A stretch of DNA of 64,000 nt from Halochromatium roseum (lineage in GTDB: Bacteria > Pseudomonadota > Gammaproteobacteria > Chromatiales > Chromatiaceae): assembly GCF_016653315.1 (NCBI RefSeq), contig NZ_NHSH01000044.1, positions 1 to 64,000 of the forward strand, in the 5' to 3' direction. Under the pieces are notes generated by a model, which saw only the letters and a program-made list of their open reading frames with translations, was not told the DNA's origin and searched no databases. Positions within the stretch are counted from its first letter, which is position 1; every line of letters begins with the position of its first letter. This document shows positions 1-64,000 of the stretch, piece by piece. The translations under genes and the position numbers were made by a program.

Positions 1-2
1 AG

Positions 3-173
3 CAAGTGACTGGTAAGGCCAATACACAAAAAATTGAACGCAAGCATCTTACGCTCAGAACACGTATTAAACGCCTGGCACGGAAAACCATCTGTTTTTC
101 CAAACTCGACGTCATGCACGATACTGTCATTGGGCTTTTTATCAATCGATATGAGTTCGGCCTTGCCGTGTGA
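3..173 (+). pseudogene. IS1-family transposase, C-terminal fragment
   Basis: The frame beginning at base 3 is open to a TGA at 171-173 and reads about 56 residues, including RTRIKRLARKTICFSK and VIGLFINRYEFG, which match the C-terminal end of IS1-family (DDE, InsB-type) transposases. The N-terminal part lies outside the window, so whether the copy is complete on the left cannot be told. I see no recognisable right terminal repeat after the stop. Only about 15 bases separate it from the next coding remnant, which suggests that this insertion, or a later deletion, cut the neighbouring gene. Confidence 0.75.
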
Positions 174-186
174 GAAACACATGTAG

Positions 187-759
187 AGCACTACCCGCAA
201 TCTGTTGGAGGCGCGCATTCGTGAACTACGCAGGGAAGCAGTTGGTAAAGCCTTTCAGCAGACGCTGTTCGGTGATGAGACTGCGTCACGCGTTACCGTC
301 ACCGATCAGTATGCCTTCGAGTTTCACGCCCAAGCCTATGCACCCAGCCACGACTACGATGGCCGCTTCGGACAGTTCGACTTTCGCAATCATTTCTATG
401 GCCGCATCGGGGATTTCGACAGCAAGGAAGAATTTGAATGCGCCTGCTGGCTGGACATACAGGCTCAACAAGGACGCCTCCAGTTCTGGGTACGCAACCT
501 CGTTCGGCGCGAAGGTAGCTCGTTTTTCCTGCAGAAGGCTGATGGGCGCTTCTACCCGGACTTTCTGTGCCAACTACCCGGAACCGTCGATAAGCCAGGA
601 CCGGTTCTCGCGGTCGAATACAAGGGCGCAGACCGCTGGACTGCTGCGGAGGATGACCGCCTGATCGGCGGCCTTTGGGCACGTCTGTCTGAAGGGCGCT
701 GCCGGTTCGTTATGGTCAAGAATAAACGCTGGGAGTGGATCTCAGAACATCTGAAGTAG
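187..759 (+). pseudogene. Truncated restriction/helicase-type protein, C-terminal nuclease part
   Basis: About 185-190 residues open only to the right; the frame closes upstream at a TAG (184-186) next to the IS1 fragment, so the N-terminal part is missing. The C-terminal half (FYPDFLCQL, then VLAVEYKG some 15 residues later, then RFVMVKNKRWEWI) has the spacing of a PD-(D/E)XK nuclease fold: D in YPDF, E-x-K in VEYKG. This arrangement is typical of the C terminus of type III restriction Res subunits and related DEAD/DEAH helicase-nucleases (family knowledge). A TTG at 205 would be the first start codon but there is no convincing ribosome site, so I treat this as a broken gene. No helicase motifs remain inside the window. 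Confidence 0.6.
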
Positions 760-770
760 CATAACTGCCC

Positions 771-1721
771 TCAGAGCGCTGCAAAATCTCGCGCCATCCG
801 CCGCCGCAGCGCCGCATCCGGCAGCGGCTCGGCGGCAGCCGCCATATTCTCGCGCATGTGCGCCACTTGACTGGTCGCTGGAATCGCGCAGGTGACCGCC
901 GGATGGGCGACGATGAACTTGAGCAAGGCCTGCGCCCAGCTCTGACAGCCGATCTCCGCCGCCCAGCCCGGTAGCGGATGCCCTTCAGCCCGATGGATCA
1001 GCGTCTTACCCTGAAATGGCCGATTGGCGATCACCGCGATCCCCCGCGCTTGCGCCAAGGGCAGCAGGCGTTGCTCGGCCTCCCGGTCGACGATGTTGTA
1101 GGTGAGCTGCACGAAGTCGATCGGCTCGTCGCGCATGATCTGCTCCAACTCGCGATGACGCCGTCCATGCGAAGTGGTGACGCCGATGTAGCGCACCCTG
1201 CCCTCGTCCTTCATCTGCTTCAGGGTCTGCAGATGCGCCTGCCAGGCGAGCAGGTTATGAACCTGCAGCAGGTCGAATCGCTGCAGGCCCCAGAGCCGCG
1301 CCGATTCAGCGATCTCGATCGGCCCCGCGGGGCCAGAGCGGGTCCAGACCTTGGTTGCCGAGAACAGGCCCTGGGTGTCGTCGATCCGCGGCAGCACGCG
1401 CCCGAGCACCGCTTCCGCCGAGCCATACATCGGCGAGGAGTCGATCATGCCGCCACCGGCGGCGAAGAAGGCGCGCAGGATCTCGGTGCGGACCGCCAGC
1501 GCCGCCGGGTCATCGCCGACATTGAAGGTGATCCAGGTGCCCATGCCGATCACCGGCAGCGGCTCGCCACTCTTCGGGATCGGCTTGGTCAGCGGCGTGC
1601 TTTTCAGCGCGGCAGCCAACCGCGGCGAACCACTCGCGGCCGCCACGGCCAGGGCCAGCCGCAGGAACGCTCGTCGACTGAGTCCGTGCTTGGCCAATGA
1701 ATCGATCTCCATGCTGATCAC
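771..1721 (-). CDS. Aldo/keto reductase with Tat signal
   Basis: Protein of 316 residues. The N terminus carries LSRRAFLRLALAVAAASG, a twin-arginine motif followed by a hydrophobic stretch, so export by Tat or anchoring in the periplasm is likely. The rest is an AKR barrel: GMGTW start strand, D-S-S-P-M-Y-G with the catalytic Asp and Tyr, K in FSATKVW, H in LQVHN, and a C-terminal NADPH-binding region (AIPATSQ). The GTG start at 1721 overlaps the TGA of the P-type ATPase gene by four bases, so the two are translationally coupled; an ATG lies nine bases further in. Substrate cannot be predicted. Pairing of an exported AKR with a cation ATPase is not something I can explain from sequence. Confidence 0.85.
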   Translation of the reverse strand: MISMEIDSLAKHGLSRRAFLRLALAVAAASGSPRLAAALKSTPLTKPIPKSGEPLPVIGMGTWITFNVGDDPAALAVRTEILRAFFAAGGGMIDSSPMYGSAEAVLGRVLPRIDDTQGLFSATKVWTRSGPAGPIEIAESARLWGLQRFDLLQVHNLLAWQAHLQTLKQMKDEGRVRYIGVTTSHGRRHRELEQIMRDEPIDFVQLTYNIVDREAEQRLLPLAQARGIAVIANRPFQGKTLIHRAEGHPLPGWAAEIGCQSWAQALLKFIVAHPAVTCAIPATSQVAHMRENMAAAAEPLPDAALRRRMARDFAAL

Positions 1722-4567
1722 TTGCTCACCTCACTGCGCCGGCGACGAACCCGGCCCTTCTCATACTCGACAACGAACAACACCGAGGAGGCAACCAGCA
1801 CGATCAGCAGCCAATGGCCAGCGCCGAGCGCGGCGGTCCCAAACAGCGTCTGCAGCGGCCCCCAGTAGGTGAAGGCGAGCTGGAACAGGATCAGCAAGCC
1901 CACCGCGAGCAGGACATAACGATTTCCGAACAACCCGCGCACGTTGAGCACCGGCGCCTCCATATAACGCGAGTTGAACAGGTAGAAGATCTCGAACATC
2001 ACCAGGGTATTCACCGCCACGGTGCGCGCATGCTCGATGTTCGCGCCCAGCAAGCGATCGAGCAGGAACAGGCCGAAGGTGCCTAGCATCAGGATCAGCG
2101 AGACATAGCCGATGCGCCAGAGAAAGGTCAGGCTCAGCACCGGCTGTCGCGCGTCACGCGGTGGGCGGTTCATCATGCCCGGCTCCGGTGGCTCAAAGGC
2201 CAGCGCCAGCGCCAGGGTCACGGCGGTGATCATGTTCACCCAGAGGATCTGCACCGGCGTCAGCGGGAACTGCTGAAAGCCGAACAGGATGGCGCCGAGC
2301 ACCACCAGCGCCTCGCCGCCATTGGTCGGCAGGATGAACAGGATCGCCTTGCGCAGATTGTCATAGACGGTTCGGCCTTCCTCGACCGCGTTGGCGATCG
2401 AGGCGAAGTTGTCATCCGCCAGCACCATCTCGGAGGCCTCCTTGGCCGCCTCGGTGCCGTTGATACCCATGGCCACGCCGACATCGGCGCGCTTGAGCGC
2501 TGGCGCATCGTTGACCCCGTCGCCGGTCATCGCGACCACGGTTCCGGTCTGCTGCAGCAGCTTCACCAGCCGCAGCTTGTGCTCCGGGGTCACGCGGGCG
2601 TAGACATCCACCTCGGTGACCCGGCGTTGCAGCTCGGCGTCGTCCATCGCATCCAGCTCGCGCCCGGTCAAGGCGGTCTCGGTGCTGAGCAGGCCGATCT
2701 GGCTCGCGATCGCCTTGGCCGTGGTCGCGTGATCGCCGGTGATCATCTTCACCCGGATGCCGGCTTGCTGACAGACGCGCACCGCGGCGATCGCCTCCTC
2801 GCGCGGCGGGTCCATCAGCCCAAACAGGCCGAGCAGCGTCAGCCCCTGCTCGACGTCCTTGAAATCCAGATCGCTTTGATGCGGCTGACCCGGCTTGACC
2901 GCCACCGCCAGCACGCGCTGACCGGCCGCGGCCATGGTCTCCATGCGCTGCTGCCAGGCCGCCAGGTCCAAGGGCCGATCGCCATCCGCCGCGCGCTCGC
3001 TCGCGCAGCGTTCCAGCACCACCTCGGGCGCGCCTTTGACAAAGATGAATGACTCCGAGGCATGGTTATGATGCAGGGTCGCCATGAACTTATGGCTGGA
3101 CTCGAACGGGATCAGGTCCGTGCGCGGTCGCTCCTTGGCCAGCAGCTCGGTATCCAGCCCGGCCTTGACCGCCGCGACCAGCAGCGCGCCCTCCATCGGG
3201 CCGCCATGCACCCGCCACTCGCCCTCGTGCAGCTCCATCGCGGCGTCGTTGCAGAGCGTCACCCCGCGCAATGCGGCGATCAGCAGCGGATCGGCCTGGG
3301 CATCGATCGGCTCATCTTCGGCCAAGAAGACGCCATGCGGGTCATAGCCGGTGCCGGTCAGGCGCAGCTCGCGCGCTTGGGTGGCGATGGTGCCGACGGT
3401 CATCTCGTTGCGGGTGAGGGTGCCGGTCTTGTCCGAGCAGATCACGCCGACCGTGCCCAGCGTCTCGACGGCGGGTAGCCGGCGAATGATGGCGTTGCGC
3501 CCGGCCATCCGTTGCACGCCGATCGCCAGCGTGATGGTCATGATCGCCGGCAGGCCTTCCGGGATCGCCGCCACCGCCAGCCCGACCGAAGCCAGGAACA
3601 TCTCGGCGGCACTGTAATCACGCACCAGGTAGCCAAAGGCGAAGCTGGCCGCGGCCAGCACCAGGATCGCCAGCGTCAGCCAGCGACCGAACTGGGCCAT
3701 CTGCCGCAGCAGCGGCGTGGTCAGCTGTTGCACCTCGGCGACCATGGCGCTGATGCGGCCGATCTCGGTGCCGGCGCCGGTCGCGACCACGATGCCGGTG
3801 CCCTGCCCGTGCGTCACCAGGGTGCCGGAATAGGCCATGCAGCGCCGATCCGCGAGGACCGTCTCGGCGTCCAAGGCCTGGGTGCCCTTCTCGACCGGCA
3901 CCGACTCGCCGGTCAGCGCCGCCTCTTCGATCTCCACCCCCTTGGCGCGCAGCAGGCGCAGATCGGCCGGCACCTTATCGCCGGACTGCAGCGCGACCAG
4001 ATCGCCTGGCACCAGGGTGGTCGCATCGACGGTCAGCAGTCGGCCATCGCGCCACACCCGCGCAGTCGGCGACAGCATGCCGCGGATCGCCTTGAGCGCA
4101 TCCTCGGCCTTGCCCTCCTGCACGAAGCCGATGATGGCATTGACCAGCACCACCGCGAAGATGACGCCGGCATCCAACCAATGCTGCAGCAGCGCCGTCA
4201 CCACCCCAGCGACGATCAGCACATAGATCAGCACGTTATGGAACTGCGCCAGGAAACGCATCAAGGGCGTGCGCGGCTTGGCCTCGGGTAGCTTGTTCGG
4301 TCCATGCTCGCTGAGCCGTCGCTCGGCCTCCGACCGCGGCAAGCCCTCCTCGCTGCCGCCGAGCTGTTGCCGCACGGCGCTGGCCTCCAGCGCATGCCAG
4401 TCCGGCACCGCCTCAGCCGGCGATGTCTCCGCGGCTGGCAGGGCCGTATTGCGCCCTCGCCACCACCAGAGCACAGCCCCAGCGGCCAGTGCCAGTATCA
4501 ACACAGCCATGAGGCCGAACGTCAGCAGCCAAGGAAAACCGGAGGTTGCAACGGTTGGGTCGGGCAT
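1718..4567 (-). CDS. Cation-transporting P-type ATPase (P2 type)
   Basis: 949 residues. Order: an extra N-terminal membrane helix (residues about 13-36), a cation-ATPase N domain, helices 1-2, actuator domain with LTGESVPVEKG, helices 3-4 with VAAIPEGLPA (the PEGLP motif of P2A/P2C pumps), phosphorylation site CSDKTGTLTRNE, nucleotide domain with KGAPEVVLERC, hinge MTGDGVNDAPALK, and a six-helix C-terminal domain (VQILWVNMITAVTLALALAFEPPE). The PEGLP motif and overall length match Ca2+- or Na+/K+-like pumps of the PacL/MgtA-related COG0474 group rather than heavy-metal P1B pumps, as no CPC motif is present. The extra N-terminal helix is unusual. It is first in a two-gene unit with the aldo/keto reductase. 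Confidence 0.9.
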   Translation of the reverse strand: MPDPTVATSGFPWLLTFGLMAVLILALAAGAVLWWWRGRNTALPAAETSPAEAVPDWHALEASAVRQQLGGSEEGLPRSEAERRLSEHGPNKLPEAKPRTPLMRFLAQFHNVLIYVLIVAGVVTALLQHWLDAGVIFAVVLVNAIIGFVQEGKAEDALKAIRGMLSPTARVWRDGRLLTVDATTLVPGDLVALQSGDKVPADLRLLRAKGVEIEEAALTGESVPVEKGTQALDAETVLADRRCMAYSGTLVTHGQGTGIVVATGAGTEIGRISAMVAEVQQLTTPLLRQMAQFGRWLTLAILVLAAASFAFGYLVRDYSAAEMFLASVGLAVAAIPEGLPAIMTITLAIGVQRMAGRNAIIRRLPAVETLGTVGVICSDKTGTLTRNEMTVGTIATQARELRLTGTGYDPHGVFLAEDEPIDAQADPLLIAALRGVTLCNDAAMELHEGEWRVHGGPMEGALLVAAVKAGLDTELLAKERPRTDLIPFESSHKFMATLHHNHASESFIFVKGAPEVVLERCASERAADGDRPLDLAAWQQRMETMAAAGQRVLAVAVKPGQPHQSDLDFKDVEQGLTLLGLFGLMDPPREEAIAAVRVCQQAGIRVKMITGDHATTAKAIASQIGLLSTETALTGRELDAMDDAELQRRVTEVDVYARVTPEHKLRLVKLLQQTGTVVAMTGDGVNDAPALKRADVGVAMGINGTEAAKEASEMVLADDNFASIANAVEEGRTVYDNLRKAILFILPTNGGEALVVLGAILFGFQQFPLTPVQILWVNMITAVTLALALAFEPPEPGMMNRPPRDARQPVLSLTFLWRIGYVSLILMLGTFGLFLLDRLLGANIEHARTVAVNTLVMFEIFYLFNSRYMEAPVLNVRGLFGNRYVLLAVGLLILFQLAFTYWGPLQTLFGTAALGAGHWLLIVLVASSVLFVVEYEKGRVRRRRSEVSK

Positions 4568-4701
4568 CGATCGTCTCGCAGTTAGCGCCTCTAGCCGGGC
4601 TTTGATCGCATCCTAACAAGACAAAGGCCATTTCCAAAAACGCTTGTACCGCAGGCTGCCGGACTTGACGGATCATCAAACAACAACGGCCTAGCTTTAA
4701 G

Positions 4702-4780
4702 AAGAACCACGGATGGACACAGATGCGCACAGATCCTCGCTGTTTCTATCCGCGTTCATCGGTGTTTATCTGTGGTTCTT
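4702..4780. repeat. Palindromic interspersed repeat (AAGAACCAC family)
   Basis: Arms AAGAACCAC (4702-4710) and GTGGTTCTT (4772-4780) are perfectly complementary, and the inner parts match imperfectly for another 20 or so bases (GGATGGACACAGATG against the complement of CATCGGTGTTTATCT). This is the pattern of an interspersed palindromic repeat found between genes. It lies between the divergently placed upstream end of the P-type ATPase gene and the 3' end of the MscS-like gene. A decayed half-copy can be seen near 54886-54925. The stretch 4568-4863 holds no gene. Confidence 0.6.
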
Positions 4781-4863
4781 ATCTTTGGGAAGCCGGTTAC
4801 AGTCGCTACGGGGCGCATCATTGGCAGGCTGGTCAAAGCGCCATGAGCAACCTCAATCGCACC

Positions 4864-6690
4864 TCACTCCGAAGCCTGATGCAAAGTGATCTGGGTGAAC
4901 GGGATGGTCCAGCCATGACGGTTGCAAGCATCGACCAAGATGCGCTGGATGCCGGCACGGATCAGCTCGCTGCGCGGGGCGGCAGCGCCCTCGAGCCGGA
5001 CTTCGACGCGGTAATCCAGTGACGAAGCACCAGCGCTCACGAAGCACACACTGACCGCGCGCAACTGACCCTTATCGAGCAACGACGGCAGCTCATCTTC
5101 AAGCCCCGCTTGCATCAGATCCGGCACCTCGGTGGTCGCGATGGCCTGATGGCGATAATCGATGCCAAAACGCTCGACGATGCGGAAGCGCTCGGCGAGC
5201 CGCTGCGGATGCTGCCGCAGAAAGTCCGGGGTCGGATAGAGGATCTCGGCGCCACCCAGGTCAGTCAGGCGCACCGCGCTGGGGCTTTGATGACTGATCT
5301 GACCGAGCAGCCCACCTTCGAGCTGGACCCAATCGCCTTGGCGAGTCGGGAACCAGGCCTCATCGGTGCCAGCGGGACGCGAGTGATAGCCCACCAGGTC
5401 GCGCACCGGCAGTTCCTGAACACCACCATCAAGCTCGGGATTGACCAACTTGGCTCGGAAGGCAAGGGATTCGACCCGATATGGCACCTCGTTGAAGAGA
5501 ATGCGCTCGCCCTCGCGCACGGTGCCAACGTTGAGGATGAGCTTCACCGATTCGATCTGACCCGGCAGGGTATGGATGCTGGCCCAGCCGATACCGAGCA
5601 GGAAGATGATGATGATGCCGAGCATGAACCAATCGCCAGCGGCGTTGAACACCGCCATCATCGCCAGCAAACCACCAAGGACGCTGAACGCGTGCAGCAA
5701 CAACAACGCCAGGCGGCTACTGAATTGATTCTCGGCTTGCGGCTTGCGTAAGCGCATCAGCTGGGTTGCAAGCCAGCGCACGCCAAAAAAGACAACGGCA
5801 AAGGCGGCGATCGCCAGCAGCAGGTTCAGACCGCGGGTTTGCACGAAGTGGCGCGCGTAGGAGGTGGTCTCATCCAGCAACGACTGGCGCTCATCGAGCT
5901 TATTCTGCAACTGCAAGTCGAGCGCGGTGTAGCGATTGTTCGCCTCGCCAGCGAGCCGCTGCCAATGCTCCAGACGCGCCTCGAGACGCTCGCGTAGCGA
6001 GCCTGAAGGCTCTTGCTCAAGCAGCCATTGCAGCCGATCCACCGCCTGCCCGGCTTGGCTCTTGCGCTCAGCGATGGTGTCGAGTTCAGCGCGCAGCTCG
6101 CCGATGGCACGCGACTCGGCCGTCGCGCTCTTCAGCTCCGCCAGGATCGGCTTGAGCAGGTTGCTCAGCTCCTGCTGCCAATCGAAGGATTCCGCCTCCT
6201 CCTCGATGAAGGGACTCAGGTCGATCTCCAACGCAAAGCGATCGAACTGACGGCGATCCTCGGTCAATTCCGCACGCAACCCGCGCAGACGATCAGCCAG
6301 CTCCTCACGGGTAACCTGATCCTGGGCGTCAACCAACTGCTGCTGAACCTCGTCGACCTGTTGCTCTTTACTGGCCAAGGCCTGGTGCAAGGCCTTCAGT
6401 GATTCAAGCGCCATCGGGTCAAGCGGATCACCCTCCTCCGCATCGATCTCGGCCGTCAATCCAATCTGTGGGTTGGTGCCCTCGGTGGCTAGGGTATCTT
6501 CGCTACCAACACCAATGTCCGACGGTCGCTCGCTGGACGCCTCAGCAGCCGTCCGCGCCTGTACGCCACCGACATCTTCCGACATTGACTCCGGGGCTGA
6601 CGGCTGGCCCAGCAGTGGGCCTGCGCTGCCAGCCGTGACCAGGATCAGCAGGATCGCAAGCGTTATCGATGGGGAAAAACGTCGGGACAT
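4864..6690 (-). CDS. MscS-like mechanosensitive-channel family protein, atypical
   Basis: 608 residues. Signal peptide (SITLAILLILVTAGSAGPLLG), then a low-complexity linker, a long coiled-coil region (about residues 95-285, rich in E, Q, R and L), membrane helices around 288-308, 330-355 and 358-378, then a soluble C-terminal part. The helix-plus-beta layout after the last membrane span (SVKLILNVGTVREGERILFNEVPYRVESL) resembles the MscS pore-lining helix and beta domain, but the glycine/alanine-rich pore helix of classical MscS is replaced by GIGWASIHTLPGQIESVKLILNVG. I infer a periplasmic coiled-coil plus channel-like protein, for osmotic or envelope sensing. ATG at 6690 is preceded by a usable purine-rich stretch. 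It stands alone. Confidence 0.6.
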   Translation of the reverse strand: MSRRFSPSITLAILLILVTAGSAGPLLGQPSAPESMSEDVGGVQARTAAEASSERPSDIGVGSEDTLATEGTNPQIGLTAEIDAEEGDPLDPMALESLKALHQALASKEQQVDEVQQQLVDAQDQVTREELADRLRGLRAELTEDRRQFDRFALEIDLSPFIEEEAESFDWQQELSNLLKPILAELKSATAESRAIGELRAELDTIAERKSQAGQAVDRLQWLLEQEPSGSLRERLEARLEHWQRLAGEANNRYTALDLQLQNKLDERQSLLDETTSYARHFVQTRGLNLLLAIAAFAVVFFGVRWLATQLMRLRKPQAENQFSSRLALLLLHAFSVLGGLLAMMAVFNAAGDWFMLGIIIIFLLGIGWASIHTLPGQIESVKLILNVGTVREGERILFNEVPYRVESLAFRAKLVNPELDGGVQELPVRDLVGYHSRPAGTDEAWFPTRQGDWVQLEGGLLGQISHQSPSAVRLTDLGGAEILYPTPDFLRQHPQRLAERFRIVERFGIDYRHQAIATTEVPDLMQAGLEDELPSLLDKGQLRAVSVCFVSAGASSLDYRVEVRLEGAAAPRSELIRAGIQRILVDACNRHGWTIPFTQITLHQASE

Positions 6691-6952
6691 TGCAGAACCT
6701 CAGCCTCGATTTCAAACAGTCGATCCGGACCTAATCGCGAGTCACGCCACTTCAGTGCTTGAGCGCGCCAAACCGGCCGCGGACGCAGCGTCCGCATACA
6801 ACAAGTCGCTGCGCCCGTCGCCCACATGCCAAAACTGGATCAGGCGACAGCGCAGCTTGTACGACGCGATTTAATCACGCTATCGGCACCAGCAGCTTGC
6901 GACTGCTGCCTGAGAGTAGCATCGACGAATGCTGCTCGGCGCCGCCAGTCCG
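6691..6952. other. Intergenic region without gene
   Basis: 262 bases upstream of the MscS-like gene and downstream of the small ORF at 6953-7132. Short open frames are present on the plus strand but none has a ribosome site or recognisable product. I see no repeat or clear promoter. Confidence 0.5.
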
Positions 6953-7132
6953 TTATTGATATCTCTCGCAGCCGGACTTGTCTTTGATCGCATCCAAGAA
7001 CACCGCATCGTACCAGGGCACCTCTAAATCGCAGATGTGGTAGAGGTTAACTGAATTGGAGTGCCCCTTGAAGAAAAAGCCAATGCCGACGACCACAATG
7101 GCGAACAAAATCAGCGGGAACAGTGATCTCAT
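6953..7132 (-). CDS. Small single-span membrane protein (59 aa)
   Basis: An ATG at 7132 on the minus strand is preceded by GAGGAG with eight bases of spacing, an excellent ribosome site, and opens a 59-residue frame ending in TAA at 6953. The N terminus RSLFPLILFAIVVVGIGFFF is a clean membrane helix or uncleaved signal, followed by a basic/polar tail with two cysteines (HICDLEVPWYDAVFLD, SGCERYQ). The two cysteines would face the periplasm if the N terminus stays inside. I do not recognise a family. It is monocistronic as far as can be seen. Confidence 0.6.
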   Translation of the reverse strand: MRSLFPLILFAIVVVGIGFFFKGHSNSVNLYHICDLEVPWYDAVFLDAIKDKSGCERYQ

Positions 7133-7478
7133 CTACGTTTCTCCTCATTTGATGGCCGCGAAGCCAATTTTTATTTCGATCTCACTGCGAATAGGAAACC
7201 GAAGGCGATTGTTAGAAAAGCTCGTACCGAATTGCGCCGGGTTTTCGTCCGTCTTCAAGGAAACCTGCCGGAAGCATAGCCGGGGATATAACCGGTGATG
7301 CGGAGGCGCAAGGCGGGCAAAAAGCCCAGCAAGGCGGTATAAGATTCGACAGAAACCGCCTAAGCACCCCGGCGAGCCTTCAGGGGCACTACTCCCTGAG
7401 GTTAGCTGTGGCTGCAGGGCGGGTCAACGCTGAATCCATACGATCCTTGGCCGTTCCAGCGGCGCCGCGAGCTCTCAA
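7133..7478. other. Intergenic region
   Basis: 346 bases between the small membrane protein and the HAD fragment. It contains the 5' leader of the small gene and, around 7300-7370, a stretch with several GGCGG/GGGC-aaaaa-GCCC short inverted elements that could form weak hairpins. No coding frame is convincing. Confidence 0.4.
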
Positions 7479-7679
7479 ATGCCAGCCAAGCCGTTTGCCG
7501 ACAACAAACCTCCGATCCAGGCCTTGCTACTGGATATGGACGGCATTCTCTATCACGGGAATAGCCTGTTAGCGGGCGCTGCGGCCCTGCTGCGGCGTAT
7601 CGAGGCAACTCAGCATCTGTTCCTAACCAACAACCAGCTTAATGGACCCAGCAAAAGCCGTTCCCGAATCGCCACTTAG
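7479..7679 (+). pseudogene. HAD-superfamily phosphatase, N-terminal fragment
   Basis: The first 50 residues contain LLLDMDGILYHGNSLL and, after a helix, FLTNNQ, which are motif I (DxDG with the nucleophile Asp) and the post-motif-I FLTNN signature of HAD subfamily IIA (NagD/phosphoglycolate phosphatase type). The frame then leaves homology (LNGPSKSRSRIAT) and stops at 7679, where a native enzyme would continue for about 200 residues. Nothing of the cap domain or of motifs II and III follows. It is therefore a truncated copy, ending where the convergent lipoprotein-like gene ends. Confidence 0.65.
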
Positions 7680-8083
7680 CCGCCGCTGCCGCTGTGCTCA
7701 ATCTGCACCCTATGGGCGGTCCCAGAGGCTGCGCTCAGGCGCGCATGAAAATGGGCGGCGAGATCCTGCCGATTGCCGCGCATCGGCGCGACCTCAGTCT
7801 GCTCGAGCAGTTCGCCATCGGCATCGAGCAACGAGATACGCACCTTGCCCGGGATCATGCCCCGATGCGGGATCACGCGCGCCAGCTCGCCGCTAACGCT
7901 GATCGATCCTGCACCAGGCTCGACCCTGACGCGGCTGAAGTGATAACGACTCGAGGTTGCGCGCTCAACCACAAGCGCATCTGTACGATCGCTCAGCGGC
8001 TGATTGGCACAGGCTGGCCCCAAGACGACGCTGAGGGCGATGAGCAGCGAGACCCGAGTGATGCGAATTGAGTTTTTGTTCAT
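7676..8083 (-). CDS. Small exported protein, possible lipoprotein
   Basis: 135 residues. The N terminus RITRVSLLIALSVVLGPACANQ is a signal sequence with a Cys at the likely cleavage point, although GPAC is a poor lipobox (Pro at -2). The remainder predicts as a small beta-rich domain (VRVEPGAGSISVSGEL, GKVRISLLDADGELL). It starts at 8083 with GGAG eight bases upstream. It is the last gene downstream of the RND efflux operon, 72 bases after DUF3240, so a periplasmic role in metal resistance is plausible but unproven. No family recognised with confidence. Confidence 0.55.
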   Translation of the reverse strand: MNKNSIRITRVSLLIALSVVLGPACANQPLSDRTDALVVERATSSRYHFSRVRVEPGAGSISVSGELARVIPHRGMIPGKVRISLLDADGELLEQTEVAPMRGNRQDLAAHFHARLSAASGTAHRVQIEHSGSGG

Positions 8084-8155
8084 GAGGTCATCTCCAATGG
8101 TTAAACGAAATGATCGACGAGGTGAGACAGCCCACTGCAGCGCGCCGATTGATAA

Positions 8156-8458
8156 TCAGTCGATGTGGCCAGCCGCGAGCATCGGCAGCAGCCAGTAATG
8201 CAGCCCACTGCCGCTGAAGTCGGCACGCACGGCCGCGAGCAATGCATGCGCGGCCGGTTCCGGCAGTTCGAGCAGAAACATCACGCGTCGGCTGCGCCCT
8301 GCCACTTGCTCGGCCAGGCTCATCGACTGCTCGGAAGAGCCATGACCGGCGATCGGCAGGCTGGTAAAACCGGACACCTCGGCGCGCTCGAGCAGCCATT
8401 CGGCCAGGCTGTCCTCGAGCTTCGGCGAGCAGATCAGATGCAGTAGGCAAGCGGGCAT
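8156..8458 (-). CDS. DUF3240 family protein
   Basis: 100 residues from the ATG at 8458 (PACLLHLICSPKLEDSLAEWLLE). A ferredoxin-like, PII-like small domain; DUF3240 proteins are regularly encoded next to CzcCBA-type metal efflux pumps (family knowledge), as here, directly downstream of the RND gene. The sequence contains SGFTSLPIAGHGSS and a C-terminal HYWLLPMLAAGHID, with several His/Cys residues that could bind metal or help sense it. Function is not established; the context argues for an accessory or regulatory partner of the efflux system. Confidence 0.7.
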   Translation of the reverse strand: MPACLLHLICSPKLEDSLAEWLLERAEVSGFTSLPIAGHGSSEQSMSLAEQVAGRSRRVMFLLELPEPAAHALLAAVRADFSGSGLHYWLLPMLAAGHID

Positions 8459-8555
8459 CAGCAGTCTCCAGTCAGGCTTAGAATCAGATCGGCGCACCCA
8501 TCATTCAGGTTGCCGGTCGTCATGTTGCTAGCGGTCAAATGGTCGACGATCCGAC

Positions 8556-11500
8556 TCAGCCGAAGCGCCGATACAGGATCGGCAACAGCACCAGCGTCAG
8601 CAGCGTCGAGGAGACCAGCCCACCGATGACGACGATCGCCAGCGGACGCTGGATCTCGGAGCCGGGGCCGGTCGCGAACAGCAGCGGCGCCAAACCGAAG
8701 GCAGCCGTGGTGGCGGTCATCAACACCGGTCGCAGGCGACGCTTGGCGCCCTCGACCACCACCTCCTGCATTGGCCGTCCCATCGCCCGCAACTGGTTGA
8801 ACCAGGTCACCAACATGACCCCGTTCAGCACCGCGACACCGAGCAGCGCGATGAAGCCGACCGAGGCCGGCACCGACAGGTACTCACCGGTCAGGGCCAA
8901 GGCCACCACGCCGCCGATCAGCGCAAAGGGAATATTCGAGAGCACGAGTAGCGATTGGCGTAGCGAGCCGAAGGTCGAGAACAGCACCAGGAAGATCAGC
9001 ACCAGCGCCACCGGCACCACCAGCGCCAAGCGTGCCGCGGCGCGCTGCTGATTCTCGAACTCGCCGCCCCATTCGATCCAATAGCCGATCGGCAGCTCCA
9101 CCTGCTCGGCCACGGCCGCGCGCGCCTCCGCGACGAAGCCGACCAGATCACGTCCGCTGCCAACATTGGCGATCGCCGTCGACATGCGGTTGCCAAGCTC
9201 GCGCGAGAGCACCACCGGCCCCTCGACGCGCTCGATGCGCACCAGGTTCTCGACCGGCACCGTGCGCCCGTCCGGCAGCGCCAATTGCAGCCCACGGAAG
9301 CGCGCCGGCGAGGCTCGCAGCGCCTCGGAGGCACGGATCACCAGAGGCCGACGCTTGCCCTCGCGATAGACAGTGCCGACCTCAAGCCCCTCGATCTGCG
9401 CGCGCAACATCGCCGCCAGCGCGTCGGCATCGACCCCAAGGCGCCCTGCCTCGAGCCGATCGACGACCAGATTCAGATACTGCGCCCCCTCGTTCTTCGG
9501 CGTGAACACATCCTCGGCGCCGTCGAGCTGCTCAAGCACGGCGACGATCTCCTCGGTGATCCGGTTCAGCTCGTCCTGATTGCCACCGAAGACCTTGACC
9601 GCCAGATCGCCACGCACCCCGGTGAGCATCTCCGAGACGCGCATCTCGATCGGTTGGGTAAAGGCATAGTCAAGTCCCGGGAAGCCCTCGAGCACCTCGC
9701 GGATCGCATCGACCAGTGCATCCTTGGTCGCGAAACGCCAGTCCTCGCGTGGCGCCAGGATCAGGAAGCTGTCGGTCTGATTCAGCCCCATCGGGTCCAG
9801 CCCCAGCTCATCGGAGCCAGTGCGCGCGACGACGCCGCGCACCTCGGGCACCGCCTCCATGATCGCCTGCTGCACGCGCAGGTCGATGTCGAGGGATTGC
9901 TCCAGGTTGATCGACGGCAGTTTCTCCAGCTGCACGATCAGATCGCCCTCATCCATGGTCGGCATGAAGGTCTTGCCGACCCGCAGATAGAGCGCGCCAG
10001 CGCCAACCAACAGCGCCACGGCCAATCCAACGATCAGCCATTCGCGTTTCAGCGCCCAGGTCAACGAGGGGCCATAGAGCTTGAGCAGCTGGCGCACGAC
10101 CCAAGGCTCCTCGGCGCCGCCCTTGCCGAGCAGGTAGGAGGCCAGCACCGGGATCACCGTGAGCGACAGCAGCAGCGCGCTCACCAGCGCAAAGACGATG
10201 GTCAGCGCCACCGGCACGAACAGCTTGCCCTCGAGACCTTGCAGGGTGAGCAGCGGCAGGAACACGATGACGATGATCAGGGTGCCGGAGGCAACTGGCA
10301 GCGCCACCTCGCGCGTCGCCCGATAGATCAGATGCAACCGCGGAAGCCGACGCGCGCCGACTTCGGCCCGCGGCTCATCCCCCGCATCGTTTCCGGCGCC
10401 TTTAGCGGCCTTGTTCCCATGGCCGCCCTGACGCGCGAGCTGAGTGACCACGTTCTCGACCACGACCACCGCCGAATCGACCAGCATGCCGATCGCGATC
10501 GCCAGGCCGCCGAGCGACATCAGGTTGGCCGAGAGTCCAAACATCCGCATCAAGACGAAGGTCGCCAGCGCCGCCAGCGGCAGGATCAGCGCCACCGTCA
10601 GCGCCGCGCGCAGGTCGCCGAGGAAGATCACCAGCAGCAGCACGACCAGCACCACCGCCTGCACCAAGGCCATGCTCACCGTCGACACCGCTCGGTCGAC
10701 TAGCACGCCGCGATCGTAGAAGACATCGATCTGGATACCCTCGGGCAGACCGGCCGCCAGCTCATCGAGCTTAGCCTGGACGCTGGCGACCAGCTTGCGC
10801 GCATTGGCGCCGCGCAGTCCGAGCACCAGCCCTTCGACCGCCTCGCCGTCGCCGTTACGTGTTACCGCTCCATAGCGGGTCAGCGCCGCGCGCCGCACCT
10901 CAGCCACATCGGCGACGCGCACCGGCTGGCCGGCATCGCCGCCGACGACGATCGCGGCCAGATCGTCCAAGGTCTGAATCGCGCCCTCGCTGCGCACCAG
11001 CAGCACCTCTTCGCCATCATCGAGCCGGCCAGCACCATCGTTGCGATTATTGGCCTCGATCGCCGCGCGCAGTTGCCCGAGACTGATGCCGTAGGCACTC
11101 ATGCGCGCGTTATCTGGCTCGACCTCGAAGGTGGTCACGAAACCGCCGAGGGCATTGACATCGGCGACACCGGTCACCGAGCGCAGCGCCGGACGGATGG
11201 TCCAGTCGAGCAGGTCGCGCTTCTCGGCCAGGGTCAGCGCATCACCCTCGATACTGAACATGAACATCTCGCCGAGCGGCGTGGTCAGCGGTGCGAGGCC
11301 GCCCTCGATGCCCGCCGGCAGGTCGCCACGGATCGCCGCCAGCCGCTCCGCCACCTGTTGGCGCGCCCAATAGATATCGGTGCCTTCGTCGAAGTCGACG
11401 GTGATGTCGGTGAGGCCGTACTTGGCGATCGAGCGCAGCATGACCTGATTCGGAATGCCGAGCATCTCGATCTCGATCAGGCTGGTGATCCGGGTCTCGA

Positions 11501-11681
11501 TCTCCTCCGGCGTCATCCCGGGGGCCTTGATCACCACCTTCACCTGCGGCACCGAGACGTCGGGGAAGGCATCGATCGGGGTCTGTTGGAAGGCGCGCCA
11601 ACCGGCCCCGACGAGGGCCAGGGCCACCAATAGCATCAGCAGCCGCTGGGTCAGCGCGAAACCGATCAGGCGACCAAACAT
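8556..11681 (-). CDS. Heavy-metal efflux RND transporter, CzcA/CusA family
   Basis: 1041 residues, the full length of an HME-RND inner-membrane pump that exports metal cations by proton antiport. Twelve membrane helices are arranged as 1 + 5 and 1 + 5 around two periplasmic loops. The family start FALTQRLLMLLVALALVGAGWRAF and PIDAFPDVSVPQV are present, and helix 4 has IAIGMLVDSAVVVVENV with the charged residues of the proton relay. It has neither the DFGxxxDGAV form of the Zn/Co/Cd pumps nor the AIGAMVDAA form of Cu/Ag pumps, so the metal is not predicted. A loop insert after ENVVTQLARQGG (glycine/alanine rich, about 30 residues) is unusual. Its start overlaps the adaptor stop. Confidence 0.92.
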   Translation of the reverse strand: MFGRLIGFALTQRLLMLLVALALVGAGWRAFQQTPIDAFPDVSVPQVKVVIKAPGMTPEEIETRITSLIEIEMLGIPNQVMLRSIAKYGLTDITVDFDEGTDIYWARQQVAERLAAIRGDLPAGIEGGLAPLTTPLGEMFMFSIEGDALTLAEKRDLLDWTIRPALRSVTGVADVNALGGFVTTFEVEPDNARMSAYGISLGQLRAAIEANNRNDGAGRLDDGEEVLLVRSEGAIQTLDDLAAIVVGGDAGQPVRVADVAEVRRAALTRYGAVTRNGDGEAVEGLVLGLRGANARKLVASVQAKLDELAAGLPEGIQIDVFYDRGVLVDRAVSTVSMALVQAVVLVVLLLVIFLGDLRAALTVALILPLAALATFVLMRMFGLSANLMSLGGLAIAIGMLVDSAVVVVENVVTQLARQGGHGNKAAKGAGNDAGDEPRAEVGARRLPRLHLIYRATREVALPVASGTLIIVIVFLPLLTLQGLEGKLFVPVALTIVFALVSALLLSLTVIPVLASYLLGKGGAEEPWVVRQLLKLYGPSLTWALKREWLIVGLAVALLVGAGALYLRVGKTFMPTMDEGDLIVQLEKLPSINLEQSLDIDLRVQQAIMEAVPEVRGVVARTGSDELGLDPMGLNQTDSFLILAPREDWRFATKDALVDAIREVLEGFPGLDYAFTQPIEMRVSEMLTGVRGDLAVKVFGGNQDELNRITEEIVAVLEQLDGAEDVFTPKNEGAQYLNLVVDRLEAGRLGVDADALAAMLRAQIEGLEVGTVYREGKRRPLVIRASEALRASPARFRGLQLALPDGRTVPVENLVRIERVEGPVVLSRELGNRMSTAIANVGSGRDLVGFVAEARAAVAEQVELPIGYWIEWGGEFENQQRAAARLALVVPVALVLIFLVLFSTFGSLRQSLLVLSNIPFALIGGVVALALTGEYLSVPASVGFIALLGVAVLNGVMLVTWFNQLRAMGRPMQEVVVEGAKRRLRPVLMTATTAAFGLAPLLFATGPGSEIQRPLAIVVIGGLVSSTLLTLVLLPILYRRFG

Positions 11682-12934
11682 CAGCGATCGGCTCCCTGCT
11701 GGAGATCGGGTTTCGCATCCGGTTCGGGAGCGACATCAACCTCCGGCCGGGCGCCGAGCCAGGCCGCCTTGAGCTCGACCACGCCCTTGACCACGACCTG
11801 ATCCGAGGCCTGGAGCGGTCCGGTCACCACGGTCTCGCCCTCCTCCTCGGCGACCAGCCGCACTGGGACTGGCTCGAAGCCGCCCTCGCGCGCGACGAAC
11901 AGCATTGCCTCACCGGCTTGGCGCACCACCGCCACCGCCGGCACCCGCCAGCGTCCACCAGCCGCGCTGGATGCAGCGAGCTGAACCTCGATGAACTGGC
12001 CCGGACGCAGCTGCTCGGCACCATCGGCGACCTCGGCACGCACCAACACGCCCTGGTCTTGGCTATGGACCAGGCGACCGATGGTAATGATCCGCCCCTC
12101 AATGCCCAGCGTCGGCAGCAGCGCCTGGCCGTCGGGCGCGAGCCCCGCGACCTGGTCGACCGGCACATGCACCTCAATCCACAGGGGCTTGAGGTCGGCG
12201 ATCCGATACAGCGGGGTGGCCGCGGTCAATGATTCGCCGGTGCTGACCATCTGCTCCAGCACCACGCCCGCGATCGGCGCACGCACGGGCAGGCTGGTGG
12301 TCAGGGTACGGCTGCGGGCGAGGGTATCGAGATCAGCTGCGGACATTCCGGCCAGCGCCAGCACCTGGCGGCGCTGCTCGACCATGGTCGCAAGCTCGTC
12401 GCGGCGCGCTTGGCTCTCGAGCAGTCGGCGCTCGGCGATCACCCCTTCGCGCTGTAGCATGCGATCGCGCGCGACCTCGCTCTCGGCCAGCGCCAGGCGG
12501 GTCAAGGATTCGAGATAGTCGCTCTGCGCCGAGACTAGATCCGGACTCTGCAGAAGTGCCAGCATCTGCCCCGCGGTTACGCGTTCGCCTTCGGCGACCA
12601 GCAGCGTCTCGACCACCCCGGCCTTGCGCGCGGCCACCACCCGCAGTTGCGGATTCGGCACCGCGACGCGTGCCGGATAGCGGCGGGTCAACGTGGTTTC
12701 AGCGGGTTGCGGCGAGGCGAGCTGGATGCCGAAGCGGTCCTGCTCGGCTGGTGTCAGTGGGATCAGATCAGCTGCGGCTGCACTCTTAGCGCTCGTGGCA
12801 CTCAAGATAAGCAGGGTCGCTCCTAGTGCGAGGCCAAGCCTCGGAGCGAGCGCGCACAACAAGCGCTGAGCTCGGCCCGACTGCGCTGTCATATCTGAGG
12901 CTGGCAACTGACCGTTGCGGTTGGAGCACATCAT
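11681..12934 (-). CDS. RND periplasmic adaptor subunit (CzcB/CusB-like)
   Basis: 417 residues. An N-terminal hydrophobic stretch ending in ATSAKSAAAADL is the signal sequence, followed by the adaptor order: beta-barrel strand, lipoyl halves (PNPQLRVVAARKAGVVETLLVAEGERVTAGQMLALLQSPDL and LPVRAPIAGVVLEQMVSTGESL), a helical hairpin between them (SQAR..ELATMVEQRRQVLAL), and the membrane-proximal domain. It bridges the RND pump and the TolC-like protein across the periplasm. ATG/GTG overlap of four bases with the upstream gene shows translational coupling. No N-terminal His-rich metal-binding extension is visible. Confidence 0.88.
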   Translation of the reverse strand: MMCSNRNGQLPASDMTAQSGRAQRLLCALAPRLGLALGATLLILSATSAKSAAAADLIPLTPAEQDRFGIQLASPQPAETTLTRRYPARVAVPNPQLRVVAARKAGVVETLLVAEGERVTAGQMLALLQSPDLVSAQSDYLESLTRLALAESEVARDRMLQREGVIAERRLLESQARRDELATMVEQRRQVLALAGMSAADLDTLARSRTLTTSLPVRAPIAGVVLEQMVSTGESLTAATPLYRIADLKPLWIEVHVPVDQVAGLAPDGQALLPTLGIEGRIITIGRLVHSQDQGVLVRAEVADGAEQLRPGQFIEVQLAASSAAGGRWRVPAVAVVRQAGEAMLFVAREGGFEPVPVRLVAEEEGETVVTGPLQASDQVVVKGVVELKAAWLGARPEVDVAPEPDAKPDLQQGADR

Positions 12935-14475
12935 TGCGGGATCATCCCTAAGGCTTGATTGACTCGCGCCAGCGCCTGGCCTTGTTCGGCGCGGCGCAGG
13001 GCGAGGTCGAGATTGGCTTCGCGGGCGCGTCGCTCGGCAAGCAGCCGCTCGGCGAGATCGGTCTCGCCGAGCTCGAAGGCACGCTGGGCGACCGACAGCG
13101 CATCGGCGGCCAAGCTTGCGCGCCGTTCGGCGACCTGCAAGGCATCCGCGGCGCCGCGCCGACCGAGCACTGCCGCCACCAACTCCCGCTCGGCCTCGCG
13201 GCGCATCCGGTGCAGCTCGGCCAGGCGCTCGGTCACCTGCCGCTCGCTGGCGGCGATCTCCGGTGCCGATTGACTGGCCAGGCCGAACGGGATCGACAGC
13301 TCCAGCTGCAGAGCATCGTCGTCAGGGAAGGCACGCGCGTCGCGCGTCCGCCTGCCACCGAGACTCAGAATGGGATTGCCACGGCGATCGCTGACGACCT
13401 GATCACGCTCGGCGCGTGCGCGCGCCAATGCGGCATCGGCCTCGGCGAGGAGCGGATGATCGTTGGGTAGGCCGCCAGCGCCCTGGCCGTCATCGGCAAA
13501 AGCCCCAGCCTCCTGGCCAGCAGTGATCGGTGGCAGGCTGGGCCAGTTCAGTGGCTCCGGCAACTGCAGCCGGCCAGTGATCTGCACATAGGCCGCTCTC
13601 GCCTGCTCCCAGTCCGCAAGCGCCGCGGTCAGCTCGGCCTGGCGAGCGAGTGTCTCCTGCTGCGCCGTCAGCAGATCGAGCCGCGCCAGCTCGCCAGCGT
13701 TGTAGCGTTTAGCCACCACTGACTCGAGTCCGCGTGCGGCCTCATAGGCGGCGTTCGCCTGCTGCAGCTGGACCTCGGCGAGCTTGGCTGCCCAGACCGC
13801 ATCACGTACCACGCCGGCAACCTCCCAGCGCAACAGCCGCGCCAGGGCCTCGGCCCGCAGACCGAGCGAGTTCGCCAGCTCCAGGCGCGCGCGGCGCTGG
13901 CCGGGCAGCCAGAGCGGCAGCTCAAGCAAGGCCTCGACCTCGTAGGCACCGTCATCGCCGGTGAAGCGATCGGACACCCCTTTGAGGCGCAGCGCCGGAT
14001 CAGCGGCGGTCCAGGCACCGGCCTGGCGACGTACCGCGTCGGCCTCGCCGCGCAGCGCATCCGCGCGGATCAGCTGCCCGGCTTGCTCCAATGCGGCAGC
14101 GACGGCCTCAGCGAGCGTCACAGGTGATGCCGCATTGGCTCCAACGGCACGAGTCTTATCAGCCGTACCAGCAATAGCAGCAGCACCAGCAGCGTTAGCA
14201 GCACTAGCAATACCAACAGAACCAGCGATATCAGTAGACGCTAAAGCGCCGGCAGGCGAAGCAGCGTCAACCGTCATGGATGCTGTCAGAACCAACATCG
14301 ACAGCAGAAACCAGGCTGCACTAAAGCGCGCACTCAAGCTCTTGCAACGCCATCCAGCTGGCACCTGCACGCGCGCACCTGCTCGCCCAGTCAGGCGCCG
14401 AGCACCGGGAGCGACTTGGCGCCAAGAACCAGCATAGGTGACGCGTTGGCACCTAAAAGCGGCGGGCAGATTCAT
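12931..14475 (-). CDS. TolC-family outer-membrane efflux protein (CzcC-like)
   Basis: 514 residues with two OEP repeats of alternating long helices (for example LEQAGQLIRADALRGEADAVRRQAG and ARAERDQVVSDRRGNPILSLGGRR). The signal peptide appears only at about residues 50-72 (RFSAAWFLLSMLVLTASMTVDA), so the annotated ATG at 14475 may be upstream of the real start, although that ATG overlaps the cytochrome b stop by four bases. Between signal and mature domain there is an Ala/Gly-rich spacer of about 40 residues (ASAANAAGAAAIAGTADK) of repetitive make-up. Outlet channel of the RND complex. Confidence 0.82.
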   Translation of the reverse strand: MNLPAAFRCQRVTYAGSWRQVAPGARRLTGRAGARVQVPAGWRCKSLSARFSAAWFLLSMLVLTASMTVDAASPAGALASTDIAGSVGIASAANAAGAAAIAGTADKTRAVGANAASPVTLAEAVAAALEQAGQLIRADALRGEADAVRRQAGAWTAADPALRLKGVSDRFTGDDGAYEVEALLELPLWLPGQRRARLELANSLGLRAEALARLLRWEVAGVVRDAVWAAKLAEVQLQQANAAYEAARGLESVVAKRYNAGELARLDLLTAQQETLARQAELTAALADWEQARAAYVQITGRLQLPEPLNWPSLPPITAGQEAGAFADDGQGAGGLPNDHPLLAEADAALARARAERDQVVSDRRGNPILSLGGRRTRDARAFPDDDALQLELSIPFGLASQSAPEIAASERQVTERLAELHRMRREAERELVAAVLGRRGAADALQVAERRASLAADALSVAQRAFELGETDLAERLLAERRAREANLDLALRRAEQGQALARVNQALGMIPQ

Positions 14476-15191
14476 TGGCCGAGCGGTCGTTTGCGACCAG
14501 TGACCATGCTGCGTGGCAGGTTCTCGCGCGTGACGATGCTCGCGAAGACGACGCCTACGATGTGCAGCAAGACCAGTATCAGGACCAGATTGGCGAAGGC
14601 TTCATGCAGTTCCTCCCAGAGCTCCTCGGCGCCCTCCTGCGCTTCGCGCTGTCCAGACCCGCGCTCGGTATAGCCTTCACCGGCGCGCTCGCCATGTTCT
14701 TCGTCGTCATCATCAGCCTGAGCCGTCGAGACCAGTGCGAAAGGCGCGGCACCCTGGTTGAACTCATCGGTACTCACGAAACCCGCGAGCGGCCCGGCGT
14801 TCTCCTCCAGTGCATACAGCACCAGCCCAGAACCAACGATGGCGAGCATGCCAGCCAGCAGAGCCCAAACCATCACCGCCCCAGCCGGGCTATGCCCGAT
14901 GTGGCGGATCGCCTTGAAGCGGACCAGGTCGATCAGATAGGCCAGCACCGCCTTGAGCGGAAAGGCGAAATCGGAGAACCGCGCGTGCTGCGGTCCAACG
15001 AAGCCCCAGATGATCCGTGCCAGGACCAGGACGCCGATCAGATAACCGGTCCAGACATGCAGCAGCTCCACGTCCTCGCTGAAATAGGCGACGAAGAACC
15101 CGACCGCGAGGGTCCAATGGAAGACGCGGACGAAGATGTCCCAGACCTGAATCGAGTCCGGCTGAGGGGCTGCACCGCTTGGATCGGACAT
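14472..15191 (-). CDS. Di-haem cytochrome b561-type membrane protein
   Basis: About 239 residues from the ATG at 15191. Four or more membrane helices with the b561/Ni-hydrogenase cytochrome b pattern: WDIFVRVFHWTLAVGFFVAYF, LHVWTGYLIGVLVLARIIWGFVG, VMVWALLAGMLAIVGSGLVLYAL and HEAFANLVLILVLLHIVGVVFASIV, each contributing His ligands. Between helices 3 and 4 lies a strongly acidic soluble loop (TAQADDDDEEHGERAGEGYTE and onwards) that could bind divalent cations. It is the first gene of the RND efflux operon and overlaps the TolC-like gene. A quinol-linked or metal-reducing role is inferred only from this position; no multihaem partner is present. Confidence 0.8.
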   Translation of the reverse strand: MSDPSGAAPQPDSIQVWDIFVRVFHWTLAVGFFVAYFSEDVELLHVWTGYLIGVLVLARIIWGFVGPQHARFSDFAFPLKAVLAYLIDLVRFKAIRHIGHSPAGAVMVWALLAGMLAIVGSGLVLYALEENAGPLAGFVSTDEFNQGAAPFALVSTAQADDDDEEHGERAGEGYTERGSGQREAQEGAEELWEELHEAFANLVLILVLLHIVGVVFASIVTRENLPRSMVTGRKRPLGQ

Positions 15192-15454
15192 GGCGTTTCT
15201 CGCTTGGTCGCAGAGCGTCACCCGCCTGCTGTCAACCAGTGAACGGCCGCTCGCGGGGACTCGAGATGGAACTTGATCGCGAGAGCCTAATGGTTGAAGC
15301 TGAAACCAAACTGAAAGGCGACCATGGCCGGGTCGCAAATCCCGTCTGGGCCCTGGACTTCAGCAGCCAGCGACCTGCCCCAGCGGCAGCCCTAGTCGCA
15401 GTCCCAGCCGCAGTGGCAGTTCGTCGGGCCGCCCCTCTCTTGGAGCTTTGAGCC

Positions 15455-16165
15455 ATGTTTCTCGATCCTTTCCACGCCGTCGAAGACGGCAGGCTGCGCA
15501 TCTCCGGAGCGCAAGGCAGCGCCTTCGCGAAGCAGATCGCGGGTGACTTCAATCCGATCCACGATGCCACGCATCCGCGCTTCTGTGTCCCGGGCGATCT
15601 GCTCTTTGCGCTGGTCCTCGCCCGCTGTGGTCTGGCGCGTCGGATGACCTTTCGCTTCACCGGAATGGTCGCCGCGGATGCCGCGTTGACAGTCATTGAG
15701 CAAGACGACGGTATCCTGGTCGAGACGGCCGAGGGCAAGCCCTGTCTCGAGGTCGAGCGGTCGGGACCGGTAACCAAGGATTTGGCCTTGATCGAATCGC
15801 TGGTCCGCCGCTACGTCGCCTTTTCGGGGCAGAATTTTCCGCACATCCTGGTGCCGCTGATGGAGCAGCAGGGGGTGATGATCAATCCGGATCGGCCGCT
15901 GGTGATCTATGACCGGATGGCGTTCGAGCTGGACCGAGTGGACGACCCGGACGTGGACATTGCGCTGGAATCGACCGAGCTGGAGGTGAAAGGCAAGCGC
16001 GGCGAGGCCCGACTCGGATTCCGCCTCACGACGGCCGGAGAGCCGGTCGGACAGGGCGCCAAGACCCTCATCCTGAGCGGGCTGCGGGCCCATGAGCCCG
16101 CCGTGTTGCAAGGGTTGGTCGAGCGCTATGCCGAGCGCAAGGCCGCTGGGCTCGCTCGGGTCTGA
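15455..16165 (+). CDS. DUF3581 family protein (hotdog-like)
   Basis: 236 residues starting FLDPFHAVEDGRLRISGAQGS; the segment FAKQIAGDFNPIHDATHPRFCVPGDLLFALVL resembles the MaoC/acyl-dehydratase active site (D-x-N-P-I-H-D) but is diagnostic of DUF3581, a conserved gammaproteobacterial family of unknown function. The Asp and His of the hydratase motif are retained, so binding of a thioester substrate is possible. ATG 15455 has a GGAGC ribosome site close by. Single gene, convergent with creA. Family assignment from memory. Confidence 0.75.
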   Translation: MFLDPFHAVEDGRLRISGAQGSAFAKQIAGDFNPIHDATHPRFCVPGDLLFALVLARCGLARRMTFRFTGMVAADAALTVIEQDDGILVETAEGKPCLEVERSGPVTKDLALIESLVRRYVAFSGQNFPHILVPLMEQQGVMINPDRPLVIYDRMAFELDRVDDPDVDIALESTELEVKGKRGEARLGFRLTTAGEPVGQGAKTLILSGLRAHEPAVLQGLVERYAERKAAGLARV

Positions 16166-16205
16166 GCGACTTGTGCGGAGCGACTTGTGAGGAGCGACTT
16201 GGCAA
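16164..16205. repeat. Three 14-bp tandem repeats after DUF3581
   Basis: GAGCGACTTGTGCG, GAGCGACTTGTGAG and GAGCGACTTGGCAA follow each other directly from base 16164, beginning inside the stop codon of the DUF3581 gene. Three units, the third degenerate. No dyad symmetry, so not a terminator. Function unknown. Confidence 0.75.
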
Positions 16206-16291
16206 CCGCGCCGCAGCGCCACAGCACGCGGTGGTCGGTCCCGGCTCCTTGCCTGTTCGTGCCCCGGCCAACGGGGCTTGCCGACTCGCGA

Positions 16292-16786
16292 TTAAGGCTT
16301 CACGGTCGCGGCCCAGGGGCGGATGACGACCACCGAGAGGCTGTTCTTCGGCGAGCCTTCGATGATGCGGTCGCTAAAGTTCAAGTAGACGAGGGTATTG
16401 CGCGGGGCATCATAGAAGCGGACCACCTGCATGCTCTTCGTGAACAGCGAGGTGCGCTTCTTGAACACCTCGTCGCCGTCGCGCTTGCCACTGGCGATCT
16501 CGTCGGGGAGACTGATCGAGCCGACTTGGCGGCAGGCCAGCGAGGCGTCCGAGGTGTCCTCGGCGACGCCCACAGCGCCACTAACGCCGCCGGTCTTGGC
16601 CCGGCTCAGGTAGCAGGCGACGCCAGGGATATCCGGGTCTTCGAAGACTTCGACGACGATCTTGTCGTTGGGTCCGACCAGCTTGAACTTGGTGCCGACC
16701 TCGCCGACCAATTCGGCACGGGCGGCAAAAGGCAGGACCAGGACAACGAACAGGGTTAGGGACAGGGTGCGGATGATCGGGAGCAA
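16292..16786 (-). CDS. creA: CreA family exported protein
   Basis: 164 residues. Signal peptide ([16 protein letters not shown], cut before [10 protein letters not shown]), then the CreA core with [34 protein letters not shown]-like [27 protein letters not shown] and [20 protein letters not shown]. CreA is a conserved periplasmic protein of unknown biochemical role; in E. coli it neighbours creBCD, but no cre regulators are here. Two conserved cysteines (ACYL and LACRQ) could form a disulfide. Monocistronic, convergent with DUF3581. Confidence 0.88.
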
Positions 16787-17071
16787 GGGCGTCTCCAGGT
16801 TGCGGGTCGTCGGGGGCTTCGCCGGCTTCAGACGGATTATCCCTCAACCGCAGCAGGGCTTCTCAGCCCTTGCGTTACCGGGGAGCCATGCGACTCTGAT
16901 AGGCGGACAGAGCGCACCTGTTAAGGATAGCGGTTTGCGGTGCTGCTGCCGAGTCCTATGGGCCCTTTTCCCTGACCCTTTGGCGAGTCGTCGGGCCTAC
17001 CTGAACATATAGCGATTCACAGGTTGATAGAATGCGCCTGATGGACACTCTGATCGACACCGGGGAACACT
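16787..17071. other. Divergent intergenic region upstream of creA and the defence operon
   Basis: 285 bases that must hold the promoter of creA (minus) and of the DUF499 operon (plus). I cannot point to convincing -35/-10 boxes. Just before the DUF499 gene, GGGGA sits about six bases in front of the GTG at 17072. Confidence 0.4.
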
Positions 17072-20000
17072 GTGCTTGCGACCGTTCGTGACGCCTGCCA
17101 AATCCATCCGATGGTCCACGACTACCGGATGACCGAGGCCATCGAAAACCTCTCCGATCTCATCACCGATCAAGGTGACGGACGCGCCTTCTTCGCCCGC
17201 AACTACATCACCCAAGGCATGGCCGACCTGTTCCGCGAGGGCCTGTTGCGCCTGAGCGGAAAGTCCGATCAAGCCGCCTTCGAGCTGGCCCAGGCGATGG
17301 GTGGCGGTAAGACGCACATGATGACCGCCTTGGGACTGCTGGCGAAGCATCCTCACCTGCGCGCCGAAGTGCTTCCCGCGGAGCTGGCCGCGCGCCTGGA
17401 TTTCGGACCCGCGCGCATCGCCGCGTTCAACGGCCGCAACGACCCGGATCACTATGTGTGGGGCGAGCTGGCCGAGCAACTGGGTCAGGCCGAGCAGATT
17501 CGCCCCTACTGGATCGATGGTCCGCGCGGCGTCGATGAGGCCAAATGGATGGCGATCATCGGCGACACGCCAACCCTGATCCTACTCGACGAACTGCCAC
17601 CGTATCTGCTCAACGCCAGTACCCGTGCCGTCGGCAAGGGCTCATTGGCCGATGTGGTCACCTACAGCCTGAGCAACCTGCTCACCGCCGCGATCAAGCT
17701 CCCACGCTGCTGTGTGGTGATCGCCAACCTCGCCGGTAGCTACGAGGCGCAGACCAAGGACCTGGCACGGGTCATGTCCAATCTGCAGCAGGAAGCCAAT
17801 CGCCAAGCCCAGTCGATCACCCCGGTACAGCTCGCTGGCAACGAGATCTACGAGATCCTCAAGAAACGGCTGTTCACCGACTTGCCCGATGCCACAACGG
17901 TGGATTCCGTCGCCGAGGCCTTCGCCGAGCAGGTCAAAGCCGCCGAGGATGGCGGCTACATCACCGCCCGCTCCATGGAGGAGGTGGCTGCTGAGGTCCG
18001 CGAGACCTATCCCTTTCATCCCTCGTTCAAGAACCTGGTGGCTCTGTTCAAGGAGAACGAAGGCTTTCGCCAGACCCGCGGACTGATGCAGTTCACCGCC
18101 CGCCTGCTGCGCAGTGTCTGGACCCGCGAGGCAAACAATGTCTTCCTGATCGGCACCCAGCATCTGGATCTCAACAGTGTCGAGGTGCGCGATGAGATCC
18201 AGCGCATCAACCCCGCGCTGCTGCCGGCGGTGGTCAACGACATCGCCGACCGAGGCAACGCGCGCGCCGAGGAGATCGATGCCGATCTCGGTGGCGATGC
18301 CACCGCGCAGGTCGCCAAGCTGGTGTTGTCGGCCTCGCTGTCGCGCGCCGCGGAAGGCCGTTTTGGGCTAACCCAGGCCGAGATCCTCGAATACCTGGTC
18401 GCCCCCCATCACAAACCCGATGAGTTCCTCACCGGACTTGAACGTCTGCGCGATCGTGCCTGGTACCTGCATCGCGAGAGCGAGCAGTTCTACTTCAAGG
18501 AGACCGAGAATCTCGGGCGGCGCATCGAGCGTGATGCCCGCCAGGTGCCGGCACCCAAGCTCGAGCAGGCCCTGATCAATCGCCTGACCGGCCTATTCCA
18601 AGCGCAGAGCAAGTCGCGCGCCGCCTACCAGGAGGTGCAGATCATGCCGCGGCTCGACGACGTGAAGCTGTCCGGCAGCCGCATCCTGCTGGTGGTGCAG
18701 CCCGATGGCCGCACGCTCCCCGAGGCGATCCGAGGCTTCTACGAGTTCCAGCAAGAGAAGAACAACGTCCTCATCCTGTCCGGCAACGACAGCCATCTGG
18801 CCAACGAGGTCGAGGCGCGGCTGCGCGAGCTGTACGCGATCGAGAAGATCCACGCTAATCTCAAGCCGGGCGATAGCCTCTATGACGAGGCCCGCGATAA
18901 GCTCGAAGAGCTCGAAGAGCGCTTCACCAAGGCCGTCTCCGGTGCCTACAACCGGCTGTTCTATCCTGGTCCCAGCGGGGGCGGCGAGGGCGAGCTGGTC
19001 ATGGCGACCATCGACAACGGGCTGAGTTTCGGCGAAGGCGACTACGCCGCCGAGGCACAGATCGAAAAACTGCTCGCCAGCGCCCGCTGCGACAACAAGC
19101 TCGCGCTCGATATGCTCGACGAGCTGCCGAACTACTGGTCCATGGCCGAGACCTTCCTCTGGCCCGCGTCGGATCGGCGCGTGCCCTGGCGCGATCTGGT
19201 GATGCGTGCCAAGACCGATCCGACCTGGCCCTGGCTGCCGGGCGCGCGTGGCTTGGAGCTGTTGCGCGATGAGGCCCTCAAGCAAGGCCGCTGGCGGCAA
19301 CATCCCGACGGCCAGCTCGAAAAGGGACCCTTTCCAGCCGAAAAGACCTCGGTCAACGTCATCACGCTCAGCACCAACCGCGAGACCGGGGAAACCAGCC
19401 TCTCACTCACCCCGCGCAATGCCGGGGAGAGTCCGCGCGTCTATGTCCTCAAGACCTCATCCGTGTCTGAACAGGACGAACAGGTCGAGGATCTAGAGGA
19501 ATATCGCACCACCGAGGCGACGCTGTATTTCATCGCCGTCGACAGCAGCGGCAAGTACCAGACCGGCGAGCCAACGCGCTGGACCGCCGAGCTGACCATC
19601 CGCCATGAGCTGCATCCGGTCGCCGATGGGCGCAAGCTCGAGCTGCGCTGCACGCCCGCTGCCGAGATGCACTACAGCCTCGACGGCACCAACCCCAAGG
19701 AAGGCACCCTCTACCGCGAGCCCTTTACGGTCCCGGCCGCAGCCACGACCCTCTTGGTCGCCGCCAAGGCGGGTGAGGTCGAGAAGACCACGAAGATCAG
19801 CATCCCGGCCGATGGCGACGACCGGCTGATCATCGACGACGCCAAGTCGGCCCGGATCAGCGACAGTAAGCGCATCGCCATCGACAACACCGACAAGGTC
19901 TTCGAGCTCATCAATACCTTCAACGAGCGCGCTGACATTCGCCTGCGCGGCGTGATCATCGTCATCGGCGAAGGCGAGCATGGCGTGCAGATCCGTTTCA

Positions 20001-20194
20001 ATGAACGCGAACTGACGCCCACCGCCATCGAGACCGCCATTCGCGGCGTGCGTGAGGCGATCGGCGACGAACAGGCGAGCGTGCAGGTCACCATCCGCGG
20101 TGGCATCGACTTCGGCGACGGCTATGCCCTGAAACAGTTCGCCGAGCTGGTCGGGATCGGCCTGGCCGCGGGCGATGTGGATCAGGACGTATGA
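17072..20194 (+). CDS. DUF499 AAA+-type ATPase of an anti-phage operon
   Basis: 1040 residues. Walker A is AMGGGKTHMM near residue 75 and Walker B is LILLDELPPYLL near residue 167, followed by sensor-like regions; the family (DUF499, COG1483) is a P-loop ATPase found next to DUF1156 methylases in defence islands (family knowledge). Near residue 850 the segment HYSLDGTNPKEGTLYREPF is a CHB_HEX_C_1/Fn3-associated beta domain often present at the end of these proteins. Start is GTG at 17072; another possible start is ATG 17111. It is the first gene of the plus-strand operon and overlaps the next by ATGA. It appears intact. Confidence 0.88.
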   Translation: MLATVRDACQIHPMVHDYRMTEAIENLSDLITDQGDGRAFFARNYITQGMADLFREGLLRLSGKSDQAAFELAQAMGGGKTHMMTALGLLAKHPHLRAEVLPAELAARLDFGPARIAAFNGRNDPDHYVWGELAEQLGQAEQIRPYWIDGPRGVDEAKWMAIIGDTPTLILLDELPPYLLNASTRAVGKGSLADVVTYSLSNLLTAAIKLPRCCVVIANLAGSYEAQTKDLARVMSNLQQEANRQAQSITPVQLAGNEIYEILKKRLFTDLPDATTVDSVAEAFAEQVKAAEDGGYITARSMEEVAAEVRETYPFHPSFKNLVALFKENEGFRQTRGLMQFTARLLRSVWTREANNVFLIGTQHLDLNSVEVRDEIQRINPALLPAVVNDIADRGNARAEEIDADLGGDATAQVAKLVLSASLSRAAEGRFGLTQAEILEYLVAPHHKPDEFLTGLERLRDRAWYLHRESEQFYFKETENLGRRIERDARQVPAPKLEQALINRLTGLFQAQSKSRAAYQEVQIMPRLDDVKLSGSRILLVVQPDGRTLPEAIRGFYEFQQEKNNVLILSGNDSHLANEVEARLRELYAIEKIHANLKPGDSLYDEARDKLEELEERFTKAVSGAYNRLFYPGPSGGGEGELVMATIDNGLSFGEGDYAAEAQIEKLLASARCDNKLALDMLDELPNYWSMAETFLWPASDRRVPWRDLVMRAKTDPTWPWLPGARGLELLRDEALKQGRWRQHPDGQLEKGPFPAEKTSVNVITLSTNRETGETSLSLTPRNAGESPRVYVLKTSSVSEQDEQVEDLEEYRTTEATLYFIAVDSSGKYQTGEPTRWTAELTIRHELHPVADGRKLELRCTPAAEMHYSLDGTNPKEGTLYREPFTVPAAATTLLVAAKAGEVEKTTKISIPADGDDRLIIDDAKSARISDSKRIAIDNTDKVFELINTFNERADIRLRGVIIVIGEGEHGVQIRFNERELTPTAIETAIRGVREAIGDEQASVQVTIRGGIDFGDGYALKQFAELVGIGLAAGDVDQDV

Positions 20195-20823
20195 GCACCG
20201 CTGTCGCTAAGGTGCGCATCGCTCGACCACGCAAAGCGGCGGCCAAAGTGGTGTATGCCCACCCAACGCTGGGCTTCGGGGTGCCGGCCACCTCCGATCC
20301 GCATCATTTCGTCGTAAGCATCCCGCGCGGCAATTCAGCCGCCGTGCTGATCAGCGAGCACTTAGGCATGGGTGCCGGCACGGCATCCGAACAGGTGTTG
20401 GATCGAGTGATGCTGCAGCGCCTGCGCTGGAGCGGCATTCGCGCCGAGGTGCAGCGTGCCTTCAACGCCCGACTCAAGGAGCACAACCTGGCCCCTGGGA
20501 CCTGGAAGGTCGGTGACAATCCGGTCGACCGCCTGCTCGGCAAGGAGCTGTGCGTACTGGCCTGGGCCATCGAGCAGCTTGATCCGGAGAAGATCCCGCT
20601 CGCCGTGCGTAATTGGTTGGCCCTGCGCCCGGAGGAACGTTGGTGGCTGTTTGGCATGACCGCTGTTGCCAGTGGTGGCCTGCAAGATGGCGAGAGCGGC
20701 TGGCGGGTCGCCTTGCGGTATGCGCTCGGCGATGTGGCGCAAAATGAGCTGATGCGCACCCGTCGACTGGTGACCAGCACTGACAAGCGACCCAAACCGT
20801 CGCTCGGGCTGTTCGACGACTAG
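20191..20823 (+). CDS. DUF3780 anti-phage-associated protein
   Basis: 210 residues; the core contains YAHPTLGFGVPATSDPHHFVVSIP, RLRWSGIRAEVQRAFNARLK and EERWWLFGMTAVASGG. This is the DUF3780 family, which is nearly always found between DUF499 and DUF1156 genes, and in which no catalytic motif is known. Overlap of four bases with the DUF499 stop (ATGA) argues for coupled translation and a fixed stoichiometry, perhaps a complex with the ATPase. Intact. Confidence 0.82.
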   Translation: MSTAVAKVRIARPRKAAAKVVYAHPTLGFGVPATSDPHHFVVSIPRGNSAAVLISEHLGMGAGTASEQVLDRVMLQRLRWSGIRAEVQRAFNARLKEHNLAPGTWKVGDNPVDRLLGKELCVLAWAIEQLDPEKIPLAVRNWLALRPEERWWLFGMTAVASGGLQDGESGWRVALRYALGDVAQNELMRTRRLVTSTDKRPKPSLGLFDD

Positions 20824-20852
20824 GCCCACCCTGGGACAGCAAGGAGGTCATC

Positions 20853-21584
20853 ATGCAGTCCTCGGACGAGACGTCAGGCGTGGCCGTAGCGCTCTACATC
20901 GATGCCGACAATCAACCGGCGCACTGTGCGAAACCCCTTGTGGCTCTGTGCCGCGCCGACTTCAGCGCGCGGATCATCGCCGCCACGGTGGCCGGCAATC
21001 ACCTCGGGCAGAAGATCGACGGTTGGTGCGAGGCGTTACTCGCCGAGCAACCCGATCTGGCCATCCAGGCACTGGCTGTGCCGCCGCGCAAGGATGGCGC
21101 GGATATCGCGTTGCTGATGGCCTTGGGGGCGGATCTCGAAGGTCACCTGCGCGATCAGGTGTTGGTGATCATGGTCTCGCGCGATGACCTGCTGATCGGC
21201 GCCGCCGAGCATGCCAAGGCGCGCGGCTGCAAGACCCTGATCGCCTATGCGGACAGCGATCTCCAGACCGCTCGCCACAGCCAGCTCACCACGCTGTTGC
21301 TACCGGTACCGAACAACAAACCGACGGCAGTTGCCGCGTCTACACCGACGGCGCCGAGCGCATCAGAATCGCCATCGCCGAACACCCAAGGCGAGGTCCA
21401 GGCGCTGCTGCACGAATTACGCAGCCTATGTCAGCCACAGCCAGGCGGCGGCTATCCCGCCGGGATCGTCGGCCATGCCCTCGCCAAGCTCGGGTATGAC
21501 AAGGCGGCGCGTACCCGGTTTTTGACCACCACCCCTGGCATCCGCAAGCAGGGGAGCGGTGCTTCGCTCACTTATCTGTTTTGA
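20853..21584 (+). CDS. NYN-domain (PIN-like) protein with C-terminal winged-helix/LOTUS-like domain
   Basis: 243 residues preceded by AAGGAGGTCATC, a near-consensus ribosome site. Residues about 10-150 form a NYN (LabA/DUF88) nuclease fold with the acidic positions seen in LYIDADN, KDGADIALLMALG and VIMVSRDDLLIGAAEHAKARG. After a Pro/Ser/Ala linker, the last 60 residues (VQALLHELRSLCQPQPGGGYPAGIVGHALAKLGYD...GIRKQGSGASLTYLF) look like an OST-HTH/LOTUS wHTH that reads RNA in other proteins. Inferred role: RNase effector or RNA sensor in the defence operon. It sits between DUF3780 and DUF1156, where I do not expect a core gene, so it may be an accessory. Confidence 0.72.
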   Translation: MQSSDETSGVAVALYIDADNQPAHCAKPLVALCRADFSARIIAATVAGNHLGQKIDGWCEALLAEQPDLAIQALAVPPRKDGADIALLMALGADLEGHLRDQVLVIMVSRDDLLIGAAEHAKARGCKTLIAYADSDLQTARHSQLTTLLLPVPNNKPTAVAASTPTAPSASESPSPNTQGEVQALLHELRSLCQPQPGGGYPAGIVGHALAKLGYDKAARTRFLTTTPGIRKQGSGASLTYLF

Positions 21585-23231
21585 CGGTACCGCGTTGCGC
21601 TGGACAGCCACAGCAACCGGCTATTTGCGCACCACAACGCCTTGAGGATTGGAAAATCTCACGATGAACTCAGAACAAGCTCAACCCCGGCTCGAGCCTT
21701 TTGCCCTCAAGGATGCACCGGCGCTGATCGAGGCCGTGTTCCCGGCGCAGAAGGTGTCGTTTGAGGCGCAGCGCGAACGCAAGGCCGGTGCTGGGCAGAC
21801 GCTGACAGCGCTGGGTTCCTACTGGAAAGGTCGCAAGCCGCTGATCCTGGTACGGGCAATCCTGCTCGGCAGTCTGCTGCCTCAAACCGATGATCCGGAG
21901 AAGGATCTTGAGATTTTTGAGCGGCTGATGGCGTTCGATAACGGCGGGTTGGCACGGCGTGAGCCGAAACTCAAGCCCGCTGACATCGCCGAGCGGGTCG
22001 CCCTGGTCCATCCCTGGCAGGTTTTCAGCTACACCCTCAAGGGCACCTCCCACAGTGTTGAGGAGATCGACCGGCTGCAGTTCCCCATTCAACTTGCGGA
22101 CTACCCAGGGTTGACGCTGCGCTGGCGGCGCGATCTCCAACCGGACGCCAAGCTAGAGTTGCTGGCTCAAGCACTCGCGACCTTCTCGACCTACGAGGAA
22201 CGCGCTGCCCTGTGCAAACGTCCAGAGGAGCTGGATCAGACCGCACTCTATGCGCCGATCTGGCCGGCGGTGAATGCGCATCTGGGGCGCTTTGGCATTC
22301 AGGCCCAAACCCATCAGGAACTGGTCGAACAGCTCGGTATCCTGCGCTTTGGCCATCGACCCAAGGTGGGCGACACCTTCTGCGGCGGCGGCTCCATTCC
22401 GTTCGAGGCAGCGCGCCTCGGTTGCGATGTCTATGCCTCGGATCTCAACCCCATCGCCTGCATGCTGACTTGGGGAGCTCTGAACATCATCGGCGCCGCG
22501 CCCGAGCAGCGCGCGGAGATTGAGCGGACACAACGGGATGTGGCCAAAAAAGTTGATCGGACCATCACGCGATTAAGGATCGAGCACGACAGCCAGGGCA
22601 ACCGCGCCAAGGCCTATCTCTACTGCCTGGAGACCCGTTGCCCGGAGACCGGCTGGATGGTGCCGATGGCGCCAAGCTGGGTGATCTCAAAGACGCGCAA
22701 TGTCGTCGCTCAGTTGGTGCCCGATCATGCCAACCAGCGCTTCGAGATCGCGATCAAAAGCGGCGCCTCAGCCGCCGAGATGCAGGCCGCTGAACAGGGC
22801 ACGGTGCGCAACGGCCATCTAGTTTATGCGCTGGATGGCAAGACCTATCGCACCTCGATCAAGACCCTGCGCGGCGATTATCGCGATGCCGAGGGCAACA
22901 CCGCCAATCGGCTGCGACGCTGGGAAAAGCACGACTTCAAGCCGCGCCCAGAGGATGTCTTTCACGAGCGGCTCTACTGCATTCAATGGATGACGCGCGA
23001 GACGTTGGCGTCGTATCGGCCGGAAACCTTCTTTGCGGCAGTGACCGAGGAGGATTTGGAACGCGAGCGCCGGGTTGAGGCAATAGTGGCCGAGCATTTG
23101 GCCGACTGGCAGGAAGAGGGGTTGGTGCCGGATATGGCGATTGAGCCTGGCGACGAAACGACGCGCCTACATCGCGAGCGCGGCTGGATGTATTGGCATC
23201 AGTTGTTTGCGGCAAGGCAAATTTTTGGAGT

Positions 23232-23336
23232 TATTGTCCCGCCATTTACCATGCGGATTAGCAAATTCTTAATATCATAACCAAATCAGCTGGTTGCAAA
23301 AATGAGGCTGTCCGGATAATTGTTAACTGGACAATA
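23232..23336. mobile_element. MITE copy 1 (TA target, TTGTCC ends)
   Basis: The 105 bases from TATTGTCC to GGACAATA recur exactly in inverted orientation at 47982-48086. Taking the flanking TA as target duplication, the element is 101 bp (23234-23334) with ends TTGTCC/GGACAA and a central inverted repeat AACCA...TGGTT. TA duplication is typical of IS630/Tc1-mariner-type transposases, none of which is in this window. Removing the element plus one TA joins GGA GTT to AGC TTA in frame in the DUF1156 gene, so insertion rather than chance repetition is well supported. Confidence 0.85.
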
Positions 23337-24564
23337 GCTTATTCATTAAATATGCGCGGAAGTATAATAAGCTTCTTTCTAAAATATTAAGCTTTTCTCC
23401 AGATGGTATACAGAGGGGTAGTAAATTGTGTCGGATCGACGTCTTCCCTGGTCCTGGGCGTTTACCAAAAATCGTCGAGACTTTTTCGGATCAAGCACTT
23501 AACCCTTTATATAATTACGGTGTACGAGGTTGGGCTTATTGGGAACCTGTTTTTGATGGTGCAAAAGACATCCATAGGAGAAAAAGCGTCGATGAAAGTG
23601 TTGAAAAGCTGGTTTTTTCAGAAGAATCGAGCGCGATTTCTCATAATTGTAGTTTATGGATCACTGACCCACCCCTCTGTACAGTACAAATCAATTAAAT
23701 ACTTGATAAAATAGTACTTTACCCACCAACCCCTGTTCTGACCGTGACCGAACTCGACTCAGTCAAGGCACTCCGTGGGGTGCTAAGCACCCATCTGAAC
23801 TGGCATGGCGCGCGCTTGGAGTTCCTCGCCCGCTTCATCCTGGCGCTCCTACAGGTGCGCTCGGTGAACCTCGCGCGGCTCGCGCCGGTGTTCTCTTCGA
23901 GGGCAAAGATCAGTTCCAACTATATCCGTCTGCAGCGATTTTTCCGCACCTTCACGATCGATCAGGCGGAGATCGCCCGCACCATCGCCTGGCTGCTGTT
24001 GCCCAAGGACAGCCCCTGGGTGCTGACGCTCGATCGCACCAACTGGAAGCTCGGGCGGGCCGAGATCAACCTGCTGGTGCTCGGGGTCTCCTACCGGGGG
24101 CTGAGCCTACCCTTGTTCTGGAGCGCCCTGCCCAAGGCGGGCAACTCCAACACCGCCGAGCGCGTCGAGTTGCTCGCGCGCCTGCGCGAGACATTCCCGG
24201 TGCAGCCGCTGGCTTACTTGCTCGCCGACCGTGAGTTCGTCGGGCGCGCCTGGGTTGAAGCACTGCGTGCGCAGCAGATCCCGTTTCGCCTGCGCCTGAA
24301 GGCCAATGCGCGTATCCGCCGTTCCCGCTCGGGCGAAGAGGTCCCGTTGCTGCGCGCGTTTCAAGACCTGCAGGTCCACGAACAGCGTGGGCAGCGCTTG
24401 TCCGCGTTGGCTCTGGGGTCAGCCCCTGTACCTGAGCGCCAAGCGCCTGGAAGACGGCGAATGGCTGCTCATCGCCAGTGAGGCCTACGCCGCCCATGCA
24501 CTGCAAGAGTATGCCGAGCGCTGGACGATTGAGATTGACCAGCCATGCTGCCTCCGTAGAACTG

Positions 24565-26721
24565 TCAGGCGGATTGGCCGGCGGATGCGCCGGCGGTGGA
24601 TTCGGTCTGTTTCACCCAGCGGCGAGGGGCTTGGCGCCGCGAGCGCAAGCGCGCAAGTTCGTCGTCATCGGCCCAGATCAGCCACTGCTGGTGACCGCCA
24701 CGCGGGACCTGACGGGCTTGCAACCAGCCTTTGCGCAACCAGCTAAAGAGCGTGACGGCCGGCATCTCCAGTGTTCGGGCGAGCTCGGGTAAAGACCATT
24801 CATGGGCGTCGCGCTCTGGCCAGGGCGCCGCCTTGGCATGGGTCGCGCCCGCAGGTAGGCCCTGGTGGGCGAGTAGATTGGCGACCATGGAGCCATTGAA
24901 CGTGGCTCGGCGTTTCGCCGGTCGCCAGCCTTCGGCGTTGAGTTGCTCGGCGATCTGCGTACAGCGCTGTCCGGCCTGATGCAACGCCAGCACGCGGGCG
25001 AGCAGTTGCGGGTAATCGCTCAGCTGCTCCAAGCGTGCCACAGGCCGCACCAGGTGGGTGCGGGTGTGATGGCCGCCGATCCAGTGGACCTCCACGGCCA
25101 CGCGCTCGCTGTCATCGATGACGGTCACGATCACGCGCTCGATGAGCAAGCGGACGATCGCTTGGCGCTCGGCATCGGTCGTGGTCTTGGCCTTCCAGAG
25201 CATCGGGATGTCCGCCGCCAGCGCTCGGATGCGCGCGCGCTCGCTCTCTGAGAGCGTTTGAGGCGCGTTGGCGAGGAAACGCGCATAGTCGGCCTTAAGG
25301 TGCGTCTCAGCACTCAAGGCCGCCTCCCACTGCTGCTCCAAGGTGCGCGCCACTAAGCGATGCTCAGGCTCGACTGCTTGGTACTGGCGCTCGGCGCGCT
25401 CGGCCTCGTAGCGTGCCCGCTCAAGTCGCTGTTGCCAGGCCGCGTGATGGCGTGCGCGTTCACCGTCGAGGTCGTCGGCGACCTGCAGACTGATCTCCAA
25501 GGCCGCCGGCTGCAGGGCGTCCAACACCAGGCGCGCGATCAAGGCGTCCAGCGCCACACCGCTGAGCGATTGACACCGCGGCGCACCATAGTCGACCGCA
25601 TCGCGCGAGCAGCTGTAGCGCAACCCCGTGGCGTTGTTGGTGTATTGGGTCACCATGCGCAGACCACAGCGCCCGCACACGAGGCGTCCTGACAGCAACG
25701 AGGGACCTTGACGAGCGACACCTCCAGCCTGTGCCGTGTTGGCGGCGAGCTGACGCAGATTGGCCTCGTACTGGCTCCAGCTGATGTAGGCCGGTAGGCG
25801 ATCCTTGAGTAGGACCTCCCACTGCCCGGGGCCGGCGACCGTCCGTCCGGTGGAGGGACGCCCTGGCTGGCGGCGGCGCGGGTCGCTCGGGCGACGACCA
25901 TAGACATAGGCGCCGGCATAGGTCGGGTTATGCAGCAGATTGCTGAGCGTGACGCGGTTGGGCCGGCGCCATTGCAGCTGCCCGGTCTGCGCGCCGCTGA
26001 TCACCCGATAGGGCAGTTGGAGCTGATGCTCGACCAGATAGCGCAGCACCCCGTTGATCGTTGCGCAGCGCTGAAACTGCAGAAAGATGGTCTCGATCAC
26101 CCCGCGCGCTTGGGCGTCCGGGTCTTTGGTCACCGCCCCGGAGGGTGCGCGCACATAGCCCATGGGCAGCAAGGTCTTGAGCTCGCCACGGCGCGCCTTG
26201 GCCCGCTTGCCTTCGAGCATGCGTTGCTTGAGGATGTGGAGCTCGGCTTCGGACATGGTCCCCTTGAGTCCTAGTAGCAATCGATCGTTATACGTCTGGG
26301 GATCATACAGGCCGTCGGCGTCGCCAATCAGCGTGGAGAATAACGCGCAGACCTCCAGCAGCTGGTACCAGTCACGCGAGCTGCGCGCTAAGCGCGAACT
26401 CTCGATGCCGAGCACCAGACCCACATGATCCAGACTGACCTCGCTCATCAGACGCTGAAAGCCCGGGCGCCCCTCGGCGCTTGCCCCGGAGCGCCCGAGG
26501 TCATCATCGATGACCTCAACATGCTCAGGTGCCCAGCCGAGTGCAACCGCACGTTCAGTCAGGGCGTATTGCAGCCGGGTCGATTCCTGATTGCGCTCGA
26601 CCTGCTGCAGCGTCGACTGGCGCACATAGACGATGGCGAGACGGTTGAGATGGCACGCCTGGATCTTGCCGACCACGAACGCGGCCGCCGGGGGTTGGAC
26701 CGGCGAGAGGGTGGCACTCAT
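24565..26721 (-). CDS. Large serine recombinase
   Basis: 718 residues, apparently intact. N-terminal resolvase domain: LAIVYVRQSTLQQVERNQES with the catalytic Ser, DDDLGRSGASAEGRPGFQRLM and GLVLGIESSRLARSSRDWYQLLE. Then a Recombinase domain (NGVLRYLVEHQLQLPYR, SNLLHNPTYAGAYVYGRR), a zinc ribbon (LVCGRCGLRMVTQY...YSCSR, CQS) and a coiled coil (LERARYEAERAERQYQ), ending with two helix-turn-helix-like regions (RATFNGSMVANLLAHQGLP; LARTLEMPAVTLFSWLRKGW). It catalyses strand exchange for mobilisation of the nested element. The C-terminal HTH pair is an extension beyond the usual recombinase length. Confidence 0.88.
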   Translation of the reverse strand: MSATLSPVQPPAAAFVVGKIQACHLNRLAIVYVRQSTLQQVERNQESTRLQYALTERAVALGWAPEHVEVIDDDLGRSGASAEGRPGFQRLMSEVSLDHVGLVLGIESSRLARSSRDWYQLLEVCALFSTLIGDADGLYDPQTYNDRLLLGLKGTMSEAELHILKQRMLEGKRAKARRGELKTLLPMGYVRAPSGAVTKDPDAQARGVIETIFLQFQRCATINGVLRYLVEHQLQLPYRVISGAQTGQLQWRRPNRVTLSNLLHNPTYAGAYVYGRRPSDPRRRQPGRPSTGRTVAGPGQWEVLLKDRLPAYISWSQYEANLRQLAANTAQAGGVARQGPSLLSGRLVCGRCGLRMVTQYTNNATGLRYSCSRDAVDYGAPRCQSLSGVALDALIARLVLDALQPAALEISLQVADDLDGERARHHAAWQQRLERARYEAERAERQYQAVEPEHRLVARTLEQQWEAALSAETHLKADYARFLANAPQTLSESERARIRALAADIPMLWKAKTTTDAERQAIVRLLIERVIVTVIDDSERVAVEVHWIGGHHTRTHLVRPVARLEQLSDYPQLLARVLALHQAGQRCTQIAEQLNAEGWRPAKRRATFNGSMVANLLAHQGLPAGATHAKAAPWPERDAHEWSLPELARTLEMPAVTLFSWLRKGWLQARQVPRGGHQQWLIWADDDELARLRSRRQAPRRWVKQTESTAGASAGQSA

Positions 26722-26869
26722 CGACGGTCTCCTGCCCCTGGGCGGGCTGCAGTTGGCGTTCCACCAACCGGCTCAGCAGCGCAATCAGCGGCGCTCGCCG
26801 CGTCAGCGGCAGGGTGCTCCAGTCGATCGGAGCCGGACGCGTCACGCCGCTGATCCAGCCATTGCGCAA
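26555..26869 (-). CDS. Small accessory frame upstream of the recombinase
   Basis: On the minus strand just ahead of the recombinase, IDWSTLPLTRRAPLIALLSRLVERQLQP has the look of a real helical protein, and an overlapping frame offers a better N terminus (TAPQTPPILDSKALLRLAQWLDQRR, from 26921). Joining the two would need a frameshift near 26850. Small proteins of this kind commonly precede recombinase genes in such elements, but I do not recognise the family, and the exact start and end are uncertain; the last part overlaps the recombinase start. Confidence 0.3.
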   Translation of the reverse strand: MRNGWISGVTRPAPIDWSTLPLTRRAPLIALLSRLVERQLQPAQGQETVDECHPLAGPTPGGRVRGRQDPGVPSQPSRHRLCAPVDAAAGRAQSGIDPAAIRPD

Positions 26870-28865
26870 GCCTCAATAACGCCTTTGAATCAAGTATTGG
26901 TGGCGTTTGCGGCGCTGTCAAAAAAACTTCTATAGCGGTTTCTGTGATGGGGTATCGAAACCTTGTTTGCCGCCCTCAAGGGCCATGGCTTCCACCTCGA
27001 AGACACCCATCTGACCAAGCCCGAACGCCTCGAGAACCTCCTCGGCCTGCTCGCCTTGACCAGTACCTGGGCTTTGCATGCTGGACTCTGGGCCCATGAG
27101 CAACAGCCCATTCGCGAAAAAAAACACTTCAGCGATCGCAGTTTAGCTTCTTCCGCTACGGGCTCGACCTGCTCCAGCGCCTCGTCGCTCAACGCGAGAC
27201 CTTCGGGGCTCAATTCCTGCGTCTGCTCGGCTTCCTCCTCGATGGTCAACCCTTGCAACTCCATCCCTCGATGCCCTGCGAGATGCGACTGGTCTGGCCG
27301 TAGCGGAATGAGTTTGGCGTGATTTGTACTGTACAGAGGACCCACCCTACGCCGACGCCGTCAACTACCACGAAATCACCGAATTCTTCATCGCCTGGCT
27401 GCGCAAGAACCCACCACCACCCTTCGACCAATGGACCTGGGACTCACGCCGCGAGTTGGCCATCAAAGGCTCCGGAGACGACTTCCGCCGCGGCATGGTG
27501 GACGCCTACAAGGCCATGACAGAGCAGATGCCGGACAACGGCATGCAGTGCGTGATGTTTGTGCAGACCGATCCGAATGTTTGGTCCGACATGGTCAGCA
27601 TCTTCTGGGCCGCCGGCCTGCAAGTGGTCGGCGCCTGGTATATCGCCACCGAGACGACCTCTGAGCTGAAGAAGGGCGGCTATGTGCAGGGCACCGTGAT
27701 CCTGATGCTGCGCAAGCGCCCGGCCGGCGATCGCCCCGGCTTCAAGCAGCGTATCCTCCCGGCGGTCAAGCGCGAGGTCGACGAGCAGATCAAGCAAATG
27801 CTGCATCTGAACAGCGAGACCGAGGCCAAGATGGGCGCGCCGGTCTTCAACGACTCCGACCTGCAGATGGCCGGCTACGCCGCGGCACTCAAGGTCCTGA
27901 CCGGCTTCACCAGCATCGGCGGCGAGGATGTCACCAGCTTCGCACTGCGCCCGCGCCGCCAGGGTGAGACCACCGTCGTCGATGAGATCGTCGGACAGGC
28001 CGCCGAGACCGCCAATGGCATATTGGTCCCGGACGGCCTCGACGCCGAGACCTGGGGCGCGATCAATGGCATCCAACGCTTCTATCTGCGCATGCTGGAC
28101 ATGGAGACCACCGGTGCCTCCAAGCTCGACAACTATCAGAACTTCGCCAAGGCGTTTCGTGTCGCCGACTATGCCGCGATTATGGCGAGCATCAAGCCCA
28201 ACGCCGCCCGCCTGAAGACGGTCACCGAGTTCAAGCCGCGCGACCTGACCGAGCGCACCGAGCTCGGACCCACCCCGCTCGGCGCGCTGATCATCGCCCT
28301 CCAGGAGTTCCTCGCCGACAAGGAGCCGGAGGCGGTGATGGCCAACCTGCGCGAGGCGGTCACCGACTACCTCGGCCTGCGCCCCAAGCTGATCGACATG
28401 GCCCAGTTCATCGCCGCCAAGGCCCGCCAAGCCGAGACCCGACGTGCCGCCGAGGCCATCGCTGGGCGGATGCGCAACCAGCGGTTGCAGTGACAGGCAG
28501 GGTCCGAGTGCCATGAGCGAATCCTTCAACAGCTATCGCTTTGGCCGGACCGTCTGGCTGACCAATCATGCGATTGAATCGATGGCGAAAAGACAGGTCA
28601 CCTTGGCTGAGGTCAAACACCTCATCGAGGAAGGCACCTACCGCGCCAAGACGGCCACCGATGGCTGGATCTTCGGTCACTTCGATGACCGTGCCGATAA
28701 TCTCTTGTGCGCGGCTGTCGTCACCAAGCAGGCTGTCATCATCCGCTGTTGTACATGGATGTCCAATAGTCCCCCGGCGGTGTTGCCTGGCTTGCCAGGT
28801 CCCCGACACACCGAAAGAGCCATTCGCCGTAGGGCTTGCCCGGAGCGGGGCGACCGGGGGCCTGC

Positions 28866-29048
28866 TCACGCATCCGCCCCATTCGGTTGAGTTCGCGCGG
28901 CCTCGAGGGCCAGCGCGATGATCCAGGTGGCCGTCGGCAGCCCGGCGCGCTTGGCCGCCTCCTGCAGCGCCGCCTTTTGTTCGCGGTTCACCCGCAGCTC
29001 GATCTTCTCACGCTTGGCGTCCGGCGACGGCTTTCGACCTCTTGCCAT
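28866..29048 (-). CDS. Ribbon-helix-helix DNA-binding protein inside the TnpB element
   Basis: 60 residues: ARGRKPSPDAKREKIELRVNREQKAALQEAAKRAGLPTATWIIALALEAAR. The strand KIELRV followed by two helices is the RHH (CopG/Arc/DUF1778-like) fold. The gene is divergent from tnpB, their start codons being 29 bp apart, so one short region must serve both promoters and a dimeric RHH repressor bound there could control both. It lies entirely within the inserted element. A MobC-like or antitoxin-like role is the alternative. Confidence 0.65.
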   Translation of the reverse strand: MARGRKPSPDAKREKIELRVNREQKAALQEAAKRAGLPTATWIIALALEAARTQPNGADA

Positions 29049-29077
29049 GACGGGATTTAACCTCTACAATTCTTGTC

Positions 29078-30379
29078 ATGGCGAATAATAACACCATCCA
29101 GCGCAGCTATCAGTTCCGCGTCTACCCAAACGCGGTGCAGCTGATCCTGCTCACGCAGTTCTTCGGCGCGGCGCGCTGGGTCTGGAACACGGCGCTGGCC
29201 TGGCGCTCGCACTGCTACAAGGTGCTCGGCGAGCGGGTTAGTGGTGTGGACTTCTCCCGCGAGCTCACCTTCTTGAAAACGCTCGCGCCGTTCGCCTGGC
29301 TCAAAGCGGTGCCGGCGACCATCCTGACCCAGACATTGCGCGATCAAGACCGGGCGTTCTCGAACTTCTTCGCCAAGCGTGCGCGCTACCCGCGCTTCAA
29401 GAAGCGTCGGGCCGGGGCCTCGATCCGCTTCCAGCTCGATCAGCGCTGCGTGATGAACACCTACTGCGCGGGCGAGCTGCTGAAGCTCCCGGGCCTCGGT
29501 GCGCTGAAGGTGCGCTGGTCGCGGGTCCCCGGCGGCGCGCCGAAGATGGTCACGCTGCGGCGTGATCCGGCTGGGCGCTACTTCGTTGCCTTCATGGTCG
29601 AGGAGCAGATCGAACAGGCCGCGCCAAGTCAGCGCAGTGTTGGCATCGATGTCGGCGTCAAGGACGTCATCATCACCAGCGACGGGCACAAGTCGGGCAA
29701 CCCGCGCCACCTGCGCCGCTACCGTCGGCGCCTGAAGTGGGCGCAGCGTCGGCTCGCGCGCAAGCAGAAGGGCTCAGGCCGCTGGCACAAGCAGCGCCAA
29801 CGGGTCGCGCGCCTGCATGCGCGCGTCCACGATTCCCGACAGGATTTCCTGCACAAGCAGACCTCGGCGTTGGTTCAGAACAATGGCGTGATCGCGATCG
29901 AGGACCTGAACGTGCGCGGGATGAGCGCGAGCGCCAAGGGCACGACCGCGGCGCCGGGGAAACAGGTCCGACAGAAATCCGGACTGAACCAATCGATTTT
30001 AGATGCGAGCTTCGGCGAGCTTCGCCGCCAGCTCGACTACAAGTGCCAATGGCACGGGCGCGTTCTGTTGGTCGCTGACCGCTGGGCGCCCACCAGCAAG
30101 ACCTGCTCAGGTTGCGGCGCGGTGCAAGCCGAGATGCCGTTGCAGATCCGGGACTGGACCTGTCCCGCCTGCGGAGCCGTGCATGACCGAGACGTGAACG
30201 CGGCCATGAACGTACTCAAGTTCGCTACGGGCGGGGAGCCCGGAGGTGATGCGCGTGGAGGGTGGACAACCCCAAGCGCCGGCGTCGATGGCGCCGCCGG
30301 AGTGCTGGCACCCGAGGAAACGCGAACCCAACCGAAAGCCGTTGCTAAGCATCCAGGACGATGCGCGGCGGCGGCTTAG
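29078..30379 (+). CDS. tnpB: TnpB RNA-guided nuclease
   Basis: 433 residues. N-terminal helical region with QFRVYPNAVQLILLTQFFGAARWVWN, then RuvC-like domain with all three acidic positions: VGIDVGVKDVIITSDG (D), VIAIEDLNVRGM (E) and HDRDVNAAMNVL (D). The zinc finger CSGCG ... CPACG lies between the last two. TnpB cuts DNA guided by an omega-RNA that comes from the 3' end of its own gene and the element's right end (established for the family); here only 13 bases separate the stop from the inferred right end, so the RNA must overlap the C-terminal codons. Catalytic residues intact, so the protein could be active. Confidence 0.9.
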   Translation: MANNNTIQRSYQFRVYPNAVQLILLTQFFGAARWVWNTALAWRSHCYKVLGERVSGVDFSRELTFLKTLAPFAWLKAVPATILTQTLRDQDRAFSNFFAKRARYPRFKKRRAGASIRFQLDQRCVMNTYCAGELLKLPGLGALKVRWSRVPGGAPKMVTLRRDPAGRYFVAFMVEEQIEQAAPSQRSVGIDVGVKDVIITSDGHKSGNPRHLRRYRRRLKWAQRRLARKQKGSGRWHKQRQRVARLHARVHDSRQDFLHKQTSALVQNNGVIAIEDLNVRGMSASAKGTTAAPGKQVRQKSGLNQSILDASFGELRRQLDYKCQWHGRVLLVADRWAPTSKTCSGCGAVQAEMPLQIRDWTCPACGAVHDRDVNAAMNVLKFATGGEPGGDARGGWTTPSAGVDGAAGVLAPEETRTQPKAVAKHPGRCAAAA

Positions 30380-30392
30380 GGGCGGATTCCAA
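30340..30392 (+). ncRNA. Putative omega-RNA 3' scaffold region of TnpB
   Basis: By position, the end of the tnpB coding region and the right end of the element, including the hairpin at 30349-30364, should encode the scaffold of the guide RNA, with the guide itself read from the flanking DUF4258 DNA beginning at 30393. Inferred from the family model only; the 5' end of the RNA lies further upstream in tnpB and cannot be located. Confidence 0.35.
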
Positions 30393-30421
30393 ATGGTCAA
30401 CTGGACTGAACGGGAGCACCT

Positions 30422-30622
30422 ATGAAGATCGTGTATTACGAAGACGATGACATCTTATTCATCGAGATATCGAAGGGGCCGATTGTGCGCGATGAATCGC
30501 TGAGCTGGAACCTGAACATCGGCTATACCGCCGATGGCATTGGTGAGATCACGATCCTGGATGCCCAGAAAAGCGGGCTCTACCCGCTGCAGATCGAGCG
30601 GGTTGTCTCCGAGGCAGCTTGA
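30422..30622 (+). CDS. DUF2283 protein
   Basis: 66 residues, KIVYYEDDDILFIEIS ... NIGYTADGIGEITILDAQKSG, a typical DUF2283 beta domain. It overlaps the restored DUF4258 stop codon (CTATGA), so the two were a coupled pair, in the order DUF4258 then DUF2283, consistent with a toxin-antitoxin-like module. Its own stop TGA overlaps a TTG that can start the PLD-helicase gene. Intact; its translation now depends on transcription through the TnpB element. Confidence 0.8.
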   Translation: MKIVYYEDDDILFIEISKGPIVRDESLSWNLNIGYTADGIGEITILDAQKSGLYPLQIERVVSEAA

Positions 30623-33396
30623 TCGAGGAACCGCTGGGCGTCCAGTCGCCGGTTGATCCCATGACCCTCCAGCGCTTCTCCTCTCGCAACCACCGTCTCG
30701 ACCAGAGCTTTCTCGCCGAGCAGCTGCAAGGTGCGCGTCGCTATTGGCGCATCGCCGGCTACTTCACCAGCTCGTTGTTCGAGATCGCCCACGAGTGGCT
30801 GGAGCCGATCCCGGAGGTGCGCATCGTCTGCAACGTGGATCTCTCACCGGAGGATTTGAAGGTCGCGCAGTTGCGGGAGATGCGCTTGCTTGGGCGCTGG
30901 AACGAGCGCTCGATCGAGGCCGAATCCTTGCTCAATCGCGAGCGCTATCAACGGCTGGATGCCTTTCTGGCCAAGCGCGGCCAGGTGATCCGGGTTGCGC
31001 CCGATAGCGTCTGCGGCTTCGTGCATGGCAAGGCCGGCGTGATCGAGCGCGCCGATGGCCGTACGCTGGGCTTTATCGGCTCGATGAACGAGACCCGCCA
31101 CGGCTGGCAGCAGCACTACGAGATCCTCTGGCAGGACGACTCGCCCGAGGGTGTCGCCTGGATCGAGGCCGAGTTCGAGTTTCTGTGGAACGCCGCGCGG
31201 CCCTTACCGGAGGCGGTCTGCCATGAGGTGTCCCGCCGCGGTCGACGTGTCGAGGTGCTGCTCCCCGAACTAGAGCAGGAGGAAACGCTTACCCCCGCCG
31301 CGTTGATCGAATCGCCGCTCTACCGTGAGGGCATGGCCCTGCAGCCCTGGCAGCAAGGCTTCGTCAGCGAATGCCTGCGCCATTACCAGGAGCACGGCCA
31401 GGTGCGCCTACTGCTGGCCGATGAGGTTGGCCTGGGCAAGACCCTGTCGCTCGGCACCGCGGCACTGACCCTCTGTCTACTCGATGAGAAGACCCGAAAA
31501 CGCCGCAAGCCGATCGTCATCTTCGCCCCGGCGACCCTCTGCGAGCAGTGGCAAACCGAGCTGCTCGACAAGCTCGGCATCCCCTGCGCGCGCTGGCACT
31601 CGACCCGCAAGGTCTGGCTCGATCCCGAGGAGCGGGCGATCTCCCCGAGCGGACCGGAGCAGATCGCCCGCTGTCCCTTGCGTATTGGCATCGTCTCCAC
31701 CGGTCTGATGATCCAGCCCTCGCGGGAGAAAGCCGTGCTGCTCGGGATTAGCTACACGCTGGTGATCCTCGATGAGGCGCACAAGGCGCGCTCACGCCAG
31801 GGCATCGGCGCCAAGGCCGGCGAGCCCAATGCCTTGCTGACCTTCATGCTCGCGGTCGCCAACCGAGCTGAGCATGTCCTGCTCGGTACCGCCACCCCGA
31901 TCCAGACCCGAGCTGAGGATCTGTGGGATCTGGTCCGCGTGCTGCATCGCGGTAGCACCGGGTTCGTGCTCGGCCACGAGCTCTCACCCTGGCACAACCC
32001 CCCTGAGGTGTTACCGATCCTCTGCGGCGAGCTGCGCATCGATGGCCCCGAGGCCGGCTGGCGACTGCTACGCTCACCGCTCCCCAGCATGACCTCCACC
32101 AACGAGCCGAATGCGCGCCGCCTGTTCCGCAATCTGCGTGAGGAGCTGGAGATGGCGCCCAAGGCGCACCTGGCCGGCGCGCTGAGTGAGCTGCCGGCGG
32201 ACCTGCGCGAGGATCTGGACACCGAGCTTGAGCGCGTCATCGACGGCGCGACCTTCTTCCAGCGCGAGAACCCCTTCGTGCGCCATGTCGTGCTGCGCAA
32301 GCGCACGACGCTGGAGGCGCGTGGTCTGCTCGAGCGCATCGCCGTCAACGTCCACCCGGATCAGGGTTTGGTCCAGGCGCCGTATCGCTTCTCGGCGCTG
32401 TTCCAGGAGGTGGCGCTGCGGACCACGCCGGACTTCGATCGCGCCTATGAGGAAGCGCGCCGTTTCGGGCGCGTTCTGGCCAAGCGCGGCCAGGGCAGTG
32501 GCTTCATGCTGACGCTGATGCAGCAGCGGGTCTGCTCCAGTGTCATCGCCGGCCTCAACACGGCGCAGACCCTGCTGGCTGGGCGTGAGGTGCAAGAGGA
32601 GACGGACGACCTCGACCTGAAGCTCGCGATCCAGACGGATGCGGAGCGAGCGGCACTGGCGAACCTGATCGCCGCATTGGAGGCTATGGACGAGGACCCA
32701 AAACTGGCCGCGGTGCGGTTTTATCTGAAAGACGAGGGCTGGCTCGACCTCGGCTGCATCATCTTCAGCCAGTATTACGACACCGCAGGCTGGGTGGCCG
32801 ACGCCTTGGCGGCGGAGTATCCAGAAGAGACGATCGGCCTCTACGCCGGCGCCGATCGCAGTCGACTCTACCGCGATGGGCAGGCGGTCGGCATCGTTCG
32901 CGAGGAGCTCAAGCGCCTGGTCGCCGATCGCCAGGTGCGGCTGATGGTGGCCACCGATGCCGCCTGCGAGGGCCTGAACCTGCAGACCCTGGGTACCCTG
33001 ATCAATGTCGATCTGCCCTGGAATCCCACCCGCCTCGAGCAGCGCATCGGGCGCATCAAGCGCTTCGGTCAGGCGCGCTCAGCGGTCGATATGCTGAATC
33101 TCGTGCACCAGGGCACGGTCGATGAGGTGGTCTATGCCCGGCTCTCCGAGCGTATGCGCAACCGCTATGACCTCTTCGGTGGCCTTCCCGACACCATCCG
33201 CGACGACTGGATCGACGACCTCGAGACCCTGGGCGAGAAGATGGACCAGTACATCGAGGAGCGCCGCCAAGCCACCGGCTTCGACCTGCGCTACAACGAC
33301 AGCCTGCAACCCAGCGAGGACGCTTGGCGCGATTGTGCGACGGTGTTGGCGCGTCGGGATGTGGAGAATTTGATGCGCAAAGGCTGGGGTGGGTGA
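30619..33396 (+). CDS. PLD-domain SNF2-type helicase of the defence operon
   Basis: 925 residues from the TTG at 30619 (GAGG four bases upstream); ATG 30661 is the alternative start. N-terminal phospholipase D-like nuclease: FVHGKAGVIERADGRTLGFIGSMNE gives the H-x-K and downstream Asn/Glu. Helicase core: LLLADEVGLGKT (Walker A), VILDEAHKARS (DEAH), LLGTATPIQ (motif III), FSQYYDT, ATDAACEGLNLQ (motif V) and QRIGRIKRFGQ (motif VI). PLD-helicases of this type occur with DUF1156/DUF499 systems and resemble DISARM components (family knowledge). It would translocate on and perhaps cleave foreign DNA. Intact. Confidence 0.87.
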   Translation: MIEEPLGVQSPVDPMTLQRFSSRNHRLDQSFLAEQLQGARRYWRIAGYFTSSLFEIAHEWLEPIPEVRIVCNVDLSPEDLKVAQLREMRLLGRWNERSIEAESLLNRERYQRLDAFLAKRGQVIRVAPDSVCGFVHGKAGVIERADGRTLGFIGSMNETRHGWQQHYEILWQDDSPEGVAWIEAEFEFLWNAARPLPEAVCHEVSRRGRRVEVLLPELEQEETLTPAALIESPLYREGMALQPWQQGFVSECLRHYQEHGQVRLLLADEVGLGKTLSLGTAALTLCLLDEKTRKRRKPIVIFAPATLCEQWQTELLDKLGIPCARWHSTRKVWLDPEERAISPSGPEQIARCPLRIGIVSTGLMIQPSREKAVLLGISYTLVILDEAHKARSRQGIGAKAGEPNALLTFMLAVANRAEHVLLGTATPIQTRAEDLWDLVRVLHRGSTGFVLGHELSPWHNPPEVLPILCGELRIDGPEAGWRLLRSPLPSMTSTNEPNARRLFRNLREELEMAPKAHLAGALSELPADLREDLDTELERVIDGATFFQRENPFVRHVVLRKRTTLEARGLLERIAVNVHPDQGLVQAPYRFSALFQEVALRTTPDFDRAYEEARRFGRVLAKRGQGSGFMLTLMQQRVCSSVIAGLNTAQTLLAGREVQEETDDLDLKLAIQTDAERAALANLIAALEAMDEDPKLAAVRFYLKDEGWLDLGCIIFSQYYDTAGWVADALAAEYPEETIGLYAGADRSRLYRDGQAVGIVREELKRLVADRQVRLMVATDAACEGLNLQTLGTLINVDLPWNPTRLEQRIGRIKRFGQARSAVDMLNLVHQGTVDEVVYARLSERMRNRYDLFGGLPDTIRDDWIDDLETLGEKMDQYIEERRQATGFDLRYNDSLQPSEDAWRDCATVLARRDVENLMRKGWGG

Positions 33397-33418
33397 CCTG
33401 GACGATCACGCCGATGCG

Positions 33419-33616
33419 TCAATGCCGTGATATCACTACCGCCCTAAATCGTCTTAAAGCATCGGCATAGCCTCTGGTTGAGGTTGATGATACAGCCCTT
33501 GTTCCGACGGCGAGCCCTGGCTGCGACCATTTTGGCTGCAGCCACCAGATCATGAGGCCGAACAGCAGCACACCGAGCAAGGTCAGCAGCAGGAGGGATA
33601 TCGGCTTGGCGAGCAT
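33419..33616 (-). CDS. Possible small membrane protein
   Basis: From ATG 33616, 65 residues with one strong membrane helix, ISLLLLTLLGVLLFGLMIWWLQP, then a basic C-terminal tail. No good ribosome site is visible. It occupies the space between the helicase and rtcB on the opposite strand. Could be spurious. Confidence 0.3.
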   Translation of the reverse strand: MLAKPISLLLLTLLGVLLFGLMIWWLQPKWSQPGLAVGTRAVSSTSTRGYADALRRFRAVVISRH

Positions 33617-33755
33617 AAGGCGTAACGATATCAGTGATGCCAAACGCCAGCTTGCAATCGGCACAACCTTGATGCTGAGATCGATTGCTTGACTGTGCGA
33701 CATCAAACACACTAGCCCTCATATCGCCGACCACTGAGTCAGTCATTAGGACACC

Positions 33756-34952
33756 ATGACCATCAAACAAGTCATCACCGAGGGCGAGAAGCCAGTCAAG
33801 ATCTGGACTGATGAACTCGACCCGCGCTCGCGCGAGCAACTGGTGAACATCTCCAAGCTACCGTTCATCCATCACCATGTCGCCGCGATGCCGGACGTGC
33901 ATGCTGGCATTGGCGCCACCATCGGCAGCGTCATCGCCACCGATCGCGCCATCATCCCGGCCGCGGTCGGCGTCGATATCGGCTGCGGCATGGCCGCGGC
34001 ACGCACCTCGCTCAGCGCCGAGCAGCTCGACGAGAAGCTGCTGAAGAAGGTCTTCGACCAGATCAGCCGCGATGTCCCCGTCGGACGCAATCAACACAGG
34101 GATGAGCGCGCCCTTGCCGAGGCGGCGCAGCCCTTCGCCGCGCCGCTCGCGATCCTGACCGGGAAACATCCTAAACTACTCAAGGCCTTCGGACGCTTCT
34201 CCAACTGGGTCAATCAGCTCGGCACCCTGGGCGGCGGTAACCATTTCATCGAGGTCTGCCTGGATGAGGCCGGCCAGGTCTGGGTCATGCTGCACTCAGG
34301 CAGCCGGGGCATCGGCAATGCGATGGGCACCTACTTCATCGAGCTGGCCAGGCGCGATATGGAACGCTGGATGATCCAGCTCCCCGACCGCGACCTGGCC
34401 TATCTGCCGGAGGGTACCGAGCATTTCGATGACTATGTGGCGGCGGTCTCTTGGGCGCAGGCCTATGCGCGCGAGAATCGCGATCAGATGATGCGTTTGG
34501 TACTGGCCGCCCTCGCCCGCCATCTACCGGCGTTTACGGTCACCGAGGAGGCGGTCAACTGCCATCACAACTATGTCGAGCGCGAGCATCATTTGGGCGC
34601 CGACGTTTGGGTAACGCGCAAGGGCGCGATCCGCGCGCGTGAGGGCGATCTCGGGATCATCCCCGGCAGCATGGGCGCGCGCAGCTACATCGTGCGCGGC
34701 AAAGGTAACCCGGAGAGCTTCAACTCCTGCGCCCACGGCGCCGGTCGGCGCATGAGCCGCACCGCGGCCGAGAAGCAGTTCACCCCGGCGGACCTGGCTA
34801 AGCAGACCCAAGGCGTCGTCTGCCGCAAGGATAAAGGCGTGCTCGATGAGATCCCGAGCGCCTATAAAGACATTGATCAGGTAATGGCCAACCAGACCGA
34901 TCTGGTCGAGGTGGTGCATACCCTCAAGCAGGTGGTGTGCGTGAAAGGGTGA
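33756..34952 (+). CDS. rtcB: RtcB family RNA ligase
   Basis: 398 residues. RtcB joins 2',3'-cyclic phosphate (or 3'-phosphate) and 5'-OH RNA ends using GTP and Mn2+. Signature positions: MPDVHAGIGATIGSVIATD, VGVDIGCGMAAARTSL with the metal-binding Asp/Cys, LGTLGGGNHFIEV, HSGSRGIG, EAVNCHHNYVERE (metal His), and the guanylylated His in FNSCAHGAGRRMSR. It is about the length of the shorter RtcB paralogues. No rtcA or rtcR nearby; it follows the PLD-helicase by 360 bp on the same strand. Intact. Confidence 0.92.
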   Translation: MTIKQVITEGEKPVKIWTDELDPRSREQLVNISKLPFIHHHVAAMPDVHAGIGATIGSVIATDRAIIPAAVGVDIGCGMAAARTSLSAEQLDEKLLKKVFDQISRDVPVGRNQHRDERALAEAAQPFAAPLAILTGKHPKLLKAFGRFSNWVNQLGTLGGGNHFIEVCLDEAGQVWVMLHSGSRGIGNAMGTYFIELARRDMERWMIQLPDRDLAYLPEGTEHFDDYVAAVSWAQAYARENRDQMMRLVLAALARHLPAFTVTEEAVNCHHNYVEREHHLGADVWVTRKGAIRAREGDLGIIPGSMGARSYIVRGKGNPESFNSCAHGAGRRMSRTAAEKQFTPADLAKQTQGVVCRKDKGVLDEIPSAYKDIDQVMANQTDLVEVVHTLKQVVCVKG

Positions 34953-35042
34953 TTGGCCGGGCCGCTAGTCACTCACAACACACCCAAGAGGATAATACGA
35001 CGCCTTAGCGCCTGGACCTCATGCGACCTCTACCAATCGCGT

Positions 35043-35058
35043 ACAGCGCATACGCTGT
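35043..35058 (-). terminator. Short hairpin after the porin gene
   Basis: ACAGCG-CATA-CGCTGT forms a perfect 6-bp stem 13 bases beyond the porin stop codon (minus strand). There is no U-run, so it would be a weak or factor-dependent terminator, or a 3'-end protecting hairpin. Confidence 0.3.
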
Positions 35059-35070
35059 CCGCCAACAGGC

Positions 35071-36348
35071 TCAAAACTCGGCAACCGCGCGCAGCCCGAA
35101 GATCAGGCCGGTGACGTCGTCGGCACCAGAATAGCTATCCTTCATCCATTGCACGTCGGCACTGATCGCCAACCTGTCGTTGATCGCGAATCGATAGTAG
35201 GTCTCAACGACATCGCTCTGAAAAACATCACTGTTGCCGCCGTGGACATGGCCGTAGGCGATGCCGATCCTATCGCTCTCACGGCCCCACGCCGCGCCCT
35301 TGAAGTCGAAGCCGCCCTCATAGCCGGACTGGTAAGTGCCCTCCCCATCCGTCAGCCCCCAGGCGGCACGAAGAAAGACACCAAAGACGTCGCCGAGCGC
35401 CTGATCAAAGGATAGGAAGAGTCCCGCCAACGGCTCCTGATCGTCCCCAGACGCGCTAGAAAAGTCTTCTGACGTGCCGCTATAAGTGACCCGGTAATGG
35501 CCGTCGCCGAGTCCCGTCCGCAACCGGTATTCGATCTCGCCGGCAGACCAGTGATAGGCTTTGCCATCTTCGTTCTGACCCACCGACATACCGGTACCAC
35601 TGAGGGTCCAGTTGCCTACCTGCCAAACGACAACAGCGCCCCAGTCATAGGCCGGCATATAAAGGTTGCGGGCATTGACGAACGCGGCATTGCTGAACTG
35701 AGTAAATTCGTCGTTGGCGTAGGCGTTGCGGTTGAAGTAAGCGGACGGATCAATAATGCCACCGACGAGTTGGATGCGATTATCCTCGCCGAGGGCAAAG
35801 ATTCGGCTGTACCAGGCTTCTAGCAGGTAGCTGCGACCGCTACCGTTGATGTTCTTGACATCCGCTTCCAGGTCCGCCGCCCAAGACGACAACTCGAACG
35901 GGGAAACATTGTTCAGCCCGTTGCCAATCGCGAAGCCGAACTTCGCGAAAAACTGATCCGCAGGTGTCGGCTCATACGACACTTCCGGCTGTAATACGAC
36001 GGCGCCTCGACAGGCATCATCCGGAGGATTCCCGGCATTTGTCTGCTGGCATTGGTAGACGCCTGCCAACAGGCCGTTGAGCGTGATCTGCTCACTGAGA
36101 TCGAGAGCCTGCGTCGACAACGGCACAACGAAAATAGTCGCCGCCGCCAGCCAGGACAGCGGGCGACGGGCTAGACCCAGTAGGTTTCGTAAATGCCACG
36201 AATGTCCCCCATGCCATGATGCTCGGCCGGCCCTGTTACGAATTCGATGCGCACAACGATCTGCGATCGATGCGGCACTTCGACAGCGCGCATCGCTTTG
36301 TCGTGTCGTGATCGTATCCGGCTTATTCGCAAGGCTAACCTTTTCCAT
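35071..36348 (-). CDS. OprB-like carbohydrate-porin family outer-membrane protein
   Basis: 425 codons. After a signal sequence (LSWLAAATIFVVPLSTQALD) the protein reads as a 16-strand porin of the OprB type: QFFAKFGFAIGNGLN, LEADVKNINGSGRSYLLEAWYSR, QLVGGIIDPSAYFNRNAYANDEFTQF, NLYMPAYDWGAVVVWQVGNW, and a C terminus ending in Phe (ALRAVAEF), which is the usual assembly signal. The only ATG in frame (36348) adds about 60 residues of basic sequence in front of the signal, so the true start is unclear. Last gene of the thiocyanate island and 39 bp after DUF1641; probably the outer-membrane entry for the island's small-anion substrates (inference). Confidence 0.75.
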   Translation of the reverse strand: MEKVSLANKPDTITTRQSDARCRSAASIADRCAHRIRNRAGRASWHGGHSWHLRNLLGLARRPLSWLAAATIFVVPLSTQALDLSEQITLNGLLAGVYQCQQTNAGNPPDDACRGAVVLQPEVSYEPTPADQFFAKFGFAIGNGLNNVSPFELSSWAADLEADVKNINGSGRSYLLEAWYSRIFALGEDNRIQLVGGIIDPSAYFNRNAYANDEFTQFSNAAFVNARNLYMPAYDWGAVVVWQVGNWTLSGTGMSVGQNEDGKAYHWSAGEIEYRLRTGLGDGHYRVTYSGTSEDFSSASGDDQEPLAGLFLSFDQALGDVFGVFLRAAWGLTDGEGTYQSGYEGGFDFKGAAWGRESDRIGIAYGHVHGGNSDVFQSDVVETYYRFAINDRLAISADVQWMKDSYSGADDVTGLIFGLRAVAEF

Positions 36349-36387
36349 GAAGAAGACTCGGCCAACGCGATAACCCTAGCGGGGGCT

Positions 36388-36819
36388 TTAGCTTCCTCGC
36401 CGGTGCATGTCTCGCATGCCTTCGCTAAGGTGAGAAGCAATCAACGAAACCAAGCGTAACCCCTCCTGCACGCCGGGATCGCTGACTAAGCGGAGTAGAC
36501 CTCGAATTCCACCCGGTGCGGGCGCGACAGTTGCCAAGTCTTTGCTCGCTTGCGTGAACGCATTAGATAAGCATATGAGAAATTCCTGGTTTTCGGGATG
36601 GTCCATCTCTCCGAGCAAGTGCACCAACCCCTCATTTCGCGTGAGGCGATCAAGAAGCGTGATTCCTTCGCTAAAAGCCGCCGCGGCACGGCTGACAATA
36701 TCGTCTGATATTGCGTCACGAGCGGCATTGACGAGTGTCGCTAGTTCAGCAAGCTGATGCAAATCATCAGCACTAATGAGTTCGGCCGCAGCCTTGGACG
36801 GTGGGGTCTGATTTGTCAT
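36388..36819 (-). CDS. DUF1641 family protein
   Basis: 143 residues, mostly helical: LAELATLVNAARDAISDDIVSRAAAAFSEGITLLDRLT, LICLSNAFTQASKDLATVAP, and the family's GGIRGLLRLVSDPGVQEGLRL. DUF1641 proteins are found beside SQR-family or FAD oxidoreductases in bacteria and archaea and may be membrane-associated partners of them (family knowledge). GGAGG seven bases before ATG 36819 is a good ribosome site; the gene begins 11 bp after the SQR-like stop. Confidence 0.75.
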   Translation of the reverse strand: MTNQTPPSKAAAELISADDLHQLAELATLVNAARDAISDDIVSRAAAAFSEGITLLDRLTRNEGLVHLLGEMDHPENQEFLICLSNAFTQASKDLATVAPAPGGIRGLLRLVSDPGVQEGLRLVSLIASHLSEGMRDMHRRGS

Positions 36820-36830
36820 CGCGTGCCTCC

Positions 36831-37964
36831 TTATAGTAGTCCGCGTACACTAGCCCAGTACATCTTGTTGTACGACGTCTTAAACCAGTGCATCGGTTTG
36901 TTAGGCTCCTTGAGGTCTGGAGGATTGACGTAGTCAAACATGGCATAAGTCGCACTGTCGTGACCGGTCTCAATGAAGCAGTAGACTTTTCCATCGTATT
37001 CACGAACTGGCGCACCAATCTTGATCTTCGATGCGATATTCTCGGAAACAACCTCGGCCTGAAAATGTGCGGCTGACCCGGTTTTACTAACAGGCAGGTT
37101 TGTCGTGTCCCCTAACACATACACATCATCATATCCGTCCATCGTCAGCTGGTAACGATTAGTCGGTATCCACCCACCCTGACCCAGGCTATTTTTTTCA
37201 ATCGTCTCCATACCACGATGGGGCGGGATAGCAATGAGCATATCATATGCTGCTTCAGTGCCCTCCTCGCTCATGACCACGCTATTTTTAACATCGACCT
37301 CTTTGACGTTGAACAGCGTTTCATACTCAATCCCCATGTTGTCGAAGGCGGGCTTCGCCCACTTTGCGACATTCTCGATGGTATGAATCCGGCCGATTGG
37401 GTAATGATACTTGATCTGAACCTTATCGCGAATTCCTCTCGATTTGAAATAGTCGTGGAGCGAGAAGACGAGCTCTACCGGTGCAATCGGGCACTTATGC
37501 GGCACACCCACAACAATCGCGATCTTGCCGCCCTCGAATCCACGTAGAGCCTTGAACATCTTGACTGCACCAGCCTCGGAATAGAAGGTTTCAGCGCCCT
37601 CAGCTAAACCGGGAATTTCCTTCGGCACGATACGCGATCCAGTAGCGATGACTAAAACATCATAGCCGTAAGATTTTCCGCTGATGGTCTTCACAGTCTG
37701 TTGATCAAGATGAAACTCATCGACCGGATCGACGTGAAAGTCAATACAGGCTTCAAGCAGGCTTTTTTGTTTCCGATACAACTCGTCGGGCATCATCTGT
37801 CCAAATGCCACATACAGAAGTCCAGGTTGATACATGTGCTGATCGGATGCGGAGAGCATCGTGATTCGAACTTTGCGCGAACGTATTTCTCCCGCGAGCC
37901 GACGAGCTAGGTTATTAGCAACGATGGTACCGCCTGTGCCACCACCGACGATCAAGATTCTCAT
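36831..37964 (-). CDS. SQR-family NAD(P)/FAD-dependent oxidoreductase
   Basis: 377 residues from ATG 37964 (RILIVGGGTGGTIVANNLARRL, the FAD-binding GxGxxG). Further: SASDQHMYQPGLLYVAFG, YDVLVIATGSRIVP, VVGVPHKCPIAPVELVFSLHDY with a central Cys near position 160, and VYVLGDTTNLPVSKTGSAAHFQAEVV. This is the sulfide:quinone oxidoreductase superfamily. Cys residues near 90, 160 and 330 could correspond to the redox Cys set, but alignment would be needed. It likely oxidises a sulfur species to the quinone pool, receiving sulfur from, or passing it to, the adjacent TusA and DsrE proteins. C-terminal amphipathic part for membrane contact. Confidence 0.82.
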   Translation of the reverse strand: MRILIVGGGTGGTIVANNLARRLAGEIRSRKVRITMLSASDQHMYQPGLLYVAFGQMMPDELYRKQKSLLEACIDFHVDPVDEFHLDQQTVKTISGKSYGYDVLVIATGSRIVPKEIPGLAEGAETFYSEAGAVKMFKALRGFEGGKIAIVVGVPHKCPIAPVELVFSLHDYFKSRGIRDKVQIKYHYPIGRIHTIENVAKWAKPAFDNMGIEYETLFNVKEVDVKNSVVMSEEGTEAAYDMLIAIPPHRGMETIEKNSLGQGGWIPTNRYQLTMDGYDDVYVLGDTTNLPVSKTGSAAHFQAEVVSENIASKIKIGAPVREYDGKVYCFIETGHDSATYAMFDYVNPPDLKEPNKPMHWFKTSYNKMYWASVRGLL

Positions 37965-38036
37965 GATGTTATCGCCTCCAAAATTAGGGCAACCTTGCAA
38001 ATAGCCTCGAGCGTTCTAGCCTCAGCAACTAACCCA

Positions 38037-38267
38037 CTACTTGGCCTTACGAACCTTGACATGCCAAACACCATCGATCTTTTCGCTACTGATCAAATCG
38101 TGTCCTACCTTGTTGACCCAATCAGGCACATCACCAGCAGACCCTTCATCGGTTGATAAGAGTTCAAGCGTATCCCCGACATTAGCTTGTTTCATGTAAG
38201 TGATCAGCTCCATCAGCGGACCAGGGCAAAATGTATTTCTTGCGTCGATCGTCTTTAGTTCACTCAT
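38037..38267 (-). CDS. TusA-family sulfur carrier
   Basis: 76 residues. IDARNTFCPGPLMELITYMKQ contains the CPxP persulfide motif with the active Cys at position 14, followed by the beta-alpha-beta fold (GDTLELLSTDEGSAGDVPDWVNKVGHDLISSEK). TusA proteins carry a persulfide between sulfur enzymes. In this island it lies between the DsrE-like and SQR-like genes, the arrangement of sulfur-trafficking modules in sulfur oxidisers. It is an oxidative-type TusA by context, since no tRNA-thiolation genes are near. Confidence 0.85.
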   Translation of the reverse strand: MSELKTIDARNTFCPGPLMELITYMKQANVGDTLELLSTDEGSAGDVPDWVNKVGHDLISSEKIDGVWHVKVRKAK

Positions 38268-38312
38268 GCGTCTGATCCTCGTGGATTGGTGTTACAGGCT
38301 TGGCTCGAAGCA

Positions 38313-38705
38313 TTAGAATGTGAAAACCTGGCTGTCGGCAGTGTCGCCTAAAAAGCTCGTTAACCCGGTTGGAGGCCCCAATTCAGGATCGAGATCGTCC
38401 CCCTTGAGCCCCATTAGATCGAGCGCCATGGAGCAAGGCAAGAGCTTCGCACCGCCCATATCCACGGCGAAAGCGAATAACTGCTTAAATGGCGGAACAC
38501 CATGGTTTTTTTCAATGAGAGCTCCGAACTCTCCCTCGGCCGGAGCCTCATTGTTTTGCCCTTTGACGAAGTACCGCAAAGCATTCATCGAGATAAAGAC
38601 CATGACTTCGTCCCCACTAGCCGCGGCCACTGAAGCGATCATAGCCGCCATTTGTAGCTTCTCGCGCGCACCCGAGACGCAGACGATACTCATTTTTTGC
38701 GCCAA
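38313..38705 (-). CDS. DsrE/DsrF-like sulfurtransferase-type protein
   Basis: 130 residues. MSIVCVSGAREKLQMAAMIASVAAASGDEVMVFISMNAL is the DsrE Rossmann-like start, and AKLLPCSMALDLMGLKGDDLDPEL gives the conserved Cys about position 90 that carries sulfur in DsrE family members. Of the DsrE2-like or DsrE/YchN type, since no membrane helix is present. It heads the DsrE-TusA-SQR-DUF1641 group, 120 bp downstream of an ABC permease gene and on the same strand. Confidence 0.8.
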   Translation of the reverse strand: MAQKMSIVCVSGAREKLQMAAMIASVAAASGDEVMVFISMNALRYFVKGQNNEAPAEGEFGALIEKNHGVPPFKQLFAFAVDMGGAKLLPCSMALDLMGLKGDDLDPELGPPTGLTSFLGDTADSQVFTF

Positions 38706-38825
38706 GACTCATTCTCCAAAGTTAGGTAAGTGCGTTGCCATCTGGTAAGTCGCGGATAGAATCGACCAAGCCACTGCTGTTACACGACTGCCACAGGCCG
38801 GCCGATCTTGAATTTATGATCTGGA

Positions 38826-39659
38826 CTATCCTCGGTGCCAGCTATAGCGTTTGATCAGCAACACAATGGTGCTATCCAAGACAAAACCCACTGCGCCTAT
38901 AACCACGATGAGCGCCATAAGATTGGAATACTCAAGGCTTTCCCGAGAATCTTGAATGGCATATCCGAAGCCCGAGGTAACCCCTAGAAACTCAGCTGGT
39001 ATGATGACGATCCAGGCAACACCGAGCGCCAGACGGATGCCGGTCAGCACGTCGAAGGTAATAGCCGGGAGGATGATTTTAGTCAGCATCTGCCAAGGCT
39101 TGGCGCCGAGATTGCGTGCAACCTTAAACCAGCTAGGGTCGATCTTCGCTAGCCCCGCAGCGGTAGAAAAAGCCACAGGCCATACCGCCGCCACGGCAAT
39201 CAGAAAAATGATTGCCTCTTCCCAACCGGCGAATACCACAACCGCAATTGGCTCCCAAGACAGCGGGCTGATCATGCGCAACAACTGAAACGGGGCATTG
39301 GTCAATTGCTTGAACCAAAGGCTGCGGCCCATCATGATGCCAATTGGCACTCCAATCACGATGGCGAAGAACATTCCCATACCTAGGCGAAAGCCGCTGC
39401 TGCCGATCGCATCCGGAATGGTTCCGTTCCGCCACAGTTCAGGCAATGCCTGGAGGGCCTCGTTAGGTGCGAATGCGCTGAACTGCGACACAGAGGGGTT
39501 TAACGTGACTAGGAAGATCGCTAGCCACCATAGCGCTACAAGCGCTGCCAAACCCACCACGATGTGTAGAGCCTTGGTGCCTGACGATTGGAATACATCG
39601 CACAAATTGGCGTATATACCCCCGGAAACGCGAGGCATCGCAATATCTTGGCTAGTCAT
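38826..39659 (-). CDS. ABC transporter permease 2 (NrtB/SsuC type)
   Basis: 277 residues from ATG 39659, which has GGAG seven bases upstream; a TTG 18 bases earlier is less likely. Six membrane helices and the BPD-transport EAA loop at VARNLGAKPWQMLTKIILPAITFDVLTGIRLALGVAWIVIIPAEF. Closely similar to the upstream permease, so the two probably arose by duplication and may form a heterodimer. Family importers take up nitrate, taurine, sulfonates or cyanate. Confidence 0.88.
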   Translation of the reverse strand: MTSQDIAMPRVSGGIYANLCDVFQSSGTKALHIVVGLAALVALWWLAIFLVTLNPSVSQFSAFAPNEALQALPELWRNGTIPDAIGSSGFRLGMGMFFAIVIGVPIGIMMGRSLWFKQLTNAPFQLLRMISPLSWEPIAVVVFAGWEEAIIFLIAVAAVWPVAFSTAAGLAKIDPSWFKVARNLGAKPWQMLTKIILPAITFDVLTGIRLALGVAWIVIIPAEFLGVTSGFGYAIQDSRESLEYSNLMALIVVIGAVGFVLDSTIVLLIKRYSWHRG

Positions 39660-39737
39660 TAGGTTCTCCGGCTGCAATCAGACTCATGGAAAAAGAGTCC
39701 CTGCATTGACTGCTTCGTCTATATTGGCCTATTTCCC

Positions 39738-40559
39738 TCATGCGTGCCCCCGCTGCCAGCTGTAGCGATTGATCAATATAACGATGATGCTGTCGAGGAC
39801 GTAACCAATCACGCCGATTGTCAGCACAAGTGCCGTCAAGTGGTTGTAGCTCAGTGTCTCGCGAGCATCTTCGATGGCATAGCCCAAACCAGAAGTCACG
39901 CCCAAGTACTCAGCAGGAACGAGTACGATCCAAGCGACGCCCAAGGCCAATCGGATACCGGAGAAGACGTCGAAAGCAATCGCGGGCATGATGACTCGAG
40001 TCAGCATCTGGAGCGGAGTCGCACCCAAGTTACGCGCAACCTTGAACCAGCTCGGATCAACCTTGGCGAGCCCCGCCGCCGTGGAAAACATCACCGGCCA
40101 AACCGATGCGATGGCGATCAGGAAAATGATCGACCCGTTCCAGGTCGCAAACACGAGCACAGCCAAAGGCATCCAAGCGAGCGGACTGACCATACGCAGG
40201 AATTGGAATGCCGCGTTGCTGTACTCCTGGAACCACTTCACTCTACCCATGAGTATGCCGATCGGCACGCCAATGCAGATCGCGATCAGTAAGCCCATAC
40301 CAAGTCGGTAGCCGCTGGCGGCCGCAGCCGCCTGAATTTTTCCGGCTCCGAATAACTCAGGAAATGCCTGGAGGGTTGGAATCAGCCCAAAGGCGGCAAA
40401 GCTCTGCGTCGTCGGGTTTGCCTGCAGCCAAAGGCCGGCAGCAAACCATAGTGCCGCCAAGATGGCGACACCAGCCACGCCCCATGCGAACCGCCGCAAT
40501 GCCGGGTGTTCGATGAAACGGGACACGACGCCACCACGGAAGGCGACTTCTTGAGTCAT
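39738..40559 (-). CDS. ABC transporter permease 1 (NrtB/SsuC type)
   Basis: 273 residues with the same layout as its neighbour: N-terminal helix AWGVAGVAILAALWFAAGLWL, EAA motif at VARNLGATPLQMLTRVIMPAIAFDVFSGIRLALGVAWIVLVPAEYLGVTSGLGYAI. Its ATG (40559) overlaps the stop of the substrate-binding gene by four bases, so the pair is translationally coupled. Two permeases next to one ATPase and one binding protein suggest a heterodimeric channel. Confidence 0.88.
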   Translation of the reverse strand: MTQEVAFRGGVVSRFIEHPALRRFAWGVAGVAILAALWFAAGLWLQANPTTQSFAAFGLIPTLQAFPELFGAGKIQAAAAASGYRLGMGLLIAICIGVPIGILMGRVKWFQEYSNAAFQFLRMVSPLAWMPLAVLVFATWNGSIIFLIAIASVWPVMFSTAAGLAKVDPSWFKVARNLGATPLQMLTRVIMPAIAFDVFSGIRLALGVAWIVLVPAEYLGVTSGLGYAIEDARETLSYNHLTALVLTIGVIGYVLDSIIVILINRYSWQRGHA

Positions 40560-41989
40560 AGCTCGATCACCTCTTTACGAACAAACGGATCACCTGTTTG
40601 TGGAACGCTGAGGTCCGCCTTCCAGCCCGGATTCGCATTCAAAGCCTTCTTGATGTAGTCGTACTGCACCAGATCCTCAGCCACGAAATCAGGCGAGAGG
40701 CCTTCCAGGAAGGCAGTTTCACCACCCACCAGCGTCGTATTCATCTCACTGACCACTGCTTCAGTGGCGCTTGGGAAAGGCCAACCTTGGAAGTTGATAC
40801 GACTTTGCTGCCATTCCGGGTGCTGGATCGCAGGTGGCTGAGCGTAATCGGCCGGCGAGTAGAACATCATGGCTCGCTCCACTACCTCCGATGGGAAAGG
40901 CAAGTATTTCTTGCCATCTCGAGACAGCATCTCTGCCGTTGCTTTACGGTTGGCGCTGATATGAAGCTGAGCTTTAACGATGGCATTGTGTACGCCTTGC
41001 GCCCATGCTGCGCGGTCGGGATCCATCGCATCGTCCTCATGCATGCAGACCACACAACAGGGGTGCCCCCTCCAAACATCGCCGGTGAATCGCAGGACTT
41101 CCCCGCCGGCTCTAAGCTCACCAAGCGCATTGAATGGTTCCGCAACGCAGTAGCCGTCGATCTGGCCAGCGGCAAGGGCTGGCGGCATATCCGGCGGATT
41201 GAGCACCAACAGGTTGACCTCATTGGGAGCTAGGGCTGCGTTCTGTGGACGGATTACCGGCGTAAGACCGGCATCGCGCATAATCCGTTGGGAAATGATG
41301 TTATGGATGGAATACCAGTAGGGGACCGCGAACTGCTTACCACCCAAGTCCTTTGGCTCCTTGATCTCGCTCTTCTTGCTAACGACGATCGCCGACCCGT
41401 TGGTATGATTCCATGCGGTAATCTTTACCGGGAAATTGTTGTTGTAGCGCATGTAGATCGGCACCGGGATGAGGAGGTGCGTCAAATTGAAACGCTGCGC
41501 AGAAAAGGCTTCCACAAGAGGCGACCAACCGCGAATCAATGTTGGTGGCTCAGACTCTAAACCCTCGTCTTTGAAGAAGCCCATTTCATGCGCGACCAGC
41601 AGGGTGGCAGCATCTGTAATTGGGATGTATCCGATTTTTACTACCGGGTCGAAAGGCTTGATGTATTTCGTTCCATCGGCTTCTTTCTGCTGTGCCAGCG
41701 CAGCGCTCGATGACATCATGGCGCCCAGTCCGCCTAGCCCTGCGAATGCGGCAAACTTGAGCATGTCGCGGCGACTTACGCCGGTTCCCAGCACCGAACT
41801 AAAGAGCGGATCATAGTCGATAGCAAGACTAGGATCGGCCTTGCCATCTGCAATATCCGGGTCCTGAGGCATTACAGTCCGAAGCCGCTGATCAACTGAC
41901 CCGGCTTTACCGCAGGTACCGCAGGAACAGCCGTCGATGTGCACGAGCGCATGTGTTTGACTCTGCGATCTATCGTCAGATTTTTTCAT
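40556..41989 (-). CDS. NrtA/CmpA-like substrate-binding protein with Tat signal
   Basis: 477 residues. An unusual 70-residue N-terminal region contains a Cys cluster, DGCSCGTCGKAG (Cys 21, 23, 26), before the twin-arginine signal VSRRDMLKFAAFAGLGGLG (Arg 73-74) and AALAQ cleavage site. The mature part is a type II periplasmic binding fold of the NMT1/NrtA class: VKIGYIPITDAATLLVAHEMGFFKDEGL, PLVEAFSAQRFNLTHLLIPVPIYM, DLGGKQFAVPYWYSIHNI, QIDGYCVAEPFNALG. Tat export fits a protein that folds, possibly with a cofactor, before export. Substrate likely thiocyanate or cyanate from its position. Confidence 0.85.
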   Translation of the reverse strand: MKKSDDRSQSQTHALVHIDGCSCGTCGKAGSVDQRLRTVMPQDPDIADGKADPSLAIDYDPLFSSVLGTGVSRRDMLKFAAFAGLGGLGAMMSSSAALAQQKEADGTKYIKPFDPVVKIGYIPITDAATLLVAHEMGFFKDEGLESEPPTLIRGWSPLVEAFSAQRFNLTHLLIPVPIYMRYNNNFPVKITAWNHTNGSAIVVSKKSEIKEPKDLGGKQFAVPYWYSIHNIISQRIMRDAGLTPVIRPQNAALAPNEVNLLVLNPPDMPPALAAGQIDGYCVAEPFNALGELRAGGEVLRFTGDVWRGHPCCVVCMHEDDAMDPDRAAWAQGVHNAIVKAQLHISANRKATAEMLSRDGKKYLPFPSEVVERAMMFYSPADYAQPPAIQHPEWQQSRINFQGWPFPSATEAVVSEMNTTLVGGETAFLEGLSPDFVAEDLVQYDYIKKALNANPGWKADLSVPQTGDPFVRKEVIEL

Positions 41990-42077
41990 GATGGATATCC
42001 TCTGGTTAAGGGGCCGATGATCCGAAAGGTATCTGCGTGATTGAGCAGACGGGCGCCGTCACGGGTGAACAATACTG

Positions 42078-42869
42078 TTAATCTACGAGTGAAACCGCTT
42101 CTGGCTTTTGGTAGTTGGCCGCCTGTTGGAAGTCATCCATGAGCTTGGCGCGCAGCGTCTGGACACGTGGATCAGTTCGGTCGCGCGGATCGGGTAAGTC
42201 CACATCCAATTCACGTACGATGTTGCCAGGCGATCCAGCCATGATGACCGCGCGGTCGGCCATGATGACTGCCTCATCGATGTCGTGGGTGACAAGGATG
42301 ATGTTGAATCCTAAGCGTTTGGCGATAGCGCGAACGTCATGCTGCAGCGAGGATCGGGTGAATGCGTCGAGAGCCGAAAAAGGCTCGTCCAACAGGAGTA
42401 GCTCGGGCTCCATTACCAGAGAGCGAGCTAGCGCAACGCGCTGCTGTTGACCACCGGAGAGATCTTGCACATTTGACTGAGCGAAGTCTTGCAGTTCGAC
42501 CAGTTGGATTGCCTCATCAACTCGGCTATCAATCGTTGACTTATCCCAATTGCCAAACGTGAGCCCCACCCCTACGTTTTGCTTTACTGTCATCCAGGGA
42601 AAAAGATGGGGAGCTTGAAACATCATGACCCATTTTGGCGATGGGCCTTGGATAGGAGTACCGTCGAGTTTGATGCTACCCTCGGACGCTTTGAGCAATC
42701 CTGCCACAATATGTAGTAGAGTCGACTTACCACACCCGGATCGGCCAATGATGGCGAGGGCCTCGCCTTGCGGCGACTCTAGATCGACCCGATTGAAGGT
42801 CACCGTGCTACGTGAGCCATAACGATGAGTCAGTCCTTCGATCTTAATATTTGTTCCGCGTATTGCCAT
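42078..42869 (-). CDS. ABC transporter ATPase (NrtD/SsuB/TauB type)
   Basis: 263 residues. Walker A IIGRSGCGKSTLL, Q-loop MVMMFQAPHLFPWMTV, signature LSGGQQQRVALARSL, Walker B LLLDEPFSALD, and switch His VTHDIDEAVIMADRAVIM. It energises the importer encoded downstream (binding protein, two permeases). Start ATG 42869; gene order on the minus strand is ATPase, then binding protein, then permeases. The 124 bp upstream separate it from the P15K-like gene. Confidence 0.92.
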   Translation of the reverse strand: MAIRGTNIKIEGLTHRYGSRSTVTFNRVDLESPQGEALAIIGRSGCGKSTLLHIVAGLLKASEGSIKLDGTPIQGPSPKWVMMFQAPHLFPWMTVKQNVGVGLTFGNWDKSTIDSRVDEAIQLVELQDFAQSNVQDLSGGQQQRVALARSLVMEPELLLLDEPFSALDAFTRSSLQHDVRAIAKRLGFNIILVTHDIDEAVIMADRAVIMAGSPGNIVRELDVDLPDPRDRTDPRVQTLRAKLMDDFQQAANYQKPEAVSLVD

Positions 42870-42993
42870 CTATTAGCTCCTCTATTCGTTTTCCCGCCGT
42901 CAATGGTTTAGGGATGATCACAGGGGCACTTCTGAAAAACCTCAGAAGTAGCGGCCGGTGAAGTGATTCACCGACCCACTCGACGCTAAAGCC

Positions 42994-43419
42994 TCAGGCG
43001 CTGTGTAGTCGTTCTCTCACCACCTCGATGCGGTGGGTCAGGTCTTCTTCGTCCAGCATTCCACGCGCAATCATTGAGTGTGCAAGTGCGAGAAGTTGGC
43101 GTTCCGGGAAAGGCACATCTTCATAAATCGTCGCGGCCAACTCGTCTTCCTCAGCACGCCTCTCCAACGAGGGCAGGGCACATGATCCTGGCACGACCTC
43201 ATCGTACGACTTCACACACGAATCGCCCGCCAACATGTCACAGGTGGCCTCCAAGTCGATCTGCCACGGCGGCTCTGGGTTTGTGACACCATATTGAATG
43301 GCCAGATCCTCCCATACCCGCCCCCGCATCTTGATCGTCTCGAGAAGAGGAATAGGCTTAAAATCAGGCTCTTGCCAGCCAGTATGGGTCATGTACTCCT
43401 GTTGTTTTGGCTCAACCAT
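42994..43419 (-). CDS. P15K-like thiocyanate hydrolase/nitrile hydratase maturation protein
   Basis: 141 residues from ATG 43419, which overlaps the end of scnC by eight bases. Content: QEPDFKPIPLLETIKMRGRVWEDLAIQYGVTNPEPPWQIDLEATCDML ... VKSYDEVVPGSCALPSLERRAEEDELAATIYEDVPFPERQLLALAHSMIARG. This is the NHase beta-like activator type: the equivalent P15K gene follows scnC in Thiobacillus thioparus and supports cobalt insertion into the gamma subunit (established). Role here inferred from position and similarity. Confidence 0.78.
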   Translation of the reverse strand: MVEPKQQEYMTHTGWQEPDFKPIPLLETIKMRGRVWEDLAIQYGVTNPEPPWQIDLEATCDMLAGDSCVKSYDEVVPGSCALPSLERRAEEDELAATIYEDVPFPERQLLALAHSMIARGMLDEEDLTHRIEVVRERLHSA

Positions 43420-44161
43420 GATGGGCACTCCCCGCATGATGATGGTGGTGGTCGTCGCCGTGATGATGATGAACCGGATTAATTGCTTTACGCACGCGGC
43501 GTTTTGCGTTATTCGTGATGCCCGGCTTAGGGACCGCCACACCGATGAGACAATCGCGTGTGACAATCTCCGCTAATTGCTCCTCGGTCCAGCCATCCGT
43601 CCCTTCGGGACGCGTCGGCATAACGATGTAACGTGTCTTCTGATTAGAATCCGCAACCCGAATCTCTACATCTGGATCGAGCTGCAGGCCGAACTCGGAA
43701 AGTACTTGGCGAGGCCAGCGCACTAGGCGGCGGCGATAATTCGGAGTACGGTACCATTCGGGTGACTGGCCCAAGATTGGCCGCGGGTAGCAGGAGCAGA
43801 GGGTACAGACAACGACGTGCTTAAGTTTTGGTGTATCAGCAAGAACGCGTAGATTACAGTAGTCGCTTGGGGTACCAAACTGCGTCGGCGGACTGGTCAC
43901 CCAATTCACACCAACTGCCTTGCTCGCTTCGACCCCGTCTTCAATGCACAACTCTTTGTACTCGGGATCGAGCCATGCCTTGGCAACTAAACGCGCGGCT
44001 GGCAATGGACCCAACGTATGTACATATTCTTTCCACACCCGATGATCTTCAGTCGAGAATAGACCTTTCTCGATGGCAAGCTCGCGAACTGCTATTTCGA
44101 GAATCTCGAAATCGCTAACCTCATCCACCATCGGCGCAGGCTTGTGATCATGTTCAGACAT
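43412..44161 (-). CDS. scnC: Thiocyanate hydrolase gamma subunit
   Basis: 249 residues. NHase alpha-like fold with the metal claw VVVCTLCSCYPRP (Cys119, Cys122, Cys124). Thr after the first Cys is the form of Co(III) enzymes. With the alpha and beta subunits it catalyses SCN- + 2 H2O to COS, NH3 and OH-. The core ends near residue 225 (RRVRKAINPV); the last 23 residues are a His/Asp-rich tail (HHHHGDDHHHHH and following) that is not part of the usual subunit, about 10 His in all, and could store or donate cobalt. The tail may also explain why P15K overlaps here. Confidence 0.92.
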   Translation of the reverse strand: MSEHDHKPAPMVDEVSDFEILEIAVRELAIEKGLFSTEDHRVWKEYVHTLGPLPAARLVAKAWLDPEYKELCIEDGVEASKAVGVNWVTSPPTQFGTPSDYCNLRVLADTPKLKHVVVCTLCSCYPRPILGQSPEWYRTPNYRRRLVRWPRQVLSEFGLQLDPDVEIRVADSNQKTRYIVMPTRPEGTDGWTEEQLAEIVTRDCLIGVAVPKPGITNNAKRRVRKAINPVHHHHGDDHHHHHAGSAHHG

Positions 44162-44197
44162 CTGTGATTTCCTCTAACAAGTAAAGTCCGCGCCTAA

Positions 44198-44566
44198 TCA
44201 GGCCGATTGGAGATAGGTCTCGGGGAACTCCGTCTCCAAAGAGTCGTTCGAATAGGCCTCGCTATACTCTGGCCACAGATCCCGTTGCTTGAACACGATG
44301 CTGTAGAACCACACTGGATTATCGGTGTTATCCCAAGCCTCATCTTCAGCGGGAGGACTTTCGTAGACTAGACGCACGACCGTACCGACCGCCCCCCTTG
44401 TATATGCCATGGTGCGAGAGTAGAAGATATCCGGCAGATCACGAATCTTCACTTGATCGCCCACCTTAAATTTTGCTGGCCCAGCTTTGCCTGCAAAGCA
44501 TTGAGGATCGCCAATGCCACTAGCGATCTTGGCATGGTGGGTTCTATCGTGCTGTGCTTTGCTCAT
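44198..44566 (-). CDS. scnA: Thiocyanate hydrolase alpha subunit
   Basis: 122 residues. Resembles the C-terminal half of nitrile hydratase beta: PAKFKVGDQVKIRDLPDIFYSRTMAYTRGAVGTVVRLVYESPPAED, NPVWFYSIVFKQRDLWPEY. The family's SH3-like barrel contacts the gamma subunit. It starts inside scnB (23 bp overlap) and is followed by scnC after 36 bp; the order scnB-scnA-scnC is the one known from Thiobacillus thioparus. Confidence 0.9.
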   Translation of the reverse strand: MSKAQHDRTHHAKIASGIGDPQCFAGKAGPAKFKVGDQVKIRDLPDIFYSRTMAYTRGAVGTVVRLVYESPPAEDEAWDNTDNPVWFYSIVFKQRDLWPEYSEAYSNDSLETEFPETYLQSA

Positions 44567-44990
44567 TACGGCTTTTCACCTCATCTATCTTGTTAACCAA
44601 CTCAGTGAGCGTGACGTATTGTTTATCGACCAGAATCCGCGCGGCCGTAATCAGCCAGCGCCCGTAATACGGCAGGCCTAGGTAGGCCGTTTGCCCAACA
44701 TCAACGTTTTGGCGCCGCCGGCGTTCCTCGGCATTCCACACGCCGCGCCAGGCCAGACACTCGCAAGTCGCAAATGTGTTAAGCTCCCAGACCTCTTCCT
44801 CTTTTTCCTCGTATTCGATGGGAACATCGTATTCTCCGCCAACATCGTGCACTGGCCTGGTATAGGCGCGATAGAGTTCATGGTTGATCTCGTCAGGTGC
44901 AGGTGCATGCGTCTGTTTGTGCAGCGCAGGCTGAAGATGGCCGACGCGTTGAAGATGCCTTAGCACCTCATCTCTAGTAGACGATGACAT
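44544..44990 (-). CDS. scnB: Thiocyanate hydrolase beta subunit
   Basis: 148 residues, corresponding to the N-terminal half of nitrile hydratase beta: VHDVGGEYDVPIEYEEKEEEVWELNTFATCECLAWRGVWNAEERRR, LGLPYYGRWLITAARILVDKQYVTLTELVNKIDE. First structural subunit gene; a GGAGACTC ribosome site precedes ATG 44990. The promoter is expected in the 582-bp upstream gap. The subunits are about 10 points below the local core block in GC by eye, like the rest of the island. Confidence 0.9.
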   Translation of the reverse strand: MSSSTRDEVLRHLQRVGHLQPALHKQTHAPAPDEINHELYRAYTRPVHDVGGEYDVPIEYEEKEEEVWELNTFATCECLAWRGVWNAEERRRRQNVDVGQTAYLGLPYYGRWLITAARILVDKQYVTLTELVNKIDEVKSRNEQSTAR

Positions 44991-45572
44991 TGCATTGAGT
45001 CTCCTCTGGTTGATTACGAAAATGGCTATATCCGTAACGGACTAGATCTAAGCCACGAACCGCAGACCACGGGGCTTCACGTTGGTTACTCGACGGGGCG
45101 AAGGTAATACCCTCGCTCTGAATAACATCGCTGGTGTAGCGCTTAACACCCTAGGCGGATCTAACTATGAGACATCAGCGTAATAATTCCAAAGACGAAA
45201 ATCCGATAGCCTCCAGAGGCTTTAACTATGCATTCTAGTCAACATTTGGTGGTCAATGCAGATTCCAGCAGCGAACGGAGCTGCGGTTCACAGGCAATAG
45301 CGCGGACATGCTGGCCGCCGCATCTTTATTAGAGAAGTAGAGTATTATTAAAAGCAGAAATAGTCAGCGTGTTCAGCCGACGCTGATCAGCCGACGCTTT
45401 TTACACGATTCAGTTAAACTGGCACGCGAAGGATTCTTGCCTGGAAAACCACAGCCAAGGCTATTCAGCAAATAAGGCTCAAGACGCGGATTAATACTAG
45501 GCAATAGACGGCGGGACGAAATTAAATGGTAGGCCTAGCTGTAGGTGGCGATAGCTTGGCTAATTCGCTACA
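44991..45572. promoter_or_regulatory. 582-bp regulatory gap between cynS and scnB
   Basis: No coding frame is convincing on either strand. On the minus strand a possible promoter for scnB reads -35 TTGACC (45251-45256), 18 bases, -10 TGCATA (45227-45232). An inverted repeat AGCCTC-CA-GAGGCT lies just after it (45208-45221). A 12-bp direct repeat TCAGCCGACGCT occurs at 45373-45384 and 45387-45398, with an overlapping hairpin TCAGCG/CGCTGA (45364-45386); this could be an activator site or the terminator of cynS. I looked for a cobalamin or other cobalt riboswitch and found none. Confidence 0.35.
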
Positions 45573-46013
45573 CTACCAAGATTTGTAGGGTAGAAACTTA
45601 CCGCTGATGGTGACATGAACACGATCGCCCTGCGGGTCTTTCTCACGGTCGACCTTTATCTTAAAATCAATAGCACTCATGATTCCGTCGCCAAACTCCT
45701 CATTAATCATCTCTTTAATTGTCTCGCCATAGACATTAATCATCTCGTACCAGCGATAAATCAACGGATCGGTAGGAATAACCTTATCCCAAGACTTGTT
45801 TGGAAAAGCTTGCAGCGCGTCTGCCACCTCACTAGTGAGGCCGAGAATTTGCGCAACTGCTGTTGCACTTGTCTCCTGCAAATGGTTCATGCCAAGACAG
45901 GCAGAACAGGTAAACTCTGGAGACAAGCCTGCAGCCTCTGCAATCGCGCTCCAAGCCAAGCCCCTTTGATGCTTGGCTTCGAGAATGGCTTCCTTCATCT
46001 CTGCTTTATTCAT
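45573..46013 (-). CDS. cynS: Cyanate hydratase (cyanase)
   Basis: 146 residues. Cyanase turns cyanate and bicarbonate into ammonia and CO2. N-terminal HTH-like part (LAWSAIAEAAGLSPEFTCSACLGMNHLQ) and the C-terminal active-site domain PLIYRWYEMINVYGETIKEMINEEFGDGIMSAIDFKIKV with the catalytic Arg, Glu and Ser, ending in GKFLPYKSW. Cyanate is the other nitrogen product formed in thiocyanate metabolism or can be taken up by the ABC importer, so it completes use of both anions. It follows the cbiM-like gene by 94 bp. Confidence 0.93.
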   Translation of the reverse strand: MNKAEMKEAILEAKHQRGLAWSAIAEAAGLSPEFTCSACLGMNHLQETSATAVAQILGLTSEVADALQAFPNKSWDKVIPTDPLIYRWYEMINVYGETIKEMINEEFGDGIMSAIDFKIKVDREKDPQGDRVHVTISGKFLPYKSW

Positions 46014-46107
46014 GTCTCAGCTTCTTTATCCTAGATTCGTTAATGCATAAAGCTGCCGACCCACACCTCTTGGCGCAGAATGCCGGCAGCTGCCAGACGT
46101 CCCGAGT

Positions 46108-46800
46108 TTAGGCCGAGGCTAAGTGCAGGCGAGTATTGAACACCTTGCCCCTTACTGCATGCCCTTCGGAGTCGGTTGTCGCCTTGACACCGGCCAGGAT
46201 CGCGAGATCCAAAGCTGGCTCAATGATGATGACTGCTAGGTATGCCGTCGCAAAGGTGGCAATCTGAACAAGGCTCTCAGCCCCGAAGCCTTGGCCGTAC
46301 ACCACCCAAAACCCCACCCAGGAGACTACTGCACCTTGAAAGGCTGCGGATATCTTGAAAGCCTGCGCGTAGCTCACATCCTTGTAGGCAGTGTCAGCTG
46401 GAATAACCCTACGTGCGATAGCGCCGGCCAAGAACAGTGGCACCAGCAATGTAGTAACATTCATGCCATACTGCGGCAGGTCCGTTGGGGCGAAAAACAA
46501 GCCCTGAGCGAGCAAACCAGCGGCGAGACCGATGGCTGCAGCTCCGGCACCGAACATTAGAAAAAGGGTTGCGCCAAGAATCAGGTGTACCTCAGACACC
46601 CCGACTGGGGCGTGCGGCAAAACCTGAAACATTCCCAAGACCAATGCCGTAGTAATTGAGCTGCGAATGACGAGCGCAGTCATTCCGACTTCTTTAATCG
46701 TGTCTAGCGAAAGCTTGGCGGCATAGCCAATAGCTCCCGCTGCGGTTAGGTAACTGAGCGCGGTTTTTGCGCCTTCTACAACGCCCGGTTCAATATGCAT
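46108..46800 (-). CDS. CbiM-like cobalt ECF-type permease component
   Basis: 230 residues with six or seven membrane helices. It begins M-H-I-E-P-G, and the N-terminal Met-His-Ile is the metal-ligand signature of CbiM/NikM (the free N terminus folds into the metal site). VLPHAPVGVSEVHLILGATLFLMFG matches the family's second metal-binding helix (GTSGHLLG-like), with the conserved His. No CbiN, CbiQ or CbiO partner is encoded here, so it acts alone or borrows an ATPase module. In context it supplies Co for thiocyanate hydrolase. First gene on the minus strand after the divergent regulator. Confidence 0.72.
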   Translation of the reverse strand: MHIEPGVVEGAKTALSYLTAAGAIGYAAKLSLDTIKEVGMTALVIRSSITTALVLGMFQVLPHAPVGVSEVHLILGATLFLMFGAGAAAIGLAAGLLAQGLFFAPTDLPQYGMNVTTLLVPLFLAGAIARRVIPADTAYKDVSYAQAFKISAAFQGAVVSWVGFWVVYGQGFGAESLVQIATFATAYLAVIIIEPALDLAILAGVKATTDSEGHAVRGKVFNTRLHLASA

Positions 46801-47001
46801 GTCATCGCCCTGAGTTAAGAATATTAGAAATTACCTGGCAACCAACTGCCCATGGGTCCCAGCTAACGGTGCGGGGCCTAATGAAACGGCTTGCCGCTTG
46901 ATAGAGTAGGCGCGTCCCATATGCCACCGCTGAATCGATTCTCTGTCAGGCGCGCCTATTATTCCAAGAACAAATTCCGATTGAGACTATAGGCTAACGT
47001 T
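46801..47001. promoter_or_regulatory. Divergent promoter region cbiM-like / LysR regulator
   Basis: The 201 bp between the start codons of the cbiM-like gene and the LysR-type regulator. This is the classical location of a LysR operator controlling both directions. AT-rich at both ends (for example around 46815-46835 and 46950-46990). I could not single out a T-N11-A motif with confidence among several candidates. Confidence 0.45.
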
Positions 47002-47934
47002 ATGGAAAGAAATCCTGTCTTTCCCAGATCGATTCAGTACTTGATGGCGGTTGCCGAACATCAGAGCTTCACCCGGGCAGCGGAAGCGTTGTACGTCTCG
47101 CAGCCGACCCTCTCCCAGCAGATTAGGCAGTTGGAGGATTTGCTGGACACTCAGCTGCTCGATCGCTCCGGCCGCGTGGTACGGCTCACGGCTGCCGGCG
47201 AGGTGTATCTACAGTATGCGTACCGAGCACTTAGGGAGCTGGAAGCAGGAACTCGGGCCATTTACGACTTGCAGGATCTCAGTCGCGGCTCTCTTCGGCT
47301 TGGCATGATGCCCGTTACCGATTACCTCACAACGCCGCTGCTGCATGAGTTCATCGCCCGCTACCCGGGCATCAACGTGAGCACCACGGAAATGTCTCAG
47401 GATGACATCGCTGCCGCGCTGACGGAGGATCGCATCGATGTGGGCGTTTCCTACAACTGTGTGCTTGCCAACGACAAGCACCCCGACGACATCGACACCC
47501 AAACCCTGTGCGTCGAGAGGCTCAGCCTCGCCGTCGGCTGCGACCACGACTTGGCCCAAGAAATCGGACCCTTGAACAGCATCGAAGTGCTGGAGCGAGA
47601 GCCGATGGTGATGCTCAATAACAACTATGCATTGCGTCGTCACATCGATAGTTTCTGCTTCGAAAACAGCATCAAACTCACGATCGCAATGGAAGCAACC
47701 TCCGTTAGCCTGATTACCGAAGTTGTCCGCCTTGGGCGTCTCGCCACCATCCTGCCCGATGTCATCTGCTCCGCTCAGCCTAGGCTGCACCAGATACCCA
47801 TGACGCCTGAACTGCCGCGACATGGTATTAGCCTGTTCTTCCGCAAAAGCGCCTACAAAAGTCCCGCATGCGTGGCATTTGGGGAGCTGGCATCAGAGCT
47901 GACATCGACCCGCTGCAGAATTAAGCAGGGTTAA
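47002..47934 (+). CDS. LysR-type regulator, CynR-like
   Basis: 310 residues. N-terminal winged HTH: SIQYLMAVAEHQSFTRAAEALYVSQPTLSQQIRQLEDLLDTQLLDRSGRVVRLTAAG, typical of the CynR/CbbR subgroup, followed by the substrate-binding domain (SLRLGMMPVTDYLTTPLLHEFIARYPGINV, PMVMLNNNYALRRHIDSF, GRLATILPD). Divergent from the thiocyanate/cyanate genes, so it probably activates them in response to cyanate or a related anion, as CynR does for cynTSX in E. coli. GC and codon use lie between the island and the chromosome. Confidence 0.85.
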   Translation: MERNPVFPRSIQYLMAVAEHQSFTRAAEALYVSQPTLSQQIRQLEDLLDTQLLDRSGRVVRLTAAGEVYLQYAYRALRELEAGTRAIYDLQDLSRGSLRLGMMPVTDYLTTPLLHEFIARYPGINVSTTEMSQDDIAAALTEDRIDVGVSYNCVLANDKHPDDIDTQTLCVERLSLAVGCDHDLAQEIGPLNSIEVLEREPMVMLNNNYALRRHIDSFCFENSIKLTIAMEATSVSLITEVVRLGRLATILPDVICSAQPRLHQIPMTPELPRHGISLFFRKSAYKSPACVAFGELASELTSTRCRIKQG

Positions 47935-47981
47935 TAGCTTAAACCCGCACTCACTTCATCTTTAGCGCGTCCAGTCCAGCA

Positions 47982-48086
47982 TATTGTCCAGTTAACAATT
48001 ATCCGGACAGCCTCATTTTTGCAACCAGCTGATTTGGTTATGATATTAAGAATTTGCTAATCCGCATGGTAAATGGCGGGACAATA
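47982..48086. mobile_element. MITE copy 2 (inverted)
   Basis: Exact reverse complement of 23232-23336 (105 of 105 bases by direct reading), bounded by TA. It lies between the LysR gene and glcF, interrupting no gene. Together the copies mark the ends of a 24.9-kb interval that holds the interrupted defence genes and the thiocyanate island. Ends TTGTCC/GGACAA. Confidence 0.85.
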
Positions 48087-48305
48087 TATAGCGACTGAAA
48101 GGAGATCGTAGCTATAGGAGCAGGCTATCAACCAAATTGAAATTTGATCTTGGACAAGGCGCGCTCCCGAAGATAAATAAACGGGCATATCCAATCGGTT
48201 TGCCAAGTCGCAGGTGTTTTGCGCCTTGAGGCGTCGTCACCACGGCCTGCGACGCCTTCAAATTCGACAGGCAGCATCCATGGAAATTAGGCCTGGGTAC
48301 TTGAA
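48087..48305. other. Leader of the glcF-like gene
   Basis: 219 bases with no convincing gene. The short frames on the minus strand have neither a ribosome site nor a recognisable product. It contains two copies of a CCTTGAGGCGTCGTCA / CCTGCGACGCCTTCAA pattern around 48218-48260 that may form an imperfect hairpin. Confidence 0.35.
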
Positions 48306-49604
48306 ATGCAGATAGAACTTGCGGAAAAGTATCGAGACACGGCCATAGCACGCGAGGGGCAAGAGGTGATCTCGCCTTGCGTGCAGTGTGGCCAATGTAC
48401 CTTCGTCTGCCCTACCTTTCGTCTGCTGGACGACGAGTGGGACGGACCGCGTGGACGCATCTATCTGATCCAGCATCTACTCGAGGCAAAAACGCCCAGC
48501 GCCGATTCGCTGCCGCCCGCCTATACCCTGGCTCCTCTGGAGGGCAACACACTCGCCGCCAACGTTCAATTCCACCTCGACCGCTGCCTCACTTGTCGGT
48601 CCTGCGAAGCCGCCTGCCCTGAAGGGGTACGCTTCGGGCGCTTGCTGGACATCGGCCGTGAACTTGTCGAACAGGAGTTGCCGCGCCCGTTCAAGGAGCG
48701 CGTGTGGCGCCGAGCCTTGCGGGCGACGCTCCCGCACCGTTCACGATTCACAGCATTACTGCGCGCAACCCAATCCCTACGTCGGTTGCTGCCGGCTAGG
48801 CAGCGCGACAGGATTCCGACAAGACGTGTCGCTGGCCACTGGCCAACCGAAAGCCAGGCTAGAACGATGGTCGTCTGGGAGGGCTGCGTCCAACCCGCCT
48901 TGGCCCCGGAAATTAATGCCGCGGCCGCACAGGTTCTAAACCGTTTCGGTATCCGTCTGATCCCGGCTCCTGACGGCTGCTGCGGAGCCCTCAGCCAACA
49001 CATGAGCGCGATGGACGATGCGCGCTCACACATGCGACACAATATCGACGCACTTTGGCCATTGTTTGAAGCGGGGGCCGAAACCCTGGTCCTGACCGCT
49101 AGCGGCTGCGGCGCACATTTCCGCGACTACGGGCACCTTCTGCGCGATGATCCGCAGTACAGCGATAAAGCCCAGCGTATCTCCGAGCTGACCCGAGACA
49201 TCGCCGAGGTGGTCTCCGATGAGTGGCAGCAGGAAGAGGGGCCAGCACCGTCGTCCCGCACCCAAGGACAGCGTATTGCCTACCAGTCCTCCTGCAGCCT
49301 GCAGCACGCACAGCGGCTCAATGGCGTGGTGGAAGCACTGCTTAAGCGTGCTGGATATAAGCTGGTACGCGTCAGCTACCCCTTCATGTGCTGTGGCTCG
49401 GCCGGGGCCTATTCCATCCTGCAGCGTGAGCTCTCAGAATCGCTGCGCAAGCACAAGTTGAACACCATCATGGCTTGCCGCCCCCAGGGCATCGCGACCT
49501 CTAATATCGGCTGCTTGACACATCTCGCCGAAGCCTCACCAGTTCCGGTCAAACACTGGATAGAATTGCTCGCGGACAGCTTTCTCCCCGCACAGCTGTC
49601 GTGA
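48306..49604 (+). CDS. glcF: Glycolate oxidase iron-sulfur subunit-like protein
   Basis: 432 residues. Two 4Fe-4S clusters in the N-terminal ferredoxin domain (CVQCGQCTFVCP and CLTCRSCEAACPEGVRFG) and two CCG domains (GCVQPALAPEIN ... PAPDGCCGALSQHMS; SSCSLQHAQRLNG ... SYPFMCCGSAGAYSIL), the architecture of GlcF/HdrD-type electron carriers. GlcF passes electrons from the GlcD/GlcE flavoproteins to quinone. No glcD or glcE is beside it, so either they are elsewhere or it partners with another FAD oxidase. ATG 48306 has only a weak ribosome site. Confidence 0.85.
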   Translation: MQIELAEKYRDTAIAREGQEVISPCVQCGQCTFVCPTFRLLDDEWDGPRGRIYLIQHLLEAKTPSADSLPPAYTLAPLEGNTLAANVQFHLDRCLTCRSCEAACPEGVRFGRLLDIGRELVEQELPRPFKERVWRRALRATLPHRSRFTALLRATQSLRRLLPARQRDRIPTRRVAGHWPTESQARTMVVWEGCVQPALAPEINAAAAQVLNRFGIRLIPAPDGCCGALSQHMSAMDDARSHMRHNIDALWPLFEAGAETLVLTASGCGAHFRDYGHLLRDDPQYSDKAQRISELTRDIAEVVSDEWQQEEGPAPSSRTQGQRIAYQSSCSLQHAQRLNGVVEALLKRAGYKLVRVSYPFMCCGSAGAYSILQRELSESLRKHKLNTIMACRPQGIATSNIGCLTHLAEASPVPVKHWIELLADSFLPAQLS

Positions 49605-49695
49605 CCTAGCTGCGATCCAGACCTCCCCCGCACAGCGCAATCACTTCGGGCGCTGGCGATGGGGGCCTTGTCGAGTCCACCTCGAGACTCAGTGA

Positions 49696-50580
49696 TCAAA
49701 GTAATTCGCCGCGCAGAACCGGAATAACCCGTCCACCCACGCTGACGTCAAGCGCATCCCCCTCCCCGCGGGCCCGCACTAAGACGAGTGACGGACGGTA
49801 GACCTCGTGACCTTGTTCAATGCGCAGCGAGAGATGACTGCCCCCAAACACATCATGCGCCAGCAGATAGGCGCCTAGGAAAGAGGCGCCGTTGCCCGTA
49901 GCCGGATCTTCCCGCACGCCATGGGCCTCGAAGAAAAAGCGCGCAGACAGGTCGTTATCCTGCTGATGTGTCTGGTGGCAATAGAGGTAGACCAGCGGCG
50001 GGAAACCCTGGGCGGCCAGCGGCGCATAGGCGGCGAGGTCCAGCCGGCAACGCTGGAGGGCATCCAGATCACGCAACGGCACGATCATCGCCGATATCCC
50101 CGCGCTGATCTGCTGGATGGGGCTGCTGTCGGCGATGTCGGCCGGGGCAAGGCCTAGCGCAGCGGCCATGGGCTCGCGCGGACAGACCCTACCAAGCGCT
50201 GCCGGCGGCGCCCGGAACCAAGCCACTTCACCGAGCTCTGCGCTACTCTCAAAGGCGACATTAACCTGCCCCACTCCCAGATTAAGCAACCAGGGTCCGG
50301 CGACATGCTGGCCAACGCATTGGCGGAGCACCCAGGCAGTGCCTAGAATGGGATGCCCGGCGAAAGCCAGTTCGCGAGCCGGAGTAAAGATGCGGACCGG
50401 ATAACCCCCATCCTCCGCGAGCACGGGCGACACGAAGGTGGTTTCAGAGAAATTCATCTCTGCCGCGACCTGCTGCATCGTTTCAGCAGAAAGGTTGTCG
50501 TCGCCGACAACCACCGCCAGCTGGTTGCCTGTGTAAGGACGCTCGGCGAAGACATCGACGATATACAAAGGGTATGTCAT
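49696..50580 (-). CDS. PhzF family isomerase/epimerase-like protein
   Basis: 294 residues from ATG 50580. PLYIVDVFAERPYTGNQLAVVVGD, MNFSETTFVSP with the catalytic Glu, FTPARELAFAGHPILGTAWVL, and DPATGNGASFLGAYL are hallmarks of the PhzF superfamily, with its diaminopimelate-epimerase-like fold. Substrate unknown. No phenazine genes are near. The downstream neighbour on the other strand is glcF, convergent. Confidence 0.88.
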   Translation of the reverse strand: MTYPLYIVDVFAERPYTGNQLAVVVGDDNLSAETMQQVAAEMNFSETTFVSPVLAEDGGYPVRIFTPARELAFAGHPILGTAWVLRQCVGQHVAGPWLLNLGVGQVNVAFESSAELGEVAWFRAPPAALGRVCPREPMAAALGLAPADIADSSPIQQISAGISAMIVPLRDLDALQRCRLDLAAYAPLAAQGFPPLVYLYCHQTHQQDNDLSARFFFEAHGVREDPATGNGASFLGAYLLAHDVFGGSHLSLRIEQGHEVYRPSLVLVRARGEGDALDVSVGGRVIPVLRGELL

Positions 50581-51112
50581 GGTTACGCATGTCTTTTTGG
50601 CTAAAAAAGAGGGCATCCATTTGATTTCGCCAGCCACGTTTCTGGCCCGCGAACAACGCCTGTAGCCCATTTTTGGTCCCGCGGCCGAGCGGAAACGGTT
50701 TCAAAACGAGGGCGAACACCCTTGAAGCGACTTCCAACAGATCCCTACGGCCGAAGTCCAGCGCATCGACCACAGTGCCCAGCTCTTTCCTGCCTCACGC
50801 GGGAGCATCGGCTACGGTTCCGACCAAACACTGGTCATCGGTCACCCCCTCAGCTCGACTCCGCGAGTATCTTGCAGCAGCTAGCCAGCTTGCCTTATGT
50901 CGAGCGCATCGTCGAGAGCCACTTTGAGTGATGGCGCGCTTGCAGACACTGCTCAAGCTGGCTTCGTCCTAACGCTCATAAGGCGCTGCCCCTGGAAAAT
51001 GAATCGCGTGGGATTTAGGTTAATGCGCACATACTGTCCACTCCGGCACATGAATCGCGCGAGATTCACGTTAACCGACATCGCACGTCGCCGCTCAAGA
51101 GACTGAACATAC
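50581..51112. other. Gene-poor region with direct repeats and a coding remnant
   Basis: 532 bases. A plus-strand frame ends at 50931 with ILQQLASLPYVERIVESHFE, which has the look of a true protein C terminus, but its upstream part shows no recognisable domain; it may be the tail of a decayed gene. From 50999 two copies of a 25-bp motif starting ATGAATCGCG follow (50999-51023, 51050-51074), 51 bp apart. Confidence 0.4.
50999..51074. repeat. Two copies of a 25-bp dispersed motif
   Basis: ATGAATCGCGTGGGATTTAG (continuing GTTAA) at 50999-51023 and ATGAATCGCGCGAGATTCAC (continuing GTTAA) at 51050-51074; a third, more diverged copy ATGAATCGCGTGAGATCCCG lies at 54822-54846. All are intergenic and on the same strand. 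They could be protein-binding sites or remains of a small dispersed repeat. Confidence 0.65.
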
Positions 51113-52585
51113 TCAAACCGACGCGACATCGGTACCCAGCACGCCAGGCAATTCAACGCTAGCGCGAAAACCGCCGAGACTCGGTGAGCGGCCAAGCCCG
51201 AGCCGGCCTCCGTAGAGTTCGAGGATCTCACGCACGATCGAAAGACCAAGGCCGTGGCCTTCGACGCGCTCGTCGACACGCACACCGCGTGCGCCAATCG
51301 CCGCGAGCTCGATCTCACTGCAGCCTGGACCATCGTCTTCGACCCAGAGGCGCAGGTCCGCCGCGCTGGGCTCAAACCGGCAATGCACCTCGCTGTTTGC
51401 CCATTTGCAGGCGTTGTCGAGCAGGTTGCCCAGCAGCTCGAGCATGTCTTCGCGGTCGACCGTCAATGCTGTTGAGAGCGCGTTGTCATAGCGGATGTTC
51501 AAGCCCTTGTGCGCATACATGCGCTCCAGCAGTTCGATCAACACCGGCAGGTCGGCGCTGATATCGAAGGTCGAGCCAGTCCGCAGACCGCCGGCGATGC
51601 GCGCGCGTTTCAGCTCGCGCTCCACCAAGGTCTGCACCCGCTGCACCTGCTCGACACAGCGCTGGCGTCGCAGTCCGATACAGCGCTGATGCTGCGACCC
51701 GATACAGCGTTGCGCTGCATCGGGCGGATCATCCAAGCGCTCGAGCTGCTGCAGCAGCAGGTTGAGCGGCGTCTTGAGCGCATGCGCGAGATTTCCAGCG
51801 GCGTTGCGAGAACGCTGCAGGCGCTGCCCATAGACGACCAGCAGTGCGTTGAACTTTCGCACCAGCGGCAGGATCTCGATCGGGACGGCTTCCGTGATGG
51901 CGTCTATGGTGCCACGCTCCAGCGCATCGATGTCTCTGTAGATCGGCTGCAATTGGCGCAACGCCCGCCGCACAATCAACCGTTGCACGAAAAGCATGAG
52001 CAGGAGTCCACCGATGGCGAGCCCCGCGAACAGCTGCTCGAATACCTGCAGCTCTTCCAACAGTGGATTCAGATTTTCAGCAACGGCAATCGTCACCGTC
52101 GCATCGCCGATCCGATAGCCGGCGCTGCGCACTAGGAGCCGCTGGTTAAGCGGACCCTCGGTCTCCCAATCGATGATCTGGCCGGCTGGCAACGATTCGG
52201 CAGCAAGCTGTTGGTCCCAGAGCGAACGTGACAGGCTCCGGGAGCCATCAGCGCCAATGACCTCGTAGTAATGGCCGGAGAATGGCTGCTGATAGATCGG
52301 GCCGAGGATGCCCGACAGGGGTTGGGGTCTGAGCTGCTGCTTGGTCTGGTGGTGCGGCAGAAATTGAGGTTGAGGCCTGATCTGGGGCTGGGATGGGGAT
52401 GAGAGCACTGCATGAGTCTGCGAGAGGCTGCCAAGCAAGGCCTCGGCATCATGCTGCAGTCTCGACAGCACATAGGCCTCAGTGCTGCGATGCAGCGCTG
52501 CATGGCCGAGCCACCAAGAGGTCGTGATCACCAACGCCAGGCTGATGCCGAGACCGAGATGCAGGCGGGCTTCGAGCGATCTCAA
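51113..52585 (-). CDS. Sensor histidine kinase
   Basis: 490 residues. Membrane helix at the N terminus (LGISLALVITTSWWLGHAA), a periplasmic domain of about 170 residues including a Gln/Pro-rich stretch (SPSQPQIRPQPQFLPHHQTKQQ), second membrane span (LFAGLAIGGLLLMLFV), HAMP-like linker, H box NLAHALKTPLNLL, then N box LLGNLLDNACKWA and G boxes VEDDGPGC, EGHGLGLSIV. The H box region carries three 8-residue repeats (QRCIGSQH, QRCIGLRR, QRCVEQVQ). Functions with the response regulator encoded 66 bp upstream on the same strand. Confidence 0.9.
   Translation of the reverse strand: MRSLEARLHLGLGISLALVITTSWWLGHAALHRSTEAYVLSRLQHDAEALLGSLSQTHAVLSSPSQPQIRPQPQFLPHHQTKQQLRPQPLSGILGPIYQQPFSGHYYEVIGADGSRSLSRSLWDQQLAAESLPAGQIIDWETEGPLNQRLLVRSAGYRIGDATVTIAVAENLNPLLEELQVFEQLFAGLAIGGLLLMLFVQRLIVRRALRQLQPIYRDIDALERGTIDAITEAVPIEILPLVRKFNALLVVYGQRLQRSRNAAGNLAHALKTPLNLLLQQLERLDDPPDAAQRCIGSQHQRCIGLRRQRCVEQVQRVQTLVERELKRARIAGGLRTGSTFDISADLPVLIELLERMYAHKGLNIRYDNALSTALTVDREDMLELLGNLLDNACKWANSEVHCRFEPSAADLRLWVEDDGPGCSEIELAAIGARGVRVDERVEGHGLGLSIVREILELYGGRLGLGRSPSLGGFRASVELPGVLGTDVASV
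51652..51723. repeat. Three in-frame 24-bp repeats in the histidine kinase
   Basis: CGACACAGCGCTGGCGTCGCAGTC, CGATACAGCGCTGATGC... and CGATACAGCGTTGCGC... follow directly, each 24 bp, encoding 8 residues in the loop or second helix of the dimerisation domain. Such arrays gain and lose units by slippage without breaking the frame, so length variation between strains is likely. Confidence 0.7.
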
Positions 52586-52651
52586 GGAAAGCGCCCATTG
52601 TCAGCAGCGCGGACAACGACGGCAGCAGTGGCGACAACACCAGCAGCGCTA

Positions 52652-53317
52652 TCAGGGCTTCGAGGGAAACACATAGCCCTGTCCACGCTGAGTGCGCAGA
52701 TGCTCTCGGCCAAGCTTCTCGCGCAGACGCCGCACATAGACCTCGATCAGGTTACTGCCGTGCTCGGCATGTTGATCGTAGACATGGGCGATCAAACGCT
52801 CCTTGGAGAGCACCTTGTCTGGATTCAGCATGAAATAGCGCAGCAGCCGGAACTCGGTGCCCGTTAGCTCAACCTCACAACCGTCAGTTCGCGTGACGCG
52901 CTGATGTTCGTCGTCAAGCCACAGGCCGCCCGCGCTGACGCCGGCACAGGCTTGCCCAACAGCACGACGGATCAGCGCCTGCAGACGAGCGATCAGTTCC
53001 TGCACATGGAAGGGCTTACCGAGATAGTCATCGGCACCGGCCTTGAGGCCATCGACCCGCTCATGCCAGGCATCGCGCGCGGTAAGCACGAGCACCGGGG
53101 TGCGCAAACCCTCAATCCGCCAGTCGCGCAGCACCTCGAGCCCCGGCTTCCCCGGCAGCCCCAAATCGAGCACGATGGCATCATAGGGCTGGTCACTGCC
53201 GAGAAAGGCGCCGTCGATGCCGTCAAGCGCCCAATCTACCGCATAACCGTTGGCCATCAAATCAGCCCGCAGGCCACTGCCGAGCGTGCGATCATCCTCG
53301 ATCAGCAACAGACGCAT
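52652..53317 (-). CDS. OmpR-family response regulator
   Basis: 221 residues. Receiver: LLIEDDRTLGSGLR (acidic pair), AIVLDLGLPGKPGLEVL (phosphorylated Asp 51), LVLTARDAWHERVDGLKAGADDYLGKPF (Thr and Lys). C-terminal winged helix: GTEFRLLRYFMLNPDKVLSKERLIAHVYDQ and SNLIEVYVRRLREKLG. Of the PhoP/QseB subgroup. With the histidine kinase gene downstream and the PepSY gene 6 bp upstream it forms one transcript; the PepSY and DUF6746 proteins suggest an envelope or metal stress signal. Confidence 0.92.
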   Translation of the reverse strand: MRLLLIEDDRTLGSGLRADLMANGYAVDWALDGIDGAFLGSDQPYDAIVLDLGLPGKPGLEVLRDWRIEGLRTPVLVLTARDAWHERVDGLKAGADDYLGKPFHVQELIARLQALIRRAVGQACAGVSAGGLWLDDEHQRVTRTDGCEVELTGTEFRLLRYFMLNPDKVLSKERLIAHVYDQHAEHGSNLIEVYVRRLREKLGREHLRTQRGQGYVFPSKP

Positions 53318-53323
53318 CGACCC

Positions 53324-53662
53324 TCAGTCCTCATCGCCATCCACATCGATCAACTGGCCGGTCCTGGCGTCAAACACGATCGACCAAACCGCACCATCAG
53401 GATCGAGCATCTCGATCTCGTACACATAGCGGTGCGGATCGTCCTCCGCGTGCAGTTCAACCTCGACTGGGATACCGGGCCGCACTGACTGCGCCCGCGT
53501 CAGGAATTGCTCGAGGGGTAAGATGCGGCCCTGTGAAAGCAGATGCCGGGCAAGCTCGGCATCATCATCGCCTGCATCCGCCCCCCTTGGTATCAGCACG
53601 GCAACGGCGAGCATCATCATCGGCCAACAACAATCCCTGGCGGCGACCCTTCCATGCCGCAT
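53324..53662 (-). CDS. PepSY-domain exported protein
   Basis: 112 residues from the ATG at 53662, which gives a well-formed signal peptide (basic n-region RHGRVAARD, hydrophobic CCWPMMMLAVAVLIP, cleavage after ADA); earlier ATGs at 53701 and 53755 are possible. The rest is one PepSY unit: ILPLEQFLTRAQSVRPGIPVEVELHAEDDPHRYVYEIEMLDPDGAVWSIVFDARTGQLIDVDGDED. Small PepSY proteins often precede PhoP/QseB-type two-component genes and modulate the sensor. The stop is 6 bp from the response regulator's start. Confidence 0.8.
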   Translation of the reverse strand: MRHGRVAARDCCWPMMMLAVAVLIPRGADAGDDDAELARHLLSQGRILPLEQFLTRAQSVRPGIPVEVELHAEDDPHRYVYEIEMLDPDGAVWSIVFDARTGQLIDVDGDED

Positions 53663-53777
53663 CGCCACGCAGCCTTTGTGCAACGCTCGCGTCCCCTGCA
53701 TCAGCCCAACGCATTCAGCTGTCGCTGAAGCCATCTTTGGCGACACGACAACCATGTGGGTGCATCCTTGAACTGGA

Positions 53778-54158
53778 CTAATCGTCGAATTGATCCGCCA
53801 TCAATAGATATTCACGACCCGACTCGAGCACCACGTCCAGGTCACCCCTCTCTGAAGCGAGATGAACCTCTTCCAAGGAGGTTGTCAAGCTGACAAGCGC
53901 AGCCTGCATCTTGGCGATGGCGTTCTCGAGGGTATAGGTCAGCTCGTGGATGTGAGCGAGATCGGCGCCTTCGATACTGTCGCCATTGAGGTATTGCTTG
54001 AGCTTCTCGTTGCCCTCCTCGAAGTGACGGAAGGCCTCCTCGACGGAATCGGCTTGCTTGCCCGTGAAGTGGGGACGGCCATCGGGTGAGAGGTCGTCCG
54101 CTGCAACGCTCCCTGTCATCGTCAGAAAAAAAGCTAGCGTGATTGGGCTGAATTTCAT
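53778..54158 (-). CDS. DUF6746-like exported helical protein
   Basis: 126 residues from ATG 54158. Signal peptide KFSPITLAFFLTMTGSVAA, then an all-helical domain: PHFTGKQADSVEEAFRHFEEGNEKLKQYL, LAHIHELTYTLENAIAKMQAALVSLTTSLEEVHLASE. This fits the DUF6746 family of gammaproteobacterial periplasmic proteins found beside PepSY and two-component genes. Likely a periplasmic ligand- or metal-associated helper; His residues in HIHELT are suggestive only. First gene of the minus-strand group. Confidence 0.65.
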   Translation of the reverse strand: MKFSPITLAFFLTMTGSVAADDLSPDGRPHFTGKQADSVEEAFRHFEEGNEKLKQYLNGDSIEGADLAHIHELTYTLENAIAKMQAALVSLTTSLEEVHLASERGDLDVVLESGREYLLMADQFDD

Positions 54159-54318
54159 TGACTGAGTCTCGAAGAGTCGGGTGGATAGAGTCTGTGTCTG
54201 CAAGATGAGGCTACACAACCGGAACCCAATCCTTGAGCGCCGATGACGAGGAAGACAGGCCCTCGCTTGTTCCTCGTCAGACAAGCAGCCAAACAGCGCG
54301 TAGTAAACTGCGGCTACG

Positions 54319-54756
54319 ATGATAATGACAGTCCCCCGAACCACGGGGCTCGAGGAGGCGAAGGTGCGGCTGCACATTCCACTAGACACGCTCTGCTCAC
54401 TGATCGAATTGGCCCGTGAATTCCAGGCCAAAGAATCGGTCGTCTTCCCTGAGGTACCCACCAGTCCAAGCGACGATTGGGCAATGCAGGTGTTAGCTGA
54501 CCATGGCGACGATTACAACGTCGCCGAATTCAGCAACATCGTCACCGAGATGTCAGAGCGCCAGCGCTCTGAACTCGTGGCCCTGATGTGGGTCGGGCGT
54601 GGCGATTACAGCGTCGAGGAATGGGAGCAGGCGGTCGACGATGCGCTCGGTGACTTCAGCATCCGGGCAGCGGCCTATGTGTTGGCCCATCCGATGGTCT
54701 CTGATCATCTGGAAGAAGGGATGATCGCGTTCGAGTTGTCTTGCGACGAAGACTAA
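54319..54756 (+). CDS. DUF3775 family protein
   Basis: 145 residues: HIPLDTLCSLIELAREFQAKESVVFPEV, DDWAMQVLADHGDDYNVAEFSNIVTEMSERQRSELVALMWVGRGDYSVEEWEQAVDDALGDFSIRAAAYVLAHPMVSDHLEEGM. This is DUF3775, small acidic alpha-helical proteins of unknown role in proteobacteria. Start could be the ATG at 54319 or a GTG about 44 bases on (VRLHIPLDTL). Divergent from the DUF6746 gene. Confidence 0.72.
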   Translation: MIMTVPRTTGLEEAKVRLHIPLDTLCSLIELAREFQAKESVVFPEVPTSPSDDWAMQVLADHGDDYNVAEFSNIVTEMSERQRSELVALMWVGRGDYSVEEWEQAVDDALGDFSIRAAAYVLAHPMVSDHLEEGMIAFELSCDED

Positions 54757-54821
54757 GGCTGACCAAAAAACCGGGTTTCAGGCAGCCGCCCTAAGGCTCA
54801 TGCGCGGCACCAGCCCGAACC

Positions 54822-54930
54822 ATGAATCGCGTGAGATCCCGGTAAAAATCGCCACAGCTGAACACCTATTGGAGCAGATCAGATCCTCGCGTCTTCGATC
54901 CGCACCGGGCGGTGTCCATCCGTGGCACTC
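54822..54930. repeat. Third dispersed motif copy and diverged AAGAACCAC-type half repeat
   Basis: ATGAATCGCGTGAGATCCCG (54822 onward) belongs to the same family as the pair near 51 kb. Further on, AGATCCTCGC ... GGTGTCCATCCGTGG (54891-54924) resembles the AGATCCTCGC ... GGTGTTTATCTGTGG part of the palindromic repeat at 4702-4780, so a decayed copy is likely. No gene between 54757 and 54965. Confidence 0.45.
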
Positions 54931-54965
54931 ATCCTCGGTTACCAGCCTCGCGGCCAGAACCGATC

Positions 54966-57068
54966 TCAGGCGTCAGGCACCTCGCCTTCCGCCACCGCCT
55001 TCATGCTCAGGCGAATGCGGCCCTGCTTGTCGACCTCGAGCACCTTGACGCGAATCACATCGCCCTCCTTGAGCTTGTCGCTGACCCGCTCGACGCGCTC
55101 ATCGCTGATCTGGCTGATGTGCACCAGCCCATCGCGGCCTGGCAGGATGGTGACGAAGGCTCCAAAGTCCATCAGACGCGCGACCTTACCCTCATAGATC
55201 TTGCCAACCTCGACGTCGGCGGTGATCAGGCGGATGCGCTTCTTGGCCTCCTCGCCGGCGCTCTTCTGCACCGAGAAGATCTTGACCAGACCATCGTCGT
55301 TGATGTCGATGGTGGCGCCGGTCTCTTCAGTGAGGGCGCGGATGGTCGCCCCACCCTTGCCGATGACGTCGCGGATCTTCTCCGGATGGATCTTGAACTC
55401 GATGATGCGCGGGGCATGCTCGGACATCTCGGAGCGATGGGTGTCGATGACCTTGCTCATCTCGCCGAGGATATGCAGCCGGCCGTCCTTCGCCTGCGCC
55501 AGCGCCTGCTCCATGATCTCGCGGGTGATGCCGTCAATCTTGATGTCCATCTGCAGGGCATTGATGCCCTCCGCTGGACCGGCGACCTTGAAGTCCATGT
55601 CACCGAGATGGTCCTCGTCGCCCATGATATCGGTCAGCACCGCGAACTGATCACCCTCCTTGATCAGCCCCATCGCCACACCCGCGACGGGCGCCTTGAT
55701 CGGCACGCCGGCGTCCATCAGCGACAGGCTGGTGCCGCAGACGCTGGCCATCGAGCTGGAGCCGTTCGATTCGGTGATCTCGGAGACGACGCGGATCGAG
55801 TACGGGAACTCGGCGAGGCTCGGCATCGAGGCCAGCACACCGCGCTTGGCCAGGCGACCGTGGCCGATCTCGCGCCGCTTCGGGCTGCCGACGCGACCGG
55901 TCTCACCGACGCAGAAGGGTGGGAAGTTGTAATGCAGCATGAAGGGCTCGCGCCGCTCGCCATCCAGGGCATCGATGATCTGCGAGTCACGCTCGGTGCC
56001 GAGCGTAGTGATCACCATCGCCTGGGTCTCGCCACGGGTGAACAGCGCCGAGCCGTGGGTGCGTGGCAGCACGCCGGTGCGGATGCTGATCGGACGCACG
56101 GTTGACGTGTCACGGCCATCGATACGCGGCTCGCCAGCGATGATGCGTCCGCGCACGATCTCCTTCTCGAGCTTCTCGACCGCGCCATACACCAGCGGCT
56201 GCGGCCAGGGCGAATCCTCGCCCGCAAGCTTGTCGAAAACGGCCTTGCGGATCTCGGTCAGCGCGGCATAGCGCTCCATCTTGTCCTGGATGCGATAGGC
56301 CGCGCCGAGCTGATCCGCGCAAGCCTCGGCCACCGCCGCCTTCAGCTCAGGGTCGCTCTGTACCGGCTCCCATTCGATCTGTGGCTTGTTGACCTCGGCC
56401 GCGAGTTCCTTGATCGCCTGGATCACCACCTGCATCTGCTCGTGGCCATACAGCACGGCACCGAGCATCACCTCTTCCGATAGGCTGCGCGCCTCGGACT
56501 CGACCATGAGGACGGCGCTCTCGGTCCCGGCGACGATCAGATCGAGATCGCTATCCGGACTCAGGCCGATCATCGCCGGATTCAGGATGTACTCGCCATT
56601 CTTGTAGCCAACGCGAGCCGCGCCGATCGGGCCATTGAACGGCAGCCCGGCGATCGACAGGGCCGCTGAGGCGCCAATCAAGGACGGGATCTCGGGGTTG
56701 ACGGCGGGGTTCAACGACTTAACCGTCGCGATCACCTGCACCTCGCGACCGAAGCCCTTGGCGAACAGGGGGCGCACCGGTCGGTCGATCAGCCGCGAGG
56801 TCAGGATCTCAGACTCGCTCGGGCGGCCCTCACGACGAAAAAAGCCGCCGGGGATGCGGCCGGCGGCGTAGGTCTTCTCTTGGTAGTCGATGGTCAGCGG
56901 CAGGAAATCCTTCATCTCCGTCGCTCGCTTGTCGACGACCACGGTGACCAGCACGACGGTGTCATCGACGTTGACCATGACCGCTCCGTCGGCCTGGCGT
57001 GCGATCTCACCGGTCTCGAGCGTTACCGTCTGATCGCCGTATTGAAAGGTCTTGCGGATTGGGGTCAC
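54966..57068 (-). CDS. pnp: Polynucleotide phosphorylase
   Basis: 700 residues from the GTG at 57068 ([19 protein letters not shown]). Phosphorolytic 3'-5' exoribonuclease and degradosome component. Two RNase PH domains (first with [21 protein letters not shown], second with [23 protein letters not shown] and [18 protein letters not shown]), KH domain ([29 protein letters not shown]) and S1 domain ([28 protein letters not shown]). Family-normal length. Downstream of rpsO as in most gammaproteobacteria; AGAGGA lies 9 bases upstream of the GTG. Confidence 0.97.
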
Positions 57069-57159
57069 TAGGACGGTCCTCTGGGTGGTCCCCAAACGGG
57101 GATCAGGGCACGAACGCGTGCAGCCTTGGCTGGCCGGCCCGTACCTGGCATGGGAATAA

Positions 57160-57197
57160 GGTGGCGTGGGCGCCTGCAAGCGCGAGCTAACGCCACC
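57160..57197 (-). promoter_or_regulatory. Leader hairpin between rpsO and pnp
   Basis: GGTGGCGT (57160-57167) and ACGCCACC (57190-57197) form a perfect 8-bp stem with a 22-base loop that itself contains GCGCC/GGCGC-like pairing. In E. coli a hairpin at this place is cut by RNase III and mediates PNPase autoregulation (established there); I infer the same here. No U-run, so not an efficient terminator. Confidence 0.5.
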
Positions 57198-57239
57198 CTT
57201 GAGGTCCGGACCGAGGCCCGAACCGAACTCCGGACGCGC

Positions 57240-57509
57240 TTATCGGCGCAGGCCAAGCTTCTGAATCAGCGCCCGGTAGCGATCCAGATCCTTGCGCTTG
57301 AGATAGTCGAGCAGCTTGCGCCGCGAGTTGACCATGCGCACCAGGCCACGGCGCGAGTGATGATCATGCTTATGCTCGGTGAAGTGTCCGGTCAACTGCT
57401 TGATGCGCGCGGTCAGCAGCGCAACCTGCACCTCGGGTGAGCCGGTATCGTTAGTGCCGCGAGCGTGCTCTTCAACGATCAGGCGTTTCTCTTCGGCGGT
57501 CATTGTCAT
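57240..57509 (-). CDS. rpsO: 30S ribosomal protein S15
   Basis: 89 residues from ATG 57509 with GGAG seven bases upstream (a second ATG is two codons on). [86 protein letters not shown] is a textbook S15, binding 16S rRNA helix 22 and organising the central domain. Exact family length. Confidence 0.98.
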
Positions 57510-57829
57510 TGCGAGTCTCCTCAAGGATAGCGACGCCCAGCGTGGCGTCAGTCATGGTCACCTTGGTCCCCAACAATGACCTCAGGGAACAAGGCGTTAA
57601 TCTGTGATACAAAGCGCACTCGGTCGCACCGAGCCCGCAGCCGAATCGTATCGAGCGCGATTCTACGGACTCCGTCATCGGTTTGAAACCAACGCACCCG
57701 AATCGCCTGGCGTGGATCAGCACCAGACCCAAAAATGGTCAGCACCGAAGCCTGACGCGCACCAGATATCAGGCACAGATCGAGCACAAAGCCGCTGGCT
57801 TTCAGCCTTCAGCCTTCAGCCTTCAGCCT
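57510..57829. other. Intergenic region truB-rpsO
   Basis: 320 bases on the minus strand between the truB stop and rpsO. It should hold the rpsO promoter; I see no convincing gene. Near the truB end it contains the AGCCTTC tandem repeat (57804-57831), and a short inverted stretch around 57560-57590 (CTTGGTCCCCAACAATGACC) without strong pairing. Confidence 0.4.
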
Positions 57830-57831
57830 TC
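57804..57831. repeat. Four copies of AGCCTTC at the truB stop codon
   Basis: Four perfect 7-bp units, 57804-57831. Read on the minus strand (GAAGGCT) the array begins inside the truB stop codon. A copy-number change of the 7-bp unit could not alter the TruB protein because the repeat lies downstream of TGA. Slippage-prone microsatellite. Confidence 0.85.
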
Positions 57832-58747
57832 AAACCAAGCGCTTCGGCTGCACCCGACCGTCGTCAAGGATCTCACCAACGCCGAGGAACCGATCGCTCA
57901 CGTCATAAAGCCGGACCAGCCCTTCGGTCGGCGCCTGCGGTACCAGCACGGGCTGTCCCTGGCTCAGATAAAAGGCGCTGTTGGCGGAAAGGCGCACCGC
58001 GGGGCAGTGCCCGAGGGTCGTCTCCAACGGCAAGAGCAGCGTATCGAGCGACTCCGGCCCTTGCGCCTCGGCCTGAGCCTCGAGCTCGGCCATGGTGACA
58101 AAATCCGTCTCTCCCTCGATATAGGGTCCGACACCAGTCCGACGCAGCGCCGACACATGGCCACCGCAGCCCAACTGTTTACCAATATCCTCGGCCAGCG
58201 TGCGCACATAGGTGCCTTTGGTGCAGTGCACGTCCAGCACGATATCCGGCAACGCCATCTCCAGCAGATCGAGCCGGTGGATGGTGATCTGGCGCGCGGC
58301 GCGCTCGACCTCCTTGCCCTCGCGCGCGAGCTTGTAGAGGCGCTGACCTTCGTGCTTGACCGCCGAGTACATCGGCGGCAGCTGTTCGATCTCGCCAATG
58401 AAGTGGCTGATGACCTCGAGCACCCGGGCCTCGGTGATGCCATCGACCGGCGCGGTCGCGATCACCTCACCTTCGGCATCGGCGGTCTCGGTGGTCTCAC
58501 CAAGACGCACGCGGACGCGGTAGCGCTTGTCGGCATCGAGCAGGAAGGCCGAGAACTTGGTGGTGTAACCCAGGCAGAGCGGCAGCAGGCCAGTCGCGAG
58601 CGGGTCTAGACTCCCGGTATGTCCCGCCTTCTGTGCACCATAGAGGCGCTTCACGCGCTGCAAGGCGTGGTTGGAGGAGATGCCGGAAGGCTTATCCAAC
58701 AAAAGGATACCATTGACCTCGCGGCCCTGTTTGCGTCGTCTTCCCAT
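57830..58747 (-). CDS. truB: tRNA pseudouridine(55) synthase TruB
   Basis: 305 residues. GILLLDKPSGISSNHALQRVKRLYGAQKAGHTGSLDPLATGLLPLCLG carries the catalytic Asp in GSLDPLATG; further YSAVKHEGQRLYKLAREG and CTKGTYVRTLAEDIGKQLGCGGHVSALRRTGVGPY. Makes Psi55 in the T loop of tRNAs. C-terminal PUA-like part ends with FLGVGEILDDGRVQPKRL. Starts ATG 58747 and lies 45 bp after rbfA. Confidence 0.97.
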   Translation of the reverse strand: MGRRRKQGREVNGILLLDKPSGISSNHALQRVKRLYGAQKAGHTGSLDPLATGLLPLCLGYTTKFSAFLLDADKRYRVRVRLGETTETADAEGEVIATAPVDGITEARVLEVISHFIGEIEQLPPMYSAVKHEGQRLYKLAREGKEVERAARQITIHRLDLLEMALPDIVLDVHCTKGTYVRTLAEDIGKQLGCGGHVSALRRTGVGPYIEGETDFVTMAELEAQAEAQGPESLDTLLLPLETTLGHCPAVRLSANSAFYLSQGQPVLVPQAPTEGLVRLYDVSDRFLGVGEILDDGRVQPKRLV

Positions 58748-58791
58748 GATGTTCCAGTTTAAGAGGCGGGCTCAGCAGTTAAGAAGCGGGC

Positions 58792-59244
58792 TCAGCGTCC
58801 GCTGTCGGAGGCATCCGCAGCCTCATCGGTGCGTCGATCATCGTCGCCATGGATCTGCGATTCGATCCGCGCGTGCTCGACATCTTGCCCCACGACTTCA
58901 TCAATCAGTGCGGATAGCTGCTCGCCACGGATGACTGATTCATCGTGGACGAAATGCAGCTGCGGCACCGTGCGCAAGCGCGCGGTCCGCGATAGCTCAT
59001 AGCGCAAGAAGCCCGACAAGCCGCCATTTAAGAGTCGTTGCTGCTCCGCGGCACCATCATCGGCCGGAAAGCAAGTGAAGTAGACCTTTGCATGCGCGAG
59101 GTCGCGGCTGACCCTGACCTCATGCAAGGTGATGTCGCCGAGGCGCGGGTCCTTCGCGCGCCGGAGTAGTTGGGTCAACTCACGCAGCAGGGCGGCGCCG
59201 ATGCGCTCGCCCCGATCGAAGCCGCGCTGGGATGCTCGACTCAT
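58792..59244 (-). CDS. rbfA: 30S ribosome-binding factor A
   Basis: 150 residues from ATG 59244 (SRASQRGFDRGERIGAALLRELTQLL). KH-like fold with RLGDITLHEVRVSRDLAHAKVYFTCF and LRYELSRTARLRTVPQLHFVHDESV. Helps late 30S maturation (16S 5' end). The C terminus is extended by about 20 charged residues. Thirteen bases separate it from infB. Confidence 0.93.
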   Translation of the reverse strand: MSRASQRGFDRGERIGAALLRELTQLLRRAKDPRLGDITLHEVRVSRDLAHAKVYFTCFPADDGAAEQQRLLNGGLSGFLRYELSRTARLRTVPQLHFVHDESVIRGEQLSALIDEVVGQDVEHARIESQIHGDDDRRTDEAADASDSGR

Positions 59245-59257
59245 TGCGCCATGGCTC

Positions 59258-62080
59258 TCATAGCTCGCGCGCCCGCTCCTTGCGCTCGAAGACCTCGATC
59301 TGGTCGCCCGGCTGAACATCGTTGTAGTTCTTCACGCCAATGCCACATTCGGTGCCATTCTTGACCTCGCTGACATCATCCTTGAAGCGACGCAGCGACT
59401 CCAAGGCGCCTTCGTAGATGACCACGTTGTCACGCAGCACGCGGATCGGACTGTTGCGCCGGATCACCCCCTCGATCACCATGCAGCCAGCGATGGCGCC
59501 AAACTTCGACGAGCGGAACACATCGCGCACCTGCGCCAGACCGATGATCTCCTCGGTCACGATCGGGCTGAGCAGACCAGAGATGGCCTTCTTCACATCG
59601 TCGATCAGCTCGTAGATCACCGAGTAGTAGCGCAGATCCAGCCCCTGCTCCTCGATCACCCGGCGCGCGGCGGGATCGGCACGGACATTGAAACCGAGCA
59701 TGATCGCCGTCGAGGTCACCGCCAGGTTGGCATCGGACTCGGTGATACCGCCGACGCCGGAGGCGACCACCGCCACCTTGACCTCGTCGTTGCTGAGCTT
59801 GACCAGCGCCTCCTTGATCGCCTCGACGCTGCCTTGCACATCGGCCTTGAGGATGATGTTCACGCTCTTGAGATCACCATCCTTGAGCTGCGAGAAGAGC
59901 TGATCCAAGCTCGCGCCGCGCTGCTCGTCCATGCGCGTCTGCCGATCGCGATCACGGCGGAACTCGGCCACCTCGCGGGCACGTTTTTCATCGGTGACGG
60001 CGATCACGTCGTCACCCGCATTGGGCGAGCCAGACAGGCCAAGAACCTGTACCGGGATCGACGGACCAGCGCTCTTCACCGAACGCCCCAACTCATCGAA
60101 CATCGCCCGCACACGGCCATACTCAGCGCCGCTGACGATCATGTCGCCGGTGCGCAGCGTGCCCGACTGGACCAAGACGGTCGCAACGGTGCCACGACCC
60201 TTCTCGAGACTGGACTCGACAATGGTGCCATGCGCAGGCCCATCGACCGGCGCCTTCAGCTCGAGCACCTCGGACTGCAGCAGCACCGCATCGAGCAGAT
60301 CGTCGATCCCCTCGCCGGTCTTCGCCGAGACCTTCACCAGCATGGTATCGCCGCCCCACTCCTCGGGTACCAGCTCATGCTGGGTCAGCTCCTGCATCAC
60401 CCGATCCGGATTGGCATCGGGCTTATCCATCTTGTTCACCGCGACCACGACCGGAACCTCAGCCGCCTTCGAGTGCTGGATCGCCTCAATGGTCTGCGGC
60501 ATCACGCCATCGTCGGCGGCGACGACCAGGATGACGATATCCGTCGCCTTGGCCCCACGGGCACGCATCGCCGAAAAGGCGGCATGGCCCGGTGTGTCGA
60601 GAAATGAGATCGTGCCCTTGTCGGTCTCGACATGATAGGCGCCGATGTGCTGGGTGATGCCGCCGGCTTCACCCGCCGCAACCTTGGCGCGACGAATATA
60701 GTCGAGCAGCGAGGTCTTGCCGTGGTCGACATGACCCATGATCGTCACCACCGGTGGGCGCGACTGCGCCTCGGCCTGACCAACCTCCTCTTCGAGCAGC
60801 GCCATCAGCGCATCTTCGGCATCCGCTTGCTTGGCCTCGACCGCTTTGTGGCCCATCTCTTCGACGACCAGCATCGCGGTGTCACGATCGAGCGTCTGGT
60901 TGATGGTTACCATCATGCCTTGCTTAAAGAGCTCCTTGATGACCTGCCCGGCCTTGACCGACATGCGCGACGCCAGCTCGCCCACCGAGATCGTCTCCGG
61001 TACCTCGACCTCGCGCACCACCGGTGCGGTCGGACGCTGGAAGCCATGCTTGTCCTGCAGCTGCGGTTTGCCCGGCTTCTTGCGCCGCCGCACCGATGGC
61101 CGCGTGATCACGGCCTCATCTGAGGTCTCCTCCTCAATCGCTGCCACTGGGTCGCGAACCTTCGACCGACCAGGCTCTTTACGCGCCGCCTTGCGCTCCT
61201 TCTCTTTCTCGACGCGTTCACGCTCCAGACGCTCTTTCTCCGAGCGCTCGGCGTGCTTCTTCGCCGCGCGGCGACGCTCGTCGCGCTGTTGTTCGGTCTC
61301 GCCCTCGGCCTCAACCGCACCCGCTGCCGGCAACCGCTCGCCGCGTACGCTCGGCTGATAGCCTTCAGCGGCATGCTCTTCTTGTTGCACTGATTGTTCA
61401 GTAGCACGTTGTTCAGTAGCACGTTGTTCAGCAGCACGTTGTTCAGCAGCACGGCGACGCTCTGCCTCAGCCTTGGCGCGGGCTTCTGCCTCAGCCTTAC
61501 GCCGCGCCTCTTCGCGCTGACGAATCTCCAGCTCCTCTTGCTCCGCGAGGCGGCGTGCCTCCTCCTCCGCTCGACGCGCCTCGAGTTCAGCACGACGACG
61601 CTGCTCATCGACAGGAGCGCGCGCGGTCCTCGCGTCCTGGGCTTCAGGCGCTGGACGCGCCGTGGTGCGAACCGAGGTCGCCGGCATGGCCGGCTCAGGC
61701 GTGCGCTTACCGAAGCTGCGCTTACGTCGCACCTCGACATTGACTGACTTGCCCGTGCGGGGAGTGGCAGCGCCAGGCCGCGCCGTAGGCGCTCCGCGAG
61801 TAGGCGTTGGACGCGAAGGCCGTTGCACACGGCTGTCAGCCGCTGCCGGCGGGCGTCGCCGCACGCTCGTCGCCTCACTGGGCGGCGGTGCCTCAGCCGA
61901 CTCGTCTTTCTTGATGTGGCTGCGCCGCAGATGCTGCAACAGCTGGATCTTTTCACTCTCAGTGATGGTGGCATCCTCGGCCTGGGCCGAGATGCCCGCC
62001 TCTTGGAGCTGCGCAAGGAGCCGCTCCACAGGAATCCCGACTGTCGTCGCGAGTTGCTTGACCGTGACTTCAGTACTCAT
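59258..62080 (-). CDS. infB: Translation initiation factor IF-2
   Basis: 940 residues from ATG 62080 (GGAGG five bases upstream). IF2_N domain ([25 protein letters not shown]), then a very long Arg/Lys/Glu/Ala-rich linker (residues about 60-360) with coiled-coil character, second IF2_N region ([29 protein letters not shown]), G domain ([43 protein letters not shown]), and beta-barrel domains II-IV ([38 protein letters not shown]). Initiator-tRNA binding and subunit joining. The linker has four EQRA[AT] repeats. Confidence 0.97.
61396..61455. repeat. Four 15-bp in-frame repeats in infB
   Basis: GTTCAGTAGCACGTT, twice, then GTTCAGCAGCACGTT and GTTCAGCAGCACGGC; on the coding strand they read E-Q-R-A-T/A. 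They lie in the flexible linker before the G domain. Multiples of three, so copy-number change keeps IF-2 in frame. Confidence 0.85.
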
Positions 62081-62095
62081 TCGCACCTCCGATGA

Positions 62096-63598
<1,503 letters not shown>

Positions 63599-63649
63599 CG
63601 GTCCCTACCTGATGTCGGTCGCTCTCGGCCCCGTCCGGCATCCGGTTCG

Positions 63650-64000
63650 TTAGCGAGCGGACTGTGAAAGGTTGAATTCGGGCACTACCCGGGCGCTTTC
63701 GACCTGATCGATTGGAAGCTGCACGCGACGTTGCGCGTTGCCCTCATCGAGCCCCAGCTCCAAGCTCCGGCCGTCATCGCTCACTGCGAGCACTTCACCC
63801 TCGAAATTACGGCGTCCCTCGTGCTTTTCCGCGAGCCGCACGCGGATGCGGTTGCCAAGCTGGCGTGCGATCTGCTCAACACTAAATAGCGGCCGATCCA
63901 AGCCTGGAGACGAGACCTCGAGCGCGTACTGGCCACTGATCGGGTCTTCGACATCGAGTACGCTGCTGAGCTGCCGGCTCACCGCCTCGCAGTCGTCCAC
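63650..64000 (-). CDS. rimP: Ribosome maturation factor RimP (3' part)
   Basis: The window ends inside the gene; 116 residues are visible. DCEAVSRQLSSVLDVEDPISGQYALEVSSPGLDRPLFSVEQIARQLGNRIRVRLAEKHEGRRNFEGEVLAV is the RimP core, with the family's SSPGLDRPL signature, followed by the SH3-like C-terminal domain. Needed for 30S maturation. 51 bp before nusA, first gene of the usual nusA-infB operon. Confidence 0.95.
   Translation of the reverse strand: MDDCEAVSRQLSSVLDVEDPISGQYALEVSSPGLDRPLFSVEQIARQLGNRIRVRLAEKHEGRRNFEGEVLAVSDDGRSLELGLDEGNAQRRVQLPIDQVESARVVPEFNLSQSAR

Follow-up and report, generated by a model that had tools for sequence, protein, structure and literature searches.

A predicted CynR-controlled thiocyanate-utilisation island with an orphan glcF in the purple sulfur bacterium Halochromatium roseum

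How far does the thiocyanate hydrolase locus of Halochromatium roseum extend, what controls it and where would the released sulfur go? In the 64,000-nucleotide stretch of contig NZ_NHSH01000044.1 analysed here (the window), a preliminary description had marked out a thiocyanate and cyanate utilisation island at 35071–47934, and the genes that it named proved to be intact open reading frames at their place. Unless marked as plus-strand, the features below with coordinates written start..end lie on the minus strand.

Thiocyanate hydrolase and its neighbourhood

The core of the island consists of three separate genes in the order scnB (44544..44990), scnA (44198..44566) and scnC (43412..44161), whose products match the beta, alpha and gamma subunits of T. 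thioparus thiocyanate hydrolase (2dd4 chains B, A and C) over nearly their full length (E = 1.8e-74, 5e-58 and 3.5e-147, respectively). ScnC, whose His-rich C-terminal tail is longer than that of the T. thioparus protein, passed the cut-off of TIGR03887 (393.4 bits; cut-off, 291.45), and the cysteines of its CTLCSCY metal motif are invariant in 81/81 loci. It is very improbable that the island serves organic nitriles by means of a cobalt nitrile hydratase: this enzyme and thiocyanate hydrolase share a superfamily (Pfam NHase alpha and beta), but ScnC falls below the nitrile hydratase cut-off (200 versus 249.85 bits) while exceeding that for thiocyanate hydrolase, it scores 492 bits against 2dd4_C versus 181 against the best nitrile hydratase, the alpha and beta subunits are separate as in 2dd4, and no amidase was found among 20 window proteins scanned with Pfam.

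Downstream of scnC lies a gene for a P15K-like thiocyanate hydrolase activator (42994..43437; start taken as the ATG at 43437, with the longest open reading frame beginning at 43566). This protein had no Pfam or NCBIfam match above cut-off; its cluster is present in 76/81 loci, and in profile–profile comparison (hhalign) the family scored 93.7 against the ScnB family and 87.4 against the ScnA set, versus 0.2 and 0.1 against two unrelated families.

Cyanase is encoded by cynS (45573..46013; NF002773, 202 bits, and TIGR00673, 152 bits, both above cut-off). An ABC importer comprises an ATPase (42078..42869; PF00005), for which ntrCD is the top NCBIfam model at a score under its cut-off, a substrate-binding protein with thiocyanate as putative ligand (40556..41989; PF13379, NMT1_2) and two NitT/TauT-type permeases (permease 1, 39738..40559; permease 2, 38826..39677; both PF00528). 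The CbiM-like cobalt permease (46108..46800; PF01891, 67 bits) begins with Met-His and has His2, His63 and His72 invariant in 24/24 sequences; it did not reach the NCBIfam CbiM cut-offs, and no CbiQ lies beside it, the sole match in the genome being at G000:C51. Three cobalt permease families occur at scn loci, namely the CbiM cluster (24 loci), the CbtA cluster (27 loci) and HupE/UreJ, which was Pfam-confirmed in L014. The OprB-family porin (35071..36348; PF04966, 61 bits; cut-off, 22.9), a putative route of thiocyanate entry, is the least conserved member: 5/80 loci have a homologue, in one case with 23% identity. In relatives, porins from other families occur close to scn (three scanned). 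Matches to CbiM, OprB, DsrE, TusA, NMT1_2 and BPD_transp_1 were all above the Pfam cut-offs. Enzyme functions throughout the island are assigned by homology.

The preliminary description had staked its claim in part on conservation of the genes flanking scn, and these are indeed kept together in relatives: the LysR-type regulator in 73/81 loci, SQR in 62/81, dsrE in 62/81, tusA in 61/81 and cynS in 54/81, counts that include the window and loci on truncated contigs. As the same genes are conserved in up to 80 other loci, chance grouping is excluded. This arrangement had already been printed: in the available portion of PMC5328954, T. thioparus DSM 505 (L005) has the same order of cobalt transporter, cynS, scn genes, a hypothetical gene (P15K), four NitT/TauT genes, DsrE/F, TusA, SQR and a further hypothetical gene, and Tv. 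thiocyanodenitrificans is given a similar layout. The island is therefore not a new type but a further case of a thiocyanate-degradation cluster described in other sulfur bacteria, and the combination of cobalt supply with sulfur trafficking, which had been singled out as noteworthy, is not new either. CynR, GlcF and PhzF adjoin the scn cluster in T. thioparus as in the window. Differences are that the porin gene adjoins the DUF1641-like gene in the window, that its host carries a photosynthetic reaction-centre gene pair, unlike T. thioparus, and that T. thioparus has a methyltransferase gene between cynS and scnB. A methyltransferase cluster occurs at 41/81 loci; the window has no such gene, and a decayed copy in the 582-bp gap at 44991–45572 was rejected after tblastn gave no convincing match and no remnant was found. 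Gap matches at E ~1e-10 stemmed from an open reading frame of L076, the first part of which is cyanase sequence read in another frame, and a cyanase–methyltransferase fusion in L076 was withdrawn on the same grounds.

Among named organisms, Thiocapsa sp. KS1 (L002) and T. roseopersicina DSM 217 (L003) have the nearest copies, with ScnC 95–96% identical; both share the window's order from CbiM to the DUF1641-like gene, also without the methyltransferase. Their flanks differ from those of the window, and in L003 other genes separate cynR from cbiM. ScnC reached its cut-off only in the window's own genome among the eight listed for the host genus, and in 18 of 210 in the family. The block is also AT-richer than its surroundings, as had been claimed (GC content of 53.1% over 36388–46800 versus 63.4% in the flanks), and this contrast, with the rarity of ScnC in genus and family, makes the island look foreign and horizontally acquired. 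There is no tRNA gene in the window, and no insertion-element direct or inverted repeats of at least 20 bases were found in 33400–51000. Rfam gave no cobalamin riboswitch or other structured RNA at the gathering threshold, and sigma-70 and terminator patterns showed no excess over shuffles.

Sulfur genes and the fate of COS

The sulfur end of the island carries genes for a DsrE-like sulfurtransferase (38313..38705; PF13686 and PF02635), with Cys91 invariant in 62/62 sequences, and a TusA-like sulfur carrier (38037..38267; PF01206, 72 bits), with Cys14 invariant in 61/61. These are followed by a gene for a type-III-SQR-like flavoprotein (36831..37964; Pyr_redox_2; longest open reading frame beginning at 38000), which scored 317 bits against SQR_III_seleno, a model of the selenoprotein subtype whose cut-off of 525 it did not reach; two of its cysteines are present in 60/60 sequences and align with cysteines of human SQOR. 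The last is a small helical DUF1641-like protein (36388..36819), a putative quinone-coupling partner of SQR. The window protein scored 17 bits against PF07849 (cut-off, 21), and 11 of 54 aligned family members match DUF1641 at E ≤ 0.01 (best, 2.3e-8). Its AlphaFold model is all-helical (pLDDT 79, pTM 0.49), and comparison of its fold with PDB entries gave nothing at E ≤ 0.001. In B. subtilis, formate dehydrogenase uses menaquinone by way of DUF1641/ForE, according to the accessible text of PMC8808070.

The preliminary description had called the island complete-looking while seeing no COS hydrolase in the window. Our search for an enzyme of the 3vqj type, widened to the whole host genome with the PF00484 profile (beta-carbonic anhydrase/COSase family) and a Thiocapsa beta-carbonic anhydrase as query, likewise found none: PF00484 had 0 matches and the best match to the query (E = 0.18) was no relative, so that 'complete' was an overstatement at the sulfur end. 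The same family search does recover the COSase of T. thioparus, in which the two systems differ; an alpha-carbonic anhydrase is present in the host genome. Since neither search found a candidate, the step from COS to sulfide is left without an assigned enzyme.

This result also suits an alternative that we consider possible but somewhat improbable, namely that the island only scavenges nitrogen, thiocyanate being turned into ammonia and COS lost as gas, with the sulfur genes protecting against sulfide from slow COS hydrolysis. Thiocyanate and cyanate have been suggested as an ammonium source in Ca. Thiodiazotropha, in which both enzymes are moderately transcribed (excerpts of PMC11171427), and scn mRNA, though not COS hydrolase mRNA, was seen in thiocyanate-fed fuel cells, as far as the available part of PMC6172326 goes. 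However, all 60 loci with at least 8.5 kb downstream of scnC carry either an SQR gene (56 loci) or a different DsrE-family gene as substitute (4 loci), never both or neither. Furthermore, Thiohalophilus thiocyanatoxydans, an obligate chemolithoautotroph with thiocyanate hydrolase according to a title cited in PMC5328954, shows one plain beta-carbonic anhydrase and a COSase-like one was not found, so a missing COSase is no proof against sulfur use.

CynR, its predicted box and an orphan glcF

Divergent from the island is cynR (47002..47934, plus strand), which encodes a LysR-type regulator well above the NF008416 cut-off (349.6 bits; cut-off, 277); two members of its cluster that were scanned (L005 and L038) are also CynR. 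The layout recalls E. coli cynR–cynTSX, in which a CynR family regulator is likewise divergent from a cyanase-containing operon, whereas the window cluster has neither the carbonic anhydrase cynT nor the transporter cynX. Cyanate is the inducer of E. coli CynR; that of the island CynR could be cyanate or thiocyanate.

Across the loci compared, a palindromic box with the core AGTCTTGGAC lies 5′ of cynR and recurs 5′ of scnB, cbiM and an orphan glcF. The box matrix was built from 35 training sites at a fixed offset 5′ of cynR, taken from 54 non-redundant of 65 sequences; neither the window nor either Thiocapsa contributed, and sequences lacking the core letters were also excluded. In the Gibbs run, the three shuffles preserved only single-base composition and were given fewer restarts and rounds than the real sequences. 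Among 127,968 scored window positions, the top one is the proposed box in the cynR–cbiM intergenic region, TTTGTTCTTGGAATAAT (46958..46974), and the third-best is that 5′ of orphan glcF, TTTGATCTTGGACAAGG (48143..48159, plus strand). The second-best (14.1), inside permease 2 and upstream of dsrE (38870..38886), may be chance; only 3/62 dsrE upstream regions score at least 11. Upstream of the window's scnB no box was found (best, 5.4), and L002 and L003, unlike the window, have no strong box 5′ of cynR. The region between E. coli cynR and cynT does not match either (2.0), and the same matrix reaches 15.2 within lacA of E. coli, which shows that chance can also produce high scores. A weaker match (10.8) lies 5′ of the host genome's separate glcD. 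Because training used cynR-upstream sites, the cynR counts, and the scnB and cbiM counts where these adjoin cynR, are partly circular; those for glcF, and for second sites ahead of scnB with intervening genes, are outside this circularity.

The orphan GlcF paralogue (48306..49604, plus strand; NF008434, 523 bits; cut-off, 333) has two 4Fe-4S and two CCG domains. No glcD or glcE lies beside it and the contig contains no GlcD-model match; the host genome has a further GlcF at G000:C55, accompanied by GlcD-like and GlcE-like genes. The GlcF cluster is present at 38/81 loci, and the box at 19/36 glcF upstream regions versus 10/229 controls (350 bases searched for scnB and glcF, about 330 for controls); as the loci are related, the Fisher value for these figures does not amount to a true probability. 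A predicted CynR box 5′ of glcF would make GlcF part of the thiocyanate response, and the functional block then probably reaches 49604, beyond the bounds first drawn.

We lean against, without thinking it far-fetched, the reading of glcF as a passenger of co-transfer or old synteny whose upstream boxes are chance or serve another purpose. It accords with the 17/36 glcF upstream regions that have no box, and with the neighbouring PhzF gene (49696–50670), which also recurs (28/81 loci) with a box in 0/24 upstream regions and was left out of the regulon. Yet a box precedes glcF whether the layout is tandem, convergent or rearranged, two of only three strict-pattern matches in the 5.17-Mb host genome are at this cluster, including the glcF box, and each of the 33 scn-linked GlcFs aligned retains 16/16 cysteines. 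The comparison of relatives suggests, from sequence, that the genes have a control switch in common, and that it extends to an additional iron-sulfur protein that was not expected here. In a midpoint-rooted GlcF tree, prepared after dropping L135, the weaker homologues L146–L149 (no motif found) and seven duplicate gene fetches, two clades had canonical copies between them; two independent recruitments were not adopted, as a single clade was not rejected (AU p 0.202). We found no earlier description in the literature of the box, of glcF membership or of the SQR/DsrE alternation.

Proposed pathway and its meaning

From the observed families, gene order and boxes, we consider it probable that the locus is a horizontally acquired, CynR-controlled, COS-pathway thiocyanate-utilisation operon in a purple sulfur bacterium, with GlcF in the response; transfer, substrate specificity, sulfur flow, CynR binding and the role of GlcF are what we infer. 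By homology, thiocyanate would enter through the porin and then the NitT/TauT-type importer, CbiM would supply cobalt, the P15K-like activator would assist its insertion into ScnC, ScnABC would convert thiocyanate to COS and NH3, and cyanase would clear accompanying cyanate. This scheme of import, cobalt supply, thiocyanate conversion and breakdown of cyanate to NH3 and CO2, put forward in the preliminary description, remains the best supported by families and neighbourhood. The SQR-like flavoprotein, for which the DUF1641 protein is probably the link to quinone, would bring sulfide derived from COS to the persulfide level, and TusA/DsrE would receive the sulfur. CynR would bind the box between cynR and cbiM and that 5′ of orphan glcF, defining a putative thiocyanate regulon.

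A wider proposal, which we regard as rather unlikely, is that proteobacterial sulfur oxidisers, among them phototrophs, have a thiocyanate regulon controlled by a CynR-family regulator through a box of its own. The orphan GlcF-type iron-sulfur/CCG protein would be a dedicated part of it that has gone unrecognised, such as an electron carrier that handles disulfides or persulfides together with SQR, TusA and DsrE. If true, clusters without a known COS hydrolase could use thiocyanate sulfur.

Because the island repeats a published order, its discovery value is modest. Three points could matter more widely. That no beta-type COS hydrolase was found in this genome leads directly to the question of what becomes of COS, a trace gas of the atmosphere. 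The proposed box and the orphan glcF allow the reach of the thiocyanate regulon to be tested, and bacteria with photosynthetic reaction centres appear capable of using an industrial pollutant.

Composition and recurrence of the scn cluster

The thiocyanate-hydrolase (scn) cluster at 35071-47934 is real, intact and of a published type. Running downward from 46800 on the minus strand, ORFs encode a CbiM-like protein, CynS, ScnB, ScnA, ScnC, a P15K-like protein, an ABC ATPase, a substrate-binding protein and two permeases, followed by dsrE, tusA, an SQR-like gene, a DUF1641-like gene and an OprB porin gene that ends at 35071; cynR (47002-47934) is divergent from this cbiM-to-oprB block. Pfam and NCBIfam models, together with comparison with solved structures, upheld the gene list of the preliminary description, with one qualification for DUF1641: the window protein fell under the cut-off, and the assignment is backed by its relatives. 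ScnC scored above the curated NCBIfam cut-off for the thiocyanate hydrolase gamma subunit and below that for nitrile hydratase; the P15K-like protein was named by profile comparison and position.

Several features of individual genes are recorded here. The substrate-binding protein (40556-41989) has a Cys-rich N terminus (CSCGTCGK) followed by what appears by eye to be a twin-arginine-like signal. The AT-rich, 582-bp gap between cynS and scnB (44991-45572) contains no long ORF, and many relatives carry a methyltransferase gene there. The 3′ end of scnC (43412-43480) encodes a His-rich tail, with 9-11 His in the window and in both Thiocapsa relatives (Thiocapsa sp. KS1 and T. roseopersicina DSM 217). 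A similar tail occurs in one further scn locus, L075; the remaining loci have fewer His, most nonetheless being His-terminated. The extended tail may have a role in cobalt handling.

We compared 81 loci, comprising the window and the best 80 of 350 confirmed relatives, with loci at contig ends kept in the counts. All 81 carry scnBA and scnC, and most carry genes for P15K (76), LysR (73), the substrate-binding protein (72), the ATPase (70) and the permease (64), as well as SQR (62), dsrE (62), tusA (61) and DUF1641-like genes (60). Less frequent are cynS (54), the methyltransferase gene (41), glcF (38), cbtA (27) and cbiM (24). A PhzF-family isomerase gene lies at 49696-50670 in the window, and its protein cluster recurs near scn in 28 of the 81 loci. 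A cobalt-supply function recurs across the loci, and its family varies between CbiM, CbtA and, in the place of cbiM, HupE/UreJ; HupE/UreJ is confirmed at locus L014, and the cbiM-slot genes of L024 and L025 resemble it. Sixty of these loci extend 8.5 kb or more downstream of scnC. An SQR gene is present in 56 of them, and the other 4 have instead a distinct DsrE-family gene (confirmed by Pfam for the L023 member); none has both and none has neither. Both SQR cysteines are conserved in 60/60 proteins, TusA Cys14 in 61/61 and DsrE Cys91 in 62/62. Four loci (L013, L027, L036 and L044) also contain a second ScnB/ScnA-like pair and an apparent thiamine-diphosphate enzyme gene, named by eye.

Host and likely origin

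The host assembly (5.17 Mb, 88 contigs) encodes a reaction-centre L/M pair and therefore very probably belongs to a purple sulfur bacterium, which is probably phototrophic. Its ScnC is 96% identical to that of Thiocapsa sp. KS1, a member of a different genus, and 95% identical to that of T. roseopersicina DSM 217, a cultured strain, in a listing from which records of the host genome itself or of its closest neighbours may be missing. ScnC exceeded the cut-off in 18 of 210 genomes of the host's family group and, within its own genus, in one of eight listed genomes, namely that of the window. The GC content is 53.1% in the cluster versus 63.4% in the flanks, and the flanking rtcB is found in 0/80 of the compared loci (best 80 of 350 relatives). 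Together with the family distribution, these observations make acquisition by transfer likely. The cluster borders showed neither repeats nor a tRNA gene. A second AT-rich kilobase (23001-24000; GC 49.5%) lies outside the cluster.

A candidate CynR box

Gibbs sampling of 54 non-redundant LysR upstream sequences yielded a palindromic motif (11.7 bits per sequence versus 7.6-8.0 in three shuffles), mostly fixed at 27-28 bases from the LysR start codon. Scored with a matrix whose training left out the window and Thiocapsa, the site between cynR and cbiM (46958-46974) ranked first of 127,968 window positions and a site upstream of glcF (48143-48159) third; the second-ranked match lies inside permease 2. 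These are the three window matches scoring at least 11, all within 35001-50700, for which a Markov model gave a mean of 0.43 and a maximum of 2 (60 runs). The strict pattern matched three times in the whole host genome, at 46958-46974, at 48143-48159 and within a gene whose position and sequence mark it as murG-like, and its reversed control did not match. The region upstream of the window scnB contains no box (best score 5.4), so the operon there may depend on the cbiM promoter.

Across loci, boxes scoring at least 11 were found upstream of scnB (65/79), LysR (60/71), cbiM (17/24), glcF (19/36), an alginate-export-type porin cluster (5/9), cynS (5/53) and dsrE (3/62), and upstream of neither phzF (0/24) nor cbtA (0/27); control upstream regions gave 10/229, one of the ten being at L014, the locus with the confirmed HupE gene in the cbiM slot. 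A second site lies closely upstream of scnB in 18 loci, mostly Thiobacillus-like. Because the training sites come from the intergenic region that LysR shares with its divergently oriented neighbour, the LysR counts and part of the cbiM and scnB counts are circular. The independent test is glcF (Fisher versus controls 1.8e-12, not a true probability as the loci are related).

Position and co-occurrence suggest that CynR may bind the box. Four observations count against this reading: no match occurs between cynR and cynT of E. coli (score 2.0), the matrix scores 15.2 inside E. coli lacA, a 10.8 match lies upstream of the host's separate glcD, and neither Thiocapsa relative has a strong box ahead of cynR, although KS1 has a box scoring 14.4 before its glcF.

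Orphan GlcF, the fate of COS and published precedent

The gene at 48306-49604 encodes GlcF according to the curated model and has no glcD or glcE beside it. Another glc set lies on a separate host contig (G000:C55), with GlcF over the cut-off, a partial GlcE-like match and GlcD at 553 bits, slightly below the cut-off of 568. Seven of eight other scn genomes searched have a better-scoring GlcF plus a second copy resembling that of the window; the eighth, a 2.2-Mb MAG, has the window-like GlcF only. In a tree of 40 rows, scn-linked GlcF formed fully supported clades of 20 and 13 rows separate from the 7 canonical ones, and the AU test did not reject a single origin (p 0.202). Each of the 40 rows retains the full set of 16 iron-sulfur and CCG cysteines. 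Our guess is that the orphan GlcF serves the sulfur relay, either carrying electrons or acting as a disulfide-type reductase.

A family search of the host genome for PF00484, which covers beta-carbonic anhydrases and COS hydrolases, gave no match; the same search recovered the T. thioparus COS hydrolase (384 bits to structure 3vqj). Both Thiocapsa genomes encode a related beta-carbonic anhydrase, nearer to ordinary carbonic anhydrase than to COS hydrolase, and with it as query the best host E value was just 0.18. Thiohalophilus thiocyanatoxydans has a plain beta-carbonic anhydrase only, and the host genome encodes an alpha-carbonic anhydrase. By homology, the predicted supply of ammonia from thiocyanate is fairly certain, and use of its sulfur is conditional on a further, COS-processing step that has no assigned enzyme in this genome.

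The available part of PMC5328954 describes a T. thioparus cluster that is essentially that of the window plus a methylase, which the window cluster lacks; neither LysR, CynR nor glycolate occurs in its available text. PMC5458468, in the part available, describes such a cluster as a conserved operon, with reference to Kantor et al. 2015. No title among the literature matches listed for thiocyanate with Thiocapsa or purple sulfur bacteria concerned thiocyanate hydrolase in purple sulfur bacteria, and no listed title linked thiocyanate to GlcF or glycolate oxidase, or to CynR; Kantor et al. 2015 may mention either link. Given the T. thioparus precedent, as far as described there, the window cluster adds a member to an already described type, to which the newly proposed box and the orphan GlcF are testable additions.
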